Source of the DNA: Verrucomicrobiia bacterium
GTDB taxonomy: Bacteria > Verrucomicrobiota > Verrucomicrobiia > Limisphaerales > UBA11358
Length of the DNA stretch: 64,000 nucleotides
Direction: 5' to 3'
NCBI GenBank assembly: GCA_031290985.1
Contig: JARLJW010000111.1
Span: 116,104-180,103 of the forward strand
The notes beneath the pieces were generated by a model that was not told the origin of the DNA, searched no databases, and saw only the letters and a list, made by a program, of their open reading frames with translations. The position numbers were made by a program, and so were the translations under genes. Numbering within the stretch: the first letter of the stretch is position 1; each line of letters opens with the position of its first letter. Shown here one piece after another: positions 1-64,000 of the stretch.

Positions 1-2
1 TG

Positions 3-1070
3 AACTATTCCTGCGTCCTGAAAAAAGGCGAACGCATCCTGCTGGACATGATCGATGTGCCCGATGAGTTCACCGTTGAGATGATCCGCGCCGTGCGCCA
101 AGCGGGGGCGACGCCCTTCGTGGAAACCCGCCACAGCCGCGTGGGCCGCGAACAACTGATCGGCATGACCGCCGCGCAGGCGGCGGATGTGCGCGACCTC
201 GAACTGTTCCGCATGAAAAAAATGTCGGCCTACGTCGCCATCCGCGGCGCGGACAACATGAACGAGAACTCCGATGTGCCGAGCGACCGGATGAAGATGT
301 ATTCCAAGGTCATCCGCCCCGTCCTGGATTACCGCGTGAACCAGACCCGCTGGTGCGTGTTGCGCTGGCCCACGCCCAGCATGGCCCAGGCCGCGGGCAT
401 GAGCACCGAGGCCTTCGAGAATCTTTACTTCGACGTCTGCACCATGGATTACGCCAAGATGGCCCGGGCCATGACGCCGCTGGAGAAGCGCATGAAAAAG
501 ACGGACCGCGTTCGCCTCGTCGCGCCGGGCACCGACCTGACCTTCAGCATCAAGGGCATCGGCGCGAAGAAATGCGAAGGCACCCGCAACATCCCGGATG
601 GCGAGGTCTTCTCCTGCCCCACCTTGAAATCCGCCAACGGCGTCATCACCTTCAACACCCCGACGCTGTATTCCGGCACCAAGTTCGAGGGGGTGAAACT
701 CGAACTGAAGGACGGCAAAGTCGTCCACGCCACCGCCAACAACACGAAGCGCCTGAATGAGATCTTGGACACGGATGCCGGCGCCCGCTACATCGGGGAA
801 TTTTCCCTCGGCTTCAATCCGTATATCAAAAGTCCCATGTGCGACATCCTGTTTGATGAAAAGATCGCCGGCTCGCTGCACTTCACGCCGGGCCAGGCCT
901 ACGAGGATTGCGGCAACGGCAACAAGAGCGCCATCCACTGGGACATGGTCCTCATCCAGCGCAAGGAATGGGGCGGCGGCGAAGTTTGGTTCGACGGTGA
1001 ACTCATCCGCAAAGACGGCCTCTTCCTGCCCAAGGACCTGAAGCCGCTCAACCCGGAAAATCTCAAGTGA
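3..1070 (+). CDS. M29-family (thermophilic-type) aminopeptidase, 5'-truncated by window edge
   Basis: ORF 48..1070 is open upstream in the same frame to base 3 (NYSCVLKKGERILLDMIDVPDEF...). Motifs GEVFSCPTLKSANGVITFNTPTLYSG and EFSLGFNPYI...AGSLHFTPGQAYEDCGNGNKSAIHWDMV resemble M29 aminopeptidases. Confidence 0.8.
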   Translation, partial: NYSCVLKKGERILLDMIDVPDEFTVEMIRAVRQAGATPFVETRHSRVGREQLIGMTAAQAADVRDLELFRMKKMSAYVAIRGADNMNENSDVPSDRMKMYSKVIRPVLDYRVNQTRWCVLRWPTPSMAQAAGMSTEAFENLYFDVCTMDYAKMARAMTPLEKRMKKTDRVRLVAPGTDLTFSIKGIGAKKCEGTRNIPDGEVFSCPTLKSANGVITFNTPTLYSGTKFEGVKLELKDGKVVHATANNTKRLNEILDTDAGARYIGEFSLGFNPYIKSPMCDILFDEKIAGSLHFTPGQAYEDCGNGNKSAIHWDMVLIQRKEWGGGEVWFDGELIRKDGLFLPKDLKPLNPENLK

Positions 1071-1325
1071 TTTGGCAACGTAATGGGTGCCGGTTACCGC
1101 AAATTTTCTTAACCCTGGATGCCCACGGTGGCTTGAACCGTTAACCCTTCGCCCCGCCTGCGATGGTAGGGCGCGTCGCTCCGCGCGCGCCGCCGGTTGC
1201 AACAAAAACGTGCTAACCTGCGTGATGCAAGGGCCTGCCTGTGTACCGGCAGAATCTTGGCAAATAAATGACGGCCAATCACCCGGCATTCCGCCGCCAG
1301 CCACCCTTTTCACCGGCCCAAAAAC

Positions 1326-1356
1326 AAAAAAACGGGCGTCAGTTTCCTGCCGCCCG
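1326..1356 (-). terminator. Intrinsic terminator downstream of the lysR-family gene
   Basis: Minus strand reads CGGGCG-G-CAG-GAAA-CTG-A-CGCCCG followed by TTTTTTT, immediately 3' of ORF 1389..2270. Confidence 0.75.
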
Positions 1357-1388
1357 CCAAGTTTGTAATCCAAAAACTTATGCTCCGC

Positions 1389-2270
1389 TCAGAGCGAATC
1401 CTTGAGGATCGAGAGGAACTGCTTCATCGCCGGTGACAGCACCTTGTTCTTCTTGTAGATCGCCGCCAGCGGCCGGTAAAACTCGCCGTCCTCAATCGTC
1501 ACGGAGGCCAGCGTCGACTTGTTCAGTTCCTGCGTCACCGTGCCCAGCGGCACGATCGAGATGCCCGCGTCGATCTCCACCGCGCGCTTCACGGTCTCGA
1601 CGTTGTCGAACTCCATGACGTGCTTCACCTCGACATCGTGCTCCTTCAAGATCTTGTCCAGCGCCTTGCGCGTGGGGATGTCCGGCTCGAAACCGATGAC
1701 CTTCTGCCCCGCGAGCTGCTTCAGCTTGATGCTCTTCTGCTTCGTGAACGGATGCCCCGGATGGCAGATCAGCACCAGCGGTTCCTTGCGCAGCGGAATG
1801 ATTTCCAGCTTGGAATCCTTCACCGGATACGCCACCAGGCCCAGATCCACCACGTTGCTCAACACATCATCATACACCTGGTTCGCGCGGCGGTACTCCA
1901 CGTGGATGTTCACCGTGGGATAGCTCTTCATGAACTTCTTGATGTACGGCGGCAGGTCGTGCAGGCCGATCGAGTAGATCGTGGCCACGCGGATGGTGCC
2001 GGAGATGATGTCCTTCAATTCCGCGAGCTTGTTGTGCAGGGAATCGTAGGTCTGGATGATCTGCTTGCTGTAGTCATACAGCACCTGGCCCTCGCGGGTG
2101 AGCCGGAATTTTTTCTTGCTGCGTTCAATCAGCAGCGACTTGAACGTCCGTTCCAGCGCGCTGATCTGCTGGCTGACAGCCGACTGGGTGACCCCGTTGA
2201 TGGTCGCGGCCTTGGTGAAACTCTCCGTTTCCGCAAGATCGCAAAAAACTTTCAAGCTTTCGATTTGCAT
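1389..2270 (-). CDS. LysR-family transcriptional regulator
   Basis: N-terminal wHTH MQIESLKVFCDLAETESFTKAATINGVTQSAVSQQISALERTFKSLLIERSKKKFRLTREG; LysR substrate-binding domain follows. Confidence 0.95.
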   Translation of the reverse strand: MQIESLKVFCDLAETESFTKAATINGVTQSAVSQQISALERTFKSLLIERSKKKFRLTREGQVLYDYSKQIIQTYDSLHNKLAELKDIISGTIRVATIYSIGLHDLPPYIKKFMKSYPTVNIHVEYRRANQVYDDVLSNVVDLGLVAYPVKDSKLEIIPLRKEPLVLICHPGHPFTKQKSIKLKQLAGQKVIGFEPDIPTRKALDKILKEHDVEVKHVMEFDNVETVKRAVEIDAGISIVPLGTVTQELNKSTLASVTIEDGEFYRPLAAIYKKNKVLSPAMKQFLSILKDSL

Positions 2271-2284
2271 AAGGATTATTAAAC

Positions 2285-2316
2285 CATAATGTTGCTTACA
2301 GTCAACTGCTGTTATG
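2285..2316. promoter_or_regulatory. Nested dyad 15 bp upstream of the lysR-family start; candidate autoregulatory site
   Basis: CATAA-T-GTTG-CTTACAGT-CAAC-TGCTG-TTATG. Confidence 0.4.
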
Positions 2317-2548
2317 CTTATGAGGCACCCGGATTTTGCGATTCTTACAACGGCTTTTGCACAGGGTGAAGTTGAATAAGGTCAACTATGTCGCGCTGCG
2401 ACGCTGTCGAAGCTCGCAGCCGGTGGCTTATCCCAGCCGAACGCCGGGCATCGCCCCGGCAATTTGACGCTCAATTGCTCAAAAAGCCAGGGCTTGGCTC
2501 CGGGCGCTTTGGCCTGGTTTCAGACCGGCGGCCAGGGTGCGCCGGTGC

Positions 2549-4054
2549 TCACGACTCCAGCGCCGCCTTCACCTTTTGCAGCAGTTCCGTGCTGGTGAAT
2601 GGTTTTTGCAGATAGCCCGAAGCAGCCTGCTTGTCCTCCGGCAAAACATAGCCGCTCGTGCACATGATCGGCAGATCCAGCCCCTGCTTCCGGACGCGTT
2701 CGATCAGCTCCCGCCCGCCCATGCCCGGCATCACCAGATCCGTCACGATCAGGTCGACCTTCACCCCCGGCTGCGCCAGCACCTGCAGCGCCTTCTGCCC
2801 GTTGTTCGCCGTCAAGACCTTGTAGCCGAACTCCGACAAGATCGTCTCCGACATCGTCAGCAACAGGCCTTCATCATCCACCACCAGCACCGTGGCCGTC
2901 CCGCGCAAGCCCGTGTCCGCCACGCCCGAATTATGGATGCGGCTCTTTTCCGCCGGCAGATACACCCGCGCCGAGGTGCCCTTCCCCGGCATGGAGGAAA
3001 TCGCCACGCCCCCGCCGTGGTTGGAGATGATCCCGTACACCAGCGCCAATCCCAGCCCGCGATGAGGCGCCTTCTTTGTCGTGAAAAACGGTTCAAAAAT
3101 CCGCGGCAACGCCTCCGCCTCGATGCCCGAGCCCGTGTCGGAAATCTCCACGCATACATACGCGCCCGCCGCCAGCCGCACGTTCCGGTCCTGCGTCGCC
3201 TGCGTCAGCTCCACGTTGCGCGTCTGCACCGAGATCGACCCGCTCATCGCCGAATGGCTGAACGATTCCACCGCGTTCTCCAGAATCTTGGTCAGCGCCT
3301 GCTGCACCTTCACCTCCTCGAACCGCGATTCGAAGAGCGACCGCTCCAGGTTCTGGTTCCAGCTGAACCGCGCGCCCTGCGCGTTGCGGAAAAACTCCAC
3401 GCACCGGGTGACCAGCTGGTTCAGGTTGCCCGCCGGGGCGCGGCGCGATTCCTTCTCCTGCCGGCTGAACAGCGCGAGTTCGCTCGCGATTTCCGCCGCG
3501 CGCGCCGCCGACTTCTCCACCTCCAGCAGCGAACGCCGCCAGGGATGGTCCGCCTCCGCCTTGCCCAGCAACAACGAGGTGTGCGCCAGCACGCCCGTCA
3601 GGGCGTTGTTGAAATCAAGGGAAACCGTCCGGGCCAGTTGCAGCACGCAATCCAGCTTCTGCTTCAGCGCGGCATCGCCTTCCGTCGCGGACTTCGCCTC
3701 CGGCACCGCCTCGCCCTCGCTGATGCCGGACAGCAATTGCAGCACCAGCCATTTCTCTCCGTTGTTGTTGAACTGGCAGATCGCCGCCGTGAAGGTCGCC
3801 ATCGTCCCGCTCGAGGTCTTGAATTTCAGCGTCGTCGTCGCCGCCGGCGATTGCAGCCACAACGAGACAAATTCCGTCGCCCCGCCCCCGTTTTCCGGCG
3901 ACCAGATGGCCGCCAGTTGCGCCGGGGCCGCCGTCAGCGCCGCCCCAAACACACTCTTTGCCGCCGTGTTCGCCAGCATCACCGCCCCCGCCGTGTTCAC
4001 CAGCAAAGCCGGCCACGTCGCGTTCTCCAGACCAAATACAACTTCAGGTTTCAT
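2549..4054 (-). CDS. Hybrid histidine-kinase-like protein (PAS-like, HisKA-like, HATPase_c, C-terminal receiver)
   Basis: KILENAVESFSH N-box, [32 protein letters not shown], and receiver VLVVDDEGLLL...LIVTDLVMPGMGG...LQKPF. The H-box reads SLDFNNAL instead of AHDFNNLL. Confidence 0.9.
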   Translation of the reverse strand: MKPEVVFGLENATWPALLVNTAGAVMLANTAAKSVFGAALTAAPAQLAAIWSPENGGGATEFVSLWLQSPAATTTLKFKTSSGTMATFTAAICQFNNNGEKWLVLQLLSGISEGEAVPEAKSATEGDAALKQKLDCVLQLARTVSLDFNNALTGVLAHTSLLLGKAEADHPWRRSLLEVEKSAARAAEIASELALFSRQEKESRRAPAGNLNQLVTRCVEFFRNAQGARFSWNQNLERSLFESRFEEVKVQQALTKILENAVESFSHSAMSGSISVQTRNVELTQATQDRNVRLAAGAYVCVEISDTGSGIEAEALPRIFEPFFTTKKAPHRGLGLALVYGIISNHGGGVAISSMPGKGTSARVYLPAEKSRIHNSGVADTGLRGTATVLVVDDEGLLLTMSETILSEFGYKVLTANNGQKALQVLAQPGVKVDLIVTDLVMPGMGGRELIERVRKQGLDLPIMCTSGYVLPEDKQAASGYLQKPFTSTELLQKVKAALES

Positions 4055-4097
4055 CAAGACAATCCAGCGCAACAGGCTACAACTTTTCCCGCATAAT

Positions 4098-4496
4098 TCA
4101 AGGAACGAGAACGAAAGCCGACGGCAGCAGTCCCTTCACCGTAAATTTGCGGATGGTCTTCAGATCATCACTGTCGGCTATGAACACCTTCGCATCACCT
4201 GCGTATTCGCGCAACAACTGCCGGCACGCCCCGCAGGGCATCGGCCCGCCGTCGCACCGCGCCACCACCGCCACCGCCACAAAATCCCGCCGTCCGTCCG
4301 TCAGCGCCTTGAACAGCGCTATGCGCTCCGCGCAGCACGTCAGGCCGTAGCTCGCGCTCTCCACGTTCGCCCCGCCGATCACCTCGCCGCGCTTCGTCAG
4401 CAGCGCCGCCCCCACCTTGAACTTGGAATACGGCGACACCGAGCCCAGCCGCGCCTCCGCGGCGGCCGCGATCAATTTTTTAGGATCAATTTTCAT
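4098..4496 (-). CDS. cdd: Cytidine deaminase
   Basis: SPYSKFKVGAALLTKRGEVIGGANVESASYGLTCCAERIALFKAL...GGPMPCGACRQLLREY zinc-site motifs. Confidence 0.95.
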   Translation of the reverse strand: MKIDPKKLIAAAAEARLGSVSPYSKFKVGAALLTKRGEVIGGANVESASYGLTCCAERIALFKALTDGRRDFVAVAVVARCDGGPMPCGACRQLLREYAGDAKVFIADSDDLKTIRKFTVKGLLPSAFVLVP

Positions 4497-4507
4497 TTCT
4501 TAATCGC

Positions 4508-4574
4508 AACCACGAATGGACACAAATAGACACGAATTATTTCCATTTGTGTTCATTCGTGTTTATTTGTGGTT
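4508..4574. repeat. 67-bp imperfect inverted repeat (30-bp arms, 7-bp spacer) built from ~10-bp units
   Basis: Left arm AACCACGAATGGACACAAATAGACACGAAT; reverse complement of right arm AACCACAAATAAACACGAATGAACACAAAT. Confidence 0.8.
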
Positions 4575-5394
4575 ACTGTTTCCCGTACAACTCCGCGAAC
4601 CCTTTCATCAACGCCGCCCCTGACTTCTTCACCCGCTCCGCCGTCTCCAAAACCTCCGTATGCGACAACTTGTCCTTGCTGATGCCCGCCGCGAGGTTGG
4701 TGACACAGGACACCGCCGCCACGTTCAAACCCAGTTGCCGCGCCACAATCGCCTCCGGCACCGTGCTCATCCCCACCGCATCCGCGCCCAGCCCCGCAAA
4801 CGCCCGGATCTCCGCCGGCGTCTCATAACTCGGCCCGCTCACCGCCAGATAGACGCCCCGCTGCAGCTTCAAGTTGCAGCTTTTTCCCGCTTTAAACAGC
4901 AGTTCACGCAGCTGCGGGTCATACGCCTCCGTCAAATCTACAAAGCGCGGCAACCCGGGGATCGCCGGCCCGCGCAACGGATTCGCACCCATCAAATTGA
5001 TATGGTCGGTCAACACCATGAAGTCCCCGGCCCGGAAATTTTTATTGATGCCCCCCGCCGCATTCGTCAGCAGCAGGTCCGTGATGCCGAACGCCGCCAG
5101 CGTCCGCACCGCGAACGTCACGCGCTCCATCTCATGCCCCTCGTAAAAATGCGCCCGCCCGCTCAACACCAGCACCGGTGTCTTGCCCAAATGTCCGAAA
5201 TACAATTCCCCCGCATGACCGCTGACGGTCGGTTTGGGAAACCCGGGAATCTTGGCGTAGGGAATCTGCTTCACCACCTTCAGTTCAGCCAGCACATGAT
5301 GAAACCCGCTGCCCAGCACAATGGCGAGCGTGGGACGCAGTTTGGAAACGGTTTTAAGCCGCGCAGCGGCGGTTTGCGAAGTGGCTTGCTTCAT
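4573..5394 (-). CDS. punA: Purine-nucleoside phosphorylase
   Basis: AIVLGSGFHHVLAELKVVKQIPYAKIPGFPKPTVSGHAGELYFGHLGKTPVLVLSGRAHFYEGHEM and LLTNAAGGINKNFRAGDFMVLTDHINLMGANPLRGP. Confidence 0.92.
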   Translation of the reverse strand: MKQATSQTAAARLKTVSKLRPTLAIVLGSGFHHVLAELKVVKQIPYAKIPGFPKPTVSGHAGELYFGHLGKTPVLVLSGRAHFYEGHEMERVTFAVRTLAAFGITDLLLTNAAGGINKNFRAGDFMVLTDHINLMGANPLRGPAIPGLPRFVDLTEAYDPQLRELLFKAGKSCNLKLQRGVYLAVSGPSYETPAEIRAFAGLGADAVGMSTVPEAIVARQLGLNVAAVSCVTNLAAGISKDKLSHTEVLETAERVKKSGAALMKGFAELYGKQ

Positions 5395-6182
5395 TTTCGT
5401 TCTTTTGATTTCAAATCTTCATCTTCCGCGGACAATAAAATCTCCAACATGCGCTCATGCCGGTTCAGAAAATCCTTCGTGACCTGGTAATGCTCGGTCT
5501 CGGTGTATTTGATTTCCTTTATCCCATCTTCCGAAAAATGGTAAATCCGCGCATTCGGGTAGGCTAACAGAATGGGTGAATGCGTGGCGATGATGATTTG
5601 TGATTGGTGATAGACCAACCGATGCAAGATGGTCAATACGCTCAATTGCCGTTGCGGCGAAAGCGCGGCCTCCGGTTCATCAAACAAATAAACCCCGTCG
5701 CCTTGCAACCGGTTTGCCAAAAGCGAAAGAAAGGCCTCGCCGTGTGATTGCGCATGCAAGGATTAGCCACCGTAGCTAAATTCGGCGCTTAGATCGTCAA
5801 TCTGTGAAGCCAGGTTGTAAAAACTTTCCGCCCGCAAAAAGTAATGGTCGGTTGGGCGACCGATTCCGCGCTCAACCCGGATGAATTCGCCCAAGTTGGA
5901 ATGGGTTTCCCGCGTGGCAAAATTAAAGTTTTTGCTGCCGCCTTCCGCATTGAACCCCAATTTCACCGCCAACGCCTCCAGCAAGGTGGATTTGCCCGAA
6001 CCATTTTCACCCACAAAAAAAGTCACGGCCGGATGAAATTCCAGCCGGTGCAAATGCCGGATGGCCGGGACGGAGAATGGATATTCATCAAAGCTCGTCA
6101 CGGCATCGCGCTCCAGCCGGACCGCATTGATCAATGACCGCTTGATGACGGCATCGCCCGCCTTGGCCTTTATTTTGCTCAC
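5391..6182 (-). pseudogene. AAA-family ATPase (COG3910-like) interrupted by a single in-frame TAA
   Basis: ORFs 5763..6182 (Walker A FFVGENGSGKSTLLEAL) and 5391..5759 (Walker B GVYLFDEPEAALSPQRQ, IIIATHSPILLAYP) share one frame, separated only by TAA at 5763-5765: ...EFSYGG*SLHAQSHGEAFL.... The 3' end overlaps the PNP start as ATGA. Confidence 0.85.
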
Positions 6183-6238
6183 TTTATGACAGTTAATCCT
6201 TACTTGAGCATTAGGTCAAATCGGTTAAATTGGCTGGT

Positions 6239-6448
6239 ATGAAGAACTGGATTGTCGCCGACCCGGAACATTTGGGCGGAAGCCCGCGTGTGCGCGGTAC
6301 ACGCATTTCCATGGCGCTCATCCTGGAGTCGCTCGCCGCTGGTATGTCCGTCGCCGAAATCGTGGATGCTTATCCAAGCCTCACCGAGGAATCTGTGTGC
6401 GGCGCGCTGACTGAGCTGGCTCATCAGAAGGAACTGCAACCAGTGTGA
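6239..6448 (+). CDS. DUF433-family protein, putative antitoxin
   Basis: MKNWIVADPEHLGGSPRVRGTRISMALILESLAAGMSVAEIVDAYPSLTEESVCGAL is typical of DUF433; overlaps the next gene (GTGA). Confidence 0.85.
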   Translation: MKNWIVADPEHLGGSPRVRGTRISMALILESLAAGMSVAEIVDAYPSLTEESVCGALTELAHQKELQPV

Positions 6449-6672
6449 AAATCCTGCTGGACGAGAACCTGCCGCAAAAACTCGTTGCCGCCCTGCGCGC
6501 GGAAGGCCATAAGGTGGAATCGGTGATCACATTGAAAATGCAGGGCTTGGACAATGGCCGGCTTTATAAATTTGCGATCCAAAATTTTGACGTCTGCTTT
6601 ACGCGCGATTTCGGGTTCATCCATAATGCCCGCCGGGCACACCACCGGAACATTTTAAATTATTGCGTGTGA
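6445..6672 (+). CDS. DUF5615-family PIN-like putative toxin; zero-frame product truncated, with a -1 frame continuation to 6773
   Basis: MKILLDENLPQKLVAALRAEGHKVESVITLKMQGLDNGRLYKFAIQNFDVCFTRDFGFIHNARRAHHRNILNYCV*. The -1 frame continues LLRVTLPQKPQDAFIKDFTAAFRTTDLSKFQHGNDWP* (stop 6771-6773), giving a ~109-aa protein. Confidence 0.8.
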   Translation: MKILLDENLPQKLVAALRAEGHKVESVITLKMQGLDNGRLYKFAIQNFDVCFTRDFGFIHNARRAHHRNILNYCV

Positions 6673-6775
6673 CCTTGCCGCAAAAACCACAGGACGCATT
6701 CATCAAGGATTTCACCGCCGCATTTCGCACGACAGACTTGAGCAAGTTTCAGCACGGCAACGACTGGCCGTGACT

Positions 6776-7951
6776 TCACTTCTTCCCCGCCACCGCCGCC
6801 ACATGCCGCTCAATGCGCGTCGCCGCCTCCACGAGCTGCTCGTAGCTCGTCGCAAAACAGGCGCGGCAAAAACCCCTGCCGTTCTCGCCGAACGCCGTGC
6901 CCGGCACGATGGCCACCTTCTCCGTCTGCAGCAAACTGATGGCAAAATCTTTTTCGTTCATCCCCGTCATGGACACGTCCGGGAACGCATAAAATGACCC
7001 GCGCGGCAGATGACACTTGAGCCCGATCTCATTGAACCGGCGCACGATGAAGTCGCGCCGCCGATGATACTGGTCGCGCATCTTCTTCATGCCGTCCTCG
7101 CCGCGCACCAGCGCCTCGATGGCCGCCTCCTGGCTGATGATCGAGGCGCACAGCATCGAGTATTGATGCACCTTCATCATCGCCTCAATGAGCGCCGCCG
7201 GTCCGCACGCATAACCGATGCGCCAGCCCGTCATCGCAAACGCCTTGGAAAAGCCGTGCAGGAAAATCACGCGTTCCTTCATCCCCGGCAAACTCGCGAT
7301 GCTCGTATGCACGCCCTCGAACGTCAGCTCGGAATAAATCTCGTCGCTCAGCACGATCAGATCTTTTTCCACCGCGAACTTCGCGATCGCCTCAATCTGC
7401 GCGCGGTCGCACGTGCCACCCGTCGGATTGCACGGCAGGTTCAGCATCAGCACCTTGCAACCCGGCTGCCACGCCGCGCGCAACGCCTCCACCGTCAGCG
7501 CAAAATTATCCTTCGCAAACGTCGGCACCGGCACCGGAATGCCATGCGCCAGCGTGATGCTCGGTGAATAACTCACATAGCACGGCTGGTGATACATCAC
7601 CTTGTCACCCGGATTGATCAACGCCCGGCACGCCAGATCCAGCCCCTCGCTCACGCCCACGGTGATGATGACCTCATTCTCCGGCACATAACTGGCGGAG
7701 AAATTTTTCTCCACGTATTTACAGATGGCCCGGCGCAGTTCGAGCAGCCCAAGGTTCGACGTGTAATGCGTCTTGCCCTTCTCCAGCGCGTAGATGCCCG
7801 CCTCGCGGATATGCCACGGCGTGTCAAAATCCGGTTCGCCCACCCCCAGCGAGATGGCGTCCTTCATCTTCGCGACAATGTCAAAAAAATCGCGGATGCC
7901 TGACTTGGGCAGGTTGACGACGTGCTTGGCGATGAAACGTGATTGGTCCAT
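6776..7951 (-). CDS. PLP-dependent class I/II aminotransferase
   Basis: ISLGVGEPDFDTPWHIREAG, LNLPCNPTGGTCDR, VLSDEIYSELTFEG, FLHGFSKAFAMTGWRIGYACGP (catalytic Lys). Confidence 0.93.
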   Translation of the reverse strand: MDQSRFIAKHVVNLPKSGIRDFFDIVAKMKDAISLGVGEPDFDTPWHIREAGIYALEKGKTHYTSNLGLLELRRAICKYVEKNFSASYVPENEVIITVGVSEGLDLACRALINPGDKVMYHQPCYVSYSPSITLAHGIPVPVPTFAKDNFALTVEALRAAWQPGCKVLMLNLPCNPTGGTCDRAQIEAIAKFAVEKDLIVLSDEIYSELTFEGVHTSIASLPGMKERVIFLHGFSKAFAMTGWRIGYACGPAALIEAMMKVHQYSMLCASIISQEAAIEALVRGEDGMKKMRDQYHRRRDFIVRRFNEIGLKCHLPRGSFYAFPDVSMTGMNEKDFAISLLQTEKVAIVPGTAFGENGRGFCRACFATSYEQLVEAATRIERHVAAVAGKK

Positions 7952-8070
7952 GAAATCAGCGGAGCGCCGGTCTCCGACCCGGCGTGTTGGCGTATGTTAT
8001 TTGCCCCTTACCAAAAATAAATTGAAACGCAGGATTTACCACGCACCCGCTCGAAACGCACAAACGCTGT

Positions 8071-8110
8071 CCCCTCGCCCCCCTGGGGGAGAGGGCTAGG
8101 GTGAGGGGGA
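8071..8110. repeat. GC-rich palindromic intergenic element
   Basis: CCCCTCGCCCCCCTGGGGGAGAGGGCTAGGGTGAGGGGGA contains CCCTC-G-CCCCC / GGGGG-A-GAGGG arms; intergenic between the aminotransferase and Lrp-family genes. Confidence 0.55.
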
Positions 8111-8158
8111 AGCGCACGTTCATCTTCACAACGGATTATCTATTTCCACCACGCAGAA

Positions 8159-8641
8159 TCACGGCGACACCTTCAACCGCTCCGACTCCACAACCTTGCC
8201 GCCGAGCATGAAGCCATGCTCCTTGTACGCCCGCAGCATGAAATGCGTCGCCGTGGACAGCACGCCCTCGATCGTGGAAAGCTTTTCCGAAACAAACGCC
8301 GCCACCCGCTGCAAGCTCGCCCCGTTGACGAACACCAGCAGGTCGTACCCGCCCGACATGAGATAGCACGACTCCACCTCGTCGAAGCGCGAGATGCGCT
8401 CCGCCAGCCGGTTGAATCCGCCGCCGCGTTCCGGCGTGATGCGCACCTCAATCACCGCGCGAACCACGCCCGTCTCCTCGTTCGAAAGGTTCAGCACCGG
8501 GCGGAAACCCAGCAGCACGCCCTCCTTCTTCAAAGCCTCGAGCTGGCTGTTCAATTCGGCCTCGGACAGCTTCAGCACCTGCGCCATCTGCGCCGTGCTC
8601 AAGCTGCCGCCATCGAGCAAAAGTTCTACCAGTGGATTCAT
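8159..8641 (-). CDS. Lrp/AsnC-family transcriptional regulator
   Basis: MNPLVELLLDGGSLSTAQMAQVLKLSEAELNSQLEALKKEGVLLGFRPVLN (wHTH) plus RAM-like GGFNRLAERISRFDEVESCYLMSGGYDLLVFVNG; directly upstream of the aminotransferase. Confidence 0.85.
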   Translation of the reverse strand: MNPLVELLLDGGSLSTAQMAQVLKLSEAELNSQLEALKKEGVLLGFRPVLNLSNEETGVVRAVIEVRITPERGGGFNRLAERISRFDEVESCYLMSGGYDLLVFVNGASLQRVAAFVSEKLSTIEGVLSTATHFMLRAYKEHGFMLGGKVVESERLKVSP

Positions 8642-8833
8642 GGGCCGCGCAGTATCGCAGAAAACCCGGGCAAATCCATTCCAAATTGATGCCCCGCCGG
8701 CGCTCCATTCGTCATTCGAAATTCGTCATTCATTAGACATTAGGATTTAGTGATTCGTCATTCCGCCATGGTGGCCGTGCGCCAGCACCCTTGATTTCCG
8801 CCAAACCTGATTTACCATATAAGCCCTTTGACT

Positions 8834-9979
8834 ATGCAATTGAACAATGAAGAAATCCGTCGTTACTCCCGGCACTTGATCCTGCCGGAAGTCGGACTGG
8901 CCGGGCAGAAACGCATCAAAGCCACCAGCGTGCTGTGCATCGGCGCCGGCGGCCTCGGCTCGCCCATCGCCATGTACCTCGCCGCCGCCGGCATCGGCAA
9001 GATCGGCATCGTGGATTTCGACACCGTGGATTACTCCAATCTGCAACGTCAAATCCTGCACACCGATGCCGACGTCGGCCGTTCCAAGGCCGAATCCGCC
9101 AAGGAAACCATCCACGGCATCAACCCCAACGTCGAGGTCGTCATCCACAACACCCGCATCTCCGCCGAGAACGCCCTCGACCTCATCCGTCCCTACGACA
9201 TCGTCGTGGACGGCACCGACAATTTCCCCACGCGCTACCTCACCAACGACGCCTGCGTCCTGTTGAAGAAGCCCAACGTTTACGGCTCCATCTTCCGTTT
9301 CGAAGGCCAGGCCAGCGTGTTCGCCCCGCACCTCGGCGGACCCTGCTACCGCTGCCTCTATCCCGAACCGCCGCCGCCGGGCATGGTCCCCAGTTGCGCG
9401 GAAGGCGGCGTGCTCGGCGTCCTGCCCGGCATCATCGGCTGCATTCAGACCACGGAAATCCTCAAGCTCGCCTTGGGCAAAGGCACTTCCCTCGTCGGCC
9501 GCCTCGTGCTCTTCAACGCGCTCGACATGAAGTTCCGCGAACTCAAATTGCGCCGCGACCCCGCGTGCCCCATTTGCGGCGATCATCCCACCATCAAGGA
9601 ATTGATCGACTACGAAACCTTCTGCGGCATCGTCCCGGAACCCGAAAACCTCGGCAACCCCGACGAGGTCACCGTGCAGGACATGAAGAAGGCGCTGGAC
9701 AACCCGGGCCTCAACATCAAGGTCGTGGACGTGCGCGAACCCGACGAATACGAGATCGCCAAAGTCGACGGCGTGCCGCTGCTCCCCTTGAGCCAGCTCA
9801 ATGAACGCTTCACCGAACTCGACCCGAACACGCAATACTACCTGCATTGCAAGGCCGGCGTCCGTTCCCTGAAAGCGCTGAGCTTCCTCAAGCAACAAGG
9901 TTTTAAATACGTGAAGAGCGTCAAAGGCGGCATCACCGCCTGGTCCGACGAAATCGACCGCAACGTGCCGCGGTATTGA
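8834..9979 (+). CDS. moeB: MoeB/ThiF-type adenylyltransferase with C-terminal rhodanese domain
   Basis: YSRHLILPEVGLAGQKRIKATSVLCIGAGGLGSPIAMYLAAAGIGKIGIVDFDTVDYSNLQRQILH, CPICG zinc motif, rhodanese VVDVREPDEYEIAKVDG...YLHCKAGVRS. Confidence 0.95.
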   Translation: MQLNNEEIRRYSRHLILPEVGLAGQKRIKATSVLCIGAGGLGSPIAMYLAAAGIGKIGIVDFDTVDYSNLQRQILHTDADVGRSKAESAKETIHGINPNVEVVIHNTRISAENALDLIRPYDIVVDGTDNFPTRYLTNDACVLLKKPNVYGSIFRFEGQASVFAPHLGGPCYRCLYPEPPPPGMVPSCAEGGVLGVLPGIIGCIQTTEILKLALGKGTSLVGRLVLFNALDMKFRELKLRRDPACPICGDHPTIKELIDYETFCGIVPEPENLGNPDEVTVQDMKKALDNPGLNIKVVDVREPDEYEIAKVDGVPLLPLSQLNERFTELDPNTQYYLHCKAGVRSLKALSFLKQQGFKYVKSVKGGITAWSDEIDRNVPRY

Positions 9980-9994
9980 TCCGCGCCTCCAGAT

Positions 9995-10022
9995 GGAGCG
10001 CGGGCGGCCCGCCCGCGTGTCC
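9995..10022. repeat. Perfect GC hairpin resembling a solo copy of the REP unit seen at 32427 and 42634
   Basis: GGAGCGCGGGCGGCCCGCCCGCGTGTCC: GCGGGCG-GCC-CGCCCGC hairpin preceded by GGAGC. Confidence 0.4.
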
Positions 10023-10043
10023 ATCCGCGGTTAAATCCCGTCC

Positions 10044-10640
10044 CTACAATTTTGGCAACATAAAGTTCGACCTTAGAAATTCCAGCCACTCCGGCAGCTC
10101 GGTGGCGATGGTTTTGTAGCCGGTCGCCGCAAAGCAACTGCTGGCCGTCTGTTGATAAAATTGCGGCGAGGGCGCGGCATGATGCCGGTGACGCCGGGCC
10201 GCTTCTTCGTAGAACAGGCCCAGGCCGATCGTGATCCGGTTGGCGACGACCGCCGGCGAGTCATAGTTGCAGCGTTCGCCGTCACCGGATAAAATGCGGC
10301 ACATCTGTCCCAGTTGGCTCAGTTGGGATAAAAATGCCTGGTAGATTCTGAACGTATCCTCCTCCTCGGCCCCAAAGGTGGACAGCTTGCACAGGATCCA
10401 GTTGAACGATTTTTGCGGCAGCACCCCGCCGTTATCCTCCGCCAACTGGCTCAATTGCTGACGAATCAAGTGCCGCGAACCAGGGTCGTCCAGCAACCCT
10501 TGCGCGTGCGCCTGGTGTTTTGGCGGAACTAATGTTGCAATAAGTTCATCCATACCTACCTCATCGGAGCATTGACCGAAATGCTTCAAGAAAATCAGCA
10601 AGTTCATTGCCAACCAAACCCGCCATTCGCCAAAAAGCAC
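10044..10640 (-). CDS. Hypothetical protein
   Basis: 198-aa ORF between annotated genes with no competing ORF of recognisable family; no family recognised; start uncertain. Confidence 0.5.
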   Translation of the reverse strand: MLFGEWRVWLAMNLLIFLKHFGQCSDEVGMDELIATLVPPKHQAHAQGLLDDPGSRHLIRQQLSQLAEDNGGVLPQKSFNWILCKLSTFGAEEEDTFRIYQAFLSQLSQLGQMCRILSGDGERCNYDSPAVVANRITIGLGLFYEEAARRHRHHAAPSPQFYQQTASSCFAATGYKTIATELPEWLEFLRSNFMLPKL

Positions 10641-10702
10641 GTTTGCGCTTTGTTAGCGGACATCGCGTTTCTCCATTCCCTCCGTTCCCTCCTGTAAAAA
10701 AG

Positions 10703-13483
10703 CTAAAACCTTGCCGCCCTCAACCGCAAAAACCCCGTCCCATTCGTCATCGCGGACGCCGTCGCCTGCATCGTCAAAACCCGGTTCGTCACCTGATCTA
10801 CCGCGTTGATTTGTTGCACATACGCCGCACCAGAATACCAAGTCTTCAAGTCCGGCGACCATTCCACCGTCACGCCGACATCCGTGGCGGCCTTCGACTG
10901 CGGAAAGGTTATTTGCAACGCCGCGTTTGCCAGCACCGGGGCAAACGGATTCACATTCGCCACTTTCGGCGACAAGCCCAGCGCATACTCCAGCAAGTTT
11001 GGCAAGGCATCCCCGTCCGGGTTCGCCGCATCACCGCTGATGAGCGGATTACCCAGTTCCCCCGTCGTAAAATTTGCGCGCAGCCAGTTGTTGATCGGCC
11101 GGTCCAGGATCACCGCCGTCGCATTGGTCAGATTCATCAGCCCATAATTTGCCGAACCCGTCAGGGTGAGCGTCACCGTCACCTGGTTGGTGGCCAGATT
11201 ATTCCCGAGCGGCAAAATAAAAACATTCGTCGCCACCGCACCCGCCGGAATCGTGACGCTGCCCGGCAACGCCGCGTAATCCGTGCCCGGCGTTGCCGTG
11301 CCGCTCACGGAATAATTCACCGTGACCGGCGCGGTGACGGCGCCATTGGGAAAAACCACGCTGAACCGCGCGCTGTTCGTGCCAAATTCCCCGCCCACCG
11401 CATCGCTCGCCACAATCTGCACCACCGGCAGGCTCGTCGCTGAACCGGGCGCGATGTTCCCCAGCGGCATGAACCGCACGGCGTTGGCGATGACGTAGCC
11501 ATTCGCGCCGCCGTTCGTGATCGTCACGCTGCCGCTGGTGCCGATGTTAAAATAGTTGCTTGAAACGATCTTCACCCAGTTCGTGCAACTGATTTGCTGG
11601 TTGATGCTGACCGTGTTCGTCGCGGTGGCGCTGGCGATCCGCACCGGCACATTGCTCGCCCGGTTAGGATCGGACACCCACCAGAGGTAAACGTCGTAAT
11701 ACCCGTTCGTCGTGATGGTCGGGTTGAAGCGCACATATTTTCCGCCGCCAGCGTTGCCATCATGCCAATAAGGGCCGTTCGGCAGCGGCCAGCCGCCGGC
11801 GTTCGCTCCGGTAGTCCAGGAACCGCCCGCCGTCACTCCGGGCGTCGTGCTGACCGTCATGATGATGCCATTGGTGTCCACGCTCTGCACGCTGCCCCAT
11901 TTCAAAAGCTGTCCGTCCGCGAGCAACTGCGCCGCAAGCTTCGGATAATTCACCGACTGCACCGCCACGTTGTCATCAATCGCGAACGCCGCCGCCACGC
12001 CCGCCGAATGGCTCGTCATCATGAAAACCGGCTCCATCCGCACAGACGCAAACCCCACGTGGCTCGCCGAAAGCGCAAATGTGCAGAACAGGTTTTTGCA
12101 CTCGCCGACCTTCGGCACGATGGACCGGTAGCTCACCGGATACGGATACGGCACGGACACGCCGATGCCGCCTTCCGTCACCGTCACGCCGTTGACCGCC
12201 AGCCGCGCGTCCGGATGACAATCCAGCGTGTAGCTCGCCAGCGAAATGGAATCATTCGTCGCCGCCCGCAAACCCTGCGCGTCCTGTTGCAACAGGATGT
12301 AGTCGCTGACCATGCGCCGCCCTTCGCGCACATACAGGCTGTACGGCCAGCCGCCGTTGTCCTGAAATTCATCCTTCGCGTAGCCCCACGATTGCATGTT
12401 CGTCCGCACGTTCAGCGGCACGTTGGTGCTCGTCGCCAGATAATACAGCAGCCCGCTGATGTAATCCTTGTGCGCCTGGTAGATCGCCTGCCGCCCCGCG
12501 TACGTGTTCGTCGGGTAGGTGTAATTGTAGCCGATGAAATCGGTTGAGACATCCGCATACGCATTGATGTCCGTCTTGCCGTTGGGAATGATCGTCTGCA
12601 CGTCGATCAGCCGGTTCAGCGGCACCGAACCGTTGGTCGCCACGTAGGCGTTGATGTAGCGATGCAGCAATTCATACGTCGCCTCGCTGTAATTCGCCGG
12701 CGCGGTGATCGCGATTTGATTCGTCGGGTTTTGCGTGAGGCACAACCGGAAATTGTACGTCTGTATCCGTTGATCCCCCGCGCCCGTGGTGCCGGGGGCA
12801 TTCGTCTGGATGAGCGGCAGCAGCCCGCTGGCGGGATTTCCCGGGATCACATACGGATCGCACCGGTACACCACGCTGTTCACCGTCACGCCCGCCAACG
12901 ATTCACCGTAAGCGCCCGAACTCTCCCGTCCCCAGGTGAAACTCACTCCCGACTGCGCCATCAAATCGCCTTCGTACGTCGCATCAATAAATTCCTTCGC
13001 CCGAAAAACCGAGCCATCCGCCATCGTGATCTGGGTGATGTTCAGGCTCGCGAGCGTGACTGAGGCGAGTTGCAGGTTGGTGTAAAGCGTCACGCCCGCG
13101 CCCGCGAGCATCTGCAGGAACGTCTGCTCGGCCACATGCGGTTCGAAATAATAGACCGGGTTCGTCGTGCCGTAGGCCAGGCCCACGCGCGAATAAAACT
13201 CCGCCGCAATGCCGCCGATGGACGCCGCATTGCCCTTGTCCGTCACGCCCAAGCCGCTGGCGGTCAGGCCGCCCACGTGATTATTGACGCAAACCAGCGC
13301 GACATTTTTTCCCAACCGCGCCGCCGCCACCGCCGCCGCCACCCCGCCCGAAGTCCCGCCATAAACGCAGATGTCCGCATCCACCACCACCGCCGCCCGT
13401 GCCGGAACAAAAATCAGCCCAACCAGCATTATAAGCCATGCAGCAATCTTCCTCTTCCTCATCGTCTTCCTCTTCCTCAACAT
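10703..13483 (-). CDS. Secreted FAD-dependent oxidoreductase with golvesin-like and Calx-beta-like regions
   Basis: Signal peptide MRKRKIAAWLIMLVGLIFVPARA; FAD motif ADICVYGGTSGGVAAAVAAARLGKNVALVCVNNHVGGLTASGLG; GGKYVRFNPTITTNGYYDVYLWWVSDPNRASNVPVRI; GTATPGTDYAALPGSVTIPAG. The track ORF to 14083 is over-extended. Confidence 0.85.
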   Translation of the reverse strand: MLRKRKTMRKRKIAAWLIMLVGLIFVPARAAVVVDADICVYGGTSGGVAAAVAAARLGKNVALVCVNNHVGGLTASGLGVTDKGNAASIGGIAAEFYSRVGLAYGTTNPVYYFEPHVAEQTFLQMLAGAGVTLYTNLQLASVTLASLNITQITMADGSVFRAKEFIDATYEGDLMAQSGVSFTWGRESSGAYGESLAGVTVNSVVYRCDPYVIPGNPASGLLPLIQTNAPGTTGAGDQRIQTYNFRLCLTQNPTNQIAITAPANYSEATYELLHRYINAYVATNGSVPLNRLIDVQTIIPNGKTDINAYADVSTDFIGYNYTYPTNTYAGRQAIYQAHKDYISGLLYYLATSTNVPLNVRTNMQSWGYAKDEFQDNGGWPYSLYVREGRRMVSDYILLQQDAQGLRAATNDSISLASYTLDCHPDARLAVNGVTVTEGGIGVSVPYPYPVSYRSIVPKVGECKNLFCTFALSASHVGFASVRMEPVFMMTSHSAGVAAAFAIDDNVAVQSVNYPKLAAQLLADGQLLKWGSVQSVDTNGIIMTVSTTPGVTAGGSWTTGANAGGWPLPNGPYWHDGNAGGGKYVRFNPTITTNGYYDVYLWWVSDPNRASNVPVRIASATATNTVSINQQISCTNWVKIVSSNYFNIGTSGSVTITNGGANGYVIANAVRFMPLGNIAPGSATSLPVVQIVASDAVGGEFGTNSARFSVVFPNGAVTAPVTVNYSVSGTATPGTDYAALPGSVTIPAGAVATNVFILPLGNNLATNQVTVTLTLTGSANYGLMNLTNATAVILDRPINNWLRANFTTGELGNPLISGDAANPDGDALPNLLEYALGLSPKVANVNPFAPVLANAALQITFPQSKAATDVGVTVEWSPDLKTWYSGAAYVQQINAVDQVTNRVLTMQATASAMTNGTGFLRLRAARF

Positions 13484-13530
13484 AAATTTCGAGAAGAAAG
13501 AAGATGACAAAGCGGCTGACGGGCACAGAT

Positions 13531-15231
13531 TCATTTCATGACCAAATCTTTCGGCCACTCCAGCCGTACGCCGTCCTTGCTCAGGAGTTTCTGAAAATCC
13601 GCCAGCAATTCCGGCCGGTTCCGCACTTGGCGCGGCGACTTCTTTTGCGCGGTGCAGTACGCCGCCAGCGCACCGGCGGCTTCGCCCACGTTCCATTCCA
13701 CCGGATGCAACCGGTAGCAGCCGTTCGTCAGGTGCGTCACGCCCAGATCCTTTGCCGCCGGCAAAAGATTTTCCACGCGCCGCGGAATCAGCGCGCCCAG
13801 CGGAATCTGGAACGGCAGCGTGCCGCCAAAATTCGAGTGGTCCCCGCGCGTCGTGATATGCAGGTCCATCGCGTAATGGCCGATGCCCACCGTGTCCGCG
13901 AACGGCAGCGCGCGCACTTCCTCCTTTTTCAGGCCGGTGAGGCGCATCCGTTCCGCCGTCGTGACGTGTTCCTCCAGCACCGTGAACTCCGCCTTGATGC
14001 GCCGGCCTTCGCGAATGTATGGATACTTCGCCAATCCGTCCTGCGTGCCCACGACATCTGGACGCAGCCGCAAACCCTTCCAACCCGCGCCGCCATCCGG
14101 ACGCGGCACCTCCGTTTGCAGCCAGTATAAAAGCGAAAGGCTCATTTGTTTGGCGCGCTCAATGTGTTTTTGCGCCTCGGCCTCGCTCACGTCGCAAATC
14201 TGGCCGAAGGAATAATCGTTCTGCGGCCAGTTCACGATGGTGATGTCGCCGGGGTAAAAGCCGGGTTTGAACTGGTCGCGGTCGGCGATGCGTCGGTACG
14301 TCCAGAAACCTTTGCGCGCCCCCGGATCAAACCCGATCTTCTTGGAATCACGCTCATCGAAAGTCAGGACATGATAATTCTTCTGCGCGCTGGTGCTCAT
14401 CGTAAACGCGCGCCAGTAGTCGTAATCCCGCGGCTTCGCCAGCGTATGATCCTCGCCCGCCAGATAATCCATCGCAAAGCACAGCGTGAACCCTTGCAGG
14501 TTGTCCGGCTCCGCCTGCTCCTTCGCGTGCATCTCACCGGTCTCGGATTTTGCCTCGGCACCGATGGCGTATTCGGTTTTGGTCAGCGGCAGCAAATCGC
14601 CCTGCTCCGTCGCATCCAAAAAATACGGAGCGTGTAAAATGAGGTCGTGACCTGAGCCCAGATCGCGGACCTGGACGGCTGCCACCCGGTCGCCGCTGGT
14701 GGTGGCGGCCGTGGCTTTGTGCCAGAGCAGGATGCGGACCTGCCCTTTGGCCACAAATGGCGCGAGCATCTCGTTCAGCACCGCCAGCGCCACGCGCGGC
14801 TCGCCGCCGATGGCGGTGACCCACGAATTGCCGGGATTAAAAAACTTCTTGGCCCGCGCCTCGTCCGTCAGCGGGTAATTTTTCCGGTAATAATCCCGGA
14901 TGCCCGTCCGGAACGCCTGATAGCTCGCCGTGGCGCCGATGGTTTCAATCCAGCGGTTCTCATCCGGCGGCACCGCCTGTTGCGTGACCTGCCCGCCGAT
15001 CCAGTCCGTTTCCTCCGTCATAATGACGGTCAAACCGTTGCGCGCCGCCGCCAGGGCCGCCGCGCAGCCGCCCATCCCGCCGCCGATGACGACCACATCC
15101 GCCGACAACTCCTTCGCGCGGGTGGCACGCCCCATGCCGGCACAGCCCGGGGCAGCCAGAATGAGTGGCGCGGCCAGGCCGAGGCGTTTCAAAAATTCGC
15201 GACGCCTATATTGGTTTTCAGAATGTTTCAT
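13531..15231 (-). CDS. Tat-exported FAD-dependent oxidoreductase, likely lipoprotein
   Basis: MKHSENQYRRREFLKRLGLAAPLILAAPGCAGMG (twin Arg and lipobox-like APGC); ADVVVIGGGMGGCAAALAAARNGLTVIMTEETDWIGGQ. Confidence 0.88.
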   Translation of the reverse strand: MKHSENQYRRREFLKRLGLAAPLILAAPGCAGMGRATRAKELSADVVVIGGGMGGCAAALAAARNGLTVIMTEETDWIGGQVTQQAVPPDENRWIETIGATASYQAFRTGIRDYYRKNYPLTDEARAKKFFNPGNSWVTAIGGEPRVALAVLNEMLAPFVAKGQVRILLWHKATAATTSGDRVAAVQVRDLGSGHDLILHAPYFLDATEQGDLLPLTKTEYAIGAEAKSETGEMHAKEQAEPDNLQGFTLCFAMDYLAGEDHTLAKPRDYDYWRAFTMSTSAQKNYHVLTFDERDSKKIGFDPGARKGFWTYRRIADRDQFKPGFYPGDITIVNWPQNDYSFGQICDVSEAEAQKHIERAKQMSLSLLYWLQTEVPRPDGGAGWKGLRLRPDVVGTQDGLAKYPYIREGRRIKAEFTVLEEHVTTAERMRLTGLKKEEVRALPFADTVGIGHYAMDLHITTRGDHSNFGGTLPFQIPLGALIPRRVENLLPAAKDLGVTHLTNGCYRLHPVEWNVGEAAGALAAYCTAQKKSPRQVRNRPELLADFQKLLSKDGVRLEWPKDLVMK

Positions 15232-15309
15232 TTAAAGTTGCTGCCTTTCAGGAATTCCAATTTCGACTCCCAAAGGGGTTGCGGCGTGACGGCCAGATTC
15301 GCAAGTAGT

Positions 15310-15353
15310 GTCAGGCATCTTGCCTGACGTAGAGGGCGGCATCCCTGCCGCCC
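15310..15353. repeat. Tandem perfect hairpins (two 7-bp stems)
   Basis: GTCAGGC-ATCTT-GCCTGAC (15310-15328) and GGGCGGC-ATCCCT-GCCGCCC (15334-15353). Confidence 0.7.
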
Positions 15354-15431
15354 GGAAAAAACCGTGGCCAGGCAACGACTCGTAAAAATTGGGATAATCG
15401 CCGAAGCAGTCATGCAAATTATTGTCTAATT

Positions 15432-16868
15432 TTAGGTCCGCCAGAATATTTTTAACCGCGTCAGCAGGCTCACCGTCAGGGCCATCAGCAGGGTGATGAT
15501 CGCACCTTTCAAAAATCCGCGCCACGGTGTCGTGGCGAGATGGTTCAGGAGGGTGCTGCCCCCGGTCAAGACCAGCACCGGCACAATGAAGTTGTTGATG
15601 CCCGCGTAGGCGATCATCGGGTTCTGTCCGTTGTCGATCAGCAATTGCAGCCAGCGCTTGCGCCGGAACACATCGATCAGGATCGAGAAGCCGATGAACA
15701 CCACGATGGCCAGCCCGGAGGTTACAAAATAATAGCTCAAGGTCGGATGATCCTTTTTGATGCCGCCCTCGTATGGCTCAAAGATCAGGCCCAATACGAG
15801 CCAGTAGATCGCCCAGTTGAAAAGTTTCTGATACAGCCGCTCCGTGTCATTGGACGGTTTTTGGAACAGCATCCACCCGATGAAGCACAATGCGAACGCC
15901 AGCCAGGTCGTCTCAATCAGCCAACGCGCCTTCAAGCCGATGAGCACCGTGAAAAACAGCGCCGTGAGCGTCGCCAGCACCGCGAGATATTGTCCAACCG
16001 GCCAGTTCTGCCCCGTGGAATTTGCCGGCGCGTCGCGGCGCGTCCAGCGCAGGATCAGGTCGCCCGCGATGGTGCCGGGGATGACGATGCACAGGTATTG
16101 CAGATAGTAGAGTTGATAGATCCATGGCAGCGGCGAAGACATCCACAGGTCGCGCACCCAGCCTTCCGTCGGCTGCGGCATGTTGGACATCCGGATGGCG
16201 AACACGAGCCCGATCACCCCGAGCCGCAGCAAAAGATTTTCCCGCGTGAGCATCCACACGAGCGAGCCGAACACCGCCATGTTCGTCAGCACGATGATGA
16301 TGATGTCGCCGCGCCCCAGGTCAAAGCCCGTGCCGTCGGGATATCGGACGAATGCACAAAACAAAATCGCCGCCAGCCAGCCCGCGCCGCGGATGGATAA
16401 TTTCACCGTGCGCGACCACGCCTCCGGCAGGCGCGTCAGGATCGGGAAGAAAATTAGAAAGCCCAGCAACGCAATCCACCACGTCGCGGTCGTCGGATGA
16501 TTGCTCATCGTGTACGGCCGGATGGCCATCACGAACAACGCAAAGAAGCCCAGCAAAAACCCGCGCTCGGCCACGAACAGAAACAGCTTCCATGGCGACG
16601 CCTTGTTTTCCATCCGGCGCGAGAGCGCCAGCGGAAAAGCCGCGCCCATCGCAAACAGGAAGAAGGGAAACACCAGGTCCACCCACGAGATGCCCGGCAG
16701 ATTGCCCTGCCATTGAAAGGTCGGGGGCGGTTCCTGCGCGTGATACATCCAGCTCGGCAGCGCTTTGCCGTCGAACGGCATCTGGCCGGACAGCAACATG
16801 GCCAGGATTGCCAGGCCGCGCAGCGCGTCGAGGGCATGGGCGCGGTTCTGGCCGGCGGCGGGGTTCAC
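15432..16868 (-). CDS. DUF5009/acyltransferase-like multi-TM protein
   Basis: ALDALRGLAILAMLLSGQMP...ISWVDLVFPFFLFAMGAAFPLALSRRM...; probable GTG start overlaps the upstream gene stop (GTGA). Confidence 0.75.
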   Translation of the reverse strand: MNPAAGQNRAHALDALRGLAILAMLLSGQMPFDGKALPSWMYHAQEPPPTFQWQGNLPGISWVDLVFPFFLFAMGAAFPLALSRRMENKASPWKLFLFVAERGFLLGFFALFVMAIRPYTMSNHPTTATWWIALLGFLIFFPILTRLPEAWSRTVKLSIRGAGWLAAILFCAFVRYPDGTGFDLGRGDIIIIVLTNMAVFGSLVWMLTRENLLLRLGVIGLVFAIRMSNMPQPTEGWVRDLWMSSPLPWIYQLYYLQYLCIVIPGTIAGDLILRWTRRDAPANSTGQNWPVGQYLAVLATLTALFFTVLIGLKARWLIETTWLAFALCFIGWMLFQKPSNDTERLYQKLFNWAIYWLVLGLIFEPYEGGIKKDHPTLSYYFVTSGLAIVVFIGFSILIDVFRRKRWLQLLIDNGQNPMIAYAGINNFIVPVLVLTGGSTLLNHLATTPWRGFLKGAIITLLMALTVSLLTRLKIFWRT

Positions 16869-17722
16869 GCTTTGCCGAGTTTTTTCAGCACGGCGAAAGT
16901 GCGCTCGACCGCCACCATCGGCGCCTGGCTGCTCTCGTGCTCGACGACATACCACTGCGTGCCGCCGGTGGTTTCGCAGATCGCAAACACGGCCGGCCAG
17001 TCAATCTTGTCCTCGCCGATGACGGAATCCGGCGCGCCGCCGTTGGGCTTGATGTGGATGCTGCGGGTGCGGCCGGGGAATTTCTTTAACTCTGTGACCG
17101 GATCCGCGCCGCCGTCGCAACAATTGCTCGTGTCGAGCTGTAAAATCACCCCGGGGCTGGTGTTCTCGCCGAAAACCTCCCACGGTCGCACACCTTCGAC
17201 TTCGTGAAAATCATGGAAGTGCGAATGATAGCCGATGGACAAACCCAAGGGCGTGAGTTCGTCGGCGATATAGTTGAATACTTTCGCCTTTTCGATCCAG
17301 ACCTGCCGCGTGGCCCCGCTCATGTCCGGCACGATGATGAACTTGTTGCCGATGATCTGGTTGAACTCGATCGTCGCCTTCAATTTATCCGGTGGCAACA
17401 CCATTTCGGACGGCGTGTGCGAACCGCAGGCGACGAGGCCATTGTCGTCCAGCATCTTGCGGACCTCCTTCGCCGAACGGCCCCAATAACCGGCGAACTC
17501 CACGCCGCGATAGCCGATCTTGGCGACCTGCGCCAGCGTGCCCGGAAAATCCGCCTTGCACTCGTTGCGCACGGAATAGAGCTGGAGACCGACACCAATT
17601 TTCTTTTGACCGGACATTTTTCCGGTCGCGCAGCCAGCGAGGCCAAGCGAAGCGCCCGCGATCCCGAGCGCGGAAAGCTGGAGGAATTCCCGGCGACCAA
17701 ACTTTTTTGAATGTTTCATCAT
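16865..17722 (-). CDS. Tat-exported sugar phosphate isomerase/epimerase-like TIM-barrel lipoprotein
   Basis: MKHSKKFGRREFLQLSALGIAGASLGLAGCATG; VGLQLYSVRNECKADFPGTLAQVAKIGYRGVEFAGYWG; IGYHSHFHDFHEVEG. Confidence 0.88.
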   Translation of the reverse strand: MMKHSKKFGRREFLQLSALGIAGASLGLAGCATGKMSGQKKIGVGLQLYSVRNECKADFPGTLAQVAKIGYRGVEFAGYWGRSAKEVRKMLDDNGLVACGSHTPSEMVLPPDKLKATIEFNQIIGNKFIIVPDMSGATRQVWIEKAKVFNYIADELTPLGLSIGYHSHFHDFHEVEGVRPWEVFGENTSPGVILQLDTSNCCDGGADPVTELKKFPGRTRSIHIKPNGGAPDSVIGEDKIDWPAVFAICETTGGTQWYVVEHESSQAPMVAVERTFAVLKKLGKA

Positions 17723-17740
17723 AAAGCTAAAATAAAACCC

Positions 17741-19063
17741 TTACGCGCGCCGCATGCCCGGCAGATGCCACGGCTTGCGATATTTCACGCTGACCAGCTT
17801 GTCCGCCTGGTGATCATCCACCACTTTTTCCGCGACGCTGTCCCAGACGATCTTGTGCCCGGTACGATAGGCGATGTTGCCGAGGTGCGCGAGCGAAGAG
17901 ACGCGGTGGCCGACCTCGAGGTTCAACACCGGCTGCTGGCGTGATTTGCAGCAGTCGAGGAAATTGCGCACATGCGCCGCGCGCGGGTCGCCCTGGCTCT
18001 TCTTTTTCTGCGATGGGATGTTCGCCTTTTTCGGCTCCGTCACCAGTTCCCACCCGGCATCGTTGAGGATGATGTTGCCCTCCGTGCCGTGCCATTCGAC
18101 GCCCCAGGAACGGTTGTTCAAGCCGTTGTTCAGGCCGGCGCGATGTTCCCAGATGAGCTGGCAGCTCGGAAATTCATAAACCGTGACCAGCGAATCCGGC
18201 GTTTCAGAATCGTCGTCAAAGATGAATTTTCCGCCGCAGGCCGAAACGGATTTCGGGTTCTCCGGCGGCAGCCCCATCGAAGCCATGTTCAAAAGATGCA
18301 CGCCCCAGTCGGTCATCAAACCACCGGCATAATCCCAGAACCAGCGGAAGTTGAAGTGAAACCGGTTCTGGTTGAACGCGCGTTCCGGCGCGGGGCCGAG
18401 CCACATGTTGTAATCCACGCCCGGCGGCACCGGGCCGTCAGCCACATGGCCGATGGTCGGCAGCCAGTCGAGAAACGCCCACGCGCGCGCGAGGCTGACC
18501 TTGCCCAGCTTGCCGGAGCGGATGATCTCCGCCGCCTCGATGATATGCGGCGCGCTGCGCCACTGCGACCCCATCTGCACCACGCGATTATATTTCCTGG
18601 AAGCCTCGAGCATGGCGCGGCCTTCATCGATCGTCTTGGCCAGCGGCTTCTCGACATAGATGTCCTTGCCCGCCTGCGCCGCCATGACCATCGGCAACGC
18701 GTGCCAGTGGTCCGGCGTGGCGATCAGCACCACGTCAACGTCCTTGCGGTCAAGCACGCGGCGAAAATCCTTCACCGTGTCCGGCTTCTTGCCGCGCTTG
18801 TCATCGCAGATCTCGAGGCCCTTGGCGAGTTGCGCATCATCCACGTCGCAGATGACGGCGCAATCGATCTCGGGATTCCCGAAAAAGCATTTCAGGTCGC
18901 CCTGCCCCATCCCGCCGCAGCCGATGAGGCCGAGGCGGATTTTGTCGTTGGGCCCCGGTTCGCCCGCGCGGGCGGTGCGAATGAACGGGGCCTGAAAGGT
19001 GCCGGCGGCCAGTGCCGCCAGCGCAGTTTGGCCGATAAATTTTCGGCGAGTTAAGTCAGACAT
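17741..19063 (-). CDS. Tat-exported Gfo/Idh/MocA-family oxidoreductase
   Basis: MSDLTRRKFIGQTALAALAAG; KIRLGLIGCGGMGQGDLKCF; VLIATPDHWHALPMVMAAQAGKDIYVEKPLAKTIDEG. Confidence 0.95.
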   Translation of the reverse strand: MSDLTRRKFIGQTALAALAAGTFQAPFIRTARAGEPGPNDKIRLGLIGCGGMGQGDLKCFFGNPEIDCAVICDVDDAQLAKGLEICDDKRGKKPDTVKDFRRVLDRKDVDVVLIATPDHWHALPMVMAAQAGKDIYVEKPLAKTIDEGRAMLEASRKYNRVVQMGSQWRSAPHIIEAAEIIRSGKLGKVSLARAWAFLDWLPTIGHVADGPVPPGVDYNMWLGPAPERAFNQNRFHFNFRWFWDYAGGLMTDWGVHLLNMASMGLPPENPKSVSACGGKFIFDDDSETPDSLVTVYEFPSCQLIWEHRAGLNNGLNNRSWGVEWHGTEGNIILNDAGWELVTEPKKANIPSQKKKSQGDPRAAHVRNFLDCCKSRQQPVLNLEVGHRVSSLAHLGNIAYRTGHKIVWDSVAEKVVDDHQADKLVSVKYRKPWHLPGMRRA

Positions 19064-19152
19064 ATAAATTCTCTCCCGCGCCAGGCACAGGGATGACCCG
19101 GCAACGGGATGCGTCCATTACAGCGTTTATTGGCTGATGACGCGATAAAAAG

Positions 19153-20007
19153 TCATTCAGGAACGCCTCCCGACAACCAGATCAGATCCGGATCAGTGGA
19201 GGACGTAACGGGCCCAAAAACTCCAGGCCCGGGTGTGACCGGTGAATCCTGTTTGTTGTTATCCGTGAGGATGTCGGAGCCCTTCCACTTGTGATATTCA
19301 GCATGGCTGTCGGCAAAGGTAACGTTGCAGCCGTTGTTATGCCGGCTGGCTGGGAGGTTCCAAAAAGAGGGGCTGCTCTGAACGGCTGTCGGTCGCAGTA
19401 TCCCCAACGCATTGTTGTCGATACTGTTGGCCGCCTCATCCAAAAAGACCAGCACCAAAGTCGGGCCGGGGTTTTGAATGCTGGTGGATTTTACAAAACT
19501 ACCAACAATCGGGTTCGTATCCGGGCCCGAACCGGAATAGTCTATCCAATTGATCCCCGTACTCATGGAATAACTGCGGGAACGCAAAGTAGTGGTGCTG
19601 CTGTTGATGACAGACTGGTCGGTGGCACAATGGTATATCTTGGAGTTTGAGTTATACGGATAAAGAACCCCGTTCTGAATGGCGAGGTCATTGGCGTCCT
19701 GCCGGGCGTTGCCAGAATAGCTGTTTAGACCTACACCACCAGATTTCACCCAAGCATTCGGCCCGCATTGGCCATTGCCCTGGGTATGGTTGTTCACCAG
19801 AAAGTCCTGGTCGTCGCTCGAATACATGACCCAAGCAACGGTCAATTGGCGGACATTGTTCAGGCAACCGATGGACTGCGCTCTTTTCTTGGCGCTGGAC
19901 AGCGCGGGCAACAACATCGCCGCCAGGATGGCGATGATGGCGATGACCACAAGCAGTTCGATCAACGTAAAGCCGGCCCGGGATTTTTTTGTTACAGTGG
20001 AAAGCAT
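19153..20007 (-). CDS. Type II secretion/type IV pilin-like pseudopilin (DUF1559-like)
   Basis: [47 protein letters not shown]-terminal [21 protein letters not shown] (H-X9-DG-like). Confidence 0.9.
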
Positions 20008-20099
20008 GGCGGTGCGATGGTGATTGTTTTCAGGTTTGTCCTCGATTGCAAATATTCTTTGCACGATTCTACTTTTGCACCAATTTTTCCGTATTAAAG

Positions 20100-20133
20100 G
20101 CCAAAGTTGTAGCTTTTATTGTGGTTTTGTAAC
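20100..20133. promoter_or_regulatory. Shared upstream motif, site A
   Basis: GCCAAAGTTGTAGCTTTTATTGTGGTTTTGTAAC. CAAA..AACAA part matches site B at 29/34 positions. Confidence 0.6.
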
Positions 20134-20193
20134 AACGCAGGTTTTGTGCATCAGAAATGTTGCGCGCTGGAAATCCCCCGTTAAGCTGACCGC

Positions 20194-21240
20194 ATGAAGG
20201 AGAAATCTGCCGCCGGAAAAATTTGTTTTTTGCTGCTGCCCGCCCTCCTCCTGGCCGGGTGCCTCGCACCGCAGGGAGTCAAACCGGCGGATCAAAACTG
20301 GCGCGGCGTGCACATCTGGCTGGACCGCGAATCCAGCGCGCGGGAGCTGATCCGGACGATGCCCCGCCTCGCCGCCGCGGGCGCCAACGTCGTGGTCATC
20401 GAGGTGAACTACAGTTTCGAATTCAAACAGCATCCCGAGTTGCGCGATAAACGGTTCATCACCCGCACCACGGCGCACCGCCTCGCCGCCGCCGCACGCC
20501 GGAACGGCATCCGGCTGATCCCGGAGTTCAACTGCCTCGGCCACCAGTCGTTCAGCGGCCGCATCGCCCCCCTGTTCAAGGCGCATCCCGAATTCAGCGA
20601 GACGCCGTTGAGCGCCATGCACGAAACCAATTTCTACTCCCTGAGCTGGTGCCCGCGCGCCCCCGGCCTGGATGAAATCGTTTTCTCGTTGATCGATGAA
20701 CTCGCCGAAGGCTTTGAGGCGGACGCCATCCATGTGGGCATGGACGAGGTTTATTACATCGGCGAGGACCGCTGCCCGCGCTGTCACGGCGCCGATCCGG
20801 CGGAACTGTTCACGGAACAGGTCAAGACGCTCCACGCGCACATCGTCGGGGAGAAAAAATGGCAGATGCTGATGTGGGCTGACCGCCCGATCGGTCCGAA
20901 ATTTCAAGGCTACTGCCGCTTTGACAACGCGCACAATGATTTGAGCGCGTCGTTAAATTCCATCCCGCGCGACATCGTGATGTGCGACTGGCATTACGAA
21001 TGGAAAAAGGCGTATCCCTCCGTGCCCCTGCTTGCCGGTGAAGGATTTCAGGTGTGGCCCTCGGGCTTTTTGCCGTTGAAGGCGGCACGGGCATTCAGTG
21101 ATTATGCCCAGGCGCACCCCACCAACGTCATCGGCTATCTCGCCACGACCTGGACCACCACGAACATCTCGAAGCTGCCGGACTGGCCGCCGATCAAGGA
21201 AATCCTGCCCCGCTGGGAAAATTTTATGCGTACTGACTGA
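20194..21240 (+). CDS. GH20-like lipoprotein (beta-N-acetylhexosaminidase-related)
   Basis: Lipobox LLLAGCLAPQ; RLIPEFNCLGHQSFSGR; ADAIHVGMDEVYYIGEDRCPRCHG (D-E pair); ISKLPDWPPIKEILPRWENF. Confidence 0.75.
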   Translation: MKEKSAAGKICFLLLPALLLAGCLAPQGVKPADQNWRGVHIWLDRESSARELIRTMPRLAAAGANVVVIEVNYSFEFKQHPELRDKRFITRTTAHRLAAAARRNGIRLIPEFNCLGHQSFSGRIAPLFKAHPEFSETPLSAMHETNFYSLSWCPRAPGLDEIVFSLIDELAEGFEADAIHVGMDEVYYIGEDRCPRCHGADPAELFTEQVKTLHAHIVGEKKWQMLMWADRPIGPKFQGYCRFDNAHNDLSASLNSIPRDIVMCDWHYEWKKAYPSVPLLAGEGFQVWPSGFLPLKAARAFSDYAQAHPTNVIGYLATTWTTTNISKLPDWPPIKEILPRWENFMRTD

Positions 21241-21247
21241 CAAAGCT

Positions 21248-21979
21248 TCAGAGATCGTTCCGGCTGTTCACCGTCTGAACGCGGCCATCAAGGTAAAGAC
21301 GGTTCCAACGTGAATTACCATGCACCGGCTTGGCGGGCAGACCATAACTGGCGGACAGGGCCGCCACGGTTTGATCCAAATCCATGGACATCCATGCGTC
21401 GGACGGGTGTTGAATCACATTCATGCGCGACGGCGCAACTTTTTGCGAGATGGGCGCAGTGCTGGGATCCCATTGTCCAAATGGATATAAGACGACTGAT
21501 GTCTGGGAATTCGTCAGCGCCTGATTAATCGCGTAGCTAAAAACATTTGTGCCAAGCGTGAGATGCTCAAACGAGGCGCAGATGGCGACCTCGCCGGTGC
21601 TGTAAATGCTCGAGTTGACCTTGGGGATGGGAATAGCCAGATAGGGTGCCAGATAGCCAATGAGTTCCGTGGGGCCGGGACTGTTGCCGCCGCCGACCGT
21701 CCGGTCCGTCATGTAAAATCGTTTGCTGATGACTAGGCCGCACGGGCCGGGCAACGTGTCGTTGAATTCACCGATATACATCTGGGTCGCCAGGCCGATT
21801 TGTTTCAGGTTGTTGGTACACTTGATGCGCTGGGCCTTTTCCTTGGCGGCGGCGAGCGCGGGCAGCAGCATCGCCGCGAGGATGGCGATGATCGCGATCA
21901 CCACCAGCAGTTCGATCAATGTGAAGGCCGGAAGATTCCAGCGGTTATTTTTTTGATGGGTGCGGTTCATAAAATTCAT
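21248..21979 (-). CDS. Pseudopilin-like protein with prepilin N-terminus
   Basis: [56 protein letters not shown] (21979) overlaps the upstream gene's TGA. Confidence 0.88.
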
Positions 21980-24078
21980 TGGCGGGCGCGGTAAAAACTG
22001 GCGGAGTTGTTCGTGGCGGAAACATCGGTGAAAATGACCGTGCCGTTGGTACTCAACTGATTGGCGAGCGGCGACCACACCGGCAGGTTCGTCGCCCGTT
22101 CAATCCAAACGCCATAGCCCGGCGTGCTATTCACGGTCAGGTTCACGCGCCCGTCCACCTGTCGTGAGATGGACTGTATCGCCACCGGCGCCAGCGGGCC
22201 GGCGAAGGCAAACCTCACCCCGTCGGCAATCACCACGCTGTTGCTGGCGTTGTTGGCCAGCTGCACAAACCCGTTGGTGCCCGCGTTGAACGGAAGGGCG
22301 GCCGCGAGGCGGAACCACCCGCCGCCGTTCGTCTGCTGGTTCACGAGGATGTTGGTGCTGCCGCCAAAAAAAACAATCGTCCACGGCGCATTGGTCGCCC
22401 GGTTGCCGCCTGACGCATACCAGGCAAAAACATCATACAGTCCTGCGTTCGGGAAATTAGGCCGATACGTCGCCGTGGCGGTGACATTCGGCGCCGTGCC
22501 CGCAAACCGGTAATCCGCCAGGTAGTATCCCGCCGTGGCACTCGAGGTCGTCCAGCTACCGGTGTAACTCACCTCGGAATTCGTGTTGTCGAGCATCACG
22601 TCATCATCGGCATAAACGAGCTTCAATCCGTCTACCACGGCCAGATTGGTCACGTCGGAAAAATTGTCCAGCACCCGGATGAAATTATTCGTGCCCGCGG
22701 AAAAATTGAACCGGCCGACCCATGACCAGCCACCGGCGTTGGTCTGCTGGTTCACCGGCAACGTGTTCGTTCCCGCCGGCGTGCCCACCATGAAAGGCGT
22801 CCCGGCCGAAGCGTTCGTGAGAAACGGGTGCCACTGGAAAACATCGTATTTTCCGGGGATGACCACCGTCGGTTGAAATTGCGCGTACGCCAAACCGCCG
22901 CCCGCCGCCTTGTAACAATAATTTGTCCCGAAACAGTTGGTGTCCGTGCCGGTCGCACCATAATAGGATGGCACGGTTGCGGTCGCGGCAAAGACCCGGA
23001 CGGAATTCCAGCCCCCGACGTAGGTCGCCTGGGAATCATCCAGCACCAGGTTGTTAACGCTGTTGGAATAATTTCCACTGCTCCCAGCCGCGATGTTTCC
23101 CCACTGATTCGTGCCGATGGTGTCCGCCCGCCAAAAATTAATGCCGCGATAACCGCCGGCAGTCTGCGCGTTGGGATCGGCCGCAGAATAATCGATAAAC
23201 TCCCGCACGTCTTCATCCGGGTAGACCGTTCCCGCCGCGCCTTCGCAGATGATGCCGCCGCTCAGGACCTCGCCGTACACGTCCTGCAACGGCGTGATGG
23301 GTTTAATCGCGTTCGTCCAGACCACCGCCAGGCCATTGATATTGGTCGGCGGCAGCGCGGCCAGACTGGCCTGCCAAGTCGCCCAGTTTACGTCCGACCA
23401 ATTAATCGCCGCGCTGGGCGACCCCCTGATCCCCGGACTGGAAAAATGATAGATCTGCGGCATCACCGCATCGCACCAGAAACCAAATTCCTTGTACGGA
23501 AAGGTGCTGTGCAGATAGATGATGGGGAACGGCGCATGGGCGAGGAATTTGCTGGGCCAGTTCGAGCGCACCGCAGAACAGAGCTGCCAGGCCTGCGCCG
23601 GGCCGTTGGTGATCCACGCGTTGCCGCTCTCCCATTCCGCCTCCGCGTCAAATACGAACCCGTCCGCGCCCTGGTTGAATACGTAGTCCGCCACCGCGAT
23701 TTCACCCACGATATTCGACCCGTAGGAACGGTTGTAACCGAAGACCCGGATACCGTTCGTATGCGCGACGTTTACGAGATTGCTCGTGAACTGCGCCGAC
23801 GAGTAACAGTCCCCGAACAGCTTGTCGCTCGTCGCCGCCTTGATCAGGCAGTAACGCAGCCCGGCGGCCTTGTAGTATTGCATCAGGCTGTTCACGTTCG
23901 TCACGGCGGCCACATGGCCGCCCAGCTTGTTGGTCGCGTCCACCATGGAATAAATCCAGACGCCCTTGCCGAGATTGGCCGGATCAATCCCGCCATCGCG
24001 GAGGGGCGCAGCCCAGCAGCACAGGGCGGACAGGAGGCCAAGCACCGCCAGCCAACGCATCATCGACATCCGGTTCAC
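21976..24078 (-). CDS. Secreted protein with a TIM-barrel-like N-terminal region and two golvesin-like domains
   Basis: Signal peptide [38 protein letters not shown]...[21 protein letters not shown]; two similar blocks ([30 protein letters not shown] and [32 protein letters not shown]). Confidence 0.7.
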
Positions 24079-24130
24079 TCGTTAATTTTCACTGGCACAT
24101 GAAAACTTCAAAGACCATTTTCCCGGGTTT

Positions 24131-24173
24131 CCAAGGGAAACGCCGCGCCCTTGCGAACGCAGCGTTTCCTTGG
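24131..24173. other. Stable hairpin downstream of the gene ending at 24194
   Basis: CCAAGGGAAACGC ... GCGTTTCCTTGG (12 pairs, one bulge); no U tract. Confidence 0.45.
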
Positions 24174-24193
24174 ATAAATCCGGCGCACCAAGT

Positions 24194-26764
24194 TCAACGC
24201 ACCACCCGGAAGAACAAATGGTCGGCCGCTGTACTGGTATACGGGCTCGTAGCCCCGGTATTGTTATACGGACCGTTGACAACAGTCGCCGATTGCAGCG
24301 CACCCGGGCCGGTCCAGCTTACGGTTGCGCCACTGACTTGCGGGCTGACGTACAAGCGCGGGGCGTAGGTCAATGCCAGGAGACCGCTGTTGGAACTCAA
24401 CGAGAAAATGCGGCCTCCAGCAACATCGAACACCACCGAGCCGGTGCCGTTGCCATTGACGTTATTGGCACCAAAGGCTTCACGGTCCACTATCGTATTG
24501 ATGGTGGGGCCGGATGGCGTGGTGATGTCATAGATGGAGAGGTTCATCGGGGTTTCGGTCACGCCAATCAGGCCGATGTAACCATTCGCCACATCCACCC
24601 CCAGCGGTGCGACCGTGGTGGGCATCGCATAGCTGCCGATGACCGCGCCCATGCCGGAATTAAGGTCAAAGGAAACCTGCCGGAGATTGTAGCTGGTGGA
24701 TTTCGCCCAGAAGGTGTTGCCCGCACCGAAGGCACAACCCAATCCAAGCGGGGAAGCCCCGGTGAACGGGTTGGCGGCCCCGATGGATGCGGCCAGATTG
24801 GTGATGGCGATGATGTGGCAGGTAAAGTCAACCCCGCCAGAATCAGTGGTGAAGAGGGCGACGTTCGTGCCGTTACGGAACGTGCAAAGGATTTCCGTGT
24901 TCGCCCCGGCGCCGCGCACGGCCATCGTATCGCCGATGCGACCAAGCGTGCCGGTGCCACCCACGGCCCACAGCGGATTACCGGCATAAGACTGGTAGAC
25001 CGTTGCGGATGGATCGGCCGAGGTCCAGCGATAGATCACAAAGCTGTCCGAGCTATCCGCGTCGGCGCTGGTGATGAGGTTGGCCACATACACGGCACCA
25101 TCATCTGCCACGCCGCACATGTTGAACGCGAGGGCTCCCGGCAGCGTGACGGCCGCGAAGGCGGAAATATCCAGATTCCCGACATCCGCCCCGGTGTTCC
25201 CATCGAGCAGCAGGATGCCGTTCGTCGGCGAACGCGTCACCACCACCACGCGGTTCAGGTTAGTGTCATAGCCCAAGCCGCGTTGGTTGTCACCCGTGGT
25301 CAGGTAATCGCGGCTGCCCGGCGCCAGCGACCAGAGGTTGGAGGCCAGCGACGATCCACCATTCGGCAGCACCGTGATGTTAACCACGCCACTGGTGGCC
25401 TTGCCGTAGAGGTTGGTCACGATGACAAAGTAACTGCCCGCGTTGGCCGCCTGCACATTGGTGACGGTATAGCTGTTCGCGAGCGCTCCCACAATCGGGT
25501 TGGTTGCCACACCGTTGTTGAAATACCACTGGTAGCTCAACGGCGTGGAACCGGACGCCGCACCGCTGAAAACTGCGTTCAAACCAAACCCGGCGACAAA
25601 TGTGGAACCCGAGCCGCTGATGGTGACGGCCGGCGGCGCGGTGGTTAAGAAGCCAAGTTTGAAAAATGACAGGCCGTTGCCAGGAGCACCAAAAACCAGG
25701 TAGCCATCCCGCACATCCACGTTGCCCAATCCGTTGCCGTTCGCGTTATAAGGAGGCGGCAGATTTGAACTCAGGACCGAAGCAAAAGCGGCCAGGGGGG
25801 CATTGGTGTTGATCACAAAGACCCGGGCGATGTTCGGAGATGTTCCGCTGGTGGTGGCCTGCACAGTGGCGAGCATTTGCACGCCGTTGGTGGCGGAGAA
25901 ATATTTCAAACCCTGGCAGACCGACTGGTCAACGGTGTTCGTGGCCGTGACCGTGGCCGTCAAAGTTCCGGGATTATAAACCACGCGACGTGTGTTTTGT
26001 GAACCAGCCTGGCGGACCCAGATGACATTGTTGGTCCCTTCAAAAGCCACGCCAGCACCGCAGAGGTTGACTGAGGCGGAACTGCCTGGAATCAAGATCG
26101 AAAAGTTCGTGAACGTCAGGCAGGATGCATCGGTCGGACGAAAAACCATAAAATTGGTGGTGATGGCCGTGCTCGAACCATTACCGACAACCACGATCTC
26201 AGTATTGAGACCACTGCCGCGGACATCCATGTAATCACCCAAACGCTCCGTGAAAGATGGACTGGTTATATTTACCACCGTTGCCGGGGCGGTCGATACG
26301 TCTGTATCCGACGCCCAACGATAGATTTTAAAAGCTGAAGCGGAGGAACCCGACAAGTTGCAGGCGTAAACCGCCCCATCATCAGCCACCCGGATGCTAT
26401 CCACCGCCAAAGTTCCAGAAGTGATGCCCGAGGCATTCAAGTTCCCCACAAAATTACTGCCGCTGGCAAAGGACAAGGTGGATACGTGAGCGGTTCCGTT
26501 ATTCGTGCCGCCAATGTTGCTGGCATAAAGCACATTGGTGGTCACCGGATTGATGGCAATGCCACGCACCCGGTTATTAGCATCGCTTGGCAGGTCGGCG
26601 TAGGCACCGGCCGCCACAACCCAGATATTCGTGAAAATTGGCGTATAAGTGACTTGTGCCTGAGCCATGGTAGACAGCCCGCAAACCGAGGCGAGGGCCG
26701 CCAATGTTTTTAAATGTGTTCGAAGACAATTCAGCAGGGGCATGGGGTTTGATTTGATTTTCAT
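24194..26764 (-). CDS. Secreted protein with two propeller-like (DUF4623-type) repeats and an Ig-like domain
   Basis: Signal peptide ending SVCGLSTMAQAQ; repeat 1 NNRVRGIAINPVTTNVLYASNIGG...DDGAVYACNLSG and repeat 2 DNQRGLGYDTNLNRVVVVTRSP...DDGAVYVANLITS; Ig-like PLSYQWYFNNGVATNPIVGALANSYTVTNVQAANAGSYFVIVTN. Confidence 0.75.
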   Translation of the reverse strand: MKIKSNPMPLLNCLRTHLKTLAALASVCGLSTMAQAQVTYTPIFTNIWVVAAGAYADLPSDANNRVRGIAINPVTTNVLYASNIGGTNNGTAHVSTLSFASGSNFVGNLNASGITSGTLAVDSIRVADDGAVYACNLSGSSASAFKIYRWASDTDVSTAPATVVNITSPSFTERLGDYMDVRGSGLNTEIVVVGNGSSTAITTNFMVFRPTDASCLTFTNFSILIPGSSASVNLCGAGVAFEGTNNVIWVRQAGSQNTRRVVYNPGTLTATVTATNTVDQSVCQGLKYFSATNGVQMLATVQATTSGTSPNIARVFVINTNAPLAAFASVLSSNLPPPYNANGNGLGNVDVRDGYLVFGAPGNGLSFFKLGFLTTAPPAVTISGSGSTFVAGFGLNAVFSGAASGSTPLSYQWYFNNGVATNPIVGALANSYTVTNVQAANAGSYFVIVTNLYGKATSGVVNITVLPNGGSSLASNLWSLAPGSRDYLTTGDNQRGLGYDTNLNRVVVVTRSPTNGILLLDGNTGADVGNLDISAFAAVTLPGALAFNMCGVADDGAVYVANLITSADADSSDSFVIYRWTSADPSATVYQSYAGNPLWAVGGTGTLGRIGDTMAVRGAGANTEILCTFRNGTNVALFTTDSGGVDFTCHIIAITNLAASIGAANPFTGASPLGLGCAFGAGNTFWAKSTSYNLRQVSFDLNSGMGAVIGSYAMPTTVAPLGVDVANGYIGLIGVTETPMNLSIYDITTPSGPTINTIVDREAFGANNVNGNGTGSVVFDVAGGRIFSLSSNSGLLALTYAPRLYVSPQVSGATVSWTGPGALQSATVVNGPYNNTGATSPYTSTAADHLFFRVVR

Positions 26765-26920
26765 CGGTGACCTTGTTTGGGTTTTTGTCGGCGTCAAAAG
26801 CGTTTGTGCTCTGAATCCACAATCCTGTTCCCGACAATAATCCGGCCCGCGCCAACTCAAAGCCGAAAAATGTATCATTTGTTGAAGTTAGGTAACATTA
26901 ACTGGCAACCGTCTGGCCGG

Positions 26921-28237
26921 TTAATGTCCGCCCGCCGGGCGACTTAAACCCTTGGGAGGATGGAAAAAAAGGGCCAAAGCCACGGCTGCCACTAGGCCGC
27001 ATATCATTGGAACCAGAAACAGGCCTTGAAAATTTGTAACATCGCCATGCGTGAACACCTTCTGCCCGAGATACGGGCAGATGGAGTTCGCCAGCAGCGC
27101 GCCGAGGCCCAGGATCATCACGTTAAACAGGCCCTGCGCGCTGGCGCGGGCGTCCTTGGGGAAATAGGCGTCGGCAAAGATGTAGACCGTCGCGAAGAAG
27201 AACGCGTAGCAGATGCCGTGCAGGATCTGCACCGCGATGATGAGCCAGGGGTGCTGCGGAAAAAACGCGTACACGGCGAAGCGCGCCGCATGGCCGAGGA
27301 TGCCCACGATCATGGTCGTGCGCCAGCCGAGCCGCGCCAGCGTCGCGCCGAGGATGAACATCGTGGAGATCTCCGCGATCTGGCCCACGCTCATCACCGG
27401 CATGATCCAGTTGCCGGGGATGCCCACGCCGCCCGCCGCCGGGTCCGTCCCGAGAAAACTTCCCGTCCAGTTGAAATAACAGTTGTGCACGAAGGAATCC
27501 ACCAGCGTCACCAGCCACAGCACGAGGACGAACGGATGCTTCAACAATTTCAACGCCTCCAGCCACGCCAGCTTTTCCACCGCGCCTTCGCCGGACTTTT
27601 TCGGCGGGGTGTGCGGCAGCACAAAGCTGAACAGCGCCAGCAGCAACGAGGCGATCCCGGCCACGGCAAACGTCCACACCGTCGCGGCCTTCAGCTTCTC
27701 GCCCGTCAAGCCGGAGCCCAGCACCGTGCCCAGCCAGTCCACCAAGCCGTGCGGGTTGGCGGCATGAACCTTGTCCCAGTCCACCAGGATGAACGTGAAC
27801 GGCCACGCGGCGAGGATCCAGCCGATGGTCCCGCCCATGCGCACGAGGCCGAACTCCTTCTGCGAATCCTTCAGGTGCGCGAACGCGATGGAGTTCACGA
27901 TGGACATCGTGGGCACGAACAGCAGGCAATGCACCAGCATCAGGCCGAAGAAGGGCCAGAAGGTTTTCGTGAACACGAGCCCGAGCATCGCCACGCCGCC
28001 GATGAGATGGCTGAACGCCAGGAATTTTTCCGCCGCAAAATTACGGTCACAAAACTGGTTGCTGAAAAACATCCCCACGATGGCGGCGATGGGGAACGCG
28101 TTCAGGATCCACGCCTGTTCCCCCGGTGAAAAGCCGAGGCTCGGCAGATAGCCGAAGATGAGCGGCAACCAGGCGCCCCAGATGAAAAATTCCAGGGCCA
28201 TCATGACGAACAGTTTGAAGCGGATTGAAGAGTTCAT
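26921..28237 (-). CDS. MFS transporter, nucleoside:H+ symporter-like
   Basis: RFKLFVMMALEFFIWGAWLPLIFGYLPSLGFSPGEQAWILNAFPIAAIVGMFFSNQFCDRNFAAEKFLAFSHLIGG...; about 12 hydrophobic segments. Confidence 0.85.
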   Translation of the reverse strand: MNSSIRFKLFVMMALEFFIWGAWLPLIFGYLPSLGFSPGEQAWILNAFPIAAIVGMFFSNQFCDRNFAAEKFLAFSHLIGGVAMLGLVFTKTFWPFFGLMLVHCLLFVPTMSIVNSIAFAHLKDSQKEFGLVRMGGTIGWILAAWPFTFILVDWDKVHAANPHGLVDWLGTVLGSGLTGEKLKAATVWTFAVAGIASLLLALFSFVLPHTPPKKSGEGAVEKLAWLEALKLLKHPFVLVLWLVTLVDSFVHNCYFNWTGSFLGTDPAAGGVGIPGNWIMPVMSVGQIAEISTMFILGATLARLGWRTTMIVGILGHAARFAVYAFFPQHPWLIIAVQILHGICYAFFFATVYIFADAYFPKDARASAQGLFNVMILGLGALLANSICPYLGQKVFTHGDVTNFQGLFLVPMICGLVAAVALALFFHPPKGLSRPAGGH

Positions 28238-28357
28238 TGCGTATGGCTTAAGGCTGCCGGTTTTTCCGGCTTATTTCAAAATCAAACTGTGTTTAAAACG
28301 AAACGGCGGGGTTGAGGAAGCCGCCGCCTTTCATGCCGGTGTGGCCGGGCCACAGGT

Positions 28358-29371
28358 TCACAACGTCACCGGCCGGCCGCTGCGCACGGATTTTTCCTCC
28401 GCGCGCAATATCTCCAGCGTGGTCACGCTGTCGTGGGCGGTGACCACCGAGGGCTTTTCGCCGCGCGCCACGCAGTTGACGAAGTAGCGGATCTCCGCGC
28501 TGTAACCATCGGTGCCCGTGGGCTTGAGCATCCGCTGGGTCTTGCCCGGACGCGCGATCTGCAGCGTGCCCGCGCCGCGCGCGAGGTCAAAATCAATGGT
28601 CGCCTGCTCGCAATGCAGGGTGAACGCCATGTTAAAACCCTCCATGGGCAGCCAGCTCCCCTCGGCATGGACCACCGGGCCGTTCGCATAAACATACTGG
28701 GTGACGACGTGGTCGATGTCGCCGTGCGCATCGGTGATGCCGCTGGAAAAGACCTTTTGCGGCCGGCCGAACAGGAAATTCACAAAATCCGTGTCGTGGA
28801 TGTGCAAGTCGTACAGCGCGCCGCCCGCATGCACGCCCGCCTTGCTCCACGCCGGCCGGGCCGAGACGCGGCGGAAATTCGCCGCGAGCACGGTGCCGTA
28901 GGTCTTTTCGGAGACGATCTGCTTCATCTCCGCCCAGCCCGGCCAGAACCGCATGCACATCGCCGGCATCAGGAAATGGGGCGTGCCGTTCATGGCCGAC
29001 AACAGCTTCCGCACCTCCCCGGCATTTTGCGCGAGGGGTTTTTCGCACAGGACGTGCTTCTTCGCGCGCATGGCCTCCAAAACCTGGGCGGGATGCAGGG
29101 CGGTCGGCGTGCAGATGTCCACGAGGTCCACATTTGCATCCGCCAGCAGTTCGGAAAAATGGCGGTAGCTTTTGACCTCCGGGCTGAGCATGAGCGCGGA
29201 GGAGTCGCCCAGGTTGCCGTTTACGCCGCCGAGCAGGCCGTTGACCGGCGCGCGGGTATTGTCGCACACCGCCACGATGCGCACATTGCGCAGCCGCTGA
29301 TAGGCGCGCAGATGCGTGAGGCCCATGAAACCCAGGCCCGCAACCGCGACATTAATTTTTTTTGTTGCCAT
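28358..29371 (-). CDS. Gfo/Idh/MocA-family oxidoreductase (no signal peptide)
   Basis: MATKKINVAVAGLGFMGLTHLRAYQRLRNVRIVAVCD...AMRAKKHVLCEKPLAQNAGEV. The track ORF to 30004 is over-extended. Confidence 0.93.
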   Translation of the reverse strand: MATKKINVAVAGLGFMGLTHLRAYQRLRNVRIVAVCDNTRAPVNGLLGGVNGNLGDSSALMLSPEVKSYRHFSELLADANVDLVDICTPTALHPAQVLEAMRAKKHVLCEKPLAQNAGEVRKLLSAMNGTPHFLMPAMCMRFWPGWAEMKQIVSEKTYGTVLAANFRRVSARPAWSKAGVHAGGALYDLHIHDTDFVNFLFGRPQKVFSSGITDAHGDIDHVVTQYVYANGPVVHAEGSWLPMEGFNMAFTLHCEQATIDFDLARGAGTLQIARPGKTQRMLKPTGTDGYSAEIRYFVNCVARGEKPSVVTAHDSVTTLEILRAEEKSVRSGRPVTL

Positions 29372-29379
29372 GATCTCCC

Positions 29380-30216
29380 TCAAAATGAGACGCGCTCCAT
29401 CACCTCGCGCGCCGTGCGGATGTCCGCCACCCGGGTGTGACCGTATTCGCGCTCGATGACGAGGTTCACGTTGAACACGACGTGCTTGAACGTCGTGAAA
29501 AAGCCGCGCCAGTCCACCTCGCCCTTGCCGACGGGCACTTCCTCGCCCCAGGTGCCGGGCACGCGGGCGCGTTTCGCATCCTTGATGTGCACCTGGCGGA
29601 TCCACGGCGCGAGGATGTGCAGCGCCTTCACGGGATCGCCCTTGTCGTACAAGATCATGTTGGCGGGGTCGAAATTCACGCCGATGTTCGGGTGGTTCAG
29701 CTTGTGCAGCAGCACGGACAGTTCCGGCGCCGTCTCCTGCCCGGTCTCCAGGCCGAGCAAAATGTTTTGCACCATGAAGATGTCGGCCACCACGTCCAGC
29801 CGCTGACACATCTTCGCAAAGGTCGGGTGCGATTCGTCCGGCGGCAGGAAGCCCGCGTGAAAGGTCACCAGCTTCAGGCCCATTTTCTTGGCGATGGTGG
29901 CGCAGGCGCTGATGTTCTTGACGTTCTGGTCCCATTTCGCGTCCGGGGCGATGCCCCCGGTGATCCGGATGGATTCCAGCGTGGCGTAATCCTCGCCGAG
30001 GCACCGCACCATGCCGGACACGATGGTGATGTTGTGCTCGCGGAAGATTTTTTCCGTGTCGCCCCAGACCTTGGGCGAATCACGCAACGGATCCAGCTCC
30101 AGTTGCACCCGCGAGATGCCGGTGGCGCGGAGTTTCTGCACCAGGTCTTCCGGGCTGGTGGGCTGGAGCGACCAGCTGCAGACCGCGAGCCGGTCAAGGA
30201 TGGAGGGTGATTTCAT
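29380..30216 (-). CDS. Sugar phosphate isomerase/epimerase-like TIM-barrel protein
   Basis: LDRLAVCSWSLQPTSPEDLVQKLRATGISRVQLELDPL...LVTFHAGFLPPDES...HPNIGVNFDPANMILYDKGDPVKALHILAPWIRQVHIKDAKR. Confidence 0.9.
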   Translation of the reverse strand: MKSPSILDRLAVCSWSLQPTSPEDLVQKLRATGISRVQLELDPLRDSPKVWGDTEKIFREHNITIVSGMVRCLGEDYATLESIRITGGIAPDAKWDQNVKNISACATIAKKMGLKLVTFHAGFLPPDESHPTFAKMCQRLDVVADIFMVQNILLGLETGQETAPELSVLLHKLNHPNIGVNFDPANMILYDKGDPVKALHILAPWIRQVHIKDAKRARVPGTWGEEVPVGKGEVDWRGFFTTFKHVVFNVNLVIEREYGHTRVADIRTAREVMERVSF

Positions 30217-30326
30217 TTATGTTGCAATAATCGCCAGCCCTGCCGCTGGCCCCAGAATGTTCCTTTGCATGTCATCCTTAAAAATTATGGGGCCAATCTA
30301 CCCATGACACCCGGCAGCGCACAGAC

Positions 30327-30358
30327 CAAAGATGTTGCTTTTCTTGTAGATTTGTAAC
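30327..30358. promoter_or_regulatory. Shared upstream motif, site C
   Basis: CAAAGATGTTGCTTTTCTTGTAGATTTGTAAC; 27/32 matches to site A. Confidence 0.55.
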
Positions 30359-30359
30359 G

Positions 30360-31412
30360 TCACCGCCGCCGCTGTTCCTGCGCCCGCGGCGACAGGAACG
30401 GGACGGATTTCCCCCGCCCCAGGATCTTTTGCGCGCCGCCGATCAGGCGTTCCCAGTCCATCGCCGGGCCCGGATCAGTTTTATTCGTCTGGATGTGGAA
30501 ATGCCCCAGGACGCCCTGATAATTTTTCAAATCGTCATCCGCCAGCTTGTGCGGAATCAACCGGCCCGCCGCGTCCACCGGGTACTGGCACTTTAATTTC
30601 GGAAAGATCCGGCACAGCGTCGCCGTCAGCTTCGTCAGCGCCGCATATTGCTCGGGCGTATAATCAAACTGCACGAGGTCTTTGCCTTGGATGACGCCGC
30701 GCACCAGTTCATTTCGCGCGGGATGGCCGGTGAAATTCTTCGTCCGGATGCCGCCATCGCCCAGGCGATGGGGGAGGATGTTGACCACTTTGCCGTTGGC
30801 ATTGGTCTGGTACCATTGCGCGAAGGGATTTTTTTCATCCACCCGGTACGCGCCGATGTTGGCGATCTCCACGCCGATGGAACGGTCGTTGGAAGTCGTC
30901 GCCTGCCAGGCCCGCTCCTTCAGGTCCAGCGTCTGGTAAATGGTCCCATCGAGGTCGCACATGAAATGGACGCTCAGATCGCGGTCATCCTGCAACACCA
31001 AAAAACACGTCCGGCTCACGCCGCAGTCGTCAAAATGCAGCACGAACTGGTCAATGACGCCCTGCAGCAGCGGCAGATCCCAGCCGCCGCCGCGCACGCG
31101 TTCGATTTGGTTGGTCGTCAGGCTTTTCTGGCGCAAGCTGAAGCGGTTCGGCGTCGTCAAGGTCTTGACCTCGGCCGTGGAGTTGGACCAGTCCGACCGG
31201 TCGATCGGGGCAAAGCGCCGTTCCACGCGGTAGGCGTCATAACCGCCGGGGTCCATCCACAACACCACGGGCGTGCCGGTGTGGAAAAACTGGCCGGCGG
31301 CGACGATTTCATCCCCGGTGCGGGGTTCGGGCGTGCCCGGGCGTTGCATCGTGCTGCAACCGCAGACGCACAAGGCGCCCAGCAGGCCGGCAAAAAATAA
31401 ATTCGTTTTCAT
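30360..31412 (-). CDS. N-acetylmuramoyl-L-alanine amidase-like lipoprotein (Amidase_2)
   Basis: Lipobox GALCVCGCSTMQ; FVLHFDDCGVSRTCFLVLQDDRDLSVHFMCDLDGTIYQTLDLKERAWQATTSNDRSIGVEIANIGAY...ILPHRLGDGGIRTKNFTGHPARNE. Confidence 0.8.
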   Translation of the reverse strand: MKTNLFFAGLLGALCVCGCSTMQRPGTPEPRTGDEIVAAGQFFHTGTPVVLWMDPGGYDAYRVERRFAPIDRSDWSNSTAEVKTLTTPNRFSLRQKSLTTNQIERVRGGGWDLPLLQGVIDQFVLHFDDCGVSRTCFLVLQDDRDLSVHFMCDLDGTIYQTLDLKERAWQATTSNDRSIGVEIANIGAYRVDEKNPFAQWYQTNANGKVVNILPHRLGDGGIRTKNFTGHPARNELVRGVIQGKDLVQFDYTPEQYAALTKLTATLCRIFPKLKCQYPVDAAGRLIPHKLADDDLKNYQGVLGHFHIQTNKTDPGPAMDWERLIGGAQKILGRGKSVPFLSPRAQEQRRR

Positions 31413-31413
31413 G

Positions 31414-32601
31414 TCATTTGATGTCGGTGAGCGGACGGTCAAAAACCCATTGCAGACCGCGCTGCAAGCGTTCGCGGACATGGTCGGCGTGATGTCCGGG
31501 CGGCTCGTAAAAAGTGCAGCGCGACGGACGGGACCGCAGCACCTCATAGATCTTCCGCGCGCCGATGTTGGCGGCGTACTCATCCTGGGCCGCGCCTTCG
31601 AGATAGATCAACTGCTGCGGGCTGAAAGCGTGTGGATTTTTCTTCACGATGGTCAGCGGGTCGTTGTCCAGCCAGCGTTGCCAGACGTCGGCGCGAAGAT
31701 TTCCTTTCGCATCGTAAAGCCACTCGAATTCGCCGCGATGCGGCCAGCCGCACGGAGCGTAGGCGCAGGACAGGCCCAGCGCATAATTGATGTCCCCGTC
31801 TTTCGGCACGGGCAATTCACCCCGGTCGATTTTCTTGGCGTCCGCGGGCGACAACCGGGCGACCGACGGCACTTTGACCAGCGGCAGATGGCTCGTCGGA
31901 AAATCCGAATCGGGACTCATGGCGATGACCGCGTCAAACAGCTTCTGCCGGTCGCTGCCCAGGCGCAACGCGCCAAACCCGCCGCTGGAATGCCCGCCGA
32001 TAAGGCGGCGCACGCCGGTGGCCGGGACGGGATGACGGGCTTCCACGGCGTGGACGATTTCGTCGCAGACAAAATCGGCGTAATTGCCCTGTGCGGGAGA
32101 ATTCAAAAACTGGCCGCCGCCCCAGCGCGTCCAACCGTCCGCAACCACCAAGATGACCGGCGTGCCGTCGTCCGCAATTTTCTGGGTGAACTTCAGCCAG
32201 ACATTGGAACTCGCCAGAATTTTGGCGGCGGAATTGCCGTAGCCGGGCAGATAATACAGCACGGGCAGCGGCAGGCCATTGGTTGCCTGCGCGGGGAGGA
32301 AGATGGGCACGGGGCGCGTGTCCGGGTCGTGCAGCGCATTATTTTTCAGCGCCGCGCTGTGCAGAGTAATGACCTCCAGTTGCGCGCCCGCGGCCGGCAG
32401 CGTTGCCGCGACAAGCAGGAGCAGCAGGAGTGCGGCCGTCCCCGGCCGCAGCCACGTCCGCAGGGCGCGCGGTGTGGGCAAGTTCAACGCGGCCTGGTTT
32501 GTGAAAGTTGCTGCGCCCGGGGACGGGCACACTCCATAAGCGGGGAGTTTAGAAACTAAAACCACAGGCTTAAATTTTTTGCCAGCCTGGTTTTTGTTCA
32601 T
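31414..32601 (-). CDS. Alpha/beta-hydrolase, esterase family (tributyrin/feruloyl esterase-like)
   Basis: LEVITLHSAALKNNALHDPDTRPVPIFLPAQATNGLPLPVLYYLPGYG...VRRLIGGHSSGGFGALRLG (GHSSGG nucleophile elbow). N-terminus overlaps a repeat element; start uncertain. Confidence 0.82.
   Translation of the reverse strand: MNKNQAGKKFKPVVLVSKLPAYGVCPSPGAATFTNQAALNLPTPRALRTWLRPGTAALLLLLLVAATLPAAGAQLEVITLHSAALKNNALHDPDTRPVPIFLPAQATNGLPLPVLYYLPGYGNSAAKILASSNVWLKFTQKIADDGTPVILVVADGWTRWGGGQFLNSPAQGNYADFVCDEIVHAVEARHPVPATGVRRLIGGHSSGGFGALRLGSDRQKLFDAVIAMSPDSDFPTSHLPLVKVPSVARLSPADAKKIDRGELPVPKDGDINYALGLSCAYAPCGWPHRGEFEWLYDAKGNLRADVWQRWLDNDPLTIVKKNPHAFSPQQLIYLEGAAQDEYAANIGARKIYEVLRSRPSRCTFYEPPGHHADHVRERLQRGLQWVFDRPLTDIK
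32427..32535. repeat. REPIN-like 109-bp inverted-repeat element, copy 1
   Basis: 29-bp arms GGAGTGCGGCCGTCCCCGGCCGCAGCCAC (32427-32455) and reverse complement of 32507-32535 GGAGTGTGCCCGTCCCCGGGCGCAGCAAC. Confidence 0.8.
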
Positions 32602-33340
32602 AAACCCAGCGGTAATAATCCTTCATCTTCAATTCCGCGGCGGCGGCCTCGTCCAGGAACACCGTGACCTTGGGATGCAGTTGCAGGGCGCTCGCGGGAT
32701 TCATCGCGGTGATGGGGCCTTCGACGGCCTCGGCGATGGCGCGCGCCTTCTTCTCCCCGAACGCCAGCAGCACGCAGTGTCGGGATTCCAGAATGGTCCC
32801 GATGCCCATGGTGATGACATGATGCGGCACCCCGGATTCATTGCCGAAGAACCGCGCATTGTCCCGCAAGGTCTGCGGCGTCAGCGTCTTGATCCGCGTC
32901 CGCGAGGCCAGCGAGGAGGTCGGCTCGTTGAAACCGATGTGGCCGGAGGTGCCGATGCCCAACAACTGCACATCGATGCCGCCGGCGGCGAAGATTTTGC
33001 GCTCATAATTTTCGCACGCGATGGGAATGTCCTTCGCCAGCCCGTCCGGGATGTTCACGCTCTTGATGGCGATGTTGACGTGGCTGAACAGATGTTCCCA
33101 CATGAAGCTGTGATACGACTGCGGATGCTGCGGCGAGAGGCCGACATATTCATCGAGGTTGAAGGTGGTGAGCTTGCTCCAGTCGAGCTTCATCGAAACA
33201 AGCTGGCGGTACAGGGCTTCCATCGTGCCGCCGGTGGCGAGGCCGAGCACGGAGGCGGGTTTTTCGCGGATGAGCCTGGCCAGCAATCGCGCGGCGATGT
33301 TCGTCGCGGCATCCGGCGTGGGTTGGATGATGATTTCCAT
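32570..33340 (-). CDS. nagB: Glucosamine-6-phosphate deaminase
   Basis: LGLATGGTMEALYRQLV, LTTFNLDEYVGLSPQHPQSYHSFMWEHLFSHVNI, LLGIGTSGHIGFNEPTSSLASRTRIKTLT, LQLHPKVTVFLDE. Confidence 0.93.
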   Translation of the reverse strand: MEIIIQPTPDAATNIAARLLARLIREKPASVLGLATGGTMEALYRQLVSMKLDWSKLTTFNLDEYVGLSPQHPQSYHSFMWEHLFSHVNIAIKSVNIPDGLAKDIPIACENYERKIFAAGGIDVQLLGIGTSGHIGFNEPTSSLASRTRIKTLTPQTLRDNARFFGNESGVPHHVITMGIGTILESRHCVLLAFGEKKARAIAEAVEGPITAMNPASALQLHPKVTVFLDEAAAAELKMKDYYRWVYEQKPGWQKI

Positions 33341-33343
33341 GGT

Positions 33344-34201
33344 TCAAGTGGTTCCGAGTCGTTTGCTGAGCTTGGCCTTCACCTCGTTGCGCAATTCATC
33401 AACGAAGCTCAAGGTGTAGTCCGCGATGTCCAGCGCGGGATTCTGCACCAGCGGCGTCAGGTCCATGCCGAAAATGACCTGCGTGGCCTCGTCGGTCGCG
33501 TGGGAATCAAAGAACGTGGCATGGGCGGAGCGGCGGCCGAGCGTGGCGAGGTCGTAGCGTTTGCCGCCGGCGATCTGCGAATCGAACATGCCGTTCAATT
33601 TCGCCGCCAGCTTGTCGCTGCCGCTCACATCCATGACCACTTTTTTGGCGTCCGGCAGCCAGTCGAGATCGCGCCAGACTTCGCAGCCGATCACTTTGGC
33701 CGGACGTTTGGACCTGGGCAGTTCGCGCATCGCCTGGATGGCCGCGACGACCACGCCGATGTGCGTATCGTGTTTGTCGGCCAAATTGTGCGTGTATACC
33801 ACCGACACTTTGGCCGCATTGAAAATTGCCTTGAGATCTTCCTTTAAGGACGGGTCGGTGGCGCTTTTCACGGCGCTGCTGGAATAATCGAGCTGGAGCA
33901 TCGCGCCATAGCCGCCGAGCTTGGCGGCCTGGTTCTGCTCGCGCCGGCGCACGGCCATCATCTCTTCGTCGGTGAATTTTTTATATTTGCCGGTGCGCGC
34001 GCTGCCCGCGCCGTTGGTGCAGGTGACGCCGCCGAACCATTTGGTTTTGCTGGCCCGGCATTCGAGAATGCCCTGGAGGGCCATGAACTCAAGGTCGTCC
34101 TGATGCGCGCCGATGCCGAGATGGGTGAGCCGCTTAAGCGCAGCGACCACCGGTTTGCCGTCGGGTATGTAAACCGCCGCCGTGGGATGGTGTAACTTCA
34201 T
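33344..34201 (-). CDS. PIG-L/LmbE-family deacetylase
   Basis: THLGIGAHQDDLEFMALQGILEC (AHxDD), MMAVRRREQNQAAKLGGYGAMLQLDY, VVYTHNLADKHDTHIGVVVAAIQAM. Confidence 0.85.
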   Translation of the reverse strand: MKLHHPTAAVYIPDGKPVVAALKRLTHLGIGAHQDDLEFMALQGILECRASKTKWFGGVTCTNGAGSARTGKYKKFTDEEMMAVRRREQNQAAKLGGYGAMLQLDYSSSAVKSATDPSLKEDLKAIFNAAKVSVVYTHNLADKHDTHIGVVVAAIQAMRELPRSKRPAKVIGCEVWRDLDWLPDAKKVVMDVSGSDKLAAKLNGMFDSQIAGGKRYDLATLGRRSAHATFFDSHATDEATQVIFGMDLTPLVQNPALDIADYTLSFVDELRNEVKAKLSKRLGTT

Positions 34202-34205
34202 AAAT

Positions 34206-35588
34206 TTATTTTTTCAAGGCCGGCAGGCTCGCCGCCGCCACCGCCTGGCCGACCCGGCGCGATTTTTCATCGGGCACGCGGATCTCGATCTTGCGGGCGA
34301 CCTCCGGGAAATTTTTCTTCAGGACTTCCCGCGCCCGGGCGATGACAATATCCCCGCCCTTGCCGGTCGTGACGCGGCCAAGAATGAGCGCCTGCTCATA
34401 ATCGTAAAACTCGGTGTACTGCGCGAGCGCGCAGCCGAGGTAGGTGCCGATGGTCTCGTAGATTTTTGCCGCGCGCGCATCGCCCTTGGCCATGAGGCCT
34501 TGGACTTCCTTGAGCCGTTCGGGCAGGCCCAGTTTTTCCGGCAGGTAAATTTTCGCGGCGGGCAGCAGCTTGTTCACGGCCTGCTGCGAGAAATACATCA
34601 CGCCGGTGCCCTTGTCCTTGGACCATTCGTCCTCGGCGGCTTCCGGCTGGAAATCAACGGGCACAAAGGCGAGTTCGTTCAGCCAGCCGGGAATCCGGCC
34701 GTGGCGGTCCATGAAACCCGCCGCCTGGCTGGAGCCCATGGCGATGCCCAGCATCCCGCGGCTGCCAAGCGAAAGCGCGCCGGCCAGCGCGGTCACATCG
34801 CCGTCGTTCATCACCTGCACGGGCACGTTCCATTCTTTTTGAATGCGTTTGAAGACCTTGGCGGCTTTCGCAAAATCTTTCTTCGGGATCGCGCGCAGCA
34901 ATGACGCGACGCGGATCTCGTTGTCCACGATGATCCCGGCCGAACTGCCGCCGATGGCGTCCACGCGCGGCAGATAGGCGGCGGCGCGATGCAGGCCCGA
35001 CACGATGTGGTGATAATGATATTCAGGGTTCGACTGCGTCTTCGGATCCCACGGCACCTCGTCGGTGTATACCGCCTTCCCGTCGATGACGGCGGAAAAT
35101 TTATAATCACTCGCGCCAAGGTCGAAGCCGATGCGGCAGCCCTTGAGATGTCCGCCGGCGGCGGTCTTGGCCTCCTTCGCCGCAGGAACTTTTTCCGCCG
35201 TGGTCACGACAACCTCAAACGTCTTCGCGTAGGCCGACGTCATCATGTCGAAATCAAACTTCCGCGCGCCCCGCGGGGAATACGCCTTGCGGATGGCTTC
35301 GCCGATGGCCGTTGGTCCGCCCAGGTAGAGTTTGCCGCCGCCCCACGCCCACAGGAGAAATTTCACCAGGCGTTCGACGTAAAGCAGCGTGGTGGCATCC
35401 GCGTCCGGCAGCACGATCGTTTCGTAGCGCGAGAGCAATTTGTTCTCGCGCTCCAGGCCGATGACCAGCGGCACCGCGCGGCCGGATTTTTTCGCGGCGG
35501 CGACGTAGTTGCGGTTGAACAGCACCGTCGGCTGGAAGGTGGGATCCAGAGGGGCGGGGAAAATGGAGGAGGACAGGTTCATAATCAT
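34206..35588 (-). CDS. ROK-family sugar kinase-like protein with N-terminal extension
   Basis: GCRIGFDLGASDYKFSAVIDGK; DAIGGSSAGIIVDNEIR; VQVMNDGDVTALAGALSLG; start overlaps the upstream GH20 stop (ATGA). Confidence 0.78.
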   Translation of the reverse strand: MIMNLSSSIFPAPLDPTFQPTVLFNRNYVAAAKKSGRAVPLVIGLERENKLLSRYETIVLPDADATTLLYVERLVKFLLWAWGGGKLYLGGPTAIGEAIRKAYSPRGARKFDFDMMTSAYAKTFEVVVTTAEKVPAAKEAKTAAGGHLKGCRIGFDLGASDYKFSAVIDGKAVYTDEVPWDPKTQSNPEYHYHHIVSGLHRAAAYLPRVDAIGGSSAGIIVDNEIRVASLLRAIPKKDFAKAAKVFKRIQKEWNVPVQVMNDGDVTALAGALSLGSRGMLGIAMGSSQAAGFMDRHGRIPGWLNELAFVPVDFQPEAAEDEWSKDKGTGVMYFSQQAVNKLLPAAKIYLPEKLGLPERLKEVQGLMAKGDARAAKIYETIGTYLGCALAQYTEFYDYEQALILGRVTTGKGGDIVIARAREVLKKNFPEVARKIEIRVPDEKSRRVGQAVAAASLPALKK

Positions 35589-37219
35589 TCAGCTTTGGAG
35601 AGCGGGCGGTAATTCATGCCCATGGCGTCGAGACGCTTTTCGTTCAACGCGGTGCGGGCCTGGAAGCTTTCCCAGTCGCGGGATTCCTTCGGCGACCAGT
35701 CGGCCTCGGCGAGCGCGCCGAGCCGCGGGAACATCATGTATTCGACGTAGCGGAGATTGGGGATGTATTCCGTCCAGAGGTTCGCCTGGCCGCCGAGGAT
35801 GCGCGGGCTGAATTCCGGGGCGAGCTTTTCGGGCATCGGGTCGAATTCATAAACTTTTTTCAAGGGCAGGAAGCCGCCGATGGCCTTGGGCTCAATCGCG
35901 TGGTTGGTGGACTGGTAATGATCGAAGTAGCAGTATTTCGTGGGGGTCATCACGACGTCATGACCGCTGGCCGCGGATTCGGCGCCGCCGCCGATCCAGT
36001 CCATCAACCCGGCGCTCGGCGTCAGGCCGCCCTCGCGGATTTCGCTCCAGCCGATGATGCTTTTGCCGTTGGTGTTGACGATGGCTTCAATCCGGGCGGT
36101 GAAATAACTTTGCAATTCCTTTTCGTCTTTCAGCCCTTTGGCTTTCATAAAGGCCTGGCAGGCGGCGGAGTTTTGCCACGTTTTCTTCGGCACCTCGTCG
36201 CCCCCGACATGGATGAATTTGCCGGGAAACAATCCGGCCACCTCATGCAGGATGTCGGCGAGAAAGACATACGTCGCCTCATCGCTCACATTATAGATTC
36301 CGTCGTAAACTCCGCCGTCATGGTCGGCATCAAACGGTCCGCCGGTGCAACTGAATTGCGGATAGGCCGTCAGCGCGGCCATCGCGTGCCCGGGCATTTC
36401 GATCTCAGGCACGATCGTGATATGTCGCGCCGCGGCGTAGGCGATCACTTCGCGGATTTGTTTCTGGGTGTAAAAACCGCCGTAACGGCCATCAGGACCG
36501 TAGGCGGTTGTGGACTGTGGATCCAGCTTGAAGCCAACGCCTTTGCGCCAGGCGGCGACGGAGGTGAGCTTGGGATATTTTTTGATTTCAATCCGCCAGC
36601 CCTGGTCATCCGTGAGATGCCAGTGGAAGGTGTTCAATTTATACATCGCCATCAGATCCAGCACCTGCTCCACCTCGGGGACGGTGTAAAAATGGCGGCA
36701 AACATCGAGCATGAAGCCGCGCCAGACGAAGCGCGGAGAATCAGTGATTTTCACGCACTGCGCCGTCCAGAACTGATGTTTGACCTTGGTCGCCGAAAAA
36801 ATTTCCGGCGGCAGCAGTTGGAGCAGCGTTTGTGAGCCGTAGAACAGGCCGGTGGGCGTGGCCGCAGTGATGCCGACATAATTGATGTTCACGTAAAGCT
36901 GATAGCCTTCCGGGCCGAGCTTCTCCTGCAGGTTGGTGTCCAGCAGGAACGCGATTTCACTTTTGGCCGGGCGCGTGGCGGCGGGCGAGACCGGGAGCGG
37001 GTAGCCGGTGGATTGGCGCAGGGTCGCGGCCAGCAATCTGGCCTCGGCCGCGCCGCCGGCAAAGGTGATTTTGGTCCCGGGCTGGATCTCAAATTCGCCC
37101 GGCAAATTCGTCATGGTCTGCGGCTGGGGAATGAGGGAGACAATGCCGGCGGCCTGCAACCAAGTGCAGGTCGCGACGATGAGTGCGGTGCCAAAGATTT
37201 TTTTCATGTAATTTTTCAT
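35585..37219 (-). CDS. Secreted beta-N-acetylhexosaminidase, GH20
   Basis: SLIPQPQTMTNLPGEFEIQPGTKI; WRGFMLDVCRHFYTVPEVEQVLDLMAMYKLNTFHWHLTDDQGWRIEIKKYPKLT; IVPEIEMPGHAMAAL; FIHVGGDEVPKKTW. Confidence 0.95.
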   Translation of the reverse strand: MKNYMKKIFGTALIVATCTWLQAAGIVSLIPQPQTMTNLPGEFEIQPGTKITFAGGAAEARLLAATLRQSTGYPLPVSPAATRPAKSEIAFLLDTNLQEKLGPEGYQLYVNINYVGITAATPTGLFYGSQTLLQLLPPEIFSATKVKHQFWTAQCVKITDSPRFVWRGFMLDVCRHFYTVPEVEQVLDLMAMYKLNTFHWHLTDDQGWRIEIKKYPKLTSVAAWRKGVGFKLDPQSTTAYGPDGRYGGFYTQKQIREVIAYAAARHITIVPEIEMPGHAMAALTAYPQFSCTGGPFDADHDGGVYDGIYNVSDEATYVFLADILHEVAGLFPGKFIHVGGDEVPKKTWQNSAACQAFMKAKGLKDEKELQSYFTARIEAIVNTNGKSIIGWSEIREGGLTPSAGLMDWIGGGAESAASGHDVVMTPTKYCYFDHYQSTNHAIEPKAIGGFLPLKKVYEFDPMPEKLAPEFSPRILGGQANLWTEYIPNLRYVEYMMFPRLGALAEADWSPKESRDWESFQARTALNEKRLDAMGMNYRPLSKAE

Positions 37220-37224
37220 CAATA

Positions 37225-39045
37225 TCAATGTCTGCCTTCGAAATGTTCTTCGATCTCTTCCAGGGTCTTGCCCTTCGTCTCCGGCAGGAAGAACGTGGCG
37301 GTGACGAAATAGACCACGGTGCAGCCGGCGAAGATGAAAAACATGGTGGAGTAGCCATATTGGCCGACGGTCGGCAGGAACATGGCGGCGATGGTGGTGG
37401 AGATGGCGATGTTGACGAGCAGCGCGAAGCTCATGCCATTGGAGCGGATGCGCGTGGGCATCAATTCGGACAGCGCGAGCCAGACGCATACGCCCGGCCC
37501 GATGGCGAACGAAGCCATGAAGCAATAGATCAAGATCGCGGTGAGCCAGCCGTTGCTGGTGGAGGGAACGGGCGTTAGGATGGCGTTCTCAATCTTGAGC
37601 AGCGCCGTGCGGGATTTCTCCAGGTCGGCGAACGGATTTTTAAAGAAGGCGGCCACCTTGGTCGCCGGCAGGCAGCCATCGCGGTCGATGGTGATGGTCG
37701 CGCCCGGCTCGTCGGAGCGGACGACCTTGGAGGCGGCGCGGAAATCGCCGTAGGAGTATATCACGATCAACGTCTTCGGCTGGGCGGCCGGCTTGGACGG
37801 CTCCGCTGATTTGTTTTGATTCGGCAGGAGCCAGCCGAGCGTCACATCATTAAACTCCACGACCGCCGTTTGATTTGAGGCAACGACCATGGTTTGCACG
37901 ACGTCCTTCACATCCACCCGCCGCGATTCGGTCTGCTTGAAAACCAGGCCGGCGGCGAGCAGCGAGACGATGACGCCGGCGCTGCCGAGCGAGAGGAGAA
38001 ATTTCCGGCCCTTGCGGTCCACCAGCGCGATGGCCCCGATGGTCATGAGGAAATTTACGACGGTGAGGACCACGTAGCCGAGATGCGCCTCCTTGTCGCT
38101 CAGGCCGGCCTGGATGAGGATGGTGGCGTTATAGCCGATGATGGAATTGACGCCGGTGGCCTGGTTGCAGGCGAGAATGATGCAGGCAAGCACGAACGGC
38201 AGGATGTATTTCCGCTGCCAGAGCGACTCGGAATGTTTCCCGGCGGCATTGGTGCCGGCTTTTTCGGCGGCGGCGATCTCCGCCATCTCGCGCAGTTCGA
38301 TCTCCGCCTGGTTTTCCGAACGGGAACGCAGCAGCGCGGCGCGGGCGGCGTCTTTCCGGCCTTTACGGAACAGCCAGCGCGGCGATTCCGCCACCAGGAA
38401 TGAACCGATGACAAACAAAAGTCCCGGCGGCAGCGACACCCAGAAGATTCCGCGCCAGGCGGCGTCCTTGAAGGCAAAAAGCTTTTGCGCGTCGCCGAGT
38501 TTGGCGACTTCATCCACGCGTCCGCTCCAATAATATCCGATCACCGCCGCCGCGACGATGCCGAGCGTCAACAGCCACTGAAAAACGCCGGTGCCCTTGC
38601 CACGCGACGCGGCGGACAGACATTCGACCAGATAGAGCGGGATGATGATCCCGATGAGCCCGCCGCTGATGCCCTGCAACACTCGCCCAAAAATCAATCC
38701 ACCGTAGCTGTGCGACAACGCGATGGCCGGGACGCTGACGACAAATAATATGCCGCTGAAAATCATCATCTTCTTGCGTCCAAGCAGATCGGCGAGCAGG
38801 CCGGCGAACAGCGTGGAGAAAACGCCGCCGAGCAGCACGGCGGCGACGAGGAAGGAAAGCTGGTTGGCGGTGAGGGGCGCGTTCGTGGCGGCGTCCTTGA
38901 AGGTAGCCTCGAGATACGGCAAGGCGCCGGAAATGATCCCCACGTCAATGCCGAAGAGCAGGCCGCCAAGGCCGGCGACAAGCAGCAGGAACCGGTTGTA
39001 CCCGGATTTGGCGGAGGCGCCGGGATCAGTTGGTGCAGGATTCAT
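37225..39045 (-). CDS. Sugar-porter-family MFS transporter with a large inserted loop
   Basis: LLLVAGLGGLLFGIDVGIISGALPYLE; LADLLGRKKMMIFSG; GRVLQGISGGLIGIIIPLYLVECLSAASRG; AESPRWLFRKGRK; NQATGVNSIIGYNATILIQAG; FLPETKGKTLEEIEEHF. Confidence 0.95.
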   Translation of the reverse strand: MNPAPTDPGASAKSGYNRFLLLVAGLGGLLFGIDVGIISGALPYLEATFKDAATNAPLTANQLSFLVAAVLLGGVFSTLFAGLLADLLGRKKMMIFSGILFVVSVPAIALSHSYGGLIFGRVLQGISGGLIGIIIPLYLVECLSAASRGKGTGVFQWLLTLGIVAAAVIGYYWSGRVDEVAKLGDAQKLFAFKDAAWRGIFWVSLPPGLLFVIGSFLVAESPRWLFRKGRKDAARAALLRSRSENQAEIELREMAEIAAAEKAGTNAAGKHSESLWQRKYILPFVLACIILACNQATGVNSIIGYNATILIQAGLSDKEAHLGYVVLTVVNFLMTIGAIALVDRKGRKFLLSLGSAGVIVSLLAAGLVFKQTESRRVDVKDVVQTMVVASNQTAVVEFNDVTLGWLLPNQNKSAEPSKPAAQPKTLIVIYSYGDFRAASKVVRSDEPGATITIDRDGCLPATKVAAFFKNPFADLEKSRTALLKIENAILTPVPSTSNGWLTAILIYCFMASFAIGPGVCVWLALSELMPTRIRSNGMSFALLVNIAISTTIAAMFLPTVGQYGYSTMFFIFAGCTVVYFVTATFFLPETKGKTLEEIEEHFEGRH

Positions 39046-39172
39046 TTTGTGATTTCGTAACAACGATTTTTTAAGCGACCCGGCCAAGCCCCGCCCGCCG
39101 TGCGGGCGCTGCCGCACCCGTGTTCCCAAGCTTTGGCGGGGAAAGCTTTACCCGTTCCGGGCCGGGAAAAAA

Positions 39173-39207
39173 GCCAAAAGTTGTCGCTTTTGTTTTGTTT
39201 TTGTAAC
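39173..39207. promoter_or_regulatory. Shared upstream motif, site B
   Basis: GCCAAAAGTTGTCGCTTTTGTTTTGTTTTTGTAAC between divergent araC-family and MFS genes. Confidence 0.6.
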
Positions 39208-39227
39208 AAGTAGATTTTGGGGCAGAA

Positions 39228-40115
39228 ATGAGTCTGCCGACCCATCCCGACTGGTGGCCCGCCCGCCAGCTGCAACGCAGCCCGGTCAAGAAGGTGCTGG
39301 TGTGCGGCCGCCGCCTGAACCCGCCGCTGTTCAGCCATGTCGTCAACTTCCCGCGCCTGGAGATCCCGCTGCACGGCCAGTATCGCAACCAGATGGAGTC
39401 CGGCGGGGCGATCGCGCACATGGTGCTGCGGCCCGGCATGGCGCTGTTTGCGGCGCCCAACTGCTGGAACCTGCCGGAGTGGCAGCCGGGTCTGGAATTG
39501 TTAAGCATCTTTTTTGGCAAATCACAACTGGGCGTCAGCCTGGTCTCCGCCCGGTCTAAAAATTATCCGCAGCTCGCGGCGAAAAAATATTCCGTCCCCC
39601 GCCCCATCGGCGGGCCGGTGCCGCACCTGCTGAACGCGCTGGACGAGCTGCTCACGGAGGACGAGCCCGGGCCCGCGCTCACCGACCTGGTCTGCGCCCT
39701 CATCCACTGCGTGGAAAACCTGCTGCGCCAGCCGGCCGCCCAGCCGGGCAGCCGCGCCCAGTCGCTGCTCGAGGATGTCCGCGTCTTTCTGCAAAGCCAT
39801 TATCAATACGAGATCACCCGCGATTCCGTGGCGGAACAGTTCAACGTCACGCCCAACCATCTCTCGCGGCTGTTCCAGACGCACGGCCGCACGACGTTCA
39901 GCGGCTACCTCACCCAGGTTCGCATCGACCGCGCGAAGCATCTGCTGCACAATTACAATCTCAAGCTCGACGACATCGCCGCGCGCTGCGGCTACCACGA
40001 CACGCCCTACTTCTGTCACGTGTTCAAAAAAATGACCAAGGCCACGCCGATGCAATTCCGGCTCAAAATCCGCCGCACGAGCCAGGCGCTCACCACGCCC
40101 CTGCCGGCGGGCTAA
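39228..40115 (+). CDS. AraC-family transcriptional regulator
   Basis: C-terminal VRVFLQSHYQYEITRDSVAEQFNVTPNHLSRLFQTHGRTTFSGYLTQVRIDRAKHLLHNYNLKLDDIAARCGYHDTPYFCHVFKKMTKATPMQFR. Confidence 0.95.
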   Translation: MSLPTHPDWWPARQLQRSPVKKVLVCGRRLNPPLFSHVVNFPRLEIPLHGQYRNQMESGGAIAHMVLRPGMALFAAPNCWNLPEWQPGLELLSIFFGKSQLGVSLVSARSKNYPQLAAKKYSVPRPIGGPVPHLLNALDELLTEDEPGPALTDLVCALIHCVENLLRQPAAQPGSRAQSLLEDVRVFLQSHYQYEITRDSVAEQFNVTPNHLSRLFQTHGRTTFSGYLTQVRIDRAKHLLHNYNLKLDDIAARCGYHDTPYFCHVFKKMTKATPMQFRLKIRRTSQALTTPLPAG

Positions 40116-40153
40116 CCGGCGTGGCAACATCCGCGTAACGCCCGTTCAATTCC

Positions 40154-40201
40154 GTCGCCTGACGCTGCGTCCGGCGACGGGGACACCGCAGCGCGGTGTC
40201 C
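40154..40201. repeat. Tandem hairpins between convergent genes
   Basis: GTCGCC-T-GACGC-T-GCGTC-C-GGCGAC (40154-40178) and GGACACCGC-AGC-GCGGTGTCC (40181-40201, 9-bp perfect stem). Confidence 0.7.
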
Positions 40202-40211
40202 GCCACCACGA

Positions 40212-42593
40212 TCAAGGACCCACGCGCGCGCGGAAAAATTCCTGGGGCGCATTGGTAAATGGTCCGGCGGTGAAATTGAACACGCCGCCCGCGCTGGTCA
40301 GGTTGGTGAGACTGCTCCAGCTCATCAAATTCGTCGAGGTTTCAATCGTATAAGGCCAATACGCGTCGCCGGTAAAGCCAATCTGCACCACGCCGCCGGC
40401 GACGCTGATGGCCGAGAATTGCGCGGCGGACGGCGGGGCGAGCGCGAGCAGCGCGTTGGTGCTGGCGACCGCGCCGGCGATGTTCGTGGCCAGGACGGAA
40501 TAATTACCCGTGTTCGTGGCGGCGACAAACGCGAGCGGGTAGCTGGCATTGGTCGCCCCGGGGAGGTTCGTGCCATTGAACCGCCATTGATAGGCGGGCA
40601 ACGGCAGACCGGTGGCGGCGGCGGTGAAGGTGAGGTTCGTCCCCCATTTCACCGTTTGCGCAAACGGCTGCAACGTGAAGGCCGGCGCGACGGCGGGCGA
40701 TTCCACGCGGACATTGTCCACGAGGCCGAAATTGATGACGTTGTTCGAGGAGAGCGACGAGAACGGGTCCCAAAAGCCCACGAACACATTGTTCGCCGTG
40801 AACGTGGCGTTGGAAATCGTGGCGAAGCGGATGCCATCCACCACCCAGTCCACCGTGCTGCCGCGCTTGGAGACGATGACATCGTGCCACGCGAGGCCGA
40901 AGGTGCCGGGATCAAGCGCATTGGTCTGCTGCGGATAGGTTGACCGCTGGAGCGCCGGCGCGCTGCGGGCGTTGGGGATGGCGCTTTGATAATAAATATT
41001 GTCGGCGCCGCGCGCGGTCGCGTCTGCACCGGCATAATAATCCTGGGAGGCGCTGCCTTGCACCGTTGTGCCGGAGAAGACGCAAAAGTCATTCAGCCCG
41101 GTGCTCCCGGGCGAAATGCCCCCGTCGCCGTCGCACGCGAAATAAAACCCGTCGGCGGCGGAACCGGCGCCGTTCCATTCGGTGGTCGTGCCGGAAGTGC
41201 CGACGCCCCCGGTAAGAAACAAGGTCGAGCCGATCCCGCCGTTCGGAAAGGGGCCGTTGACGTTGATCCACGCGTCAAAATGCAGGCGGTAGTCGCCGGC
41301 AAAAACCTGGTTCGTGGGTGAAAGGGAAAGCGCGGCAACCGCACCGTTGGCGAGATTGGCCTTCAGTTGCAGTCCGCGCGTCGTCGCGTTCGTCGAGTTC
41401 GGGGCGGACGGGATGCCCAGCGTCGAGTAATCAAAATTGAACGTCGCGGCCGTGTCGCTGGAACTCCGGTGGAGCGTCCAGTTCGTGGCGGTGTCCACGT
41501 CAAAGTTATCGGCAAAGATCGTCGTCTGCAGCGGATACACGAGCAGCGAGACGACGCTGCTGGTGAGGCTGCCGGCGAAATTGGTCACGATGACCGCGTA
41601 GTTTCCGGCGCTGGCCGCCTGCGCGTTCGAGATGATGAGCGTGGTGTTCGTTGCGCCCGCGAGGCTGGTGCCGTTAAACGTCCATTGATATTTGAGCGGC
41701 AGGCTCCCGTCGGCCTTCGCCGAGAAGCTGGCGTTGCGGCCCGCGTCCACCGCGCGGCTGTTGACCAGCGGCGTCGTGAAGAACGGCGGGAAGAGCGAGC
41801 CGATCACAAGATTGGAAATCGTCTCCGACGTGCCGTTGAAAACATCCGTGTCCCAGCCGTGGATCGGGCCGGAAACGGTGTTGCTGTCGGTATATTGCCA
41901 GACGCTCCAATCGGGCCAGGGGCCGTTGCCGCTGGGCGCGCCGGTCTGCGGATTGGGGCTGGCCGGCCAGTTGGCCATCCATAACGGCCAGTTCGTGACG
42001 GTGGAATTAAACCAGGATCCGGAATAGGAGATGCCCGTGTAGATCACCGGCTTCACGGCGACGCCGTTGGAGGCGGCGGCATTGACGATGTCCTGGCACC
42101 AGCGGTTGGCCCATTGCGAAAGCGTGTTCTTGGTGTAGACCGGGCTGGCGGTGCCGGGGTCGGTCTCCATGTCCAGCATCGGCAGCAGATAGGCGCCGCC
42201 ATTGGTGATATACTTGCCCGCAATGCTCCAAAAATGCGCCGCCTCGGAGTCCGCACCCGCGAGCCCCAGATGCGTTTCCGGATGCGCAAAATGATACGCG
42301 CCGATCAGCACGCCGGCGGCCTTGGCATTCACCGCATTGATGGCAAAATCCGCATCATTGACCGTCAGACCTTCCGTGGCCTTCGCCCAGGCGAACGTGA
42401 TCCCGTCGGTGCTTTTCACGCTGGACCAGTTGATGCTGCCGCCTTGGTAATCCGAAACATCCACGCCCAACGGCCGCTGGCCAAAGGCCGGGGCCACACC
42501 CAATGTGAGAATGGCGGACGCCAAAAAAAGTCCAGCCCAACGGGCAAAACCGAAAACATTTCCCGGGGTTGAAAATTCTGGCGCAACGGACAT
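40212..42593 (-). CDS. Secreted GH25 lysozyme with Ig-like domains and a LamG-like middle region
   Basis: LGVDVSDYQGGSINWSSVKSTDGITFAWAKATEGLTVNDADFAINAVNAKAAGVLIGAYHFAHPETH...YLLPMLDMETDPG...KPVIYTGISYSGSWF...WSVWQYTD; Ig-like LKYQWTFNGTSLAGATNTTLIISNAQAASAGNYAVIVTN. Confidence 0.92.
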   Translation of the reverse strand: MSVAPEFSTPGNVFGFARWAGLFLASAILTLGVAPAFGQRPLGVDVSDYQGGSINWSSVKSTDGITFAWAKATEGLTVNDADFAINAVNAKAAGVLIGAYHFAHPETHLGLAGADSEAAHFWSIAGKYITNGGAYLLPMLDMETDPGTASPVYTKNTLSQWANRWCQDIVNAAASNGVAVKPVIYTGISYSGSWFNSTVTNWPLWMANWPASPNPQTGAPSGNGPWPDWSVWQYTDSNTVSGPIHGWDTDVFNGTSETISNLVIGSLFPPFFTTPLVNSRAVDAGRNASFSAKADGSLPLKYQWTFNGTSLAGATNTTLIISNAQAASAGNYAVIVTNFAGSLTSSVVSLLVYPLQTTIFADNFDVDTATNWTLHRSSSDTAATFNFDYSTLGIPSAPNSTNATTRGLQLKANLANGAVAALSLSPTNQVFAGDYRLHFDAWINVNGPFPNGGIGSTLFLTGGVGTSGTTTEWNGAGSAADGFYFACDGDGGISPGSTGLNDFCVFSGTTVQGSASQDYYAGADATARGADNIYYQSAIPNARSAPALQRSTYPQQTNALDPGTFGLAWHDVIVSKRGSTVDWVVDGIRFATISNATFTANNVFVGFWDPFSSLSSNNVINFGLVDNVRVESPAVAPAFTLQPFAQTVKWGTNLTFTAAATGLPLPAYQWRFNGTNLPGATNASYPLAFVAATNTGNYSVLATNIAGAVASTNALLALAPPSAAQFSAISVAGGVVQIGFTGDAYWPYTIETSTNLMSWSSLTNLTSAGGVFNFTAGPFTNAPQEFFRARVGP

Positions 42594-42633
42594 GAGGGAT
42601 TAATGCTGGATGTATGGTTTAATTAAAAGATCC

Positions 42634-42742
42634 GGAGCGCGGCCGGCCCCGGCCGCGGCAACACCCAAAAGGCAGGGAGTCCCCGTGAAAATCCCGCGCC
42701 AGCGCCGGCACCGGCGGCGGCGACCGGGGACGGGCGCACTCC
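42634..42742. repeat. REPIN-like 109-bp inverted-repeat element, copy 2
   Basis: 29-bp arms GGAGCGCGGCCGGCCCCGGCCGCGGCAAC (42634-42662) and reverse complement of 42714-42742 GGAGTGCGCCCGTCCCCGGTCGCCGCCGC. Confidence 0.7.
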
Positions 42743-42787
42743 GTTAGCAGGGGTTTTGGTGTTTAAAAACATGCACCGGTTAATTTA

Positions 42788-43873
42788 TCACATCGGCAGA
42801 CCGTGCGCCTCGGCAACCGCCTTGTAAGTGATCTTGCCGTCGCGGATGTTGATGCCGCCGATGAGCGCGGGAAATTTTGCGCAGGCCTCATCCACCCCAT
42901 GATCGGCGAGCATTTCGAGGTAGCGGTAGGTGACGTTGGTCAAGGCCTGCGTGGCCGTGCGCGCATACGCGCCGGGCATGTTGGCCACGCAATAATGCGT
43001 CACGCCTTCCTCCACATACACGGGATTATGATGCGTGGTGGCGCGGGAAGTTTCCGCGCAGCCGCCCTGGTCGATGGCGATGTCCACCAGCACGCTGCCC
43101 CGCCGCATCCGGCGCAGCATCTCGCGGGAAATCAGTTTTGGCGCCTTCGCCCCCGGCACCAGCACGGCCCCGATGAGCAAATCCACCGTGGGGAGCAGGT
43201 CGGACAAATGCGCTTCGCTGGAAAACAGCGTGTGCGCCGTGTGCAGGGTGATGTCGAGAAAGCGCATGCGTTCCAAATCGACCTCCAGAATGGTCACGTC
43301 CGCGCCCAAGCCCTGGGCCATGCGGGCGGCGTTCACGCCCGCCGCACCGCCGCCGAGGACGACCACCTTGCCGGGCAACACGCCCGGCACGCCGCCCAGC
43401 AACGTGCCGCTGCCGCCGAAATGTTTCGCGAGAAAATAGCCGCCCACGAGCACGCTCATGCGCCCGGCGATCTCGCTCATGGGCTCCAGCAACGGCAGGC
43501 GGCGGTTCACCTCGATGGTTTCATACGCAATGCACGTCGCGCCGGATTTCAGGAGGGCGTCCGTGAGCGGCTTGCTCGCCGCGAGATGCAGGTAGGTGAA
43601 GAGGATCTGGCCCGGCCGCAGCAGGGGCAGTTCGGTGGACAGCGGCTCCTTGACCTTGATGATGAGATCCGCCTTCGCGAAAACCTCCTCATGCGTCCCC
43701 ACCAATTTTGCGCCGGCGGCCTGATATTCGGCGTCGGGATAGCCCGCGCCGACGCCCGCGCCGGTTTCGACGAGGACCACATGGCCGCGCTTGATGAGTT
43801 GATACGCGCCGCTGGGCAGCAATGCGACACGGTATTCCTGTTCCTTGATTTCTTTCGGTACGCCAATGATCAT
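42788..43873 (-). CDS. ald: Alanine dehydrogenase
   Basis: [136 protein letters not shown]. Confidence 0.97.
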
Positions 43874-44155
43874 AAATAAAAAAAGTACGTTCCGCCTTGC
43901 AGCGGGTTGATAATTTCCTGGCACGCTTCCTTTTACTCGTGCCTTGTCGCCACGCTATCACAGCCACGGCGGGTGTCAACCCAAGTGCGGCAGGAAAAAT
44001 GAAATGCCGAACGCCGAATGACGAATGGCAGGGAAGCAGAGGGCGGAGAAACGAACAAATTTGATTGCCATCCCCACGCCCCTTGCGCCCGGCGGATTTC
44101 CCCAACTCCCCGCTTGAGCTTCCCTTTAATTCGCCGACTGTTATTGTGAACTCAG

Positions 44156-47100
44156 ATGGCACATTCAATGGCGTTCCGTTTGCCACCCCCGCGTGACTGC
44201 AGGGGGTGGCGGAGCTTTTGGGTTCTCGGGCTGCTGCTGGCAGTTGGCGGCGGCATGATGACAAACGGCCTGGCCACGCCGGCACGGTATGAAAATTCTG
44301 ATTACCTGATCGACAACTGGCAGGGCAGCGAGGGCGACAGCATGGGGTTGCAGGAAAATTCCGCATCCTGTATGGCACAAACGCCGGACGGTCACATCTG
44401 GGTGGGCACCTATGGCGGCCTCGTGCGGTTCAACGGCTATGATTTCAACCCGCCGACCGGCTCCACGAACGCCCCGCAGACGGAGGAAATCATCAACCGG
44501 CTGCACGTGGACCACGCCGGAAAATTGTGGGTGGCCACGGAAAAACGGATTGTGCTCCTCGAAAAAGGGGCCTGGCGCGAGGTCACGCGTTTCGACGGCC
44601 AGGACCTGGTGATCCGCTCCTTCGCCGAGGATGCGGCGGGGCAGATGTGGTGCGGCACGCTGGAGGGGAAATTATACGCCATCAAAAACAACCGGCTGGA
44701 AGCGGTGGTGCCGCCCGCGCCGTTGTTTCCCAGCGGCGTCTTCTGCTGCGTGGATAAAAAGGATGGCAGCCTCTGGGTGGCGAACCGCGGCTACATCGGC
44801 CGGCTGACCGCCCAGGGCTGGCAGGCGGCCGGCCCGGAGGCGATGGATCGCAAACCGCTCGTGGCCACGGCGGCCAGCGATGGCGGGTTGTGGGTTTATT
44901 TCCAGGTCAAAAACCAACTGGTGCACTATCACACGGACGGCCCGCCGGAGATTTTCGCGGCGCCAGGCGTCATCCAGTTCCGCGAGCTCTATGAGGATCA
45001 CACCGGCGCCTTGTGGATCGGTTCCACCTTGAGCGGGCTGAGCCGGTTCATGCCTGGAAATTCGAATCTGGACCTGTCCATCACCATCACGAACGGACTG
45101 GCGAACAACGTGGTGGTCGCGCTGATGGAGGACCGGGAAAACAACCTGTGGGTGGGCACGGGCAGCGGCGGATTGCACCGGCTGGTGCCCCGGAGATTTT
45201 CGAATATCGGCCTGGCGCAGGGCCTGCCCAATCCCATCTGCCGTTCGATCATTGAGGAGTCGCCGGGGCATTATCTGGTGGGCACGCACGGCAGCGGCAT
45301 GGCCCGGGTGTCGGCCGGGCGGGTGACCTCCATCCAACGGGCCCCGGACGAACTGCTCCCCGCCAGCTCATTCATCTGGACCGAGCTGCGCGATCATGCC
45401 GGCCATATCTGGCTGGGCACCTACAACGGCGGCGTGGTGACCGAGGACAACGGCGTGGAGCGCGCCCTGCCCGCCTGGCCGGCCGGGCTCAGCAAAAGCG
45501 TCAATGCGCTGTACGAGGATGCCCAAAACCGGATCTGGATCGGCACCTACTCCGGAGTGGGGATCATCGAGAAAAACCAGGTCCGGATGTTTTTGGGGGA
45601 CTCCAACCAGCCGCTGGCAAAAGCGAACGTCCGGGTGATGGCGGAGGACAAGCGGGCCGGGGTGCTCTGGCTCGGCACCTACGACCGGGGCGTGTTGTGC
45701 GTGCAGGGTGAGCAGGTGACACACTTTGGGACGGATGAAGGCGTGCCCGCAGGGCATGTTTGTTCGCTGGTGCTGGACGGCGACGGCTGCGCGTGGGCGG
45801 GCATTTATCAAAAGGGGCTCGTGGGCATCCGCAACGGCAAAGTCACGGTCATCAACCGCGCCAGCGGCCTGCCGGCGGACACCGTCGGCTCCCTCCTGGA
45901 CGACGGGCTGGGATATTTCTGGCTCGGCACGGATGACGGCATTTTGCGTGTGTCCACGAAGGAACTGCACCGGATCTGGCAGGATCCGGCGGCCCGGCCC
46001 GCCTTCAAGGTATTCGACATAAACGACGGCCTGGCCTCGGTGGAGTGCGCGGTGGCGTTTCAAAACACGGCGCTGCGCGACCAGGCGGGACGGCTGTGGT
46101 TCGCCACCCAAAAAGGCGTGGCGACGGTGGATCCCCGCAGTTTGCAACTGAACACGAATCCGCCGCCGTTGGTCATCGAGCGTGTCTCATACACGGAACA
46201 CAGCGGGAATAAAATCGTCCTGGAAAATCCCGGCACGGCCACGCTGGTCCTGCCGGCCGGGGCCACGGAACTGGCCATCGATTACGCGGCGTTGAGTTAT
46301 ACGGCACCGGACAAGATCCGGTTTACCTGCCGGCTGGAAGGTCCCCGGCGGACTTGGGCGGAGACCAACCAGCTCCGCACCCAGCTCTTTCACACGCTGG
46401 CGCCGGGCAGCTACCGGTTTGCCGCCCGGGCCGCCAACAACGACGGCATCTGGAACCCGCAGGACACCGTGTGCGCCTTCGTCGTGGAGCCGTTCGTGTG
46501 GCAGACGGCGTGGTTCCGGGCGCTGGGGCTGGGTGGCCTGGCGCTGGCGGTGGGCTTCGGCGGCTGGCGGCTGGCGCGCCTCCAGCTCCGTTACCAACTG
46601 GAAAAACTTGGCTTGCAGCGCGAGCGGGTGCGGCTCGCGGCGGTGATGGAGGCCACGAGCGACCTGGTGGTTTTCACGGATGACAACCGGAACATCCTGC
46701 ACATCAACCCGGCCGGAAAAAAATTGCTGGGGGCGGACGGACCGGGCGCGCCGCCGGTCTTGAAATGGTCGGACCTGTATCTGTTGCAGGAATATCAGCG
46801 GATGGAAACCGAGGCCATTCCGGTGGCGGAAAAGGCGGGCACCTGGGAGGGCGAGACCCTGATCCGCAACCGGGCCGGCCAGGAGATCCCCGTTTCGACG
46901 GTGATCATCGTGGACAAGGATGCGACCGGGAAGATCAATTTCATCTCCGCGATCGCCCGCGACATCTCCGAACGCAAGAGCGCGGAGGAGAAACACGCGC
47001 GGCTGGAGGAACAACTGCGCCAGTCGCAAAAGATGGAGGCGGTGGGCCGATTGTCCGGCGGGGTGGCGCACGATTTCAACAACCTGCTGGCGGTCATCAC

Positions 47101-48157
47101 GGGCAACGTGTCGCTGCTGGAGCTGGATGAAACCCTGCTGCCCGACCAGCGCGAGGCGCTGGATGAGATCAAGCAGGCCTCGGAACGGGCGGCGGCCCTC
47201 ACGCGGCAACTGCTGGCGTTCAGCCGGCGGCAGACGATCAAGCCCCGCAACCTGGACCTCAACGCCGTGGTGGAAAACACGGGCAAGATGTTCCGGCGCA
47301 TCCTGACGGAGGAGATCCGCATGAAGCTCACGCCCGCCCCCGCCCCGGTGGTCGTGCAGGCGGACATCGGCATGATCGAACAGGTGCTGCTCAACCTGGT
47401 GGTGAACGCGCGCGACGCCATGCCCGACGGCGGGGAGCTGGAGATCGGCATCGCCACGGTGACCCTGGATGCCGCGCAGGCCGCCCGGATGGCCGGCGCC
47501 AGCGCCGGGGCGTTCGCCGTGTTGAGCGTGAAGGACAGCGGCTGCGGCATTGCGCCGGAAGTTTTGCCGCGCATCTTCGAACCGTTTTTCACGACGAAGG
47601 ACGTGGGCAAGGGCACGGGCCTGGGCCTGGCGACGGTTTACGGCATCGTGCAGCAACACAAGGGCTGGGTGGATGTGCACAGCCAGCCCGGACGGGGCAC
47701 CTGGTTCCAGATTTATCTGCCGTTGCTGGTGGATGCGGCAACCGCCGAGGCGGCAACCAACATGCCCCAAAAAGGGCCCCGCGGCAGCGAAACCATCCTG
47801 GTGGCGGAAGATGAACCGGCCCTGCGCAAACTCATCACCCGGACCTTGAAACAGCTCGGCTATGAAATCATCGAGACGGCCAGCGGCAAACAGGCGCTCG
47901 AAGCGTGGGAGAAAAACCAGGCGGTCATCCGGCTGGTGTTGACCGACATGGTGATGCCCGAGGGCATCAGCGGCCTGGAACTGGCGCGCCGCCTGCGGCT
48001 GCAGGTGCCGTCGTTGAAAATCATCTTCATGAGCGGTTACAATGCGGAGATCGCCGGCAAATCGAGCGACCTGGTGGAAGGCGTTAATTTTATTCCCAAA
48101 CCATTCAACCAGTTCCAACTGGCGACCATCGTGCGGGCGAGCCTCGACCGGGCTTGA
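44156..48157 (+). CDS. Two-component propeller sensor, Y_Y_Y, PAS, hybrid histidine kinase with receiver
   Basis: Repeated LWIGT/LWLGT-type propeller motifs; PAS region [77 protein letters not shown]; receiver [14 protein letters not shown]...LVLTDMVMP...IPKPFN. Confidence 0.93.
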
Positions 48158-48626
48158 ACGAAATTGGCCGGAAGTAAATTAGCCAGGCATCCGCCCGTCA
48201 CGAGCGGCCAATTCCATGCACTTCCACCTCCGGCAACCGCGCCCAAAAACAGCGCTGAAATTGACGCCGGATGGATCACCAAAAAAACCGAATGCGAAAA
48301 ATCAATTAAACCCGCATTTTTTGCCCTCACGAATAAGGATTTGAAATACTTTGAGTTACAAACCGGTTTTAACTTGAGAACCGGCAGGCGCTCTGTCAAA
48401 AGAACAAAGTTGCCAGTTAGTGGGAGGCTGGAACCGTTGGAAGCAAATGAAGCGAGCGTATTGAAGCGACCGCATTTATTCCAATAACCCTTTAAATCTG
48501 TAGTACAACAAATATTAAAGCCATCAGCCATCATCAGACAGGAGCCAGATGAAGCGACAAACACTTCATCATGACAAACCCGGGTTGCACCTCCCCGCAA
48601 TTCAGACGCCACATTTATCATTTAAC

Positions 48627-50060
48627 ATGGAGCTTTCAGCGAGCCGCCCGGCACCGGTTGGGCCATGCGAACGTTCTCCGGCGGACGAAGCCCGCCTGGC
48701 CCGCCGCCGCCGGACCCTGGCGCTGACCTTGGCGCTGCTGCTGTTGTTGCTGCGGCTGAACCGTGCGTTGGGGCAGTCGGAAGATGATGTTGGGTACCGG
48801 CATTCGCTGTATCAGGAGGACGATCACCGGATCAAGGTCAGCACGGACAACTGGCAGTTCGATGTGGGGCTGCGCCAAAACGTGCGGGTGACCGGGGAAG
48901 TGGTGATGGATGCCATCTCGGGGGCGACGCCGAACGGGGCGCCGCCGCCGAGCCAGTGGTCGTACGTCACCTTCAACAATTTGTTTCAGAACGCGTACAA
49001 GGCCAACTACGGCAATTTTTACAACCAGAACATCGCGGAAAACCAGGATCTCTACTACAGCAACATCGAGAGCTACTACGACCTGACGAACAACGCGGCG
49101 CAATACGCCAAAACGCAGGCCTTCACCGTGGCCACGAACAGTGCGACCTCCGCCTACCAGACGCTGACAAACAACCCCAACCTCCACCGCAACAAGGTGC
49201 CCCTGACGGGCATGAATGACCGGCGGGTGGCATTTTCCATCGCGTTGCCGGTGACGTTCGGGCCGCACCAGGTGACGCCGTCCTTTTCCTACAGCGAGGA
49301 GAGTGATTATATTTCCTATGGCGGCGCGTTGAACTATTCGCTGGCGCTCAACGAAAAAAACACGCTCCTCAGCGCGGGCTGGTCGCATGACCAGGACTCG
49401 GTGCGGGATGACAATCTGGAGTGGCAGCCGAAGATGACCGACGACATTTTGCTCGGGCTAGTGCAACTGTTCGGCCCCAAGGCGTACCTGACGGTGAACG
49501 CCACGCTGGGTTTTGAGCATGGCTACCTGAACGACCCCTACCGCAGCGTCATCGCGGCGACGAACTTTCCGGCCGCGACGCCGGACGACCTGGCGGGTTT
49601 TGCAGAAAAGCGTCCGCGGCATCGCAACAGCGAGATCTTGTATGCCGCCTGGACGCAGTTCATCACGCCGCTGAACGGGAGCTACGAGGTGGGCTACCGG
49701 TTCTTCCATGATTCGTACGGGATTTACGCCAACACGCTGGACTTGAACTGGCATCAAAAGGTCGGCAAGCACCTCGTCATCTCCCCGATGGTGCGTTACT
49801 ACATCCAGAACGCGGCCAGCTTCTATTACCTCGAGGTTCCCGACTACAACAACAAGCCGGATTTTTATTCGTCGGACTACCGTCTGTCCGAGTATGAAAC
49901 GATTGCGGGCGGCCTGACCATCAGTTGGCGCTTTTACAAGCATCTGTCCATTGATGCCGGCTACACCCGTTACGTGATGATCGGGCTGGATGGCCAGACC
50001 TCCCAAAGCGCGTATCCCTCGGCCAACCTGTACAGCCTCGGCCTGCGGGGCTGGTTTTGA
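48627..50060 (+). CDS. DUF3570-family predicted outer-membrane beta-barrel protein
   Basis: EDDVGYRHSLYQEDDHRIKVSTDNWQFDVGLRQNVRVTGEVVMDAISGATPNGAPP...; alternating aromatic beta strands; ends in LYSLGLRGWF. An earlier ATG at 48549 is possible. Confidence 0.82.
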   Translation: MELSASRPAPVGPCERSPADEARLARRRRTLALTLALLLLLLRLNRALGQSEDDVGYRHSLYQEDDHRIKVSTDNWQFDVGLRQNVRVTGEVVMDAISGATPNGAPPPSQWSYVTFNNLFQNAYKANYGNFYNQNIAENQDLYYSNIESYYDLTNNAAQYAKTQAFTVATNSATSAYQTLTNNPNLHRNKVPLTGMNDRRVAFSIALPVTFGPHQVTPSFSYSEESDYISYGGALNYSLALNEKNTLLSAGWSHDQDSVRDDNLEWQPKMTDDILLGLVQLFGPKAYLTVNATLGFEHGYLNDPYRSVIAATNFPAATPDDLAGFAEKRPRHRNSEILYAAWTQFITPLNGSYEVGYRFFHDSYGIYANTLDLNWHQKVGKHLVISPMVRYYIQNAASFYYLEVPDYNNKPDFYSSDYRLSEYETIAGGLTISWRFYKHLSIDAGYTRYVMIGLDGQTSQSAYPSANLYSLGLRGWF

Positions 50061-50587
50061 TGACTGATCCAATTATGAAAACCATCCGCTCCATTTTAAT
50101 GAAACCCGCCTGGCTGGTGGCGGCCGGGGGGCTGCTGCTGTGCCAGCCGGTTGATGCCGGCCTCAAGCCCGGGGACAACTTTCTGGACCTCACGGCGTAC
50201 AAGCTGGAGGGCAAACTGCCGGACGACCTGAAGGGGAAGATCGTGATCGTGGATTTCTGGGCGTCCTGGTGCGGGCCCTGCAAGGAATCATTCCCGGTGC
50301 TGAACGAACTCCAGAAAAAATACGGCGGGAAGGGCGTGCTCATCCTGGCCATCAATGAGGACGAGGAGAAGTCCGACATGGCGGATTTTCTGAAGGACAA
50401 CCCGGCCACTTTCACCGTGGTGCGGGATGCCGCCCAGAAGCTGGTCGCGGCGGCCGGCATCCAGACCATGCCCAGTTCCTTCGTCCTGGATGCGACCGGC
50501 CAGGTGAAGTTTTTTCACAATGGCTTTCATGGCGCGGCCACCCGGAAGCAATACGTGGAGGAGCTGGAATCGCTCCTGAAAAAATAA
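50060..50587 (+). CDS. TlpA/ResA-like thioredoxin-fold protein
   Basis: LKPGDNFLDLTAYKLEGKLPDDLKGKIVIVDFWASWCGPCKESFPVLNELQKKYGGKGVLILAIN...GIQTMPSSFVLDATGQV. Confidence 0.92.
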   Translation: MTDPIMKTIRSILMKPAWLVAAGGLLLCQPVDAGLKPGDNFLDLTAYKLEGKLPDDLKGKIVIVDFWASWCGPCKESFPVLNELQKKYGGKGVLILAINEDEEKSDMADFLKDNPATFTVVRDAAQKLVAAAGIQTMPSSFVLDATGQVKFFHNGFHGAATRKQYVEELESLLKK

Positions 50588-50591
50588 ACTT

Positions 50592-50822
50592 ATGACCCCG
50601 AAAACATCAAAGCTGACCACCCTCGCCCTGCTGGCGGTTGTGGCGGGGCTGCTGACCGGTTGCGAGACCGTGAAACCGTGGCAACGCAAGACGCTCGCGG
50701 ATTACACCATGCGCGGCGACCGCGACCCGATGGGCGATGCGATCATTGAACATGTTTTCTTTTCCCGCGAGATGGCCTCGGGGGGCAAGGGCGTGGGCGG
50801 GGGCGGCTGCGGCTGCAATTGA
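50592..50822 (+). CDS. DUF4266-family small lipoprotein with Gly/Cys-rich C-terminus
   Basis: LLAVVAGLLTGCETVKPWQRKTLADYTMRGDRDPMGDAIIEHVFFSREMASGGKGVGGGGCGCN*. Confidence 0.85.
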   Translation: MTPKTSKLTTLALLAVVAGLLTGCETVKPWQRKTLADYTMRGDRDPMGDAIIEHVFFSREMASGGKGVGGGGCGCN

Positions 50823-50831
50823 AGCAAGTTG

Positions 50832-52469
50832 ATGAAAGCCCGTTTCCAATTTTACCTGATGTTCTGGCTTGCGGGCCTGGTCATGGCGGCGCGCGCCGCA
50901 GATGCGGACTCCACGCGCAGTCCGTTTGGGGTCAAGGTCGCCAGCGACTTCAACGGCGGGGCGCCGGTCTTGAAGGTGGATTTCACGGTGCCGGCGGGTT
51001 GCGTGCTGTATTATGAGCGCCTGCACTTTCTCGCGGCCGACGGCACGGAACTGACGCCCCAACGCCTGCCGGCGCCGATCATCGCCGTGGACCAGGCCAC
51101 GGGGCATGAGAAGAAACTGTATGACCGGAACTTCAGCGTGCTGCTGGCGCCGGTGGGCGGGGAGCTGACCGTCAAATTTCAAGGCTGCACGAACGCCGCG
51201 TGTTTTTTCCCGGAAAAGCGCACGTTTGCGGTGAAGGCCGCCGGCGGGTATGCGGAGGTCACCGCCACGCCCACGGAAATGGTGGCCGTGGCCGGTGATC
51301 CGGCCGCCGCCTCAACCGACTGGCAAACGCCGGCGAAAGATTTTCAAGTGATCGCCCGGGAAACCGGTTACGTGAAGTCCGGGGACTTTGTCCGGTTTCT
51401 GAACCAGGCCGCGTCCGGGCAGTTGCAGGTGGCCAGCGACCCGCTCGCGAAGTACAAGCGCTTCGGCATCATCGCGACGGTCTGCCTGATCCTGCTGGGC
51501 GGGCTGGGTTTGAACCTGACGCCATGCGTGCTGCCGCTCATTCCGATCAACTTGGCCATCATCGGCGCGGGCCGGGCCGCGCATACGCGCCGGGAAGGTT
51601 TCCTGCACGGGGCGGCCTATGGTTTGGGCATGTCACTGGCTTACGGTGTGCTCGGCCTCGCGGTGGTGTTGACGGGGGCAAAATTTGGCACGCTCAATTC
51701 CTCCATCTGGTTCAACGTGGCGATCGCCCTGATCTTTGCCGTCCTGGCGCTGGCGATGTTCGATGTCTTCCATATTGATTTCACGCGTTTTGACCGGCTG
51801 CTGGGCAAACGGGAATCGCGGGTGGCGCACCAGACGCGCAGCAAATGGCTGGTGGCCTTCACGCTCGGGGCCATCGCGGCCTTGCTGGCGGGGGCGTGCG
51901 TGGCGCCGGTGGTGATTTCGGTTTTGCTGATGGCCACCGACCTGCACGCGAAGGGGGCGGCGATCGGGCTGGCCCTGCCGTTCCTGCTGGGCGTGGGCAT
52001 GGCCTTGCCGTGGCCGTTCATGGGCGCCAGCCTTTCCTTCCTGCCCAAGCCGGGCAAATGGATGGTCGGGGTGAAATACGGCTTTGGCGTGGCCATCCTC
52101 TTGTTCGCGCTTTATTACGGCAATATTGCTTATGGCCTGTTGCAGAGCCGGCACACCCAGTCCAGCTTGGCGGCGGCACCCGCTGCCGCCAGGGCGGTCG
52201 AAGGCGGCGACCAAACCCTGGCCCAGGCCCTGCATGAAGCGCAGGCCACCGGGAAACCGGTGTTCGTGGACTTTGCCGCCAGCTGGTGCAAAAACTGCGA
52301 GGCGATGGATTTCACGGTCTTCAACCAGTCCAATGTCCAGCGGCGCCTGCAGGATTTTGTGCTCGTGCGCTATCAGGCCGAGCGCCCGAATGAACCGCCC
52401 GCCAAGGATGTGCTGGATCATTTCAAAGTCCTCGGCCTGCCCACTTACCTCGTGCTTTCCGCCAAATAA
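50832..52469 (+). CDS. DsbD-like thiol:disulfide interchange protein
   Basis: N-terminal periplasmic domain with KFQGCTNAACFFPEKRTF; TM core LTPCVLPLIPINLAIIGAGRAAHTRREGFLHGAAYGLGMSLAYGVLG; C-terminal thioredoxin domain PVFVDFAASWCKNCEAMDFTVFN. Confidence 0.93.
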   Translation: MKARFQFYLMFWLAGLVMAARAADADSTRSPFGVKVASDFNGGAPVLKVDFTVPAGCVLYYERLHFLAADGTELTPQRLPAPIIAVDQATGHEKKLYDRNFSVLLAPVGGELTVKFQGCTNAACFFPEKRTFAVKAAGGYAEVTATPTEMVAVAGDPAAASTDWQTPAKDFQVIARETGYVKSGDFVRFLNQAASGQLQVASDPLAKYKRFGIIATVCLILLGGLGLNLTPCVLPLIPINLAIIGAGRAAHTRREGFLHGAAYGLGMSLAYGVLGLAVVLTGAKFGTLNSSIWFNVAIALIFAVLALAMFDVFHIDFTRFDRLLGKRESRVAHQTRSKWLVAFTLGAIAALLAGACVAPVVISVLLMATDLHAKGAAIGLALPFLLGVGMALPWPFMGASLSFLPKPGKWMVGVKYGFGVAILLFALYYGNIAYGLLQSRHTQSSLAAAPAAARAVEGGDQTLAQALHEAQATGKPVFVDFAASWCKNCEAMDFTVFNQSNVQRRLQDFVLVRYQAERPNEPPAKDVLDHFKVLGLPTYLVLSAK

Positions 52470-52500
52470 ATTTGCCGCCAACCCCTCCACGCCAACCATT

Positions 52501-54417
52501 ATGAAAACCAAAGTTGTTCCCAGCCTGTCCATCCTGCTTGCCCTGCTGTTGCAGGCCGCCCCGCTGCTGCGCTCGCTGGCGCCCGCCACCCAAGGGCTGG
52601 CCCCGTCCACCTGGGCGATTGTTTTGAAGATCGGCGTCGGGGCCGTCGCCCTGCTTGGGTTTGACGCCGTGTCACAGGCGTCGAGCATTTCCATCTCGCC
52701 GCCCAACGCCACCGCCGGGGTGGCCTACAGCGGCACAGTCACGTATTCCGGCGGTCATTCGGGCGCGGTCACCTCCATGTCGGTTTCCAATGTCTGCCTC
52801 GGCAGCCTGACTCCGTTTTTTGACGGTCTTTCCATCGTTTATTCCGGCGGCAACAAGGCCACCGTCACCGGCACGCCGACCGCCGCGGCCAGTTACACGT
52901 TCACGGTTACGTCCTGGTCAGGCGGCGGTTGCGGCGGGTCCCATGCCGACTCACGGGCGACCACGCTGGTCATCGGTGCCAGCGGGGGCGGCAATGTCGC
53001 CCCAACCACGCCATTTATCTCCCAGCCCCAGAACACGGTGGCCCAAATTGGTTCCGATGTAGTGTTAAGCGGCGGCACTTCCGGCAACCCGGTTCCCCAA
53101 TACCAATGGTGGCAAGGCGGCCAGCCGATTGCGGGCGCCACCAACTCCTTCCTGACCATCACCAACGTTCAACTGGCCAAAGCCGGCCTGTACACCTTGA
53201 CGGCCTCCAATGTCCTCAATGCCAGCCAGACCTTTGGCGCCCTGCCCAAGGCCAATTGTTACCTTTCAGCCTGCATCTCGGGCGGAACCAATTTTACCAC
53301 CTTGGACTATACGAACTATGCCCCGGCGGGCGTGGCTTTGACCATGTTCAGCTTCGTCACCAATGTGTCCACGGCGACGAATTATTATTACTGGATTTAT
53401 AACAGCTTGAACACCATCAGCACCAGCAACACCATTCCGTTCACCGCCACCGCGGTCGTGCCCGGCAAAAGCGGCACCTACAGCGTTTTCCTGAGCAGCA
53501 CGAACGCCGGCCCGATCACCATTTTTTCCAGCCAGTATTACGACTCGTATTGGTCCTTTGGTTATCCGCCCGCGTTTACGAACCAGTTGCCGGCCACCAC
53601 CAACCTCAATGCCGGCACCAACATCACCTTGTCCCTGCCCCTGCGCGGGAACTTTGACGTCTATGCCGTCGGGGCGGCGGCCGTCACCAACGGCGGCGTT
53701 CCCGGGGTGTTTTGGTACCGGGACAGCACCCTGTTGGCCGCGCAGGTTTTCACCAACGGCCCGGTCAGCGGAACCACGTTCACCAACTGGGCGTTTTTCA
53801 CCAGCCTGACCCTCAGCAACGTCACCACCGCCAATGCCGGCAATTACACCGTGGTGGCCACCAATTACTGGGGCAGCACCACCAGCAGTCCCGTGGCACT
53901 GTCCGTAACCTCGTCCGGCTTTGCTCCCGGCATCAGCGCCCAGCCCCCGGCGGGCCTCGCGTTGCTCGCCGGCCAGAGTTCAATCATCAGCGTCACGGTC
54001 ACCGGCACACCCCCGCTCAGCTATCAATGGCGGAAAGGCGGGGTTGGTCTGGCCGAGGGCGGGGTTTATGGCGGCACCGCGACCAACCTCCTTACCCTGA
54101 CCGCGGTCGGCACCGGCAACGCCGGCAATTATTCCGTGGCCATCACCAACAGCACCGGTGCCGTCACCAGCAGCGTCACCGCCGTGAGTGTCAGCGCTCC
54201 GCCAACTTTGGCCGCCGCTTCCGACGGCCCGGGCAGCCTTCAACTCAGCGGCAGCACGGCCACCGGCCTCACATATGTGGTGCTGTCCGCCACCAATCTG
54301 GCCAACGCCGGTTGGATTCCTGTCGTCACCAACAACACCGGTCCCGCCGGCACCATCAGCTTCCAGACCAATACCGCCGGCGGGCCGCAGAATTTCTACC
54401 GCCTCAAATTTCCGTGA
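52501..54417 (+). CDS. Secreted/surface Ig-like multidomain protein
   Basis: Hydrophobic N-terminus MKTKVVPSLSILLALLLQAAPLLRSL; several Ig-like PQYQWWQGGQPIAGATNSFLTITNVQLAKAGLYTLTASN units; C-terminal ...TYVVLSATNLANAGWIPVVTNNTGPAGTISFQTNTAGGPQNFYRLKFP. The 5' part of track ORF 52084 overlaps dsbD and is not used. Confidence 0.8.
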   Translation: MKTKVVPSLSILLALLLQAAPLLRSLAPATQGLAPSTWAIVLKIGVGAVALLGFDAVSQASSISISPPNATAGVAYSGTVTYSGGHSGAVTSMSVSNVCLGSLTPFFDGLSIVYSGGNKATVTGTPTAAASYTFTVTSWSGGGCGGSHADSRATTLVIGASGGGNVAPTTPFISQPQNTVAQIGSDVVLSGGTSGNPVPQYQWWQGGQPIAGATNSFLTITNVQLAKAGLYTLTASNVLNASQTFGALPKANCYLSACISGGTNFTTLDYTNYAPAGVALTMFSFVTNVSTATNYYYWIYNSLNTISTSNTIPFTATAVVPGKSGTYSVFLSSTNAGPITIFSSQYYDSYWSFGYPPAFTNQLPATTNLNAGTNITLSLPLRGNFDVYAVGAAAVTNGGVPGVFWYRDSTLLAAQVFTNGPVSGTTFTNWAFFTSLTLSNVTTANAGNYTVVATNYWGSTTSSPVALSVTSSGFAPGISAQPPAGLALLAGQSSIISVTVTGTPPLSYQWRKGGVGLAEGGVYGGTATNLLTLTAVGTGNAGNYSVAITNSTGAVTSSVTAVSVSAPPTLAAASDGPGSLQLSGSTATGLTYVVLSATNLANAGWIPVVTNNTGPAGTISFQTNTAGGPQNFYRLKFP

Positions 54418-54481
54418 GCCACGACCATCCCCGGACAAAATCAGATTTTTCAGAACGGAACATGAAAGCCCTTTCAAAATT

Positions 54482-57277
54482 ATGAAATCATCCTCCAAGG
54501 TGGTGGGGTTTGCCGCCGCCGGCGCCATCCTCTGGCTGGCCACCTCGTCACAGGCGCAAGTTTGGACCAACGCCAGCGCCGCCACGGGCTGGCTTGACCC
54601 GCTGAATTGGGATTCAAATGTGGTGCCGTCCAGCGGAACGGAGGCCGTCCAATTTGGCACCGCACCCACCAGTGGTTCGGTCGGGGTCGGAATCAACATG
54701 AGTGCCGCCGGTGGATTGGTGTCGATCGGGTCCATCGAGGTGACCAGCGCCCGCAGCAGTGCGAACGTGGTCATCGGGAACAACAGCACGTCGCAGGCCG
54801 GGGTGTTGCAGCTTAATGGTGCCACGGTCAATGGCGTGGCCGGCACCATTCTGCGCAATGCCGGCGCCGGGACGACCACGCTGGTCATCACCAACGGTTT
54901 TGGGGCCGGGCCTTTTTTCCCGATGGGGCTGAGCAACACCCTGGCCGGCGGGGTCGTGGATGCGACCTCGCCCATTGTCATTTACAGCATCATCACCGGG
55001 AACGGCTTCACCAAGCTGGGGGCGGGCACGTTGACGATGACCTCATCAAATCGATATTCCGGGAACACCACCATCAGCAACGGCGTGATTACTTTGACCG
55101 ACAATGCTTACCTGAACAATTCCACGATCGTGCTGGCCGGGGGGATTTTGGAGCGCGCGGCGCAGAACATCACGCCCGCGCGTGCCAATGCCTACAAATC
55201 GCCGGTCTCGGTCGTCAAAAATTCCACGCTGCGGACGACGACCAGTTCGACGCGCACGATTCATTTTGATGCGCTTTTCTCCGGTGCCGCGGGCACGACC
55301 TTGCTGGTGACGAACGCAACGCCTTCGGCCACGCCGGGCACGAACCATTTCCGGCTTTACGCCGGCGGCATCAATTACGCCGGCAACATCATCCTCGCCG
55401 CCAGCGGCCTCAACAAGACCATCCTGGAATTGTACAACACCAATAATCCGGCGGGCGGCTCGGACCAGGTTTACTCGGGCATCATCAGCGGCGGCGGCAA
55501 CGTCTATAAAAACATTGAAGGTTCAACCCCCGGCGGCAACGTGATTTTCAGCAATGCCAACACGTACACGGGCGTCACCGAAGTCCGCTCCGGCTTCTTC
55601 GGCCTGGGGGCGGACAATGCGCTCGGTTTTGGCAACGTCATCCTGGGCTGGGATTTAAATCCCCTCGGGCTTTATGCCGTGGGCGCGTCCCGGACGTTGA
55701 CCAATGATGTGGTGGCGGACTGGGCCAGCCTTACCGCTTCGACGGCCAAGGGTTCCACCAACCTGCAAGTCAATGGTTCGCAGAACCTGACGTTCGCCGG
55801 TCGCATTTTGATTCATACGAACACCGAGTGTTTTGTCATCAGCAACACGGCGGTGACGACGTTTTCCGGGGTGGTGACCAACGCGGGCCCGACCGCCGCT
55901 GGAATTGTGAAACAAGGCCCGGGCAGGCTGGTGCTCAGCGGCACGAATACTTTCGGCGGCACGACCACGGTGGCATCCGGGACGCTGGCGTTCAGCGGCA
56001 ATGGTTCGATCATCAACTCCACCAACTTCATAATCTTTGGCGGGACAACCCTGGATGTTTCGACGCGCAACAGCACGTTGACGCTGTCCAATTCACAAAC
56101 CTTGCGTGTCACCAGCCAAAATTCCACCCCGGCGACCTTGATTGGCGGCGGCACCGCCGGCCTGGCACTGGGCGGCACCAGTCCGCTTTTTATGGAGTAT
56201 GCCGCCGGCGTTCCGGCCTTGACGGTTTCCGGCGGCACGCTGGCGCTGGGCGGCGGGCGCATCACGGTGACGATTCTGGGCGCGCCGCTGGTCCATGGAA
56301 ATTATCTGCTGATGGATGCCAATTCCGGCGGCTCGGTTGCCGGCGGGCTTACCAATGCCATCACCGTGGCCGGGGCCGGACTGGCCCCCGGTTTGACCGG
56401 CAAACTGGATGTTGTCGGTGGAAAATTATATCTGGAAGTCAGTCCACTTTATCCGGCCTTTGACGCCGGCAACGGCTTTTTCGGCGGGGAGAACCTCATT
56501 TTCACCAACCTGAGCGGTGCGACCTACTACGTCTGGTCTTCACCGGACCCAACGGTGCCGGTATCCAACTGGACGCTGGAAGGACCGATGACGGAGGTTG
56601 TACTGGGTTCGTCAGGCACCAGCCGGTACGGCATTAATCTCAACCCGGCTACGTCGCCGGTTTATTACATTTTTGGCAATACGAACACCGCGCCATACAC
56701 CGCGCTCGCGCCCCTGGTGTGGTTGACCACGGATGATTTCGTGCTCTTCACCGTGATCAACACGAACATGCCCATCAGCAGCAACGGCGTGTTTCAATTT
56801 CCGTTTCCACCCACCATCACGCAACCGCCGGCCGGCTTGTCCGTGCTGAACGGGCAGAATGCCAGTTTCACCGTGGTGGCGTCGGGTCCCAACCTGGCGT
56901 ATCAGTGGCAGTTCAACAGCCTGAACCTGCCGGGAGCAAACTCCGCAGTGCTGGGGTTGACGGCAGTGACGCCCAGCCAGGGCGGAGATTATGCCGTGGT
57001 GGTGACCAATTCCCTGGGCGGGGTCACGAGCAGCGTGGCCACGCTGATGGTGAGCCTGCCACCGACAGTAACCGTGGATGGGAGTGCGCCCGGCTTGATC
57101 CAGTTGAACGGCAGTTCGGTGACAGACTTGACGTATGTGGTGCAGTCAGCCACCAACCTGGTGTCACCCGCCTGGATGCCGGTGTGGACCAACAACACCG
57201 GCGTGGGTGGCACGATCAATTTCCAAACCAGCACGACCAATGGCATAAACCAATTCTATCGCCTGCTGTTCCCTTAG
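54482..57277 (+). CDS. Secreted protein with autotransporter-associated beta-strand (PATR) repeats and an Ig-like domain
   Basis: Signal peptide MKSSSKVVGFAAAGAILWLATSSQAQ; GFTKLGAGTLTMTSSNRYSGNTTISNGVITL, GIVKQGPGRLVLSGTNTFGGTTTVASGTLAFSGNG; C-terminal NQFYRLLFP. Confidence 0.85.
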   Translation: MKSSSKVVGFAAAGAILWLATSSQAQVWTNASAATGWLDPLNWDSNVVPSSGTEAVQFGTAPTSGSVGVGINMSAAGGLVSIGSIEVTSARSSANVVIGNNSTSQAGVLQLNGATVNGVAGTILRNAGAGTTTLVITNGFGAGPFFPMGLSNTLAGGVVDATSPIVIYSIITGNGFTKLGAGTLTMTSSNRYSGNTTISNGVITLTDNAYLNNSTIVLAGGILERAAQNITPARANAYKSPVSVVKNSTLRTTTSSTRTIHFDALFSGAAGTTLLVTNATPSATPGTNHFRLYAGGINYAGNIILAASGLNKTILELYNTNNPAGGSDQVYSGIISGGGNVYKNIEGSTPGGNVIFSNANTYTGVTEVRSGFFGLGADNALGFGNVILGWDLNPLGLYAVGASRTLTNDVVADWASLTASTAKGSTNLQVNGSQNLTFAGRILIHTNTECFVISNTAVTTFSGVVTNAGPTAAGIVKQGPGRLVLSGTNTFGGTTTVASGTLAFSGNGSIINSTNFIIFGGTTLDVSTRNSTLTLSNSQTLRVTSQNSTPATLIGGGTAGLALGGTSPLFMEYAAGVPALTVSGGTLALGGGRITVTILGAPLVHGNYLLMDANSGGSVAGGLTNAITVAGAGLAPGLTGKLDVVGGKLYLEVSPLYPAFDAGNGFFGGENLIFTNLSGATYYVWSSPDPTVPVSNWTLEGPMTEVVLGSSGTSRYGINLNPATSPVYYIFGNTNTAPYTALAPLVWLTTDDFVLFTVINTNMPISSNGVFQFPFPPTITQPPAGLSVLNGQNASFTVVASGPNLAYQWQFNSLNLPGANSAVLGLTAVTPSQGGDYAVVVTNSLGGVTSSVATLMVSLPPTVTVDGSAPGLIQLNGSSVTDLTYVVQSATNLVSPAWMPVWTNNTGVGGTINFQTSTTNGINQFYRLLFP

Positions 57278-57397
57278 CCGGAGCGATAGTGTGCGGACTG
57301 TGTGGCGGGCTTGCCGTGATGACCTGTGCCCGCAACCATGAGGCCGTCGCCAATAATGCCGGCGCTGCGAGTTTACGTTTTGCGATGGATCACGGAT

Positions 57398-60300
57398 TCA
57401 GTTTCCGTCCCACATCAGCCGGTAATACGCGCTGGGCTGCGGAGGATTGCCATCCGTGTAATCGAAGACACCACCGGCCGGGGTGTTCGTCGTCCAAATC
57501 GTGTTCCAATCCAGCAGGTTCGTGGAGACTTGCACATGGTAAAGATAGCCTGGAATCCCCGCAAAACTCAGGCTCGCCGTGCCGCCGGTCACAGTGATGT
57601 GATTGACCTGGCCGGCCGCACCGGAGGCGCTGCCGAGGGCCAGGGTGATCACGGCGCCATTGGTTCCACCATTGCCGTCCGTGACCGTGTAGGTGAACTG
57701 GTCGGCGACCAGGTTTGTGTTCAGGTACATCACGTACCCGCTGGTGATGACGACCGTGACACCATTGGTGCTCGTCGCCACGCTGTCGAGGGCAAGCGTG
57801 TCGCCATCCACATCGGTCGCATTGGTGAGCAGGTCGCTGACCAGGATCTTCCACTGGTTCAAACCGCTCCGCGTGTAGGCGTTGGCATTGGCCACGGGCG
57901 GATGGTTCGTCACAATCTGATTCAGCGTGTTCGTGCTGCCGAGATAGTTATTGTCGCCGGTATAGACGGCCGTGATGACATTGGTTCCGCGCGGCAGCGT
58001 GTTCACGGTGGCGCTGCCGGCCACACCGCCCGCGAGCGCATTCGTGCTGATGGCAGCGTTGGTGGCTGAGAAAATCACATTGCCCGTGGCTCCAACCGGC
58101 AGGGTGGCGGTGAAGGAAACGTTGTTCGAGTAACCGGACGGGTTCGCGCTGGAGGACAAGGTGAGGGCCGGCGTGGCCGGGTTGATCGTCAACGTGCCGT
58201 TAACATAGGTGATGGCGTAGTTCGCCGCGGTCAGGCCGGAGGGAATGATGGTATAGCTGCCGGCATTGATGGCGCCTTGCGACGTGCCGCCATAGCTCAG
58301 CGAGCCGCCCAGCACCGCAGACGTTTCCCCATTTACAAAACCGGCGTAACTCACCCCATTGCCGCCGCTGAAAGGCACGCCATTGTAAACCTTGTTCGTG
58401 TTGCCGGCCGTGACGCCCAACGGCGCGGGATTCACCGTCAACGTGCCGTTGTTGTAAGTGATCGCATAATTGTTGGCGTTGAATGTCCCGCCCACCGCCG
58501 CGCTTGGCGTCAGGCTGTAAGTGGTCGCCGCCGCATTGGACGCCGTGCCGCCGCTGGCCGTGATGGTCACCGAGGAGATCACGTCTCCGTTTTGCAGGCC
58601 GCTGCTCGTGAAGGCGGTTGACCCGGCGGCATAAATCTTGGTCTGCCCGTAGGTCTTGCTGTCCGCATTGGCCGTGATGCTCAGGGCCACCGCGCTCACC
58701 GTCTGGGCCGAGGCACTGGCCGTGGCGCTCGCGCCAAAACCGGTGGTCCCGCTGTAAGCTGCCGTGATCGGATGGCTCCCCGCCCCCAGCGCGCCGGTGG
58801 TCAAGGTGGCGGTGCCGCTGCTCACCGTCGCCGGGCTGCCGATGGCCACGCCGTTGTCGTAAAATTGAACCGTGCCGCCCGTGGGTGTCGGGGAGACCGT
58901 CGCCGTAAAGGTGACCGCTGAACCGTAGCTGGAGCCGGTCAATGAACTGAGGGTCGTCGTCGTGGCCGTGGGGCTCGTTGACGCCACCGTCAAGATCACA
59001 TTCCCGGAACTGACCGAGAGCGTGGCCGTGCAGTTCGCGGCCAGGCCTTTGCCAGTGATGAAGGGCGTGGCGTTGGGCGTGCCGCTGGTGCTGCCGGAAG
59101 TGACTTGAATCAGTCGATACACACCCGCGCCGAGCGCCGTCGTGGTGGCGTTGCTGATGGTAATGGTGTTGTTGTTCAATAGCAGCGCACCTTGAGAGAT
59201 GACCAGCGACGGGTGCGTGGTGTCACCGGTGAATGCAACCGGTGTGAAGGCCAGCGAAATTGGTCGTGACCCCAGGCTCACCGTTCCCGTGGCATTGCCG
59301 TGGATTTCCGACTGGGTGGTTCCCGAGGTCAGGCCCGTGCCGCTTGCATTGAGCGTGGCATTGGCGCCCAGGGTGTAGGTCGTGCCCGCGCCCAGGCCGT
59401 TCACGTCAAAATAACCGCCGGTGGCCAGCGAGATGTTCACCGAGCTGCCGAGTGAACCGCCGGCATTCAACTGCAACTTTGCGCCCGTGGCGATCGAGAT
59501 GTTGGGGGAATTGTTGATTGAACCCGTCCCCGACAAGCCCACCGCCAGGGTGCCGCCGGTGATAATAGTGTTCCCGCTGTAAGTGTTGCTGCCGCCCAAG
59601 GTGCAGGTGACGGGAGCCACCGTAGTCTGTAATTTGGTCAATGAACCGGAGCCGACGATCGGACCGGAGATATTGAAAGTCAGACTCGAGGCCGAGGCGT
59701 TTTGTGAACCGATGCTGCTGTTGCCGAGCAGCGTGATGGTCCCGCCAAAAGTGACCCCCGTGCTGGTGTCGCCGATGCGAATCGCGCCAAAGCCGCCGGA
59801 GTCGGGTCCGTTAAGGTCGATGTCATTGGTCACCGTGCCATAATTCGCGCCGCCACCCACCGCCAAATCAGCACCGGCCGTGACGACCGCCTTGCCATAA
59901 CCCAGCGCATGGGCATTGCGAATCTGGACTTCGCCGGCGGTGATGAAGGTATTGCCGGCGTAGGTGTTATTCGCCGCGGTCAGCAGTCCCGCCGTGAGGT
60001 CGCCCAGGATGAGTTGTTGCGTGCCGGTTTTGGTGAGAGCGCCGGGGCCGGAAATCTGATTGGCCATGAAGAAGGTCGCCGTGGTGGATTGAACGGTGCC
60101 GCCGCCGGCACCCAGCGTCCACAGGCGGTTCACCACGCCCGCCCCCGGGCGCGCCCCGGTGAACTGAAAAGTGCCGCCATTCAGCACCACGGTGGTGCCC
60201 GCCCCCAGCGTGGAAGCCGAACCGTTCACCGCCATGCTGCCCACGCTCAGGATGCCGCCGTTCACCGTCACGGGTCCGGTGAAATCATTGCCGGTCGCGG

Positions 60301-62089
60301 TGATCGTCAGCGTGCCGGAACCGGATTTCAGCAGTCCGCCGGAACCGGTGACCTTGCCGGACGACGGAACCGCCAGCGTGTAGCTGACCGCGGAATTGTT
60401 AAACGTCACCGTCCCGGGCTGCACCGTGCCGGACAGGTTCACCGTCGAAGCCACGCCCGTATCGTCGAAGGTCACACTGTCGCCGTTAAAAAAGGTCAGG
60501 GTGTTGGCGTTCCAGTCGGCCGTGGTGTTCAAATCCCACGTGCTGCTCGAACCGGTGCCGCGCCAGACGGTGTTGACCACGCCGCTGACCACGAGGTTGA
60601 TCTGGTTGGTCACACTTTCGTCAATTGCAAACGTGCCCCGGTAGGTTGAAGTGAGGCAGGCGGGGTTGAAGGAACTCAGCTTGGCCCCGCTATAATTGAA
60701 CAGGCGGTAGGTGCCGTTGGTAATCCCGTTCAAGGTGCTGATCGAAATATAGGCGTTTTGCGGATCCAAGTTGCCGCCCACGGTGATCAAATCATTGGTG
60801 CCGCCGCCCGGCGTGGTCACCGGATTCAATTCAAAAAAATTGGTGGTGGCCGCACCCTGGGTCAGGTTGCCCGAAATCGTGAGCGTGCCCACCGCCGCCA
60901 TGCCGCCAGCGACCTGGGCGAGGTTCTGGCTGCCCGGCTGGAAGAGGGTGCCAGCGGCGGTCGCATTCACGTTGCCGCGGACGGTCCCGCTGCCAGCCAG
61001 CACCTGGTTGGTGGCCAGGACCAGCGCGTTCAATCCCGCCGCGTTGGTCACGGCGGAAACATCCAGCGTCGCCCCGGCAAAGACCGTGATGTTGGTCGTG
61101 CCGCCGATTTTGCCGTTCGGCCCAAGCACCAGCGTGCCACCCTCGACGGTCGTGTAACTGGTGTACGGATTATTGCCGGTAAAAACCCACGTGCCGGAAT
61201 CCACCTTGCGAAACGGGAAGTTGGCACCGGAAATCCCGCCGTTGTTGGTGCCGTTGGCAGCACCGCCCAGAGTAATCGGCCGCGCCGTGGTTCCCAAGGT
61301 GATCCCTCCGTTCAACGTCAAAGTGCCGGCATTGGCCAGGATATAGGCGTAGCCACCACCACTAAATACGTTGATGGGGCCATTGATCACATTGTCGCCC
61401 GCCTCGTTGATGATCGCGCCAAATTGCTGGCTCAGGGTGTAACCGATGCCCGAGGCGAGCGTGATGTTGCCGTTGGTGCCGTTCAGATGCAGGCCCGCGC
61501 CCAAGGCGTTGTTCGCCACGAAGACCGTCTTGGAACCGCTGCCTAATCCCCCGTTGTTGTTGATCCAGACCGCCCCGCCATTGTTCGTGAAATTGCCGGT
61601 AAAGGTGTTCGTGCCGCTCAAAACCAGCGTGCCGAGCCCATCCTTGTAAAGCCCGAAACCACCGGACACCGGCCCCGAGACCGTCAAAGCTTCGCTGGCG
61701 CCCACCACCCAGGTCTGGCTGATGCCCAGCGCCACCGGCCCGCTGATCGCCAGCGTCTGCGTCGCGTTGGACAGGTTGATGCCGCCCGCGCCGAGGGTCA
61801 GCGTGCTGGCGGAATTGATCGAGACCGGCCCCGCCGGATTGGTGAAAAGGATCCCGGCGATGCTGAAGGGCGTCGACAGCCAGTTGCTCAGATTGCCCGT
61901 CGAACTGGCATTGTAGGCGACCTGATCGCTGGAACCGGGAATCGCCGCGCCGCTCCAGTTGCCGGTGGTGGTCCACTGGTTGTCGGTCGTCCCCTTCCAC
62001 GTCTGGTCCGCCAGGCTGGAGAAGGTTGCAACGGAAAGCAGGCCGGCCACGGCCAGGCGGATTGACAGCGATGAGGGGGAGGAGTTCAT
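57398..62089 (-). CDS. Giant secreted PATR-repeat protein with MBG-like, Ig-like and cadherin-like domains
   Basis: Signal peptide MNSSPSSLSIRLAVAGLLSVATFSSLADQ; GLYKDGLGTLVLSGTNTFTGNFTNNGG and other PATR units; MBG-like SITANADSKTYGQTKIYAAGSTAFTSSGLQNGD...NNYAITYNNGTLTVNPAPLGV; C-terminal AYYRLMWDGN. Confidence 0.88.
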   Translation of the reverse strand: MNSSPSSLSIRLAVAGLLSVATFSSLADQTWKGTTDNQWTTTGNWSGAAIPGSSDQVAYNASSTGNLSNWLSTPFSIAGILFTNPAGPVSINSASTLTLGAGGINLSNATQTLAISGPVALGISQTWVVGASEALTVSGPVSGGFGLYKDGLGTLVLSGTNTFTGNFTNNGGAVWINNNGGLGSGSKTVFVANNALGAGLHLNGTNGNITLASGIGYTLSQQFGAIINEAGDNVINGPINVFSGGGYAYILANAGTLTLNGGITLGTTARPITLGGAANGTNNGGISGANFPFRKVDSGTWVFTGNNPYTSYTTVEGGTLVLGPNGKIGGTTNITVFAGATLDVSAVTNAAGLNALVLATNQVLAGSGTVRGNVNATAAGTLFQPGSQNLAQVAGGMAAVGTLTISGNLTQGAATTNFFELNPVTTPGGGTNDLITVGGNLDPQNAYISISTLNGITNGTYRLFNYSGAKLSSFNPACLTSTYRGTFAIDESVTNQINLVVSGVVNTVWRGTGSSSTWDLNTTADWNANTLTFFNGDSVTFDDTGVASTVNLSGTVQPGTVTFNNSAVSYTLAVPSSGKVTGSGGLLKSGSGTLTITATGNDFTGPVTVNGGILSVGSMAVNGSASTLGAGTTVVLNGGTFQFTGARPGAGVVNRLWTLGAGGGTVQSTTATFFMANQISGPGALTKTGTQQLILGDLTAGLLTAANNTYAGNTFITAGEVQIRNAHALGYGKAVVTAGADLAVGGGANYGTVTNDIDLNGPDSGGFGAIRIGDTSTGVTFGGTITLLGNSSIGSQNASASSLTFNISGPIVGSGSLTKLQTTVAPVTCTLGGSNTYSGNTIITGGTLAVGLSGTGSINNSPNISIATGAKLQLNAGGSLGSSVNISLATGGYFDVNGLGAGTTYTLGANATLNASGTGLTSGTTQSEIHGNATGTVSLGSRPISLAFTPVAFTGDTTHPSLVISQGALLLNNNTITISNATTTALGAGVYRLIQVTSGSTSGTPNATPFITGKGLAANCTATLSVSSGNVILTVASTSPTATTTTLSSLTGSSYGSAVTFTATVSPTPTGGTVQFYDNGVAIGSPATVSSGTATLTTGALGAGSHPITAAYSGTTGFGASATASASAQTVSAVALSITANADSKTYGQTKIYAAGSTAFTSSGLQNGDVISSVTITASGGTASNAAATTYSLTPSAAVGGTFNANNYAITYNNGTLTVNPAPLGVTAGNTNKVYNGVPFSGGNGVSYAGFVNGETSAVLGGSLSYGGTSQGAINAGSYTIIPSGLTAANYAITYVNGTLTINPATPALTLSSSANPSGYSNNVSFTATLPVGATGNVIFSATNAAISTNALAGGVAGSATVNTLPRGTNVITAVYTGDNNYLGSTNTLNQIVTNHPPVANANAYTRSGLNQWKILVSDLLTNATDVDGDTLALDSVATSTNGVTVVITSGYVMYLNTNLVADQFTYTVTDGNGGTNGAVITLALGSASGAAGQVNHITVTGGTASLSFAGIPGYLYHVQVSTNLLDWNTIWTTNTPAGGVFDYTDGNPPQPSAYYRLMWDGN

Positions 62090-62559
62090 GATGGGTTCGA
62101 TGGGTTAGGTCTGATCAAAGTCCGGGCCATCCGGAGAAAAGAGCGGGCTTGCGCGCCCCGAAAAACACCTGTCCCACCAGCCACGTCACTTGAAATCCTT
62201 CAGCCCTTTTCAAATACGCGCTGACGTGGTCATTTAGCATGGCCATTGAGAGAGTCGGGGGTTGCAATAAACCAACCCTCCCACAAAACCCGCAGCCACG
62301 TAACCGTACTTTTGTATGGGCGGACCGCCGCCCCACCGCCACCCATTCCGTTTCCTGCCGCCCGATGCTGGCGCCACCAATGATGATTTCACACCGTGTT
62401 TGCAATGCATATTGCCGCGAAAGCTCATTTCACAGTTGCGGCAAAACACCTGGCCACCCCCGTTCCCCTCAAACCATCCGGATTTCGCCTGCCATACAAT
62501 CGTATGGTTGTCCGGTCGCCATAACGCTGTAGATTGAAATCAAGCAACCCATTTGATTT

Positions 62560-63495
62560 ATGACTCCAGCACGACCGACCGCCGGCAGACCACACGCCTT
62601 TACCTTGATTGAACTTCTGGTGGTGATCGCCATCATCGCCATCCTGGCGGCGATGCTGCTGCCCGCCCTGAGCATGGCCAAACAGAAGGCCCAGGGCATC
62701 AAATGCCTGAGCAACGGCCGCCAACTGGGGATGGCCTGCCAGATGTATGCCACAGACTATACCGACTTTTTCCCGCCCAACGCGGACGATGGCGTCCCCA
62801 ATTATGCGTGGGCGCCCGGCAATGTGCAGGGCGGCATGCCCGGGGATACGCGCACACCTGGTTCTTCCGCCTTTGTGCCCGAGAGCCTCACGTCGTCCAC
62901 CAATTTGCTCGCCCCGTTTGTCAGCGGCAACATCGGGATTTTCAAATGCCCGTCCGACCCGCGGGAAGGACTTTACAACGGCGCGAATTCCGCCTACACC
63001 GGCATCACCTATCCCGTCACGCGCAGCTATTCCATGAATCAAGGCGTGGGCACCATTGACTCCCTGTTCGCCGCCACCCATACGGCCAAATCACATGGCG
63101 GCGCGCCCAACCAGCCCACCATGGGGCCCTGGCTCACCGGCACCCAGTACGGGAACAAGCATAACAACCCCTGGGCCACTTTTGGCAAAACCACTGACTT
63201 TCACGGCGTCAGCTCCGCCGACATCTTTATCATGGTGGATGAAAGCCCCTGGAGCATCGATGACGGCGGTTTCGGTGTCTGTGCCGGCATCCCCAAATGG
63301 ATCAATTACCCGGCCACCTACCACAACCGGGCCTGCGGATTCTCCTTTTGCGACGGCCACTCCGAAATCCATAAATGGCAGGGAAACTCAATGCAGTTGT
63401 CGGCACCGCGGCCGTCAGGTTCCAGCGGCACCCCGATCTCGCCCACGGATCCGGACTGGGTCTGGATGGTCGCCCACGCCACGATAAAAATGTGA
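62560..63495 (+). CDS. Pseudopilin-like protein (DUF1559-like)
   Basis: [65 protein letters not shown]-terminal [20 protein letters not shown]. Confidence 0.9.
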
Positions 63496-63596
63496 ACCGG
63501 CATTGAATGGGCAGCGAACAAATAAAGCCACAGGCGCCCGGTTCCGGGCAACGGGGTTTTTAATCAGATGGCTGTTTTCATTTCCTTGGGATTAAT

Positions 63597-64000
63597 ATGT
63601 TGCAACCGAAAAACTCCGCCGGGGGCGGCCTGCCGGAAAAGCCGGGTGGTGCTTTATTAAAAGCTTCCGGCCTCGCGCTTTGCCTGCTCGCCGCCAGCGC
63701 CCTCGCCGGCCGGGCGGACGAGCTTTGCAGTTCCTGCGACCCCCAGGTGATCGTCAGCGGTGAATTCGACCTGGCCCGGACGCCCAATCCTCCCGCCGTC
63801 ACGGGCGCTGCGCCCGGCGATGCGGCCGCCTTTCAACAGGAGATTTCCGGCAAGCATTTCTCGCTGGTCCTGCCCCATCTCACGCCGGGCCGCTACACCG
63901 CGGTCATCGGCCTGGCGGAAACCCTTTTCGACCATGCGGGCGCGCGGATCTTTGACATCTCCTGCGGCAACCGCCTGCTCGCCGGCAACCTCGACATCTT
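63597..64000 (+). CDS. Secreted malectin-like-domain protein, 3'-truncated by window edge
   Basis: Open frame with no stop to window end (absent from the ORF track): MLQPKNSAGGGLPEKPGGALLKASGLALCLLAASALAGRADELCSSCDPQVIVSGEF...HFSLVLPHLTPGRYTAVIGLAETLFDHAGARIFDISCGNRLLAGNLDI. Confidence 0.65.
   Translation, partial: MLQPKNSAGGGLPEKPGGALLKASGLALCLLAASALAGRADELCSSCDPQVIVSGEFDLARTPNPPAVTGAAPGDAAAFQQEISGKHFSLVLPHLTPGRYTAVIGLAETLFDHAGARIFDISCGNRLLAGNLDI

Follow-up and report, generated by a model that had tools for sequence, protein, structure and literature searches.

In Escherichia coli, the AraC protein combines a cupin-like domain with a double helix-turn-helix (HTH) and, at araI1-I2 (pBAD), recognizes direct-repeat half-sites about two helical turns apart, the downstream one lying next to the −35 element, with the regulator gene divergent from the operon. 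A second AraC-family regulator of E. coli, ChbR, controls chitooligosaccharide use and thus belongs to amino-sugar catabolism. The locus studied here lies in a window of 64,000 nucleotides from a Verrucomicrobiia bacterium of the order Limisphaerales, and it resembles the arabinose system in several respects: a predicted cupin-like domain joined to a double HTH, a direct repeat with copies about two helical turns apart, a half-site by the −35 element, and a divergently transcribed regulator gene. It differs from that system in that the repeat has a 20-bp spacing (21 bp for AraC), the half-site sequence is another one, and other genes would be controlled. With ChbR, it shares the AraC family and the presence of amino-sugar genes, whereas the genes themselves are different and the protein reaches only 33.9 bits against the ChbR equivalog PRK10296 (NCBIfam; cut-off, 264); against the arabinose AraC equivalog PRK10572 (NCBIfam), it scores 57.3 bits, below the cut-off of 208.

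AggR, a member of the AraC/XylS family, acts from a site 21 to 22 bp upstream of the −10 element that overlaps the −35 element (PMC6392122). The present motif is likewise a single site whose distance to the −10 element downstream of it is fixed and which overlaps or abuts the −35 element as in AggR (PMC6392122), and we infer that the gap is here also 21 bp if the second half-site is counted to offset 36. Unlike AggR, which works at fimbrial promoters with one site each, the regulator of this locus would meet a motif with two half-sites in front of sugar-catabolic genes. Within the Verrucomicrobiota, the alginate gene cluster of Verruconatronum alginivorum encodes a pulG-like pseudopilin, a pseudopilin was among the proteins raised on alginate (one replicate per treatment), and the genome has 67 pseudopilin homologs (PMC13274419). 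That cluster and ours have in common the phylum and a pseudopilin placed among glycan genes, but the V. alginivorum cluster serves another substrate, belongs to another order, and has no AraC operator described for it (PMC13274419). The GlcNAc pathway, as defined in one earlier study, was absent from the single verrucomicrobial genome analysed there (PMC5583593), and our literature search found no description of an AraC/GlcNAc regulon in Limisphaerales or Verrucomicrobia. The regulon proposed here would be a new one of a known kind.

Candidate operator sites and their presumed promoters

An initial annotation of the window had proposed that one motif is shared by three promoter regions, and we find all three copies where it had placed them, with core sites at 20103-20133, 30328-30358, and 39177-39207 (plus strand as matched). 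A strict pattern, AAAGNTGTNGCTTTTNTTNTNNNTTTGTAAC, derived from these three sites alone with no training on relatives, has three matches in the window when up to three mismatches are allowed and exactly three in the whole 5.98-Mb assembly, every one of them inside the window. Genome-wide matches could, as the annotation had allowed, have been no commoner than chance; since shuffling predicts 0.00 matches for the window and the reversed assembly contains 0, a chance origin of the motif is rejected. A fuller, 38-nt pattern yields four sites in the assembly (control, 0), adding 26860-26897, and the same fourth site (26866-26896) was picked up by a profile built from relatives; these genome-wide counts come from pattern matching only, so that weak sites may be missed.

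The presumed target promoter lies on the minus strand at all four sites. Candidate operator A (core, 20103-20133; 58.9 bits) is situated between the divergent genes for a pseudopilin (19153-20007, minus strand) and a GH20-like lipoprotein (20194-21240, plus strand), 95 bp from the minus-strand ATG at 20007. Site B (39177-39207; 57.8 bits) separates the araC gene (plus strand), whose ATG is 20 bp away, from the MFS-GH20-ROK-PIG-L-NagB-esterase-amidase operon (minus strand), which starts at 39045, 131 bp from the site. Site C (30328-30358; 52.3 bits) follows directly behind the amidase stop codon, 111 bp from the minus-strand start at 30216, and is upstream of genes for a TIM-barrel protein, a Gfo/Idh protein, and a nucleoside-symporter-like MFS protein. 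Site D (26866-26896; 46.6 bits) precedes the run of Ig/DUF5018, Golvesin, and second pseudopilin genes, with about 122 bp to the likely ATG at 26743. The earlier placement of sites relative to genes was right, its distances of 94, 111, and 128 bp becoming 95, 111, and 131 bp when measured, and Pfam bears out its gene map around sites A, B, and C.

The target-strand consensus of 53 non-redundant sites is TGTTACAAAwnYaCAAnAAAwGCnACAwCTTTtnnCTTt, and the motif contains an internal direct repeat TTGTnRC whose copies are 20 bp apart (TTGTnGC and TTGTAAC in the window). Self-similarity of the motif has a single sharp peak of 0.113 at a shift of 20 bp, with shifts of 19 and 21 below zero; the 12-bp direct repeat that had been read as tandem half-sites does not hold up, with a self-similarity of 0.020 at shift 12 versus 0.113 at shift 20. 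Beyond the motif, at a fixed distance, a −35-like CTTT occupies offsets 34 to 37, and a TAnnnT follows, with its first base at offset 58 in 18 of the 54 sites and somewhere from 56 to 60 in 25 of them; equally wide control windows give 0 to 5 of 54. On both sides of motif plus promoter, the information content is near zero. Taken together, CTTT and TAnnnT with their 17-bp spacer form a predicted σ70-type promoter, with the candidate site directly upstream of its −35 element. At the left edge of the motif, a conserved AAG (39171-39173 for site B) probably represents the target promoter's −35 box read on the opposite strand. Both hallmarks of an AraC-type class II site, a direct repeat (the 20-bp peak) and fixed abutment to the −35 element (T at offset 35 in 53/53 sites), are thus found.

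For site B, the presumed target promoter (39145-39172, minus strand; −35 TTTTTT at 39167-39172, −10 TAAAGC at 39145-39150) is placed from the position common to the 54 sites. Its counterparts, also on the minus strand, are 30295-30323 for site C (−35 TGTGCG at 30318-30323, −10 TAGATT at 30295-30300), 26834-26861 for site D (−35 TTTGAG at 26856-26861, −10 TATTGT at 26834-26839), and 20066-20098 for site A (−35-like TTTAAT at 20093-20098, −10 TAGAAT at 20066-20071). The promoters at B, C, and D fit the register, those at B and D with the −10 element one base nearer. Two features count against the model, namely, the −10 element of site A, which lies 4 bp further out than the norm, and the weak −35 element of site C. 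At 19 sites a gene starts on one side only, and in 17 of these it is the target side (p = 7e-4); another 34 sites lie between divergent genes, where the target side is presumed.

The motif is very likely the operator of the adjacent AraC-family protein encoded at 39228, and its geometry makes class II activation combined with autoregulation likely. A dimer would place its two subunits on the two direct-repeat half-sites, which on the target strand read GTTACAAA and GCnACAwC and are 20 bp apart. Once bound, the dimer would span roughly positions −71 to −41 relative to the start site, its edge meeting the −35 box of a promoter that points away from the dimer, and a sugar ligand in the putative cupin-like N-terminal domain would lead to RNA polymerase recruitment. 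Because the site between araC and the operon overlaps the only room for an araC promoter, the AraC protein probably limits its own synthesis. We hold the whole model, comprising the operator of the 39228 protein, class II activation, and a local regulon, with considerable confidence.

The geometry also bears on a variant in which the motif is an AraC operator but the protein is mainly a repressor, or acts both ways, and the sugar releases it. The site does abut the araC start, most ortholog start codons being 10 to 20 bp past the motif, so that a bound protein would cover the araC promoter, and at the 34 divergent sites both neighbours start. A repressor, however, would sit on or after the promoter and have no need for a fixed orientation, and the fixed place immediately upstream of the −35 and −10 elements on the target side, the weak −35 elements, and the 17:2 orientation bias all fit activation better, which leaves a predominantly repressing role improbable.

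Co-occurrence of motif and regulator across the Limisphaerales

The candidate regulator (39228-40115, plus strand; 295 aa) has a putatively cupin-like N-terminal half and the C-terminal double HTH by which AraC/XylS family members are recognized, with Pfam matches to HTH_18 (76.9 bits) and HTH_AraC (45.5 bits), both above cut-off. A structure model from 20 orthologs (mean pLDDT, 80) has a beta barrel at residues 43 to 123 followed by two HTH units. Its HTH part resembles 6swi and 3lsg (TMt, 0.82 to 0.89), and the PDB matches are AraC-family proteins; the N-terminal half, a predicted beta barrel, has no Pfam match, and the full-length Foldseek matches have a high rmsd.

Tested with the window-derived pattern only, the motif occurs in 15 of 293 Limisphaerales genomes, and all 15 encode an AraC-family ortholog of the 39228 protein. 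A full-length ortholog is present in 17 of the 293 genomes, 15 of which carry the strict pattern, and the pattern is absent from all 275 sampled genomes without an ortholog (one further genome has an ortholog fragment). The Fisher p value of this association (2.5e-23) overstates its certainty, since the orthologs are related and the genomes are not independent. Two of the 15 pattern-bearing genomes come from other families of the order, and in the two ortholog-bearing exceptions, G107 and G175, the profile detected diverged sites (44.9 and 40.5 bits). In the genus of the window itself, the strict pattern is found in 14 of 49 genomes and a strong AraC ortholog in the same 14 plus one more; in this extra congener, G015, a site was found by the profile (48.2 bits). 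In G038 (L086, G038:C120), which has no motif, the regulator is represented only by an open frame of 163 residues that matches its C-terminal part, possibly a decaying copy or an assembly edge.

Applied to 674 kb of fetched loci, the profile, trained on 43 different sites of relatives, gave 60 matches scoring 14 bits or more, whereas no match in the reversed sequence reached 8 bits. Every AraC ortholog whose upstream region was included in the fetched sequence (22/22, 19 genomes) has a site directly in front of it, and the orientation never varies; the motif is thus conserved at orthologous promoters, a point on which the initial annotation had let its proposal stand or fall. Around 13 pseudopilin loci (46 to 62% identical) from genomes without the regulator, the best score anywhere in 4 to 7 kb is 1.6 bits, and in one such motif-free control locus the Gfo/Idh (87%) and TIM-barrel (76%) neighbours are retained. 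With 0/13 regulator-free pseudopilin loci carrying the motif, the idea that it belongs to the pseudopilin genes is rejected; the motif follows the regulator, not the pseudopilin.

This tracking of araC holds in every genome, including contigs on which araC is the sole shared neighbour, and extends to two other families of the order. It therefore argues against the view that the motif is recognized by something else, either an alternative sigma factor using it as a promoter or a different regulator of the cluster, such as the hybrid two-component protein at 44255, even though the element is long, AT-rich, and upstream of genes and its forward reading resembles TTGTnG-N17-TAACAA. No pattern-bearing genome (0/15) has the motif without an AraC ortholog, a separate −35/−10 pair lies downstream of the motif, and direct repeats whose copies are separated by about two helical turns are characteristic of the AraC family, so we regard an origin in another factor as very unlikely. 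Several similar copies in one 20-kb stretch might suggest a short repeat, mobile or homogenised, or residual similarity between duplicated intergenic segments, but this is scarcely credible: information content flanking motif and promoter is near zero, the copies hold a fixed orientation relative to genes, and elsewhere in the genome there are none. Shared descent of the intergenic DNA is rejected as a sufficient explanation as well, there being no conservation outside motif and promoter.

In a tree of 21 orthologs of the regulator, the window type falls inside a well supported clade of 11 (100/99) with amino-sugar genes, and regulators adjoining PTS, GH38, GH76, and GH92 genes branch outside this clade. 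A nearly identical motif is used by all of these related regulators, so the specificity for DNA probably arose before the substrate changed.

Related AraC regulators with a near-identical operator were seen in G048 (L083), G019 (L063, L064), G023 (L065), G043 (L078), G175 (L110), G017 (L084), and G107 (L109), where the neighbouring genes encode a fructose-type PTS (EIIC, EIIB, and an HPr-EI-EIIA fusion) or GH38/GH76/GH92/GH125 alpha-mannosidases. One of these genomes, G048, holds both PTS-type and alpha-mannosidase-type regulators with sites, so that cross talk or insulation between paralogs is possible. Many sites are present in G098, a genome of another family (L102:6170, L106:10431, L105:7228 and 7374), among them one in opposite orientation before an L-Ala-D/L-Glu-epimerase-like gene; the same genome has a divergent site pair between a PTS gene and an MFS gene. 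In G044 C53 (L079) and G019 C1 (L063), a single stop codon falls inside the regulator match of the whole-genome search and a shorter open frame covers most of it, which points to a question of start codon or sequencing more than to a clear pseudogene.

Candidate target genes and possible substrate

The largest set of genes is that behind site B (30360-39045, minus strand), which encodes a sugar-porter MFS protein, a GH20 protein, a ROK-like protein, a PIG-L deacetylase, NagB (358 bits, above the cut-off of 326), an esterase, and an Amidase_2 lipoprotein that carries a lipobox. Behind site C (26921-30216, minus strand) are genes for a TIM-barrel protein (AP_endonuc_2), a Gfo/Idh protein, and an MFS protein (Nuc_H_symport), and behind site D (21248-26743, minus strand) are those for an Ig/DUF5018 protein, a Golvesin-domain protein, and a second pseudopilin (DUF1559). 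Site A is followed (15432-20007, minus strand) by genes for a pseudopilin (N_methyl; H-X9-DG), a Gfo/Idh protein, a TIM-barrel protein, and a DUF5009 protein, the GH20-like lipoprotein gene being on its other side. These four sites would define one local regulon for taking up and degrading an amino-sugar polymer or muropeptides, which would also take in the two pseudopilins and the secreted Ig- and Golvesin-domain proteins.

Across genomes, the genes on the target side include those for pseudopilins (12), fructose-type PTS EIIC (7), TIM-barrel proteins (7), sugar-porter MFS proteins (6), HGSNAT-like membrane proteins (5), Ig/DUF5018 proteins (3), GH20 proteins or relatives (2), and NagB (2). 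Sites in relatives also precede genes for an LD-carboxypeptidase, an operon with alanine racemase, HGSNAT-like proteins, and an L-Ala-D/L-Glu-epimerase-like enolase that scores below its equivalog cut-off. This gene content favours peptide-bearing amino sugars (muropeptides) over chitin by itself, and because of it we guess, at about an even chance, that the inducer is an amino sugar or muropeptide. Of the GlcNAc/glycan uptake proposed in the initial annotation, the glycan link stands, and induction may be due to muropeptides or further amino sugars rather than to GlcNAc or chitin alone.

The surroundings of the cluster (31000-43900) contain, besides the Amidase_2 lipoprotein gene, genes for a GH25-Ig protein (40212-42593) and an alanine dehydrogenase (42788-43873), which together suggest peptidoglycan use. 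No operator site was found near the GH25-Ig or the alanine dehydrogenase gene.

Pseudopilins in the proposed regulon

The protein encoded at 19153 has both the N-terminal methylation motif (N_methyl, 37 bits; cut-off, 21.2) and the H-X9-DG motif (model TIGR04294, 26.8 bits; cut-off, 19) that define the H-X9-DG prepilin family; its predicted structure, at a pLDDT of 36, is unusable. A pseudopilin is a predicted regulon target in 12 genomes, and the link that had been drawn from an operator of the adjacent AraC protein to both glycan catabolism and a pseudopilin is supported by this count together with the 15 of 17 versus 0 genomes carrying the pattern and the sites upstream of 22/22 orthologs. 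The genome of the window has 108 N_methyl matches, and two pseudopilins lie behind the four regulon sites (15432-20007 and 21248-21979). Considered together, the alginate-cluster pseudopilin of V. alginivorum and the present regulon raise the possibility that pseudopilins are governed by sugar-specific switches as a general feature of the phylum. We speculate further, and with considerable doubt, that Verrucomicrobiota pseudopilins could be substrate-dedicated parts of glycan uptake, one for each catabolic regulon and under the same switch. If this were true, the 108 N_methyl matches would represent substrate-specific capture or secretion tips rather than parts of a pilus.

For an uncultured lineage, sequence alone here gives a candidate regulator, an operator, a promoter spacing, and a gene list. 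The same motif at the alpha-mannoside and PTS genes of related regulators makes it usable for regulon prediction across the order. The regulon would place pseudopilins under a sugar-catabolic switch and so offers a handle on the function of these abundant pilus-like proteins; two of about a hundred become assignable to one substrate class, which makes the reason for their abundance testable.
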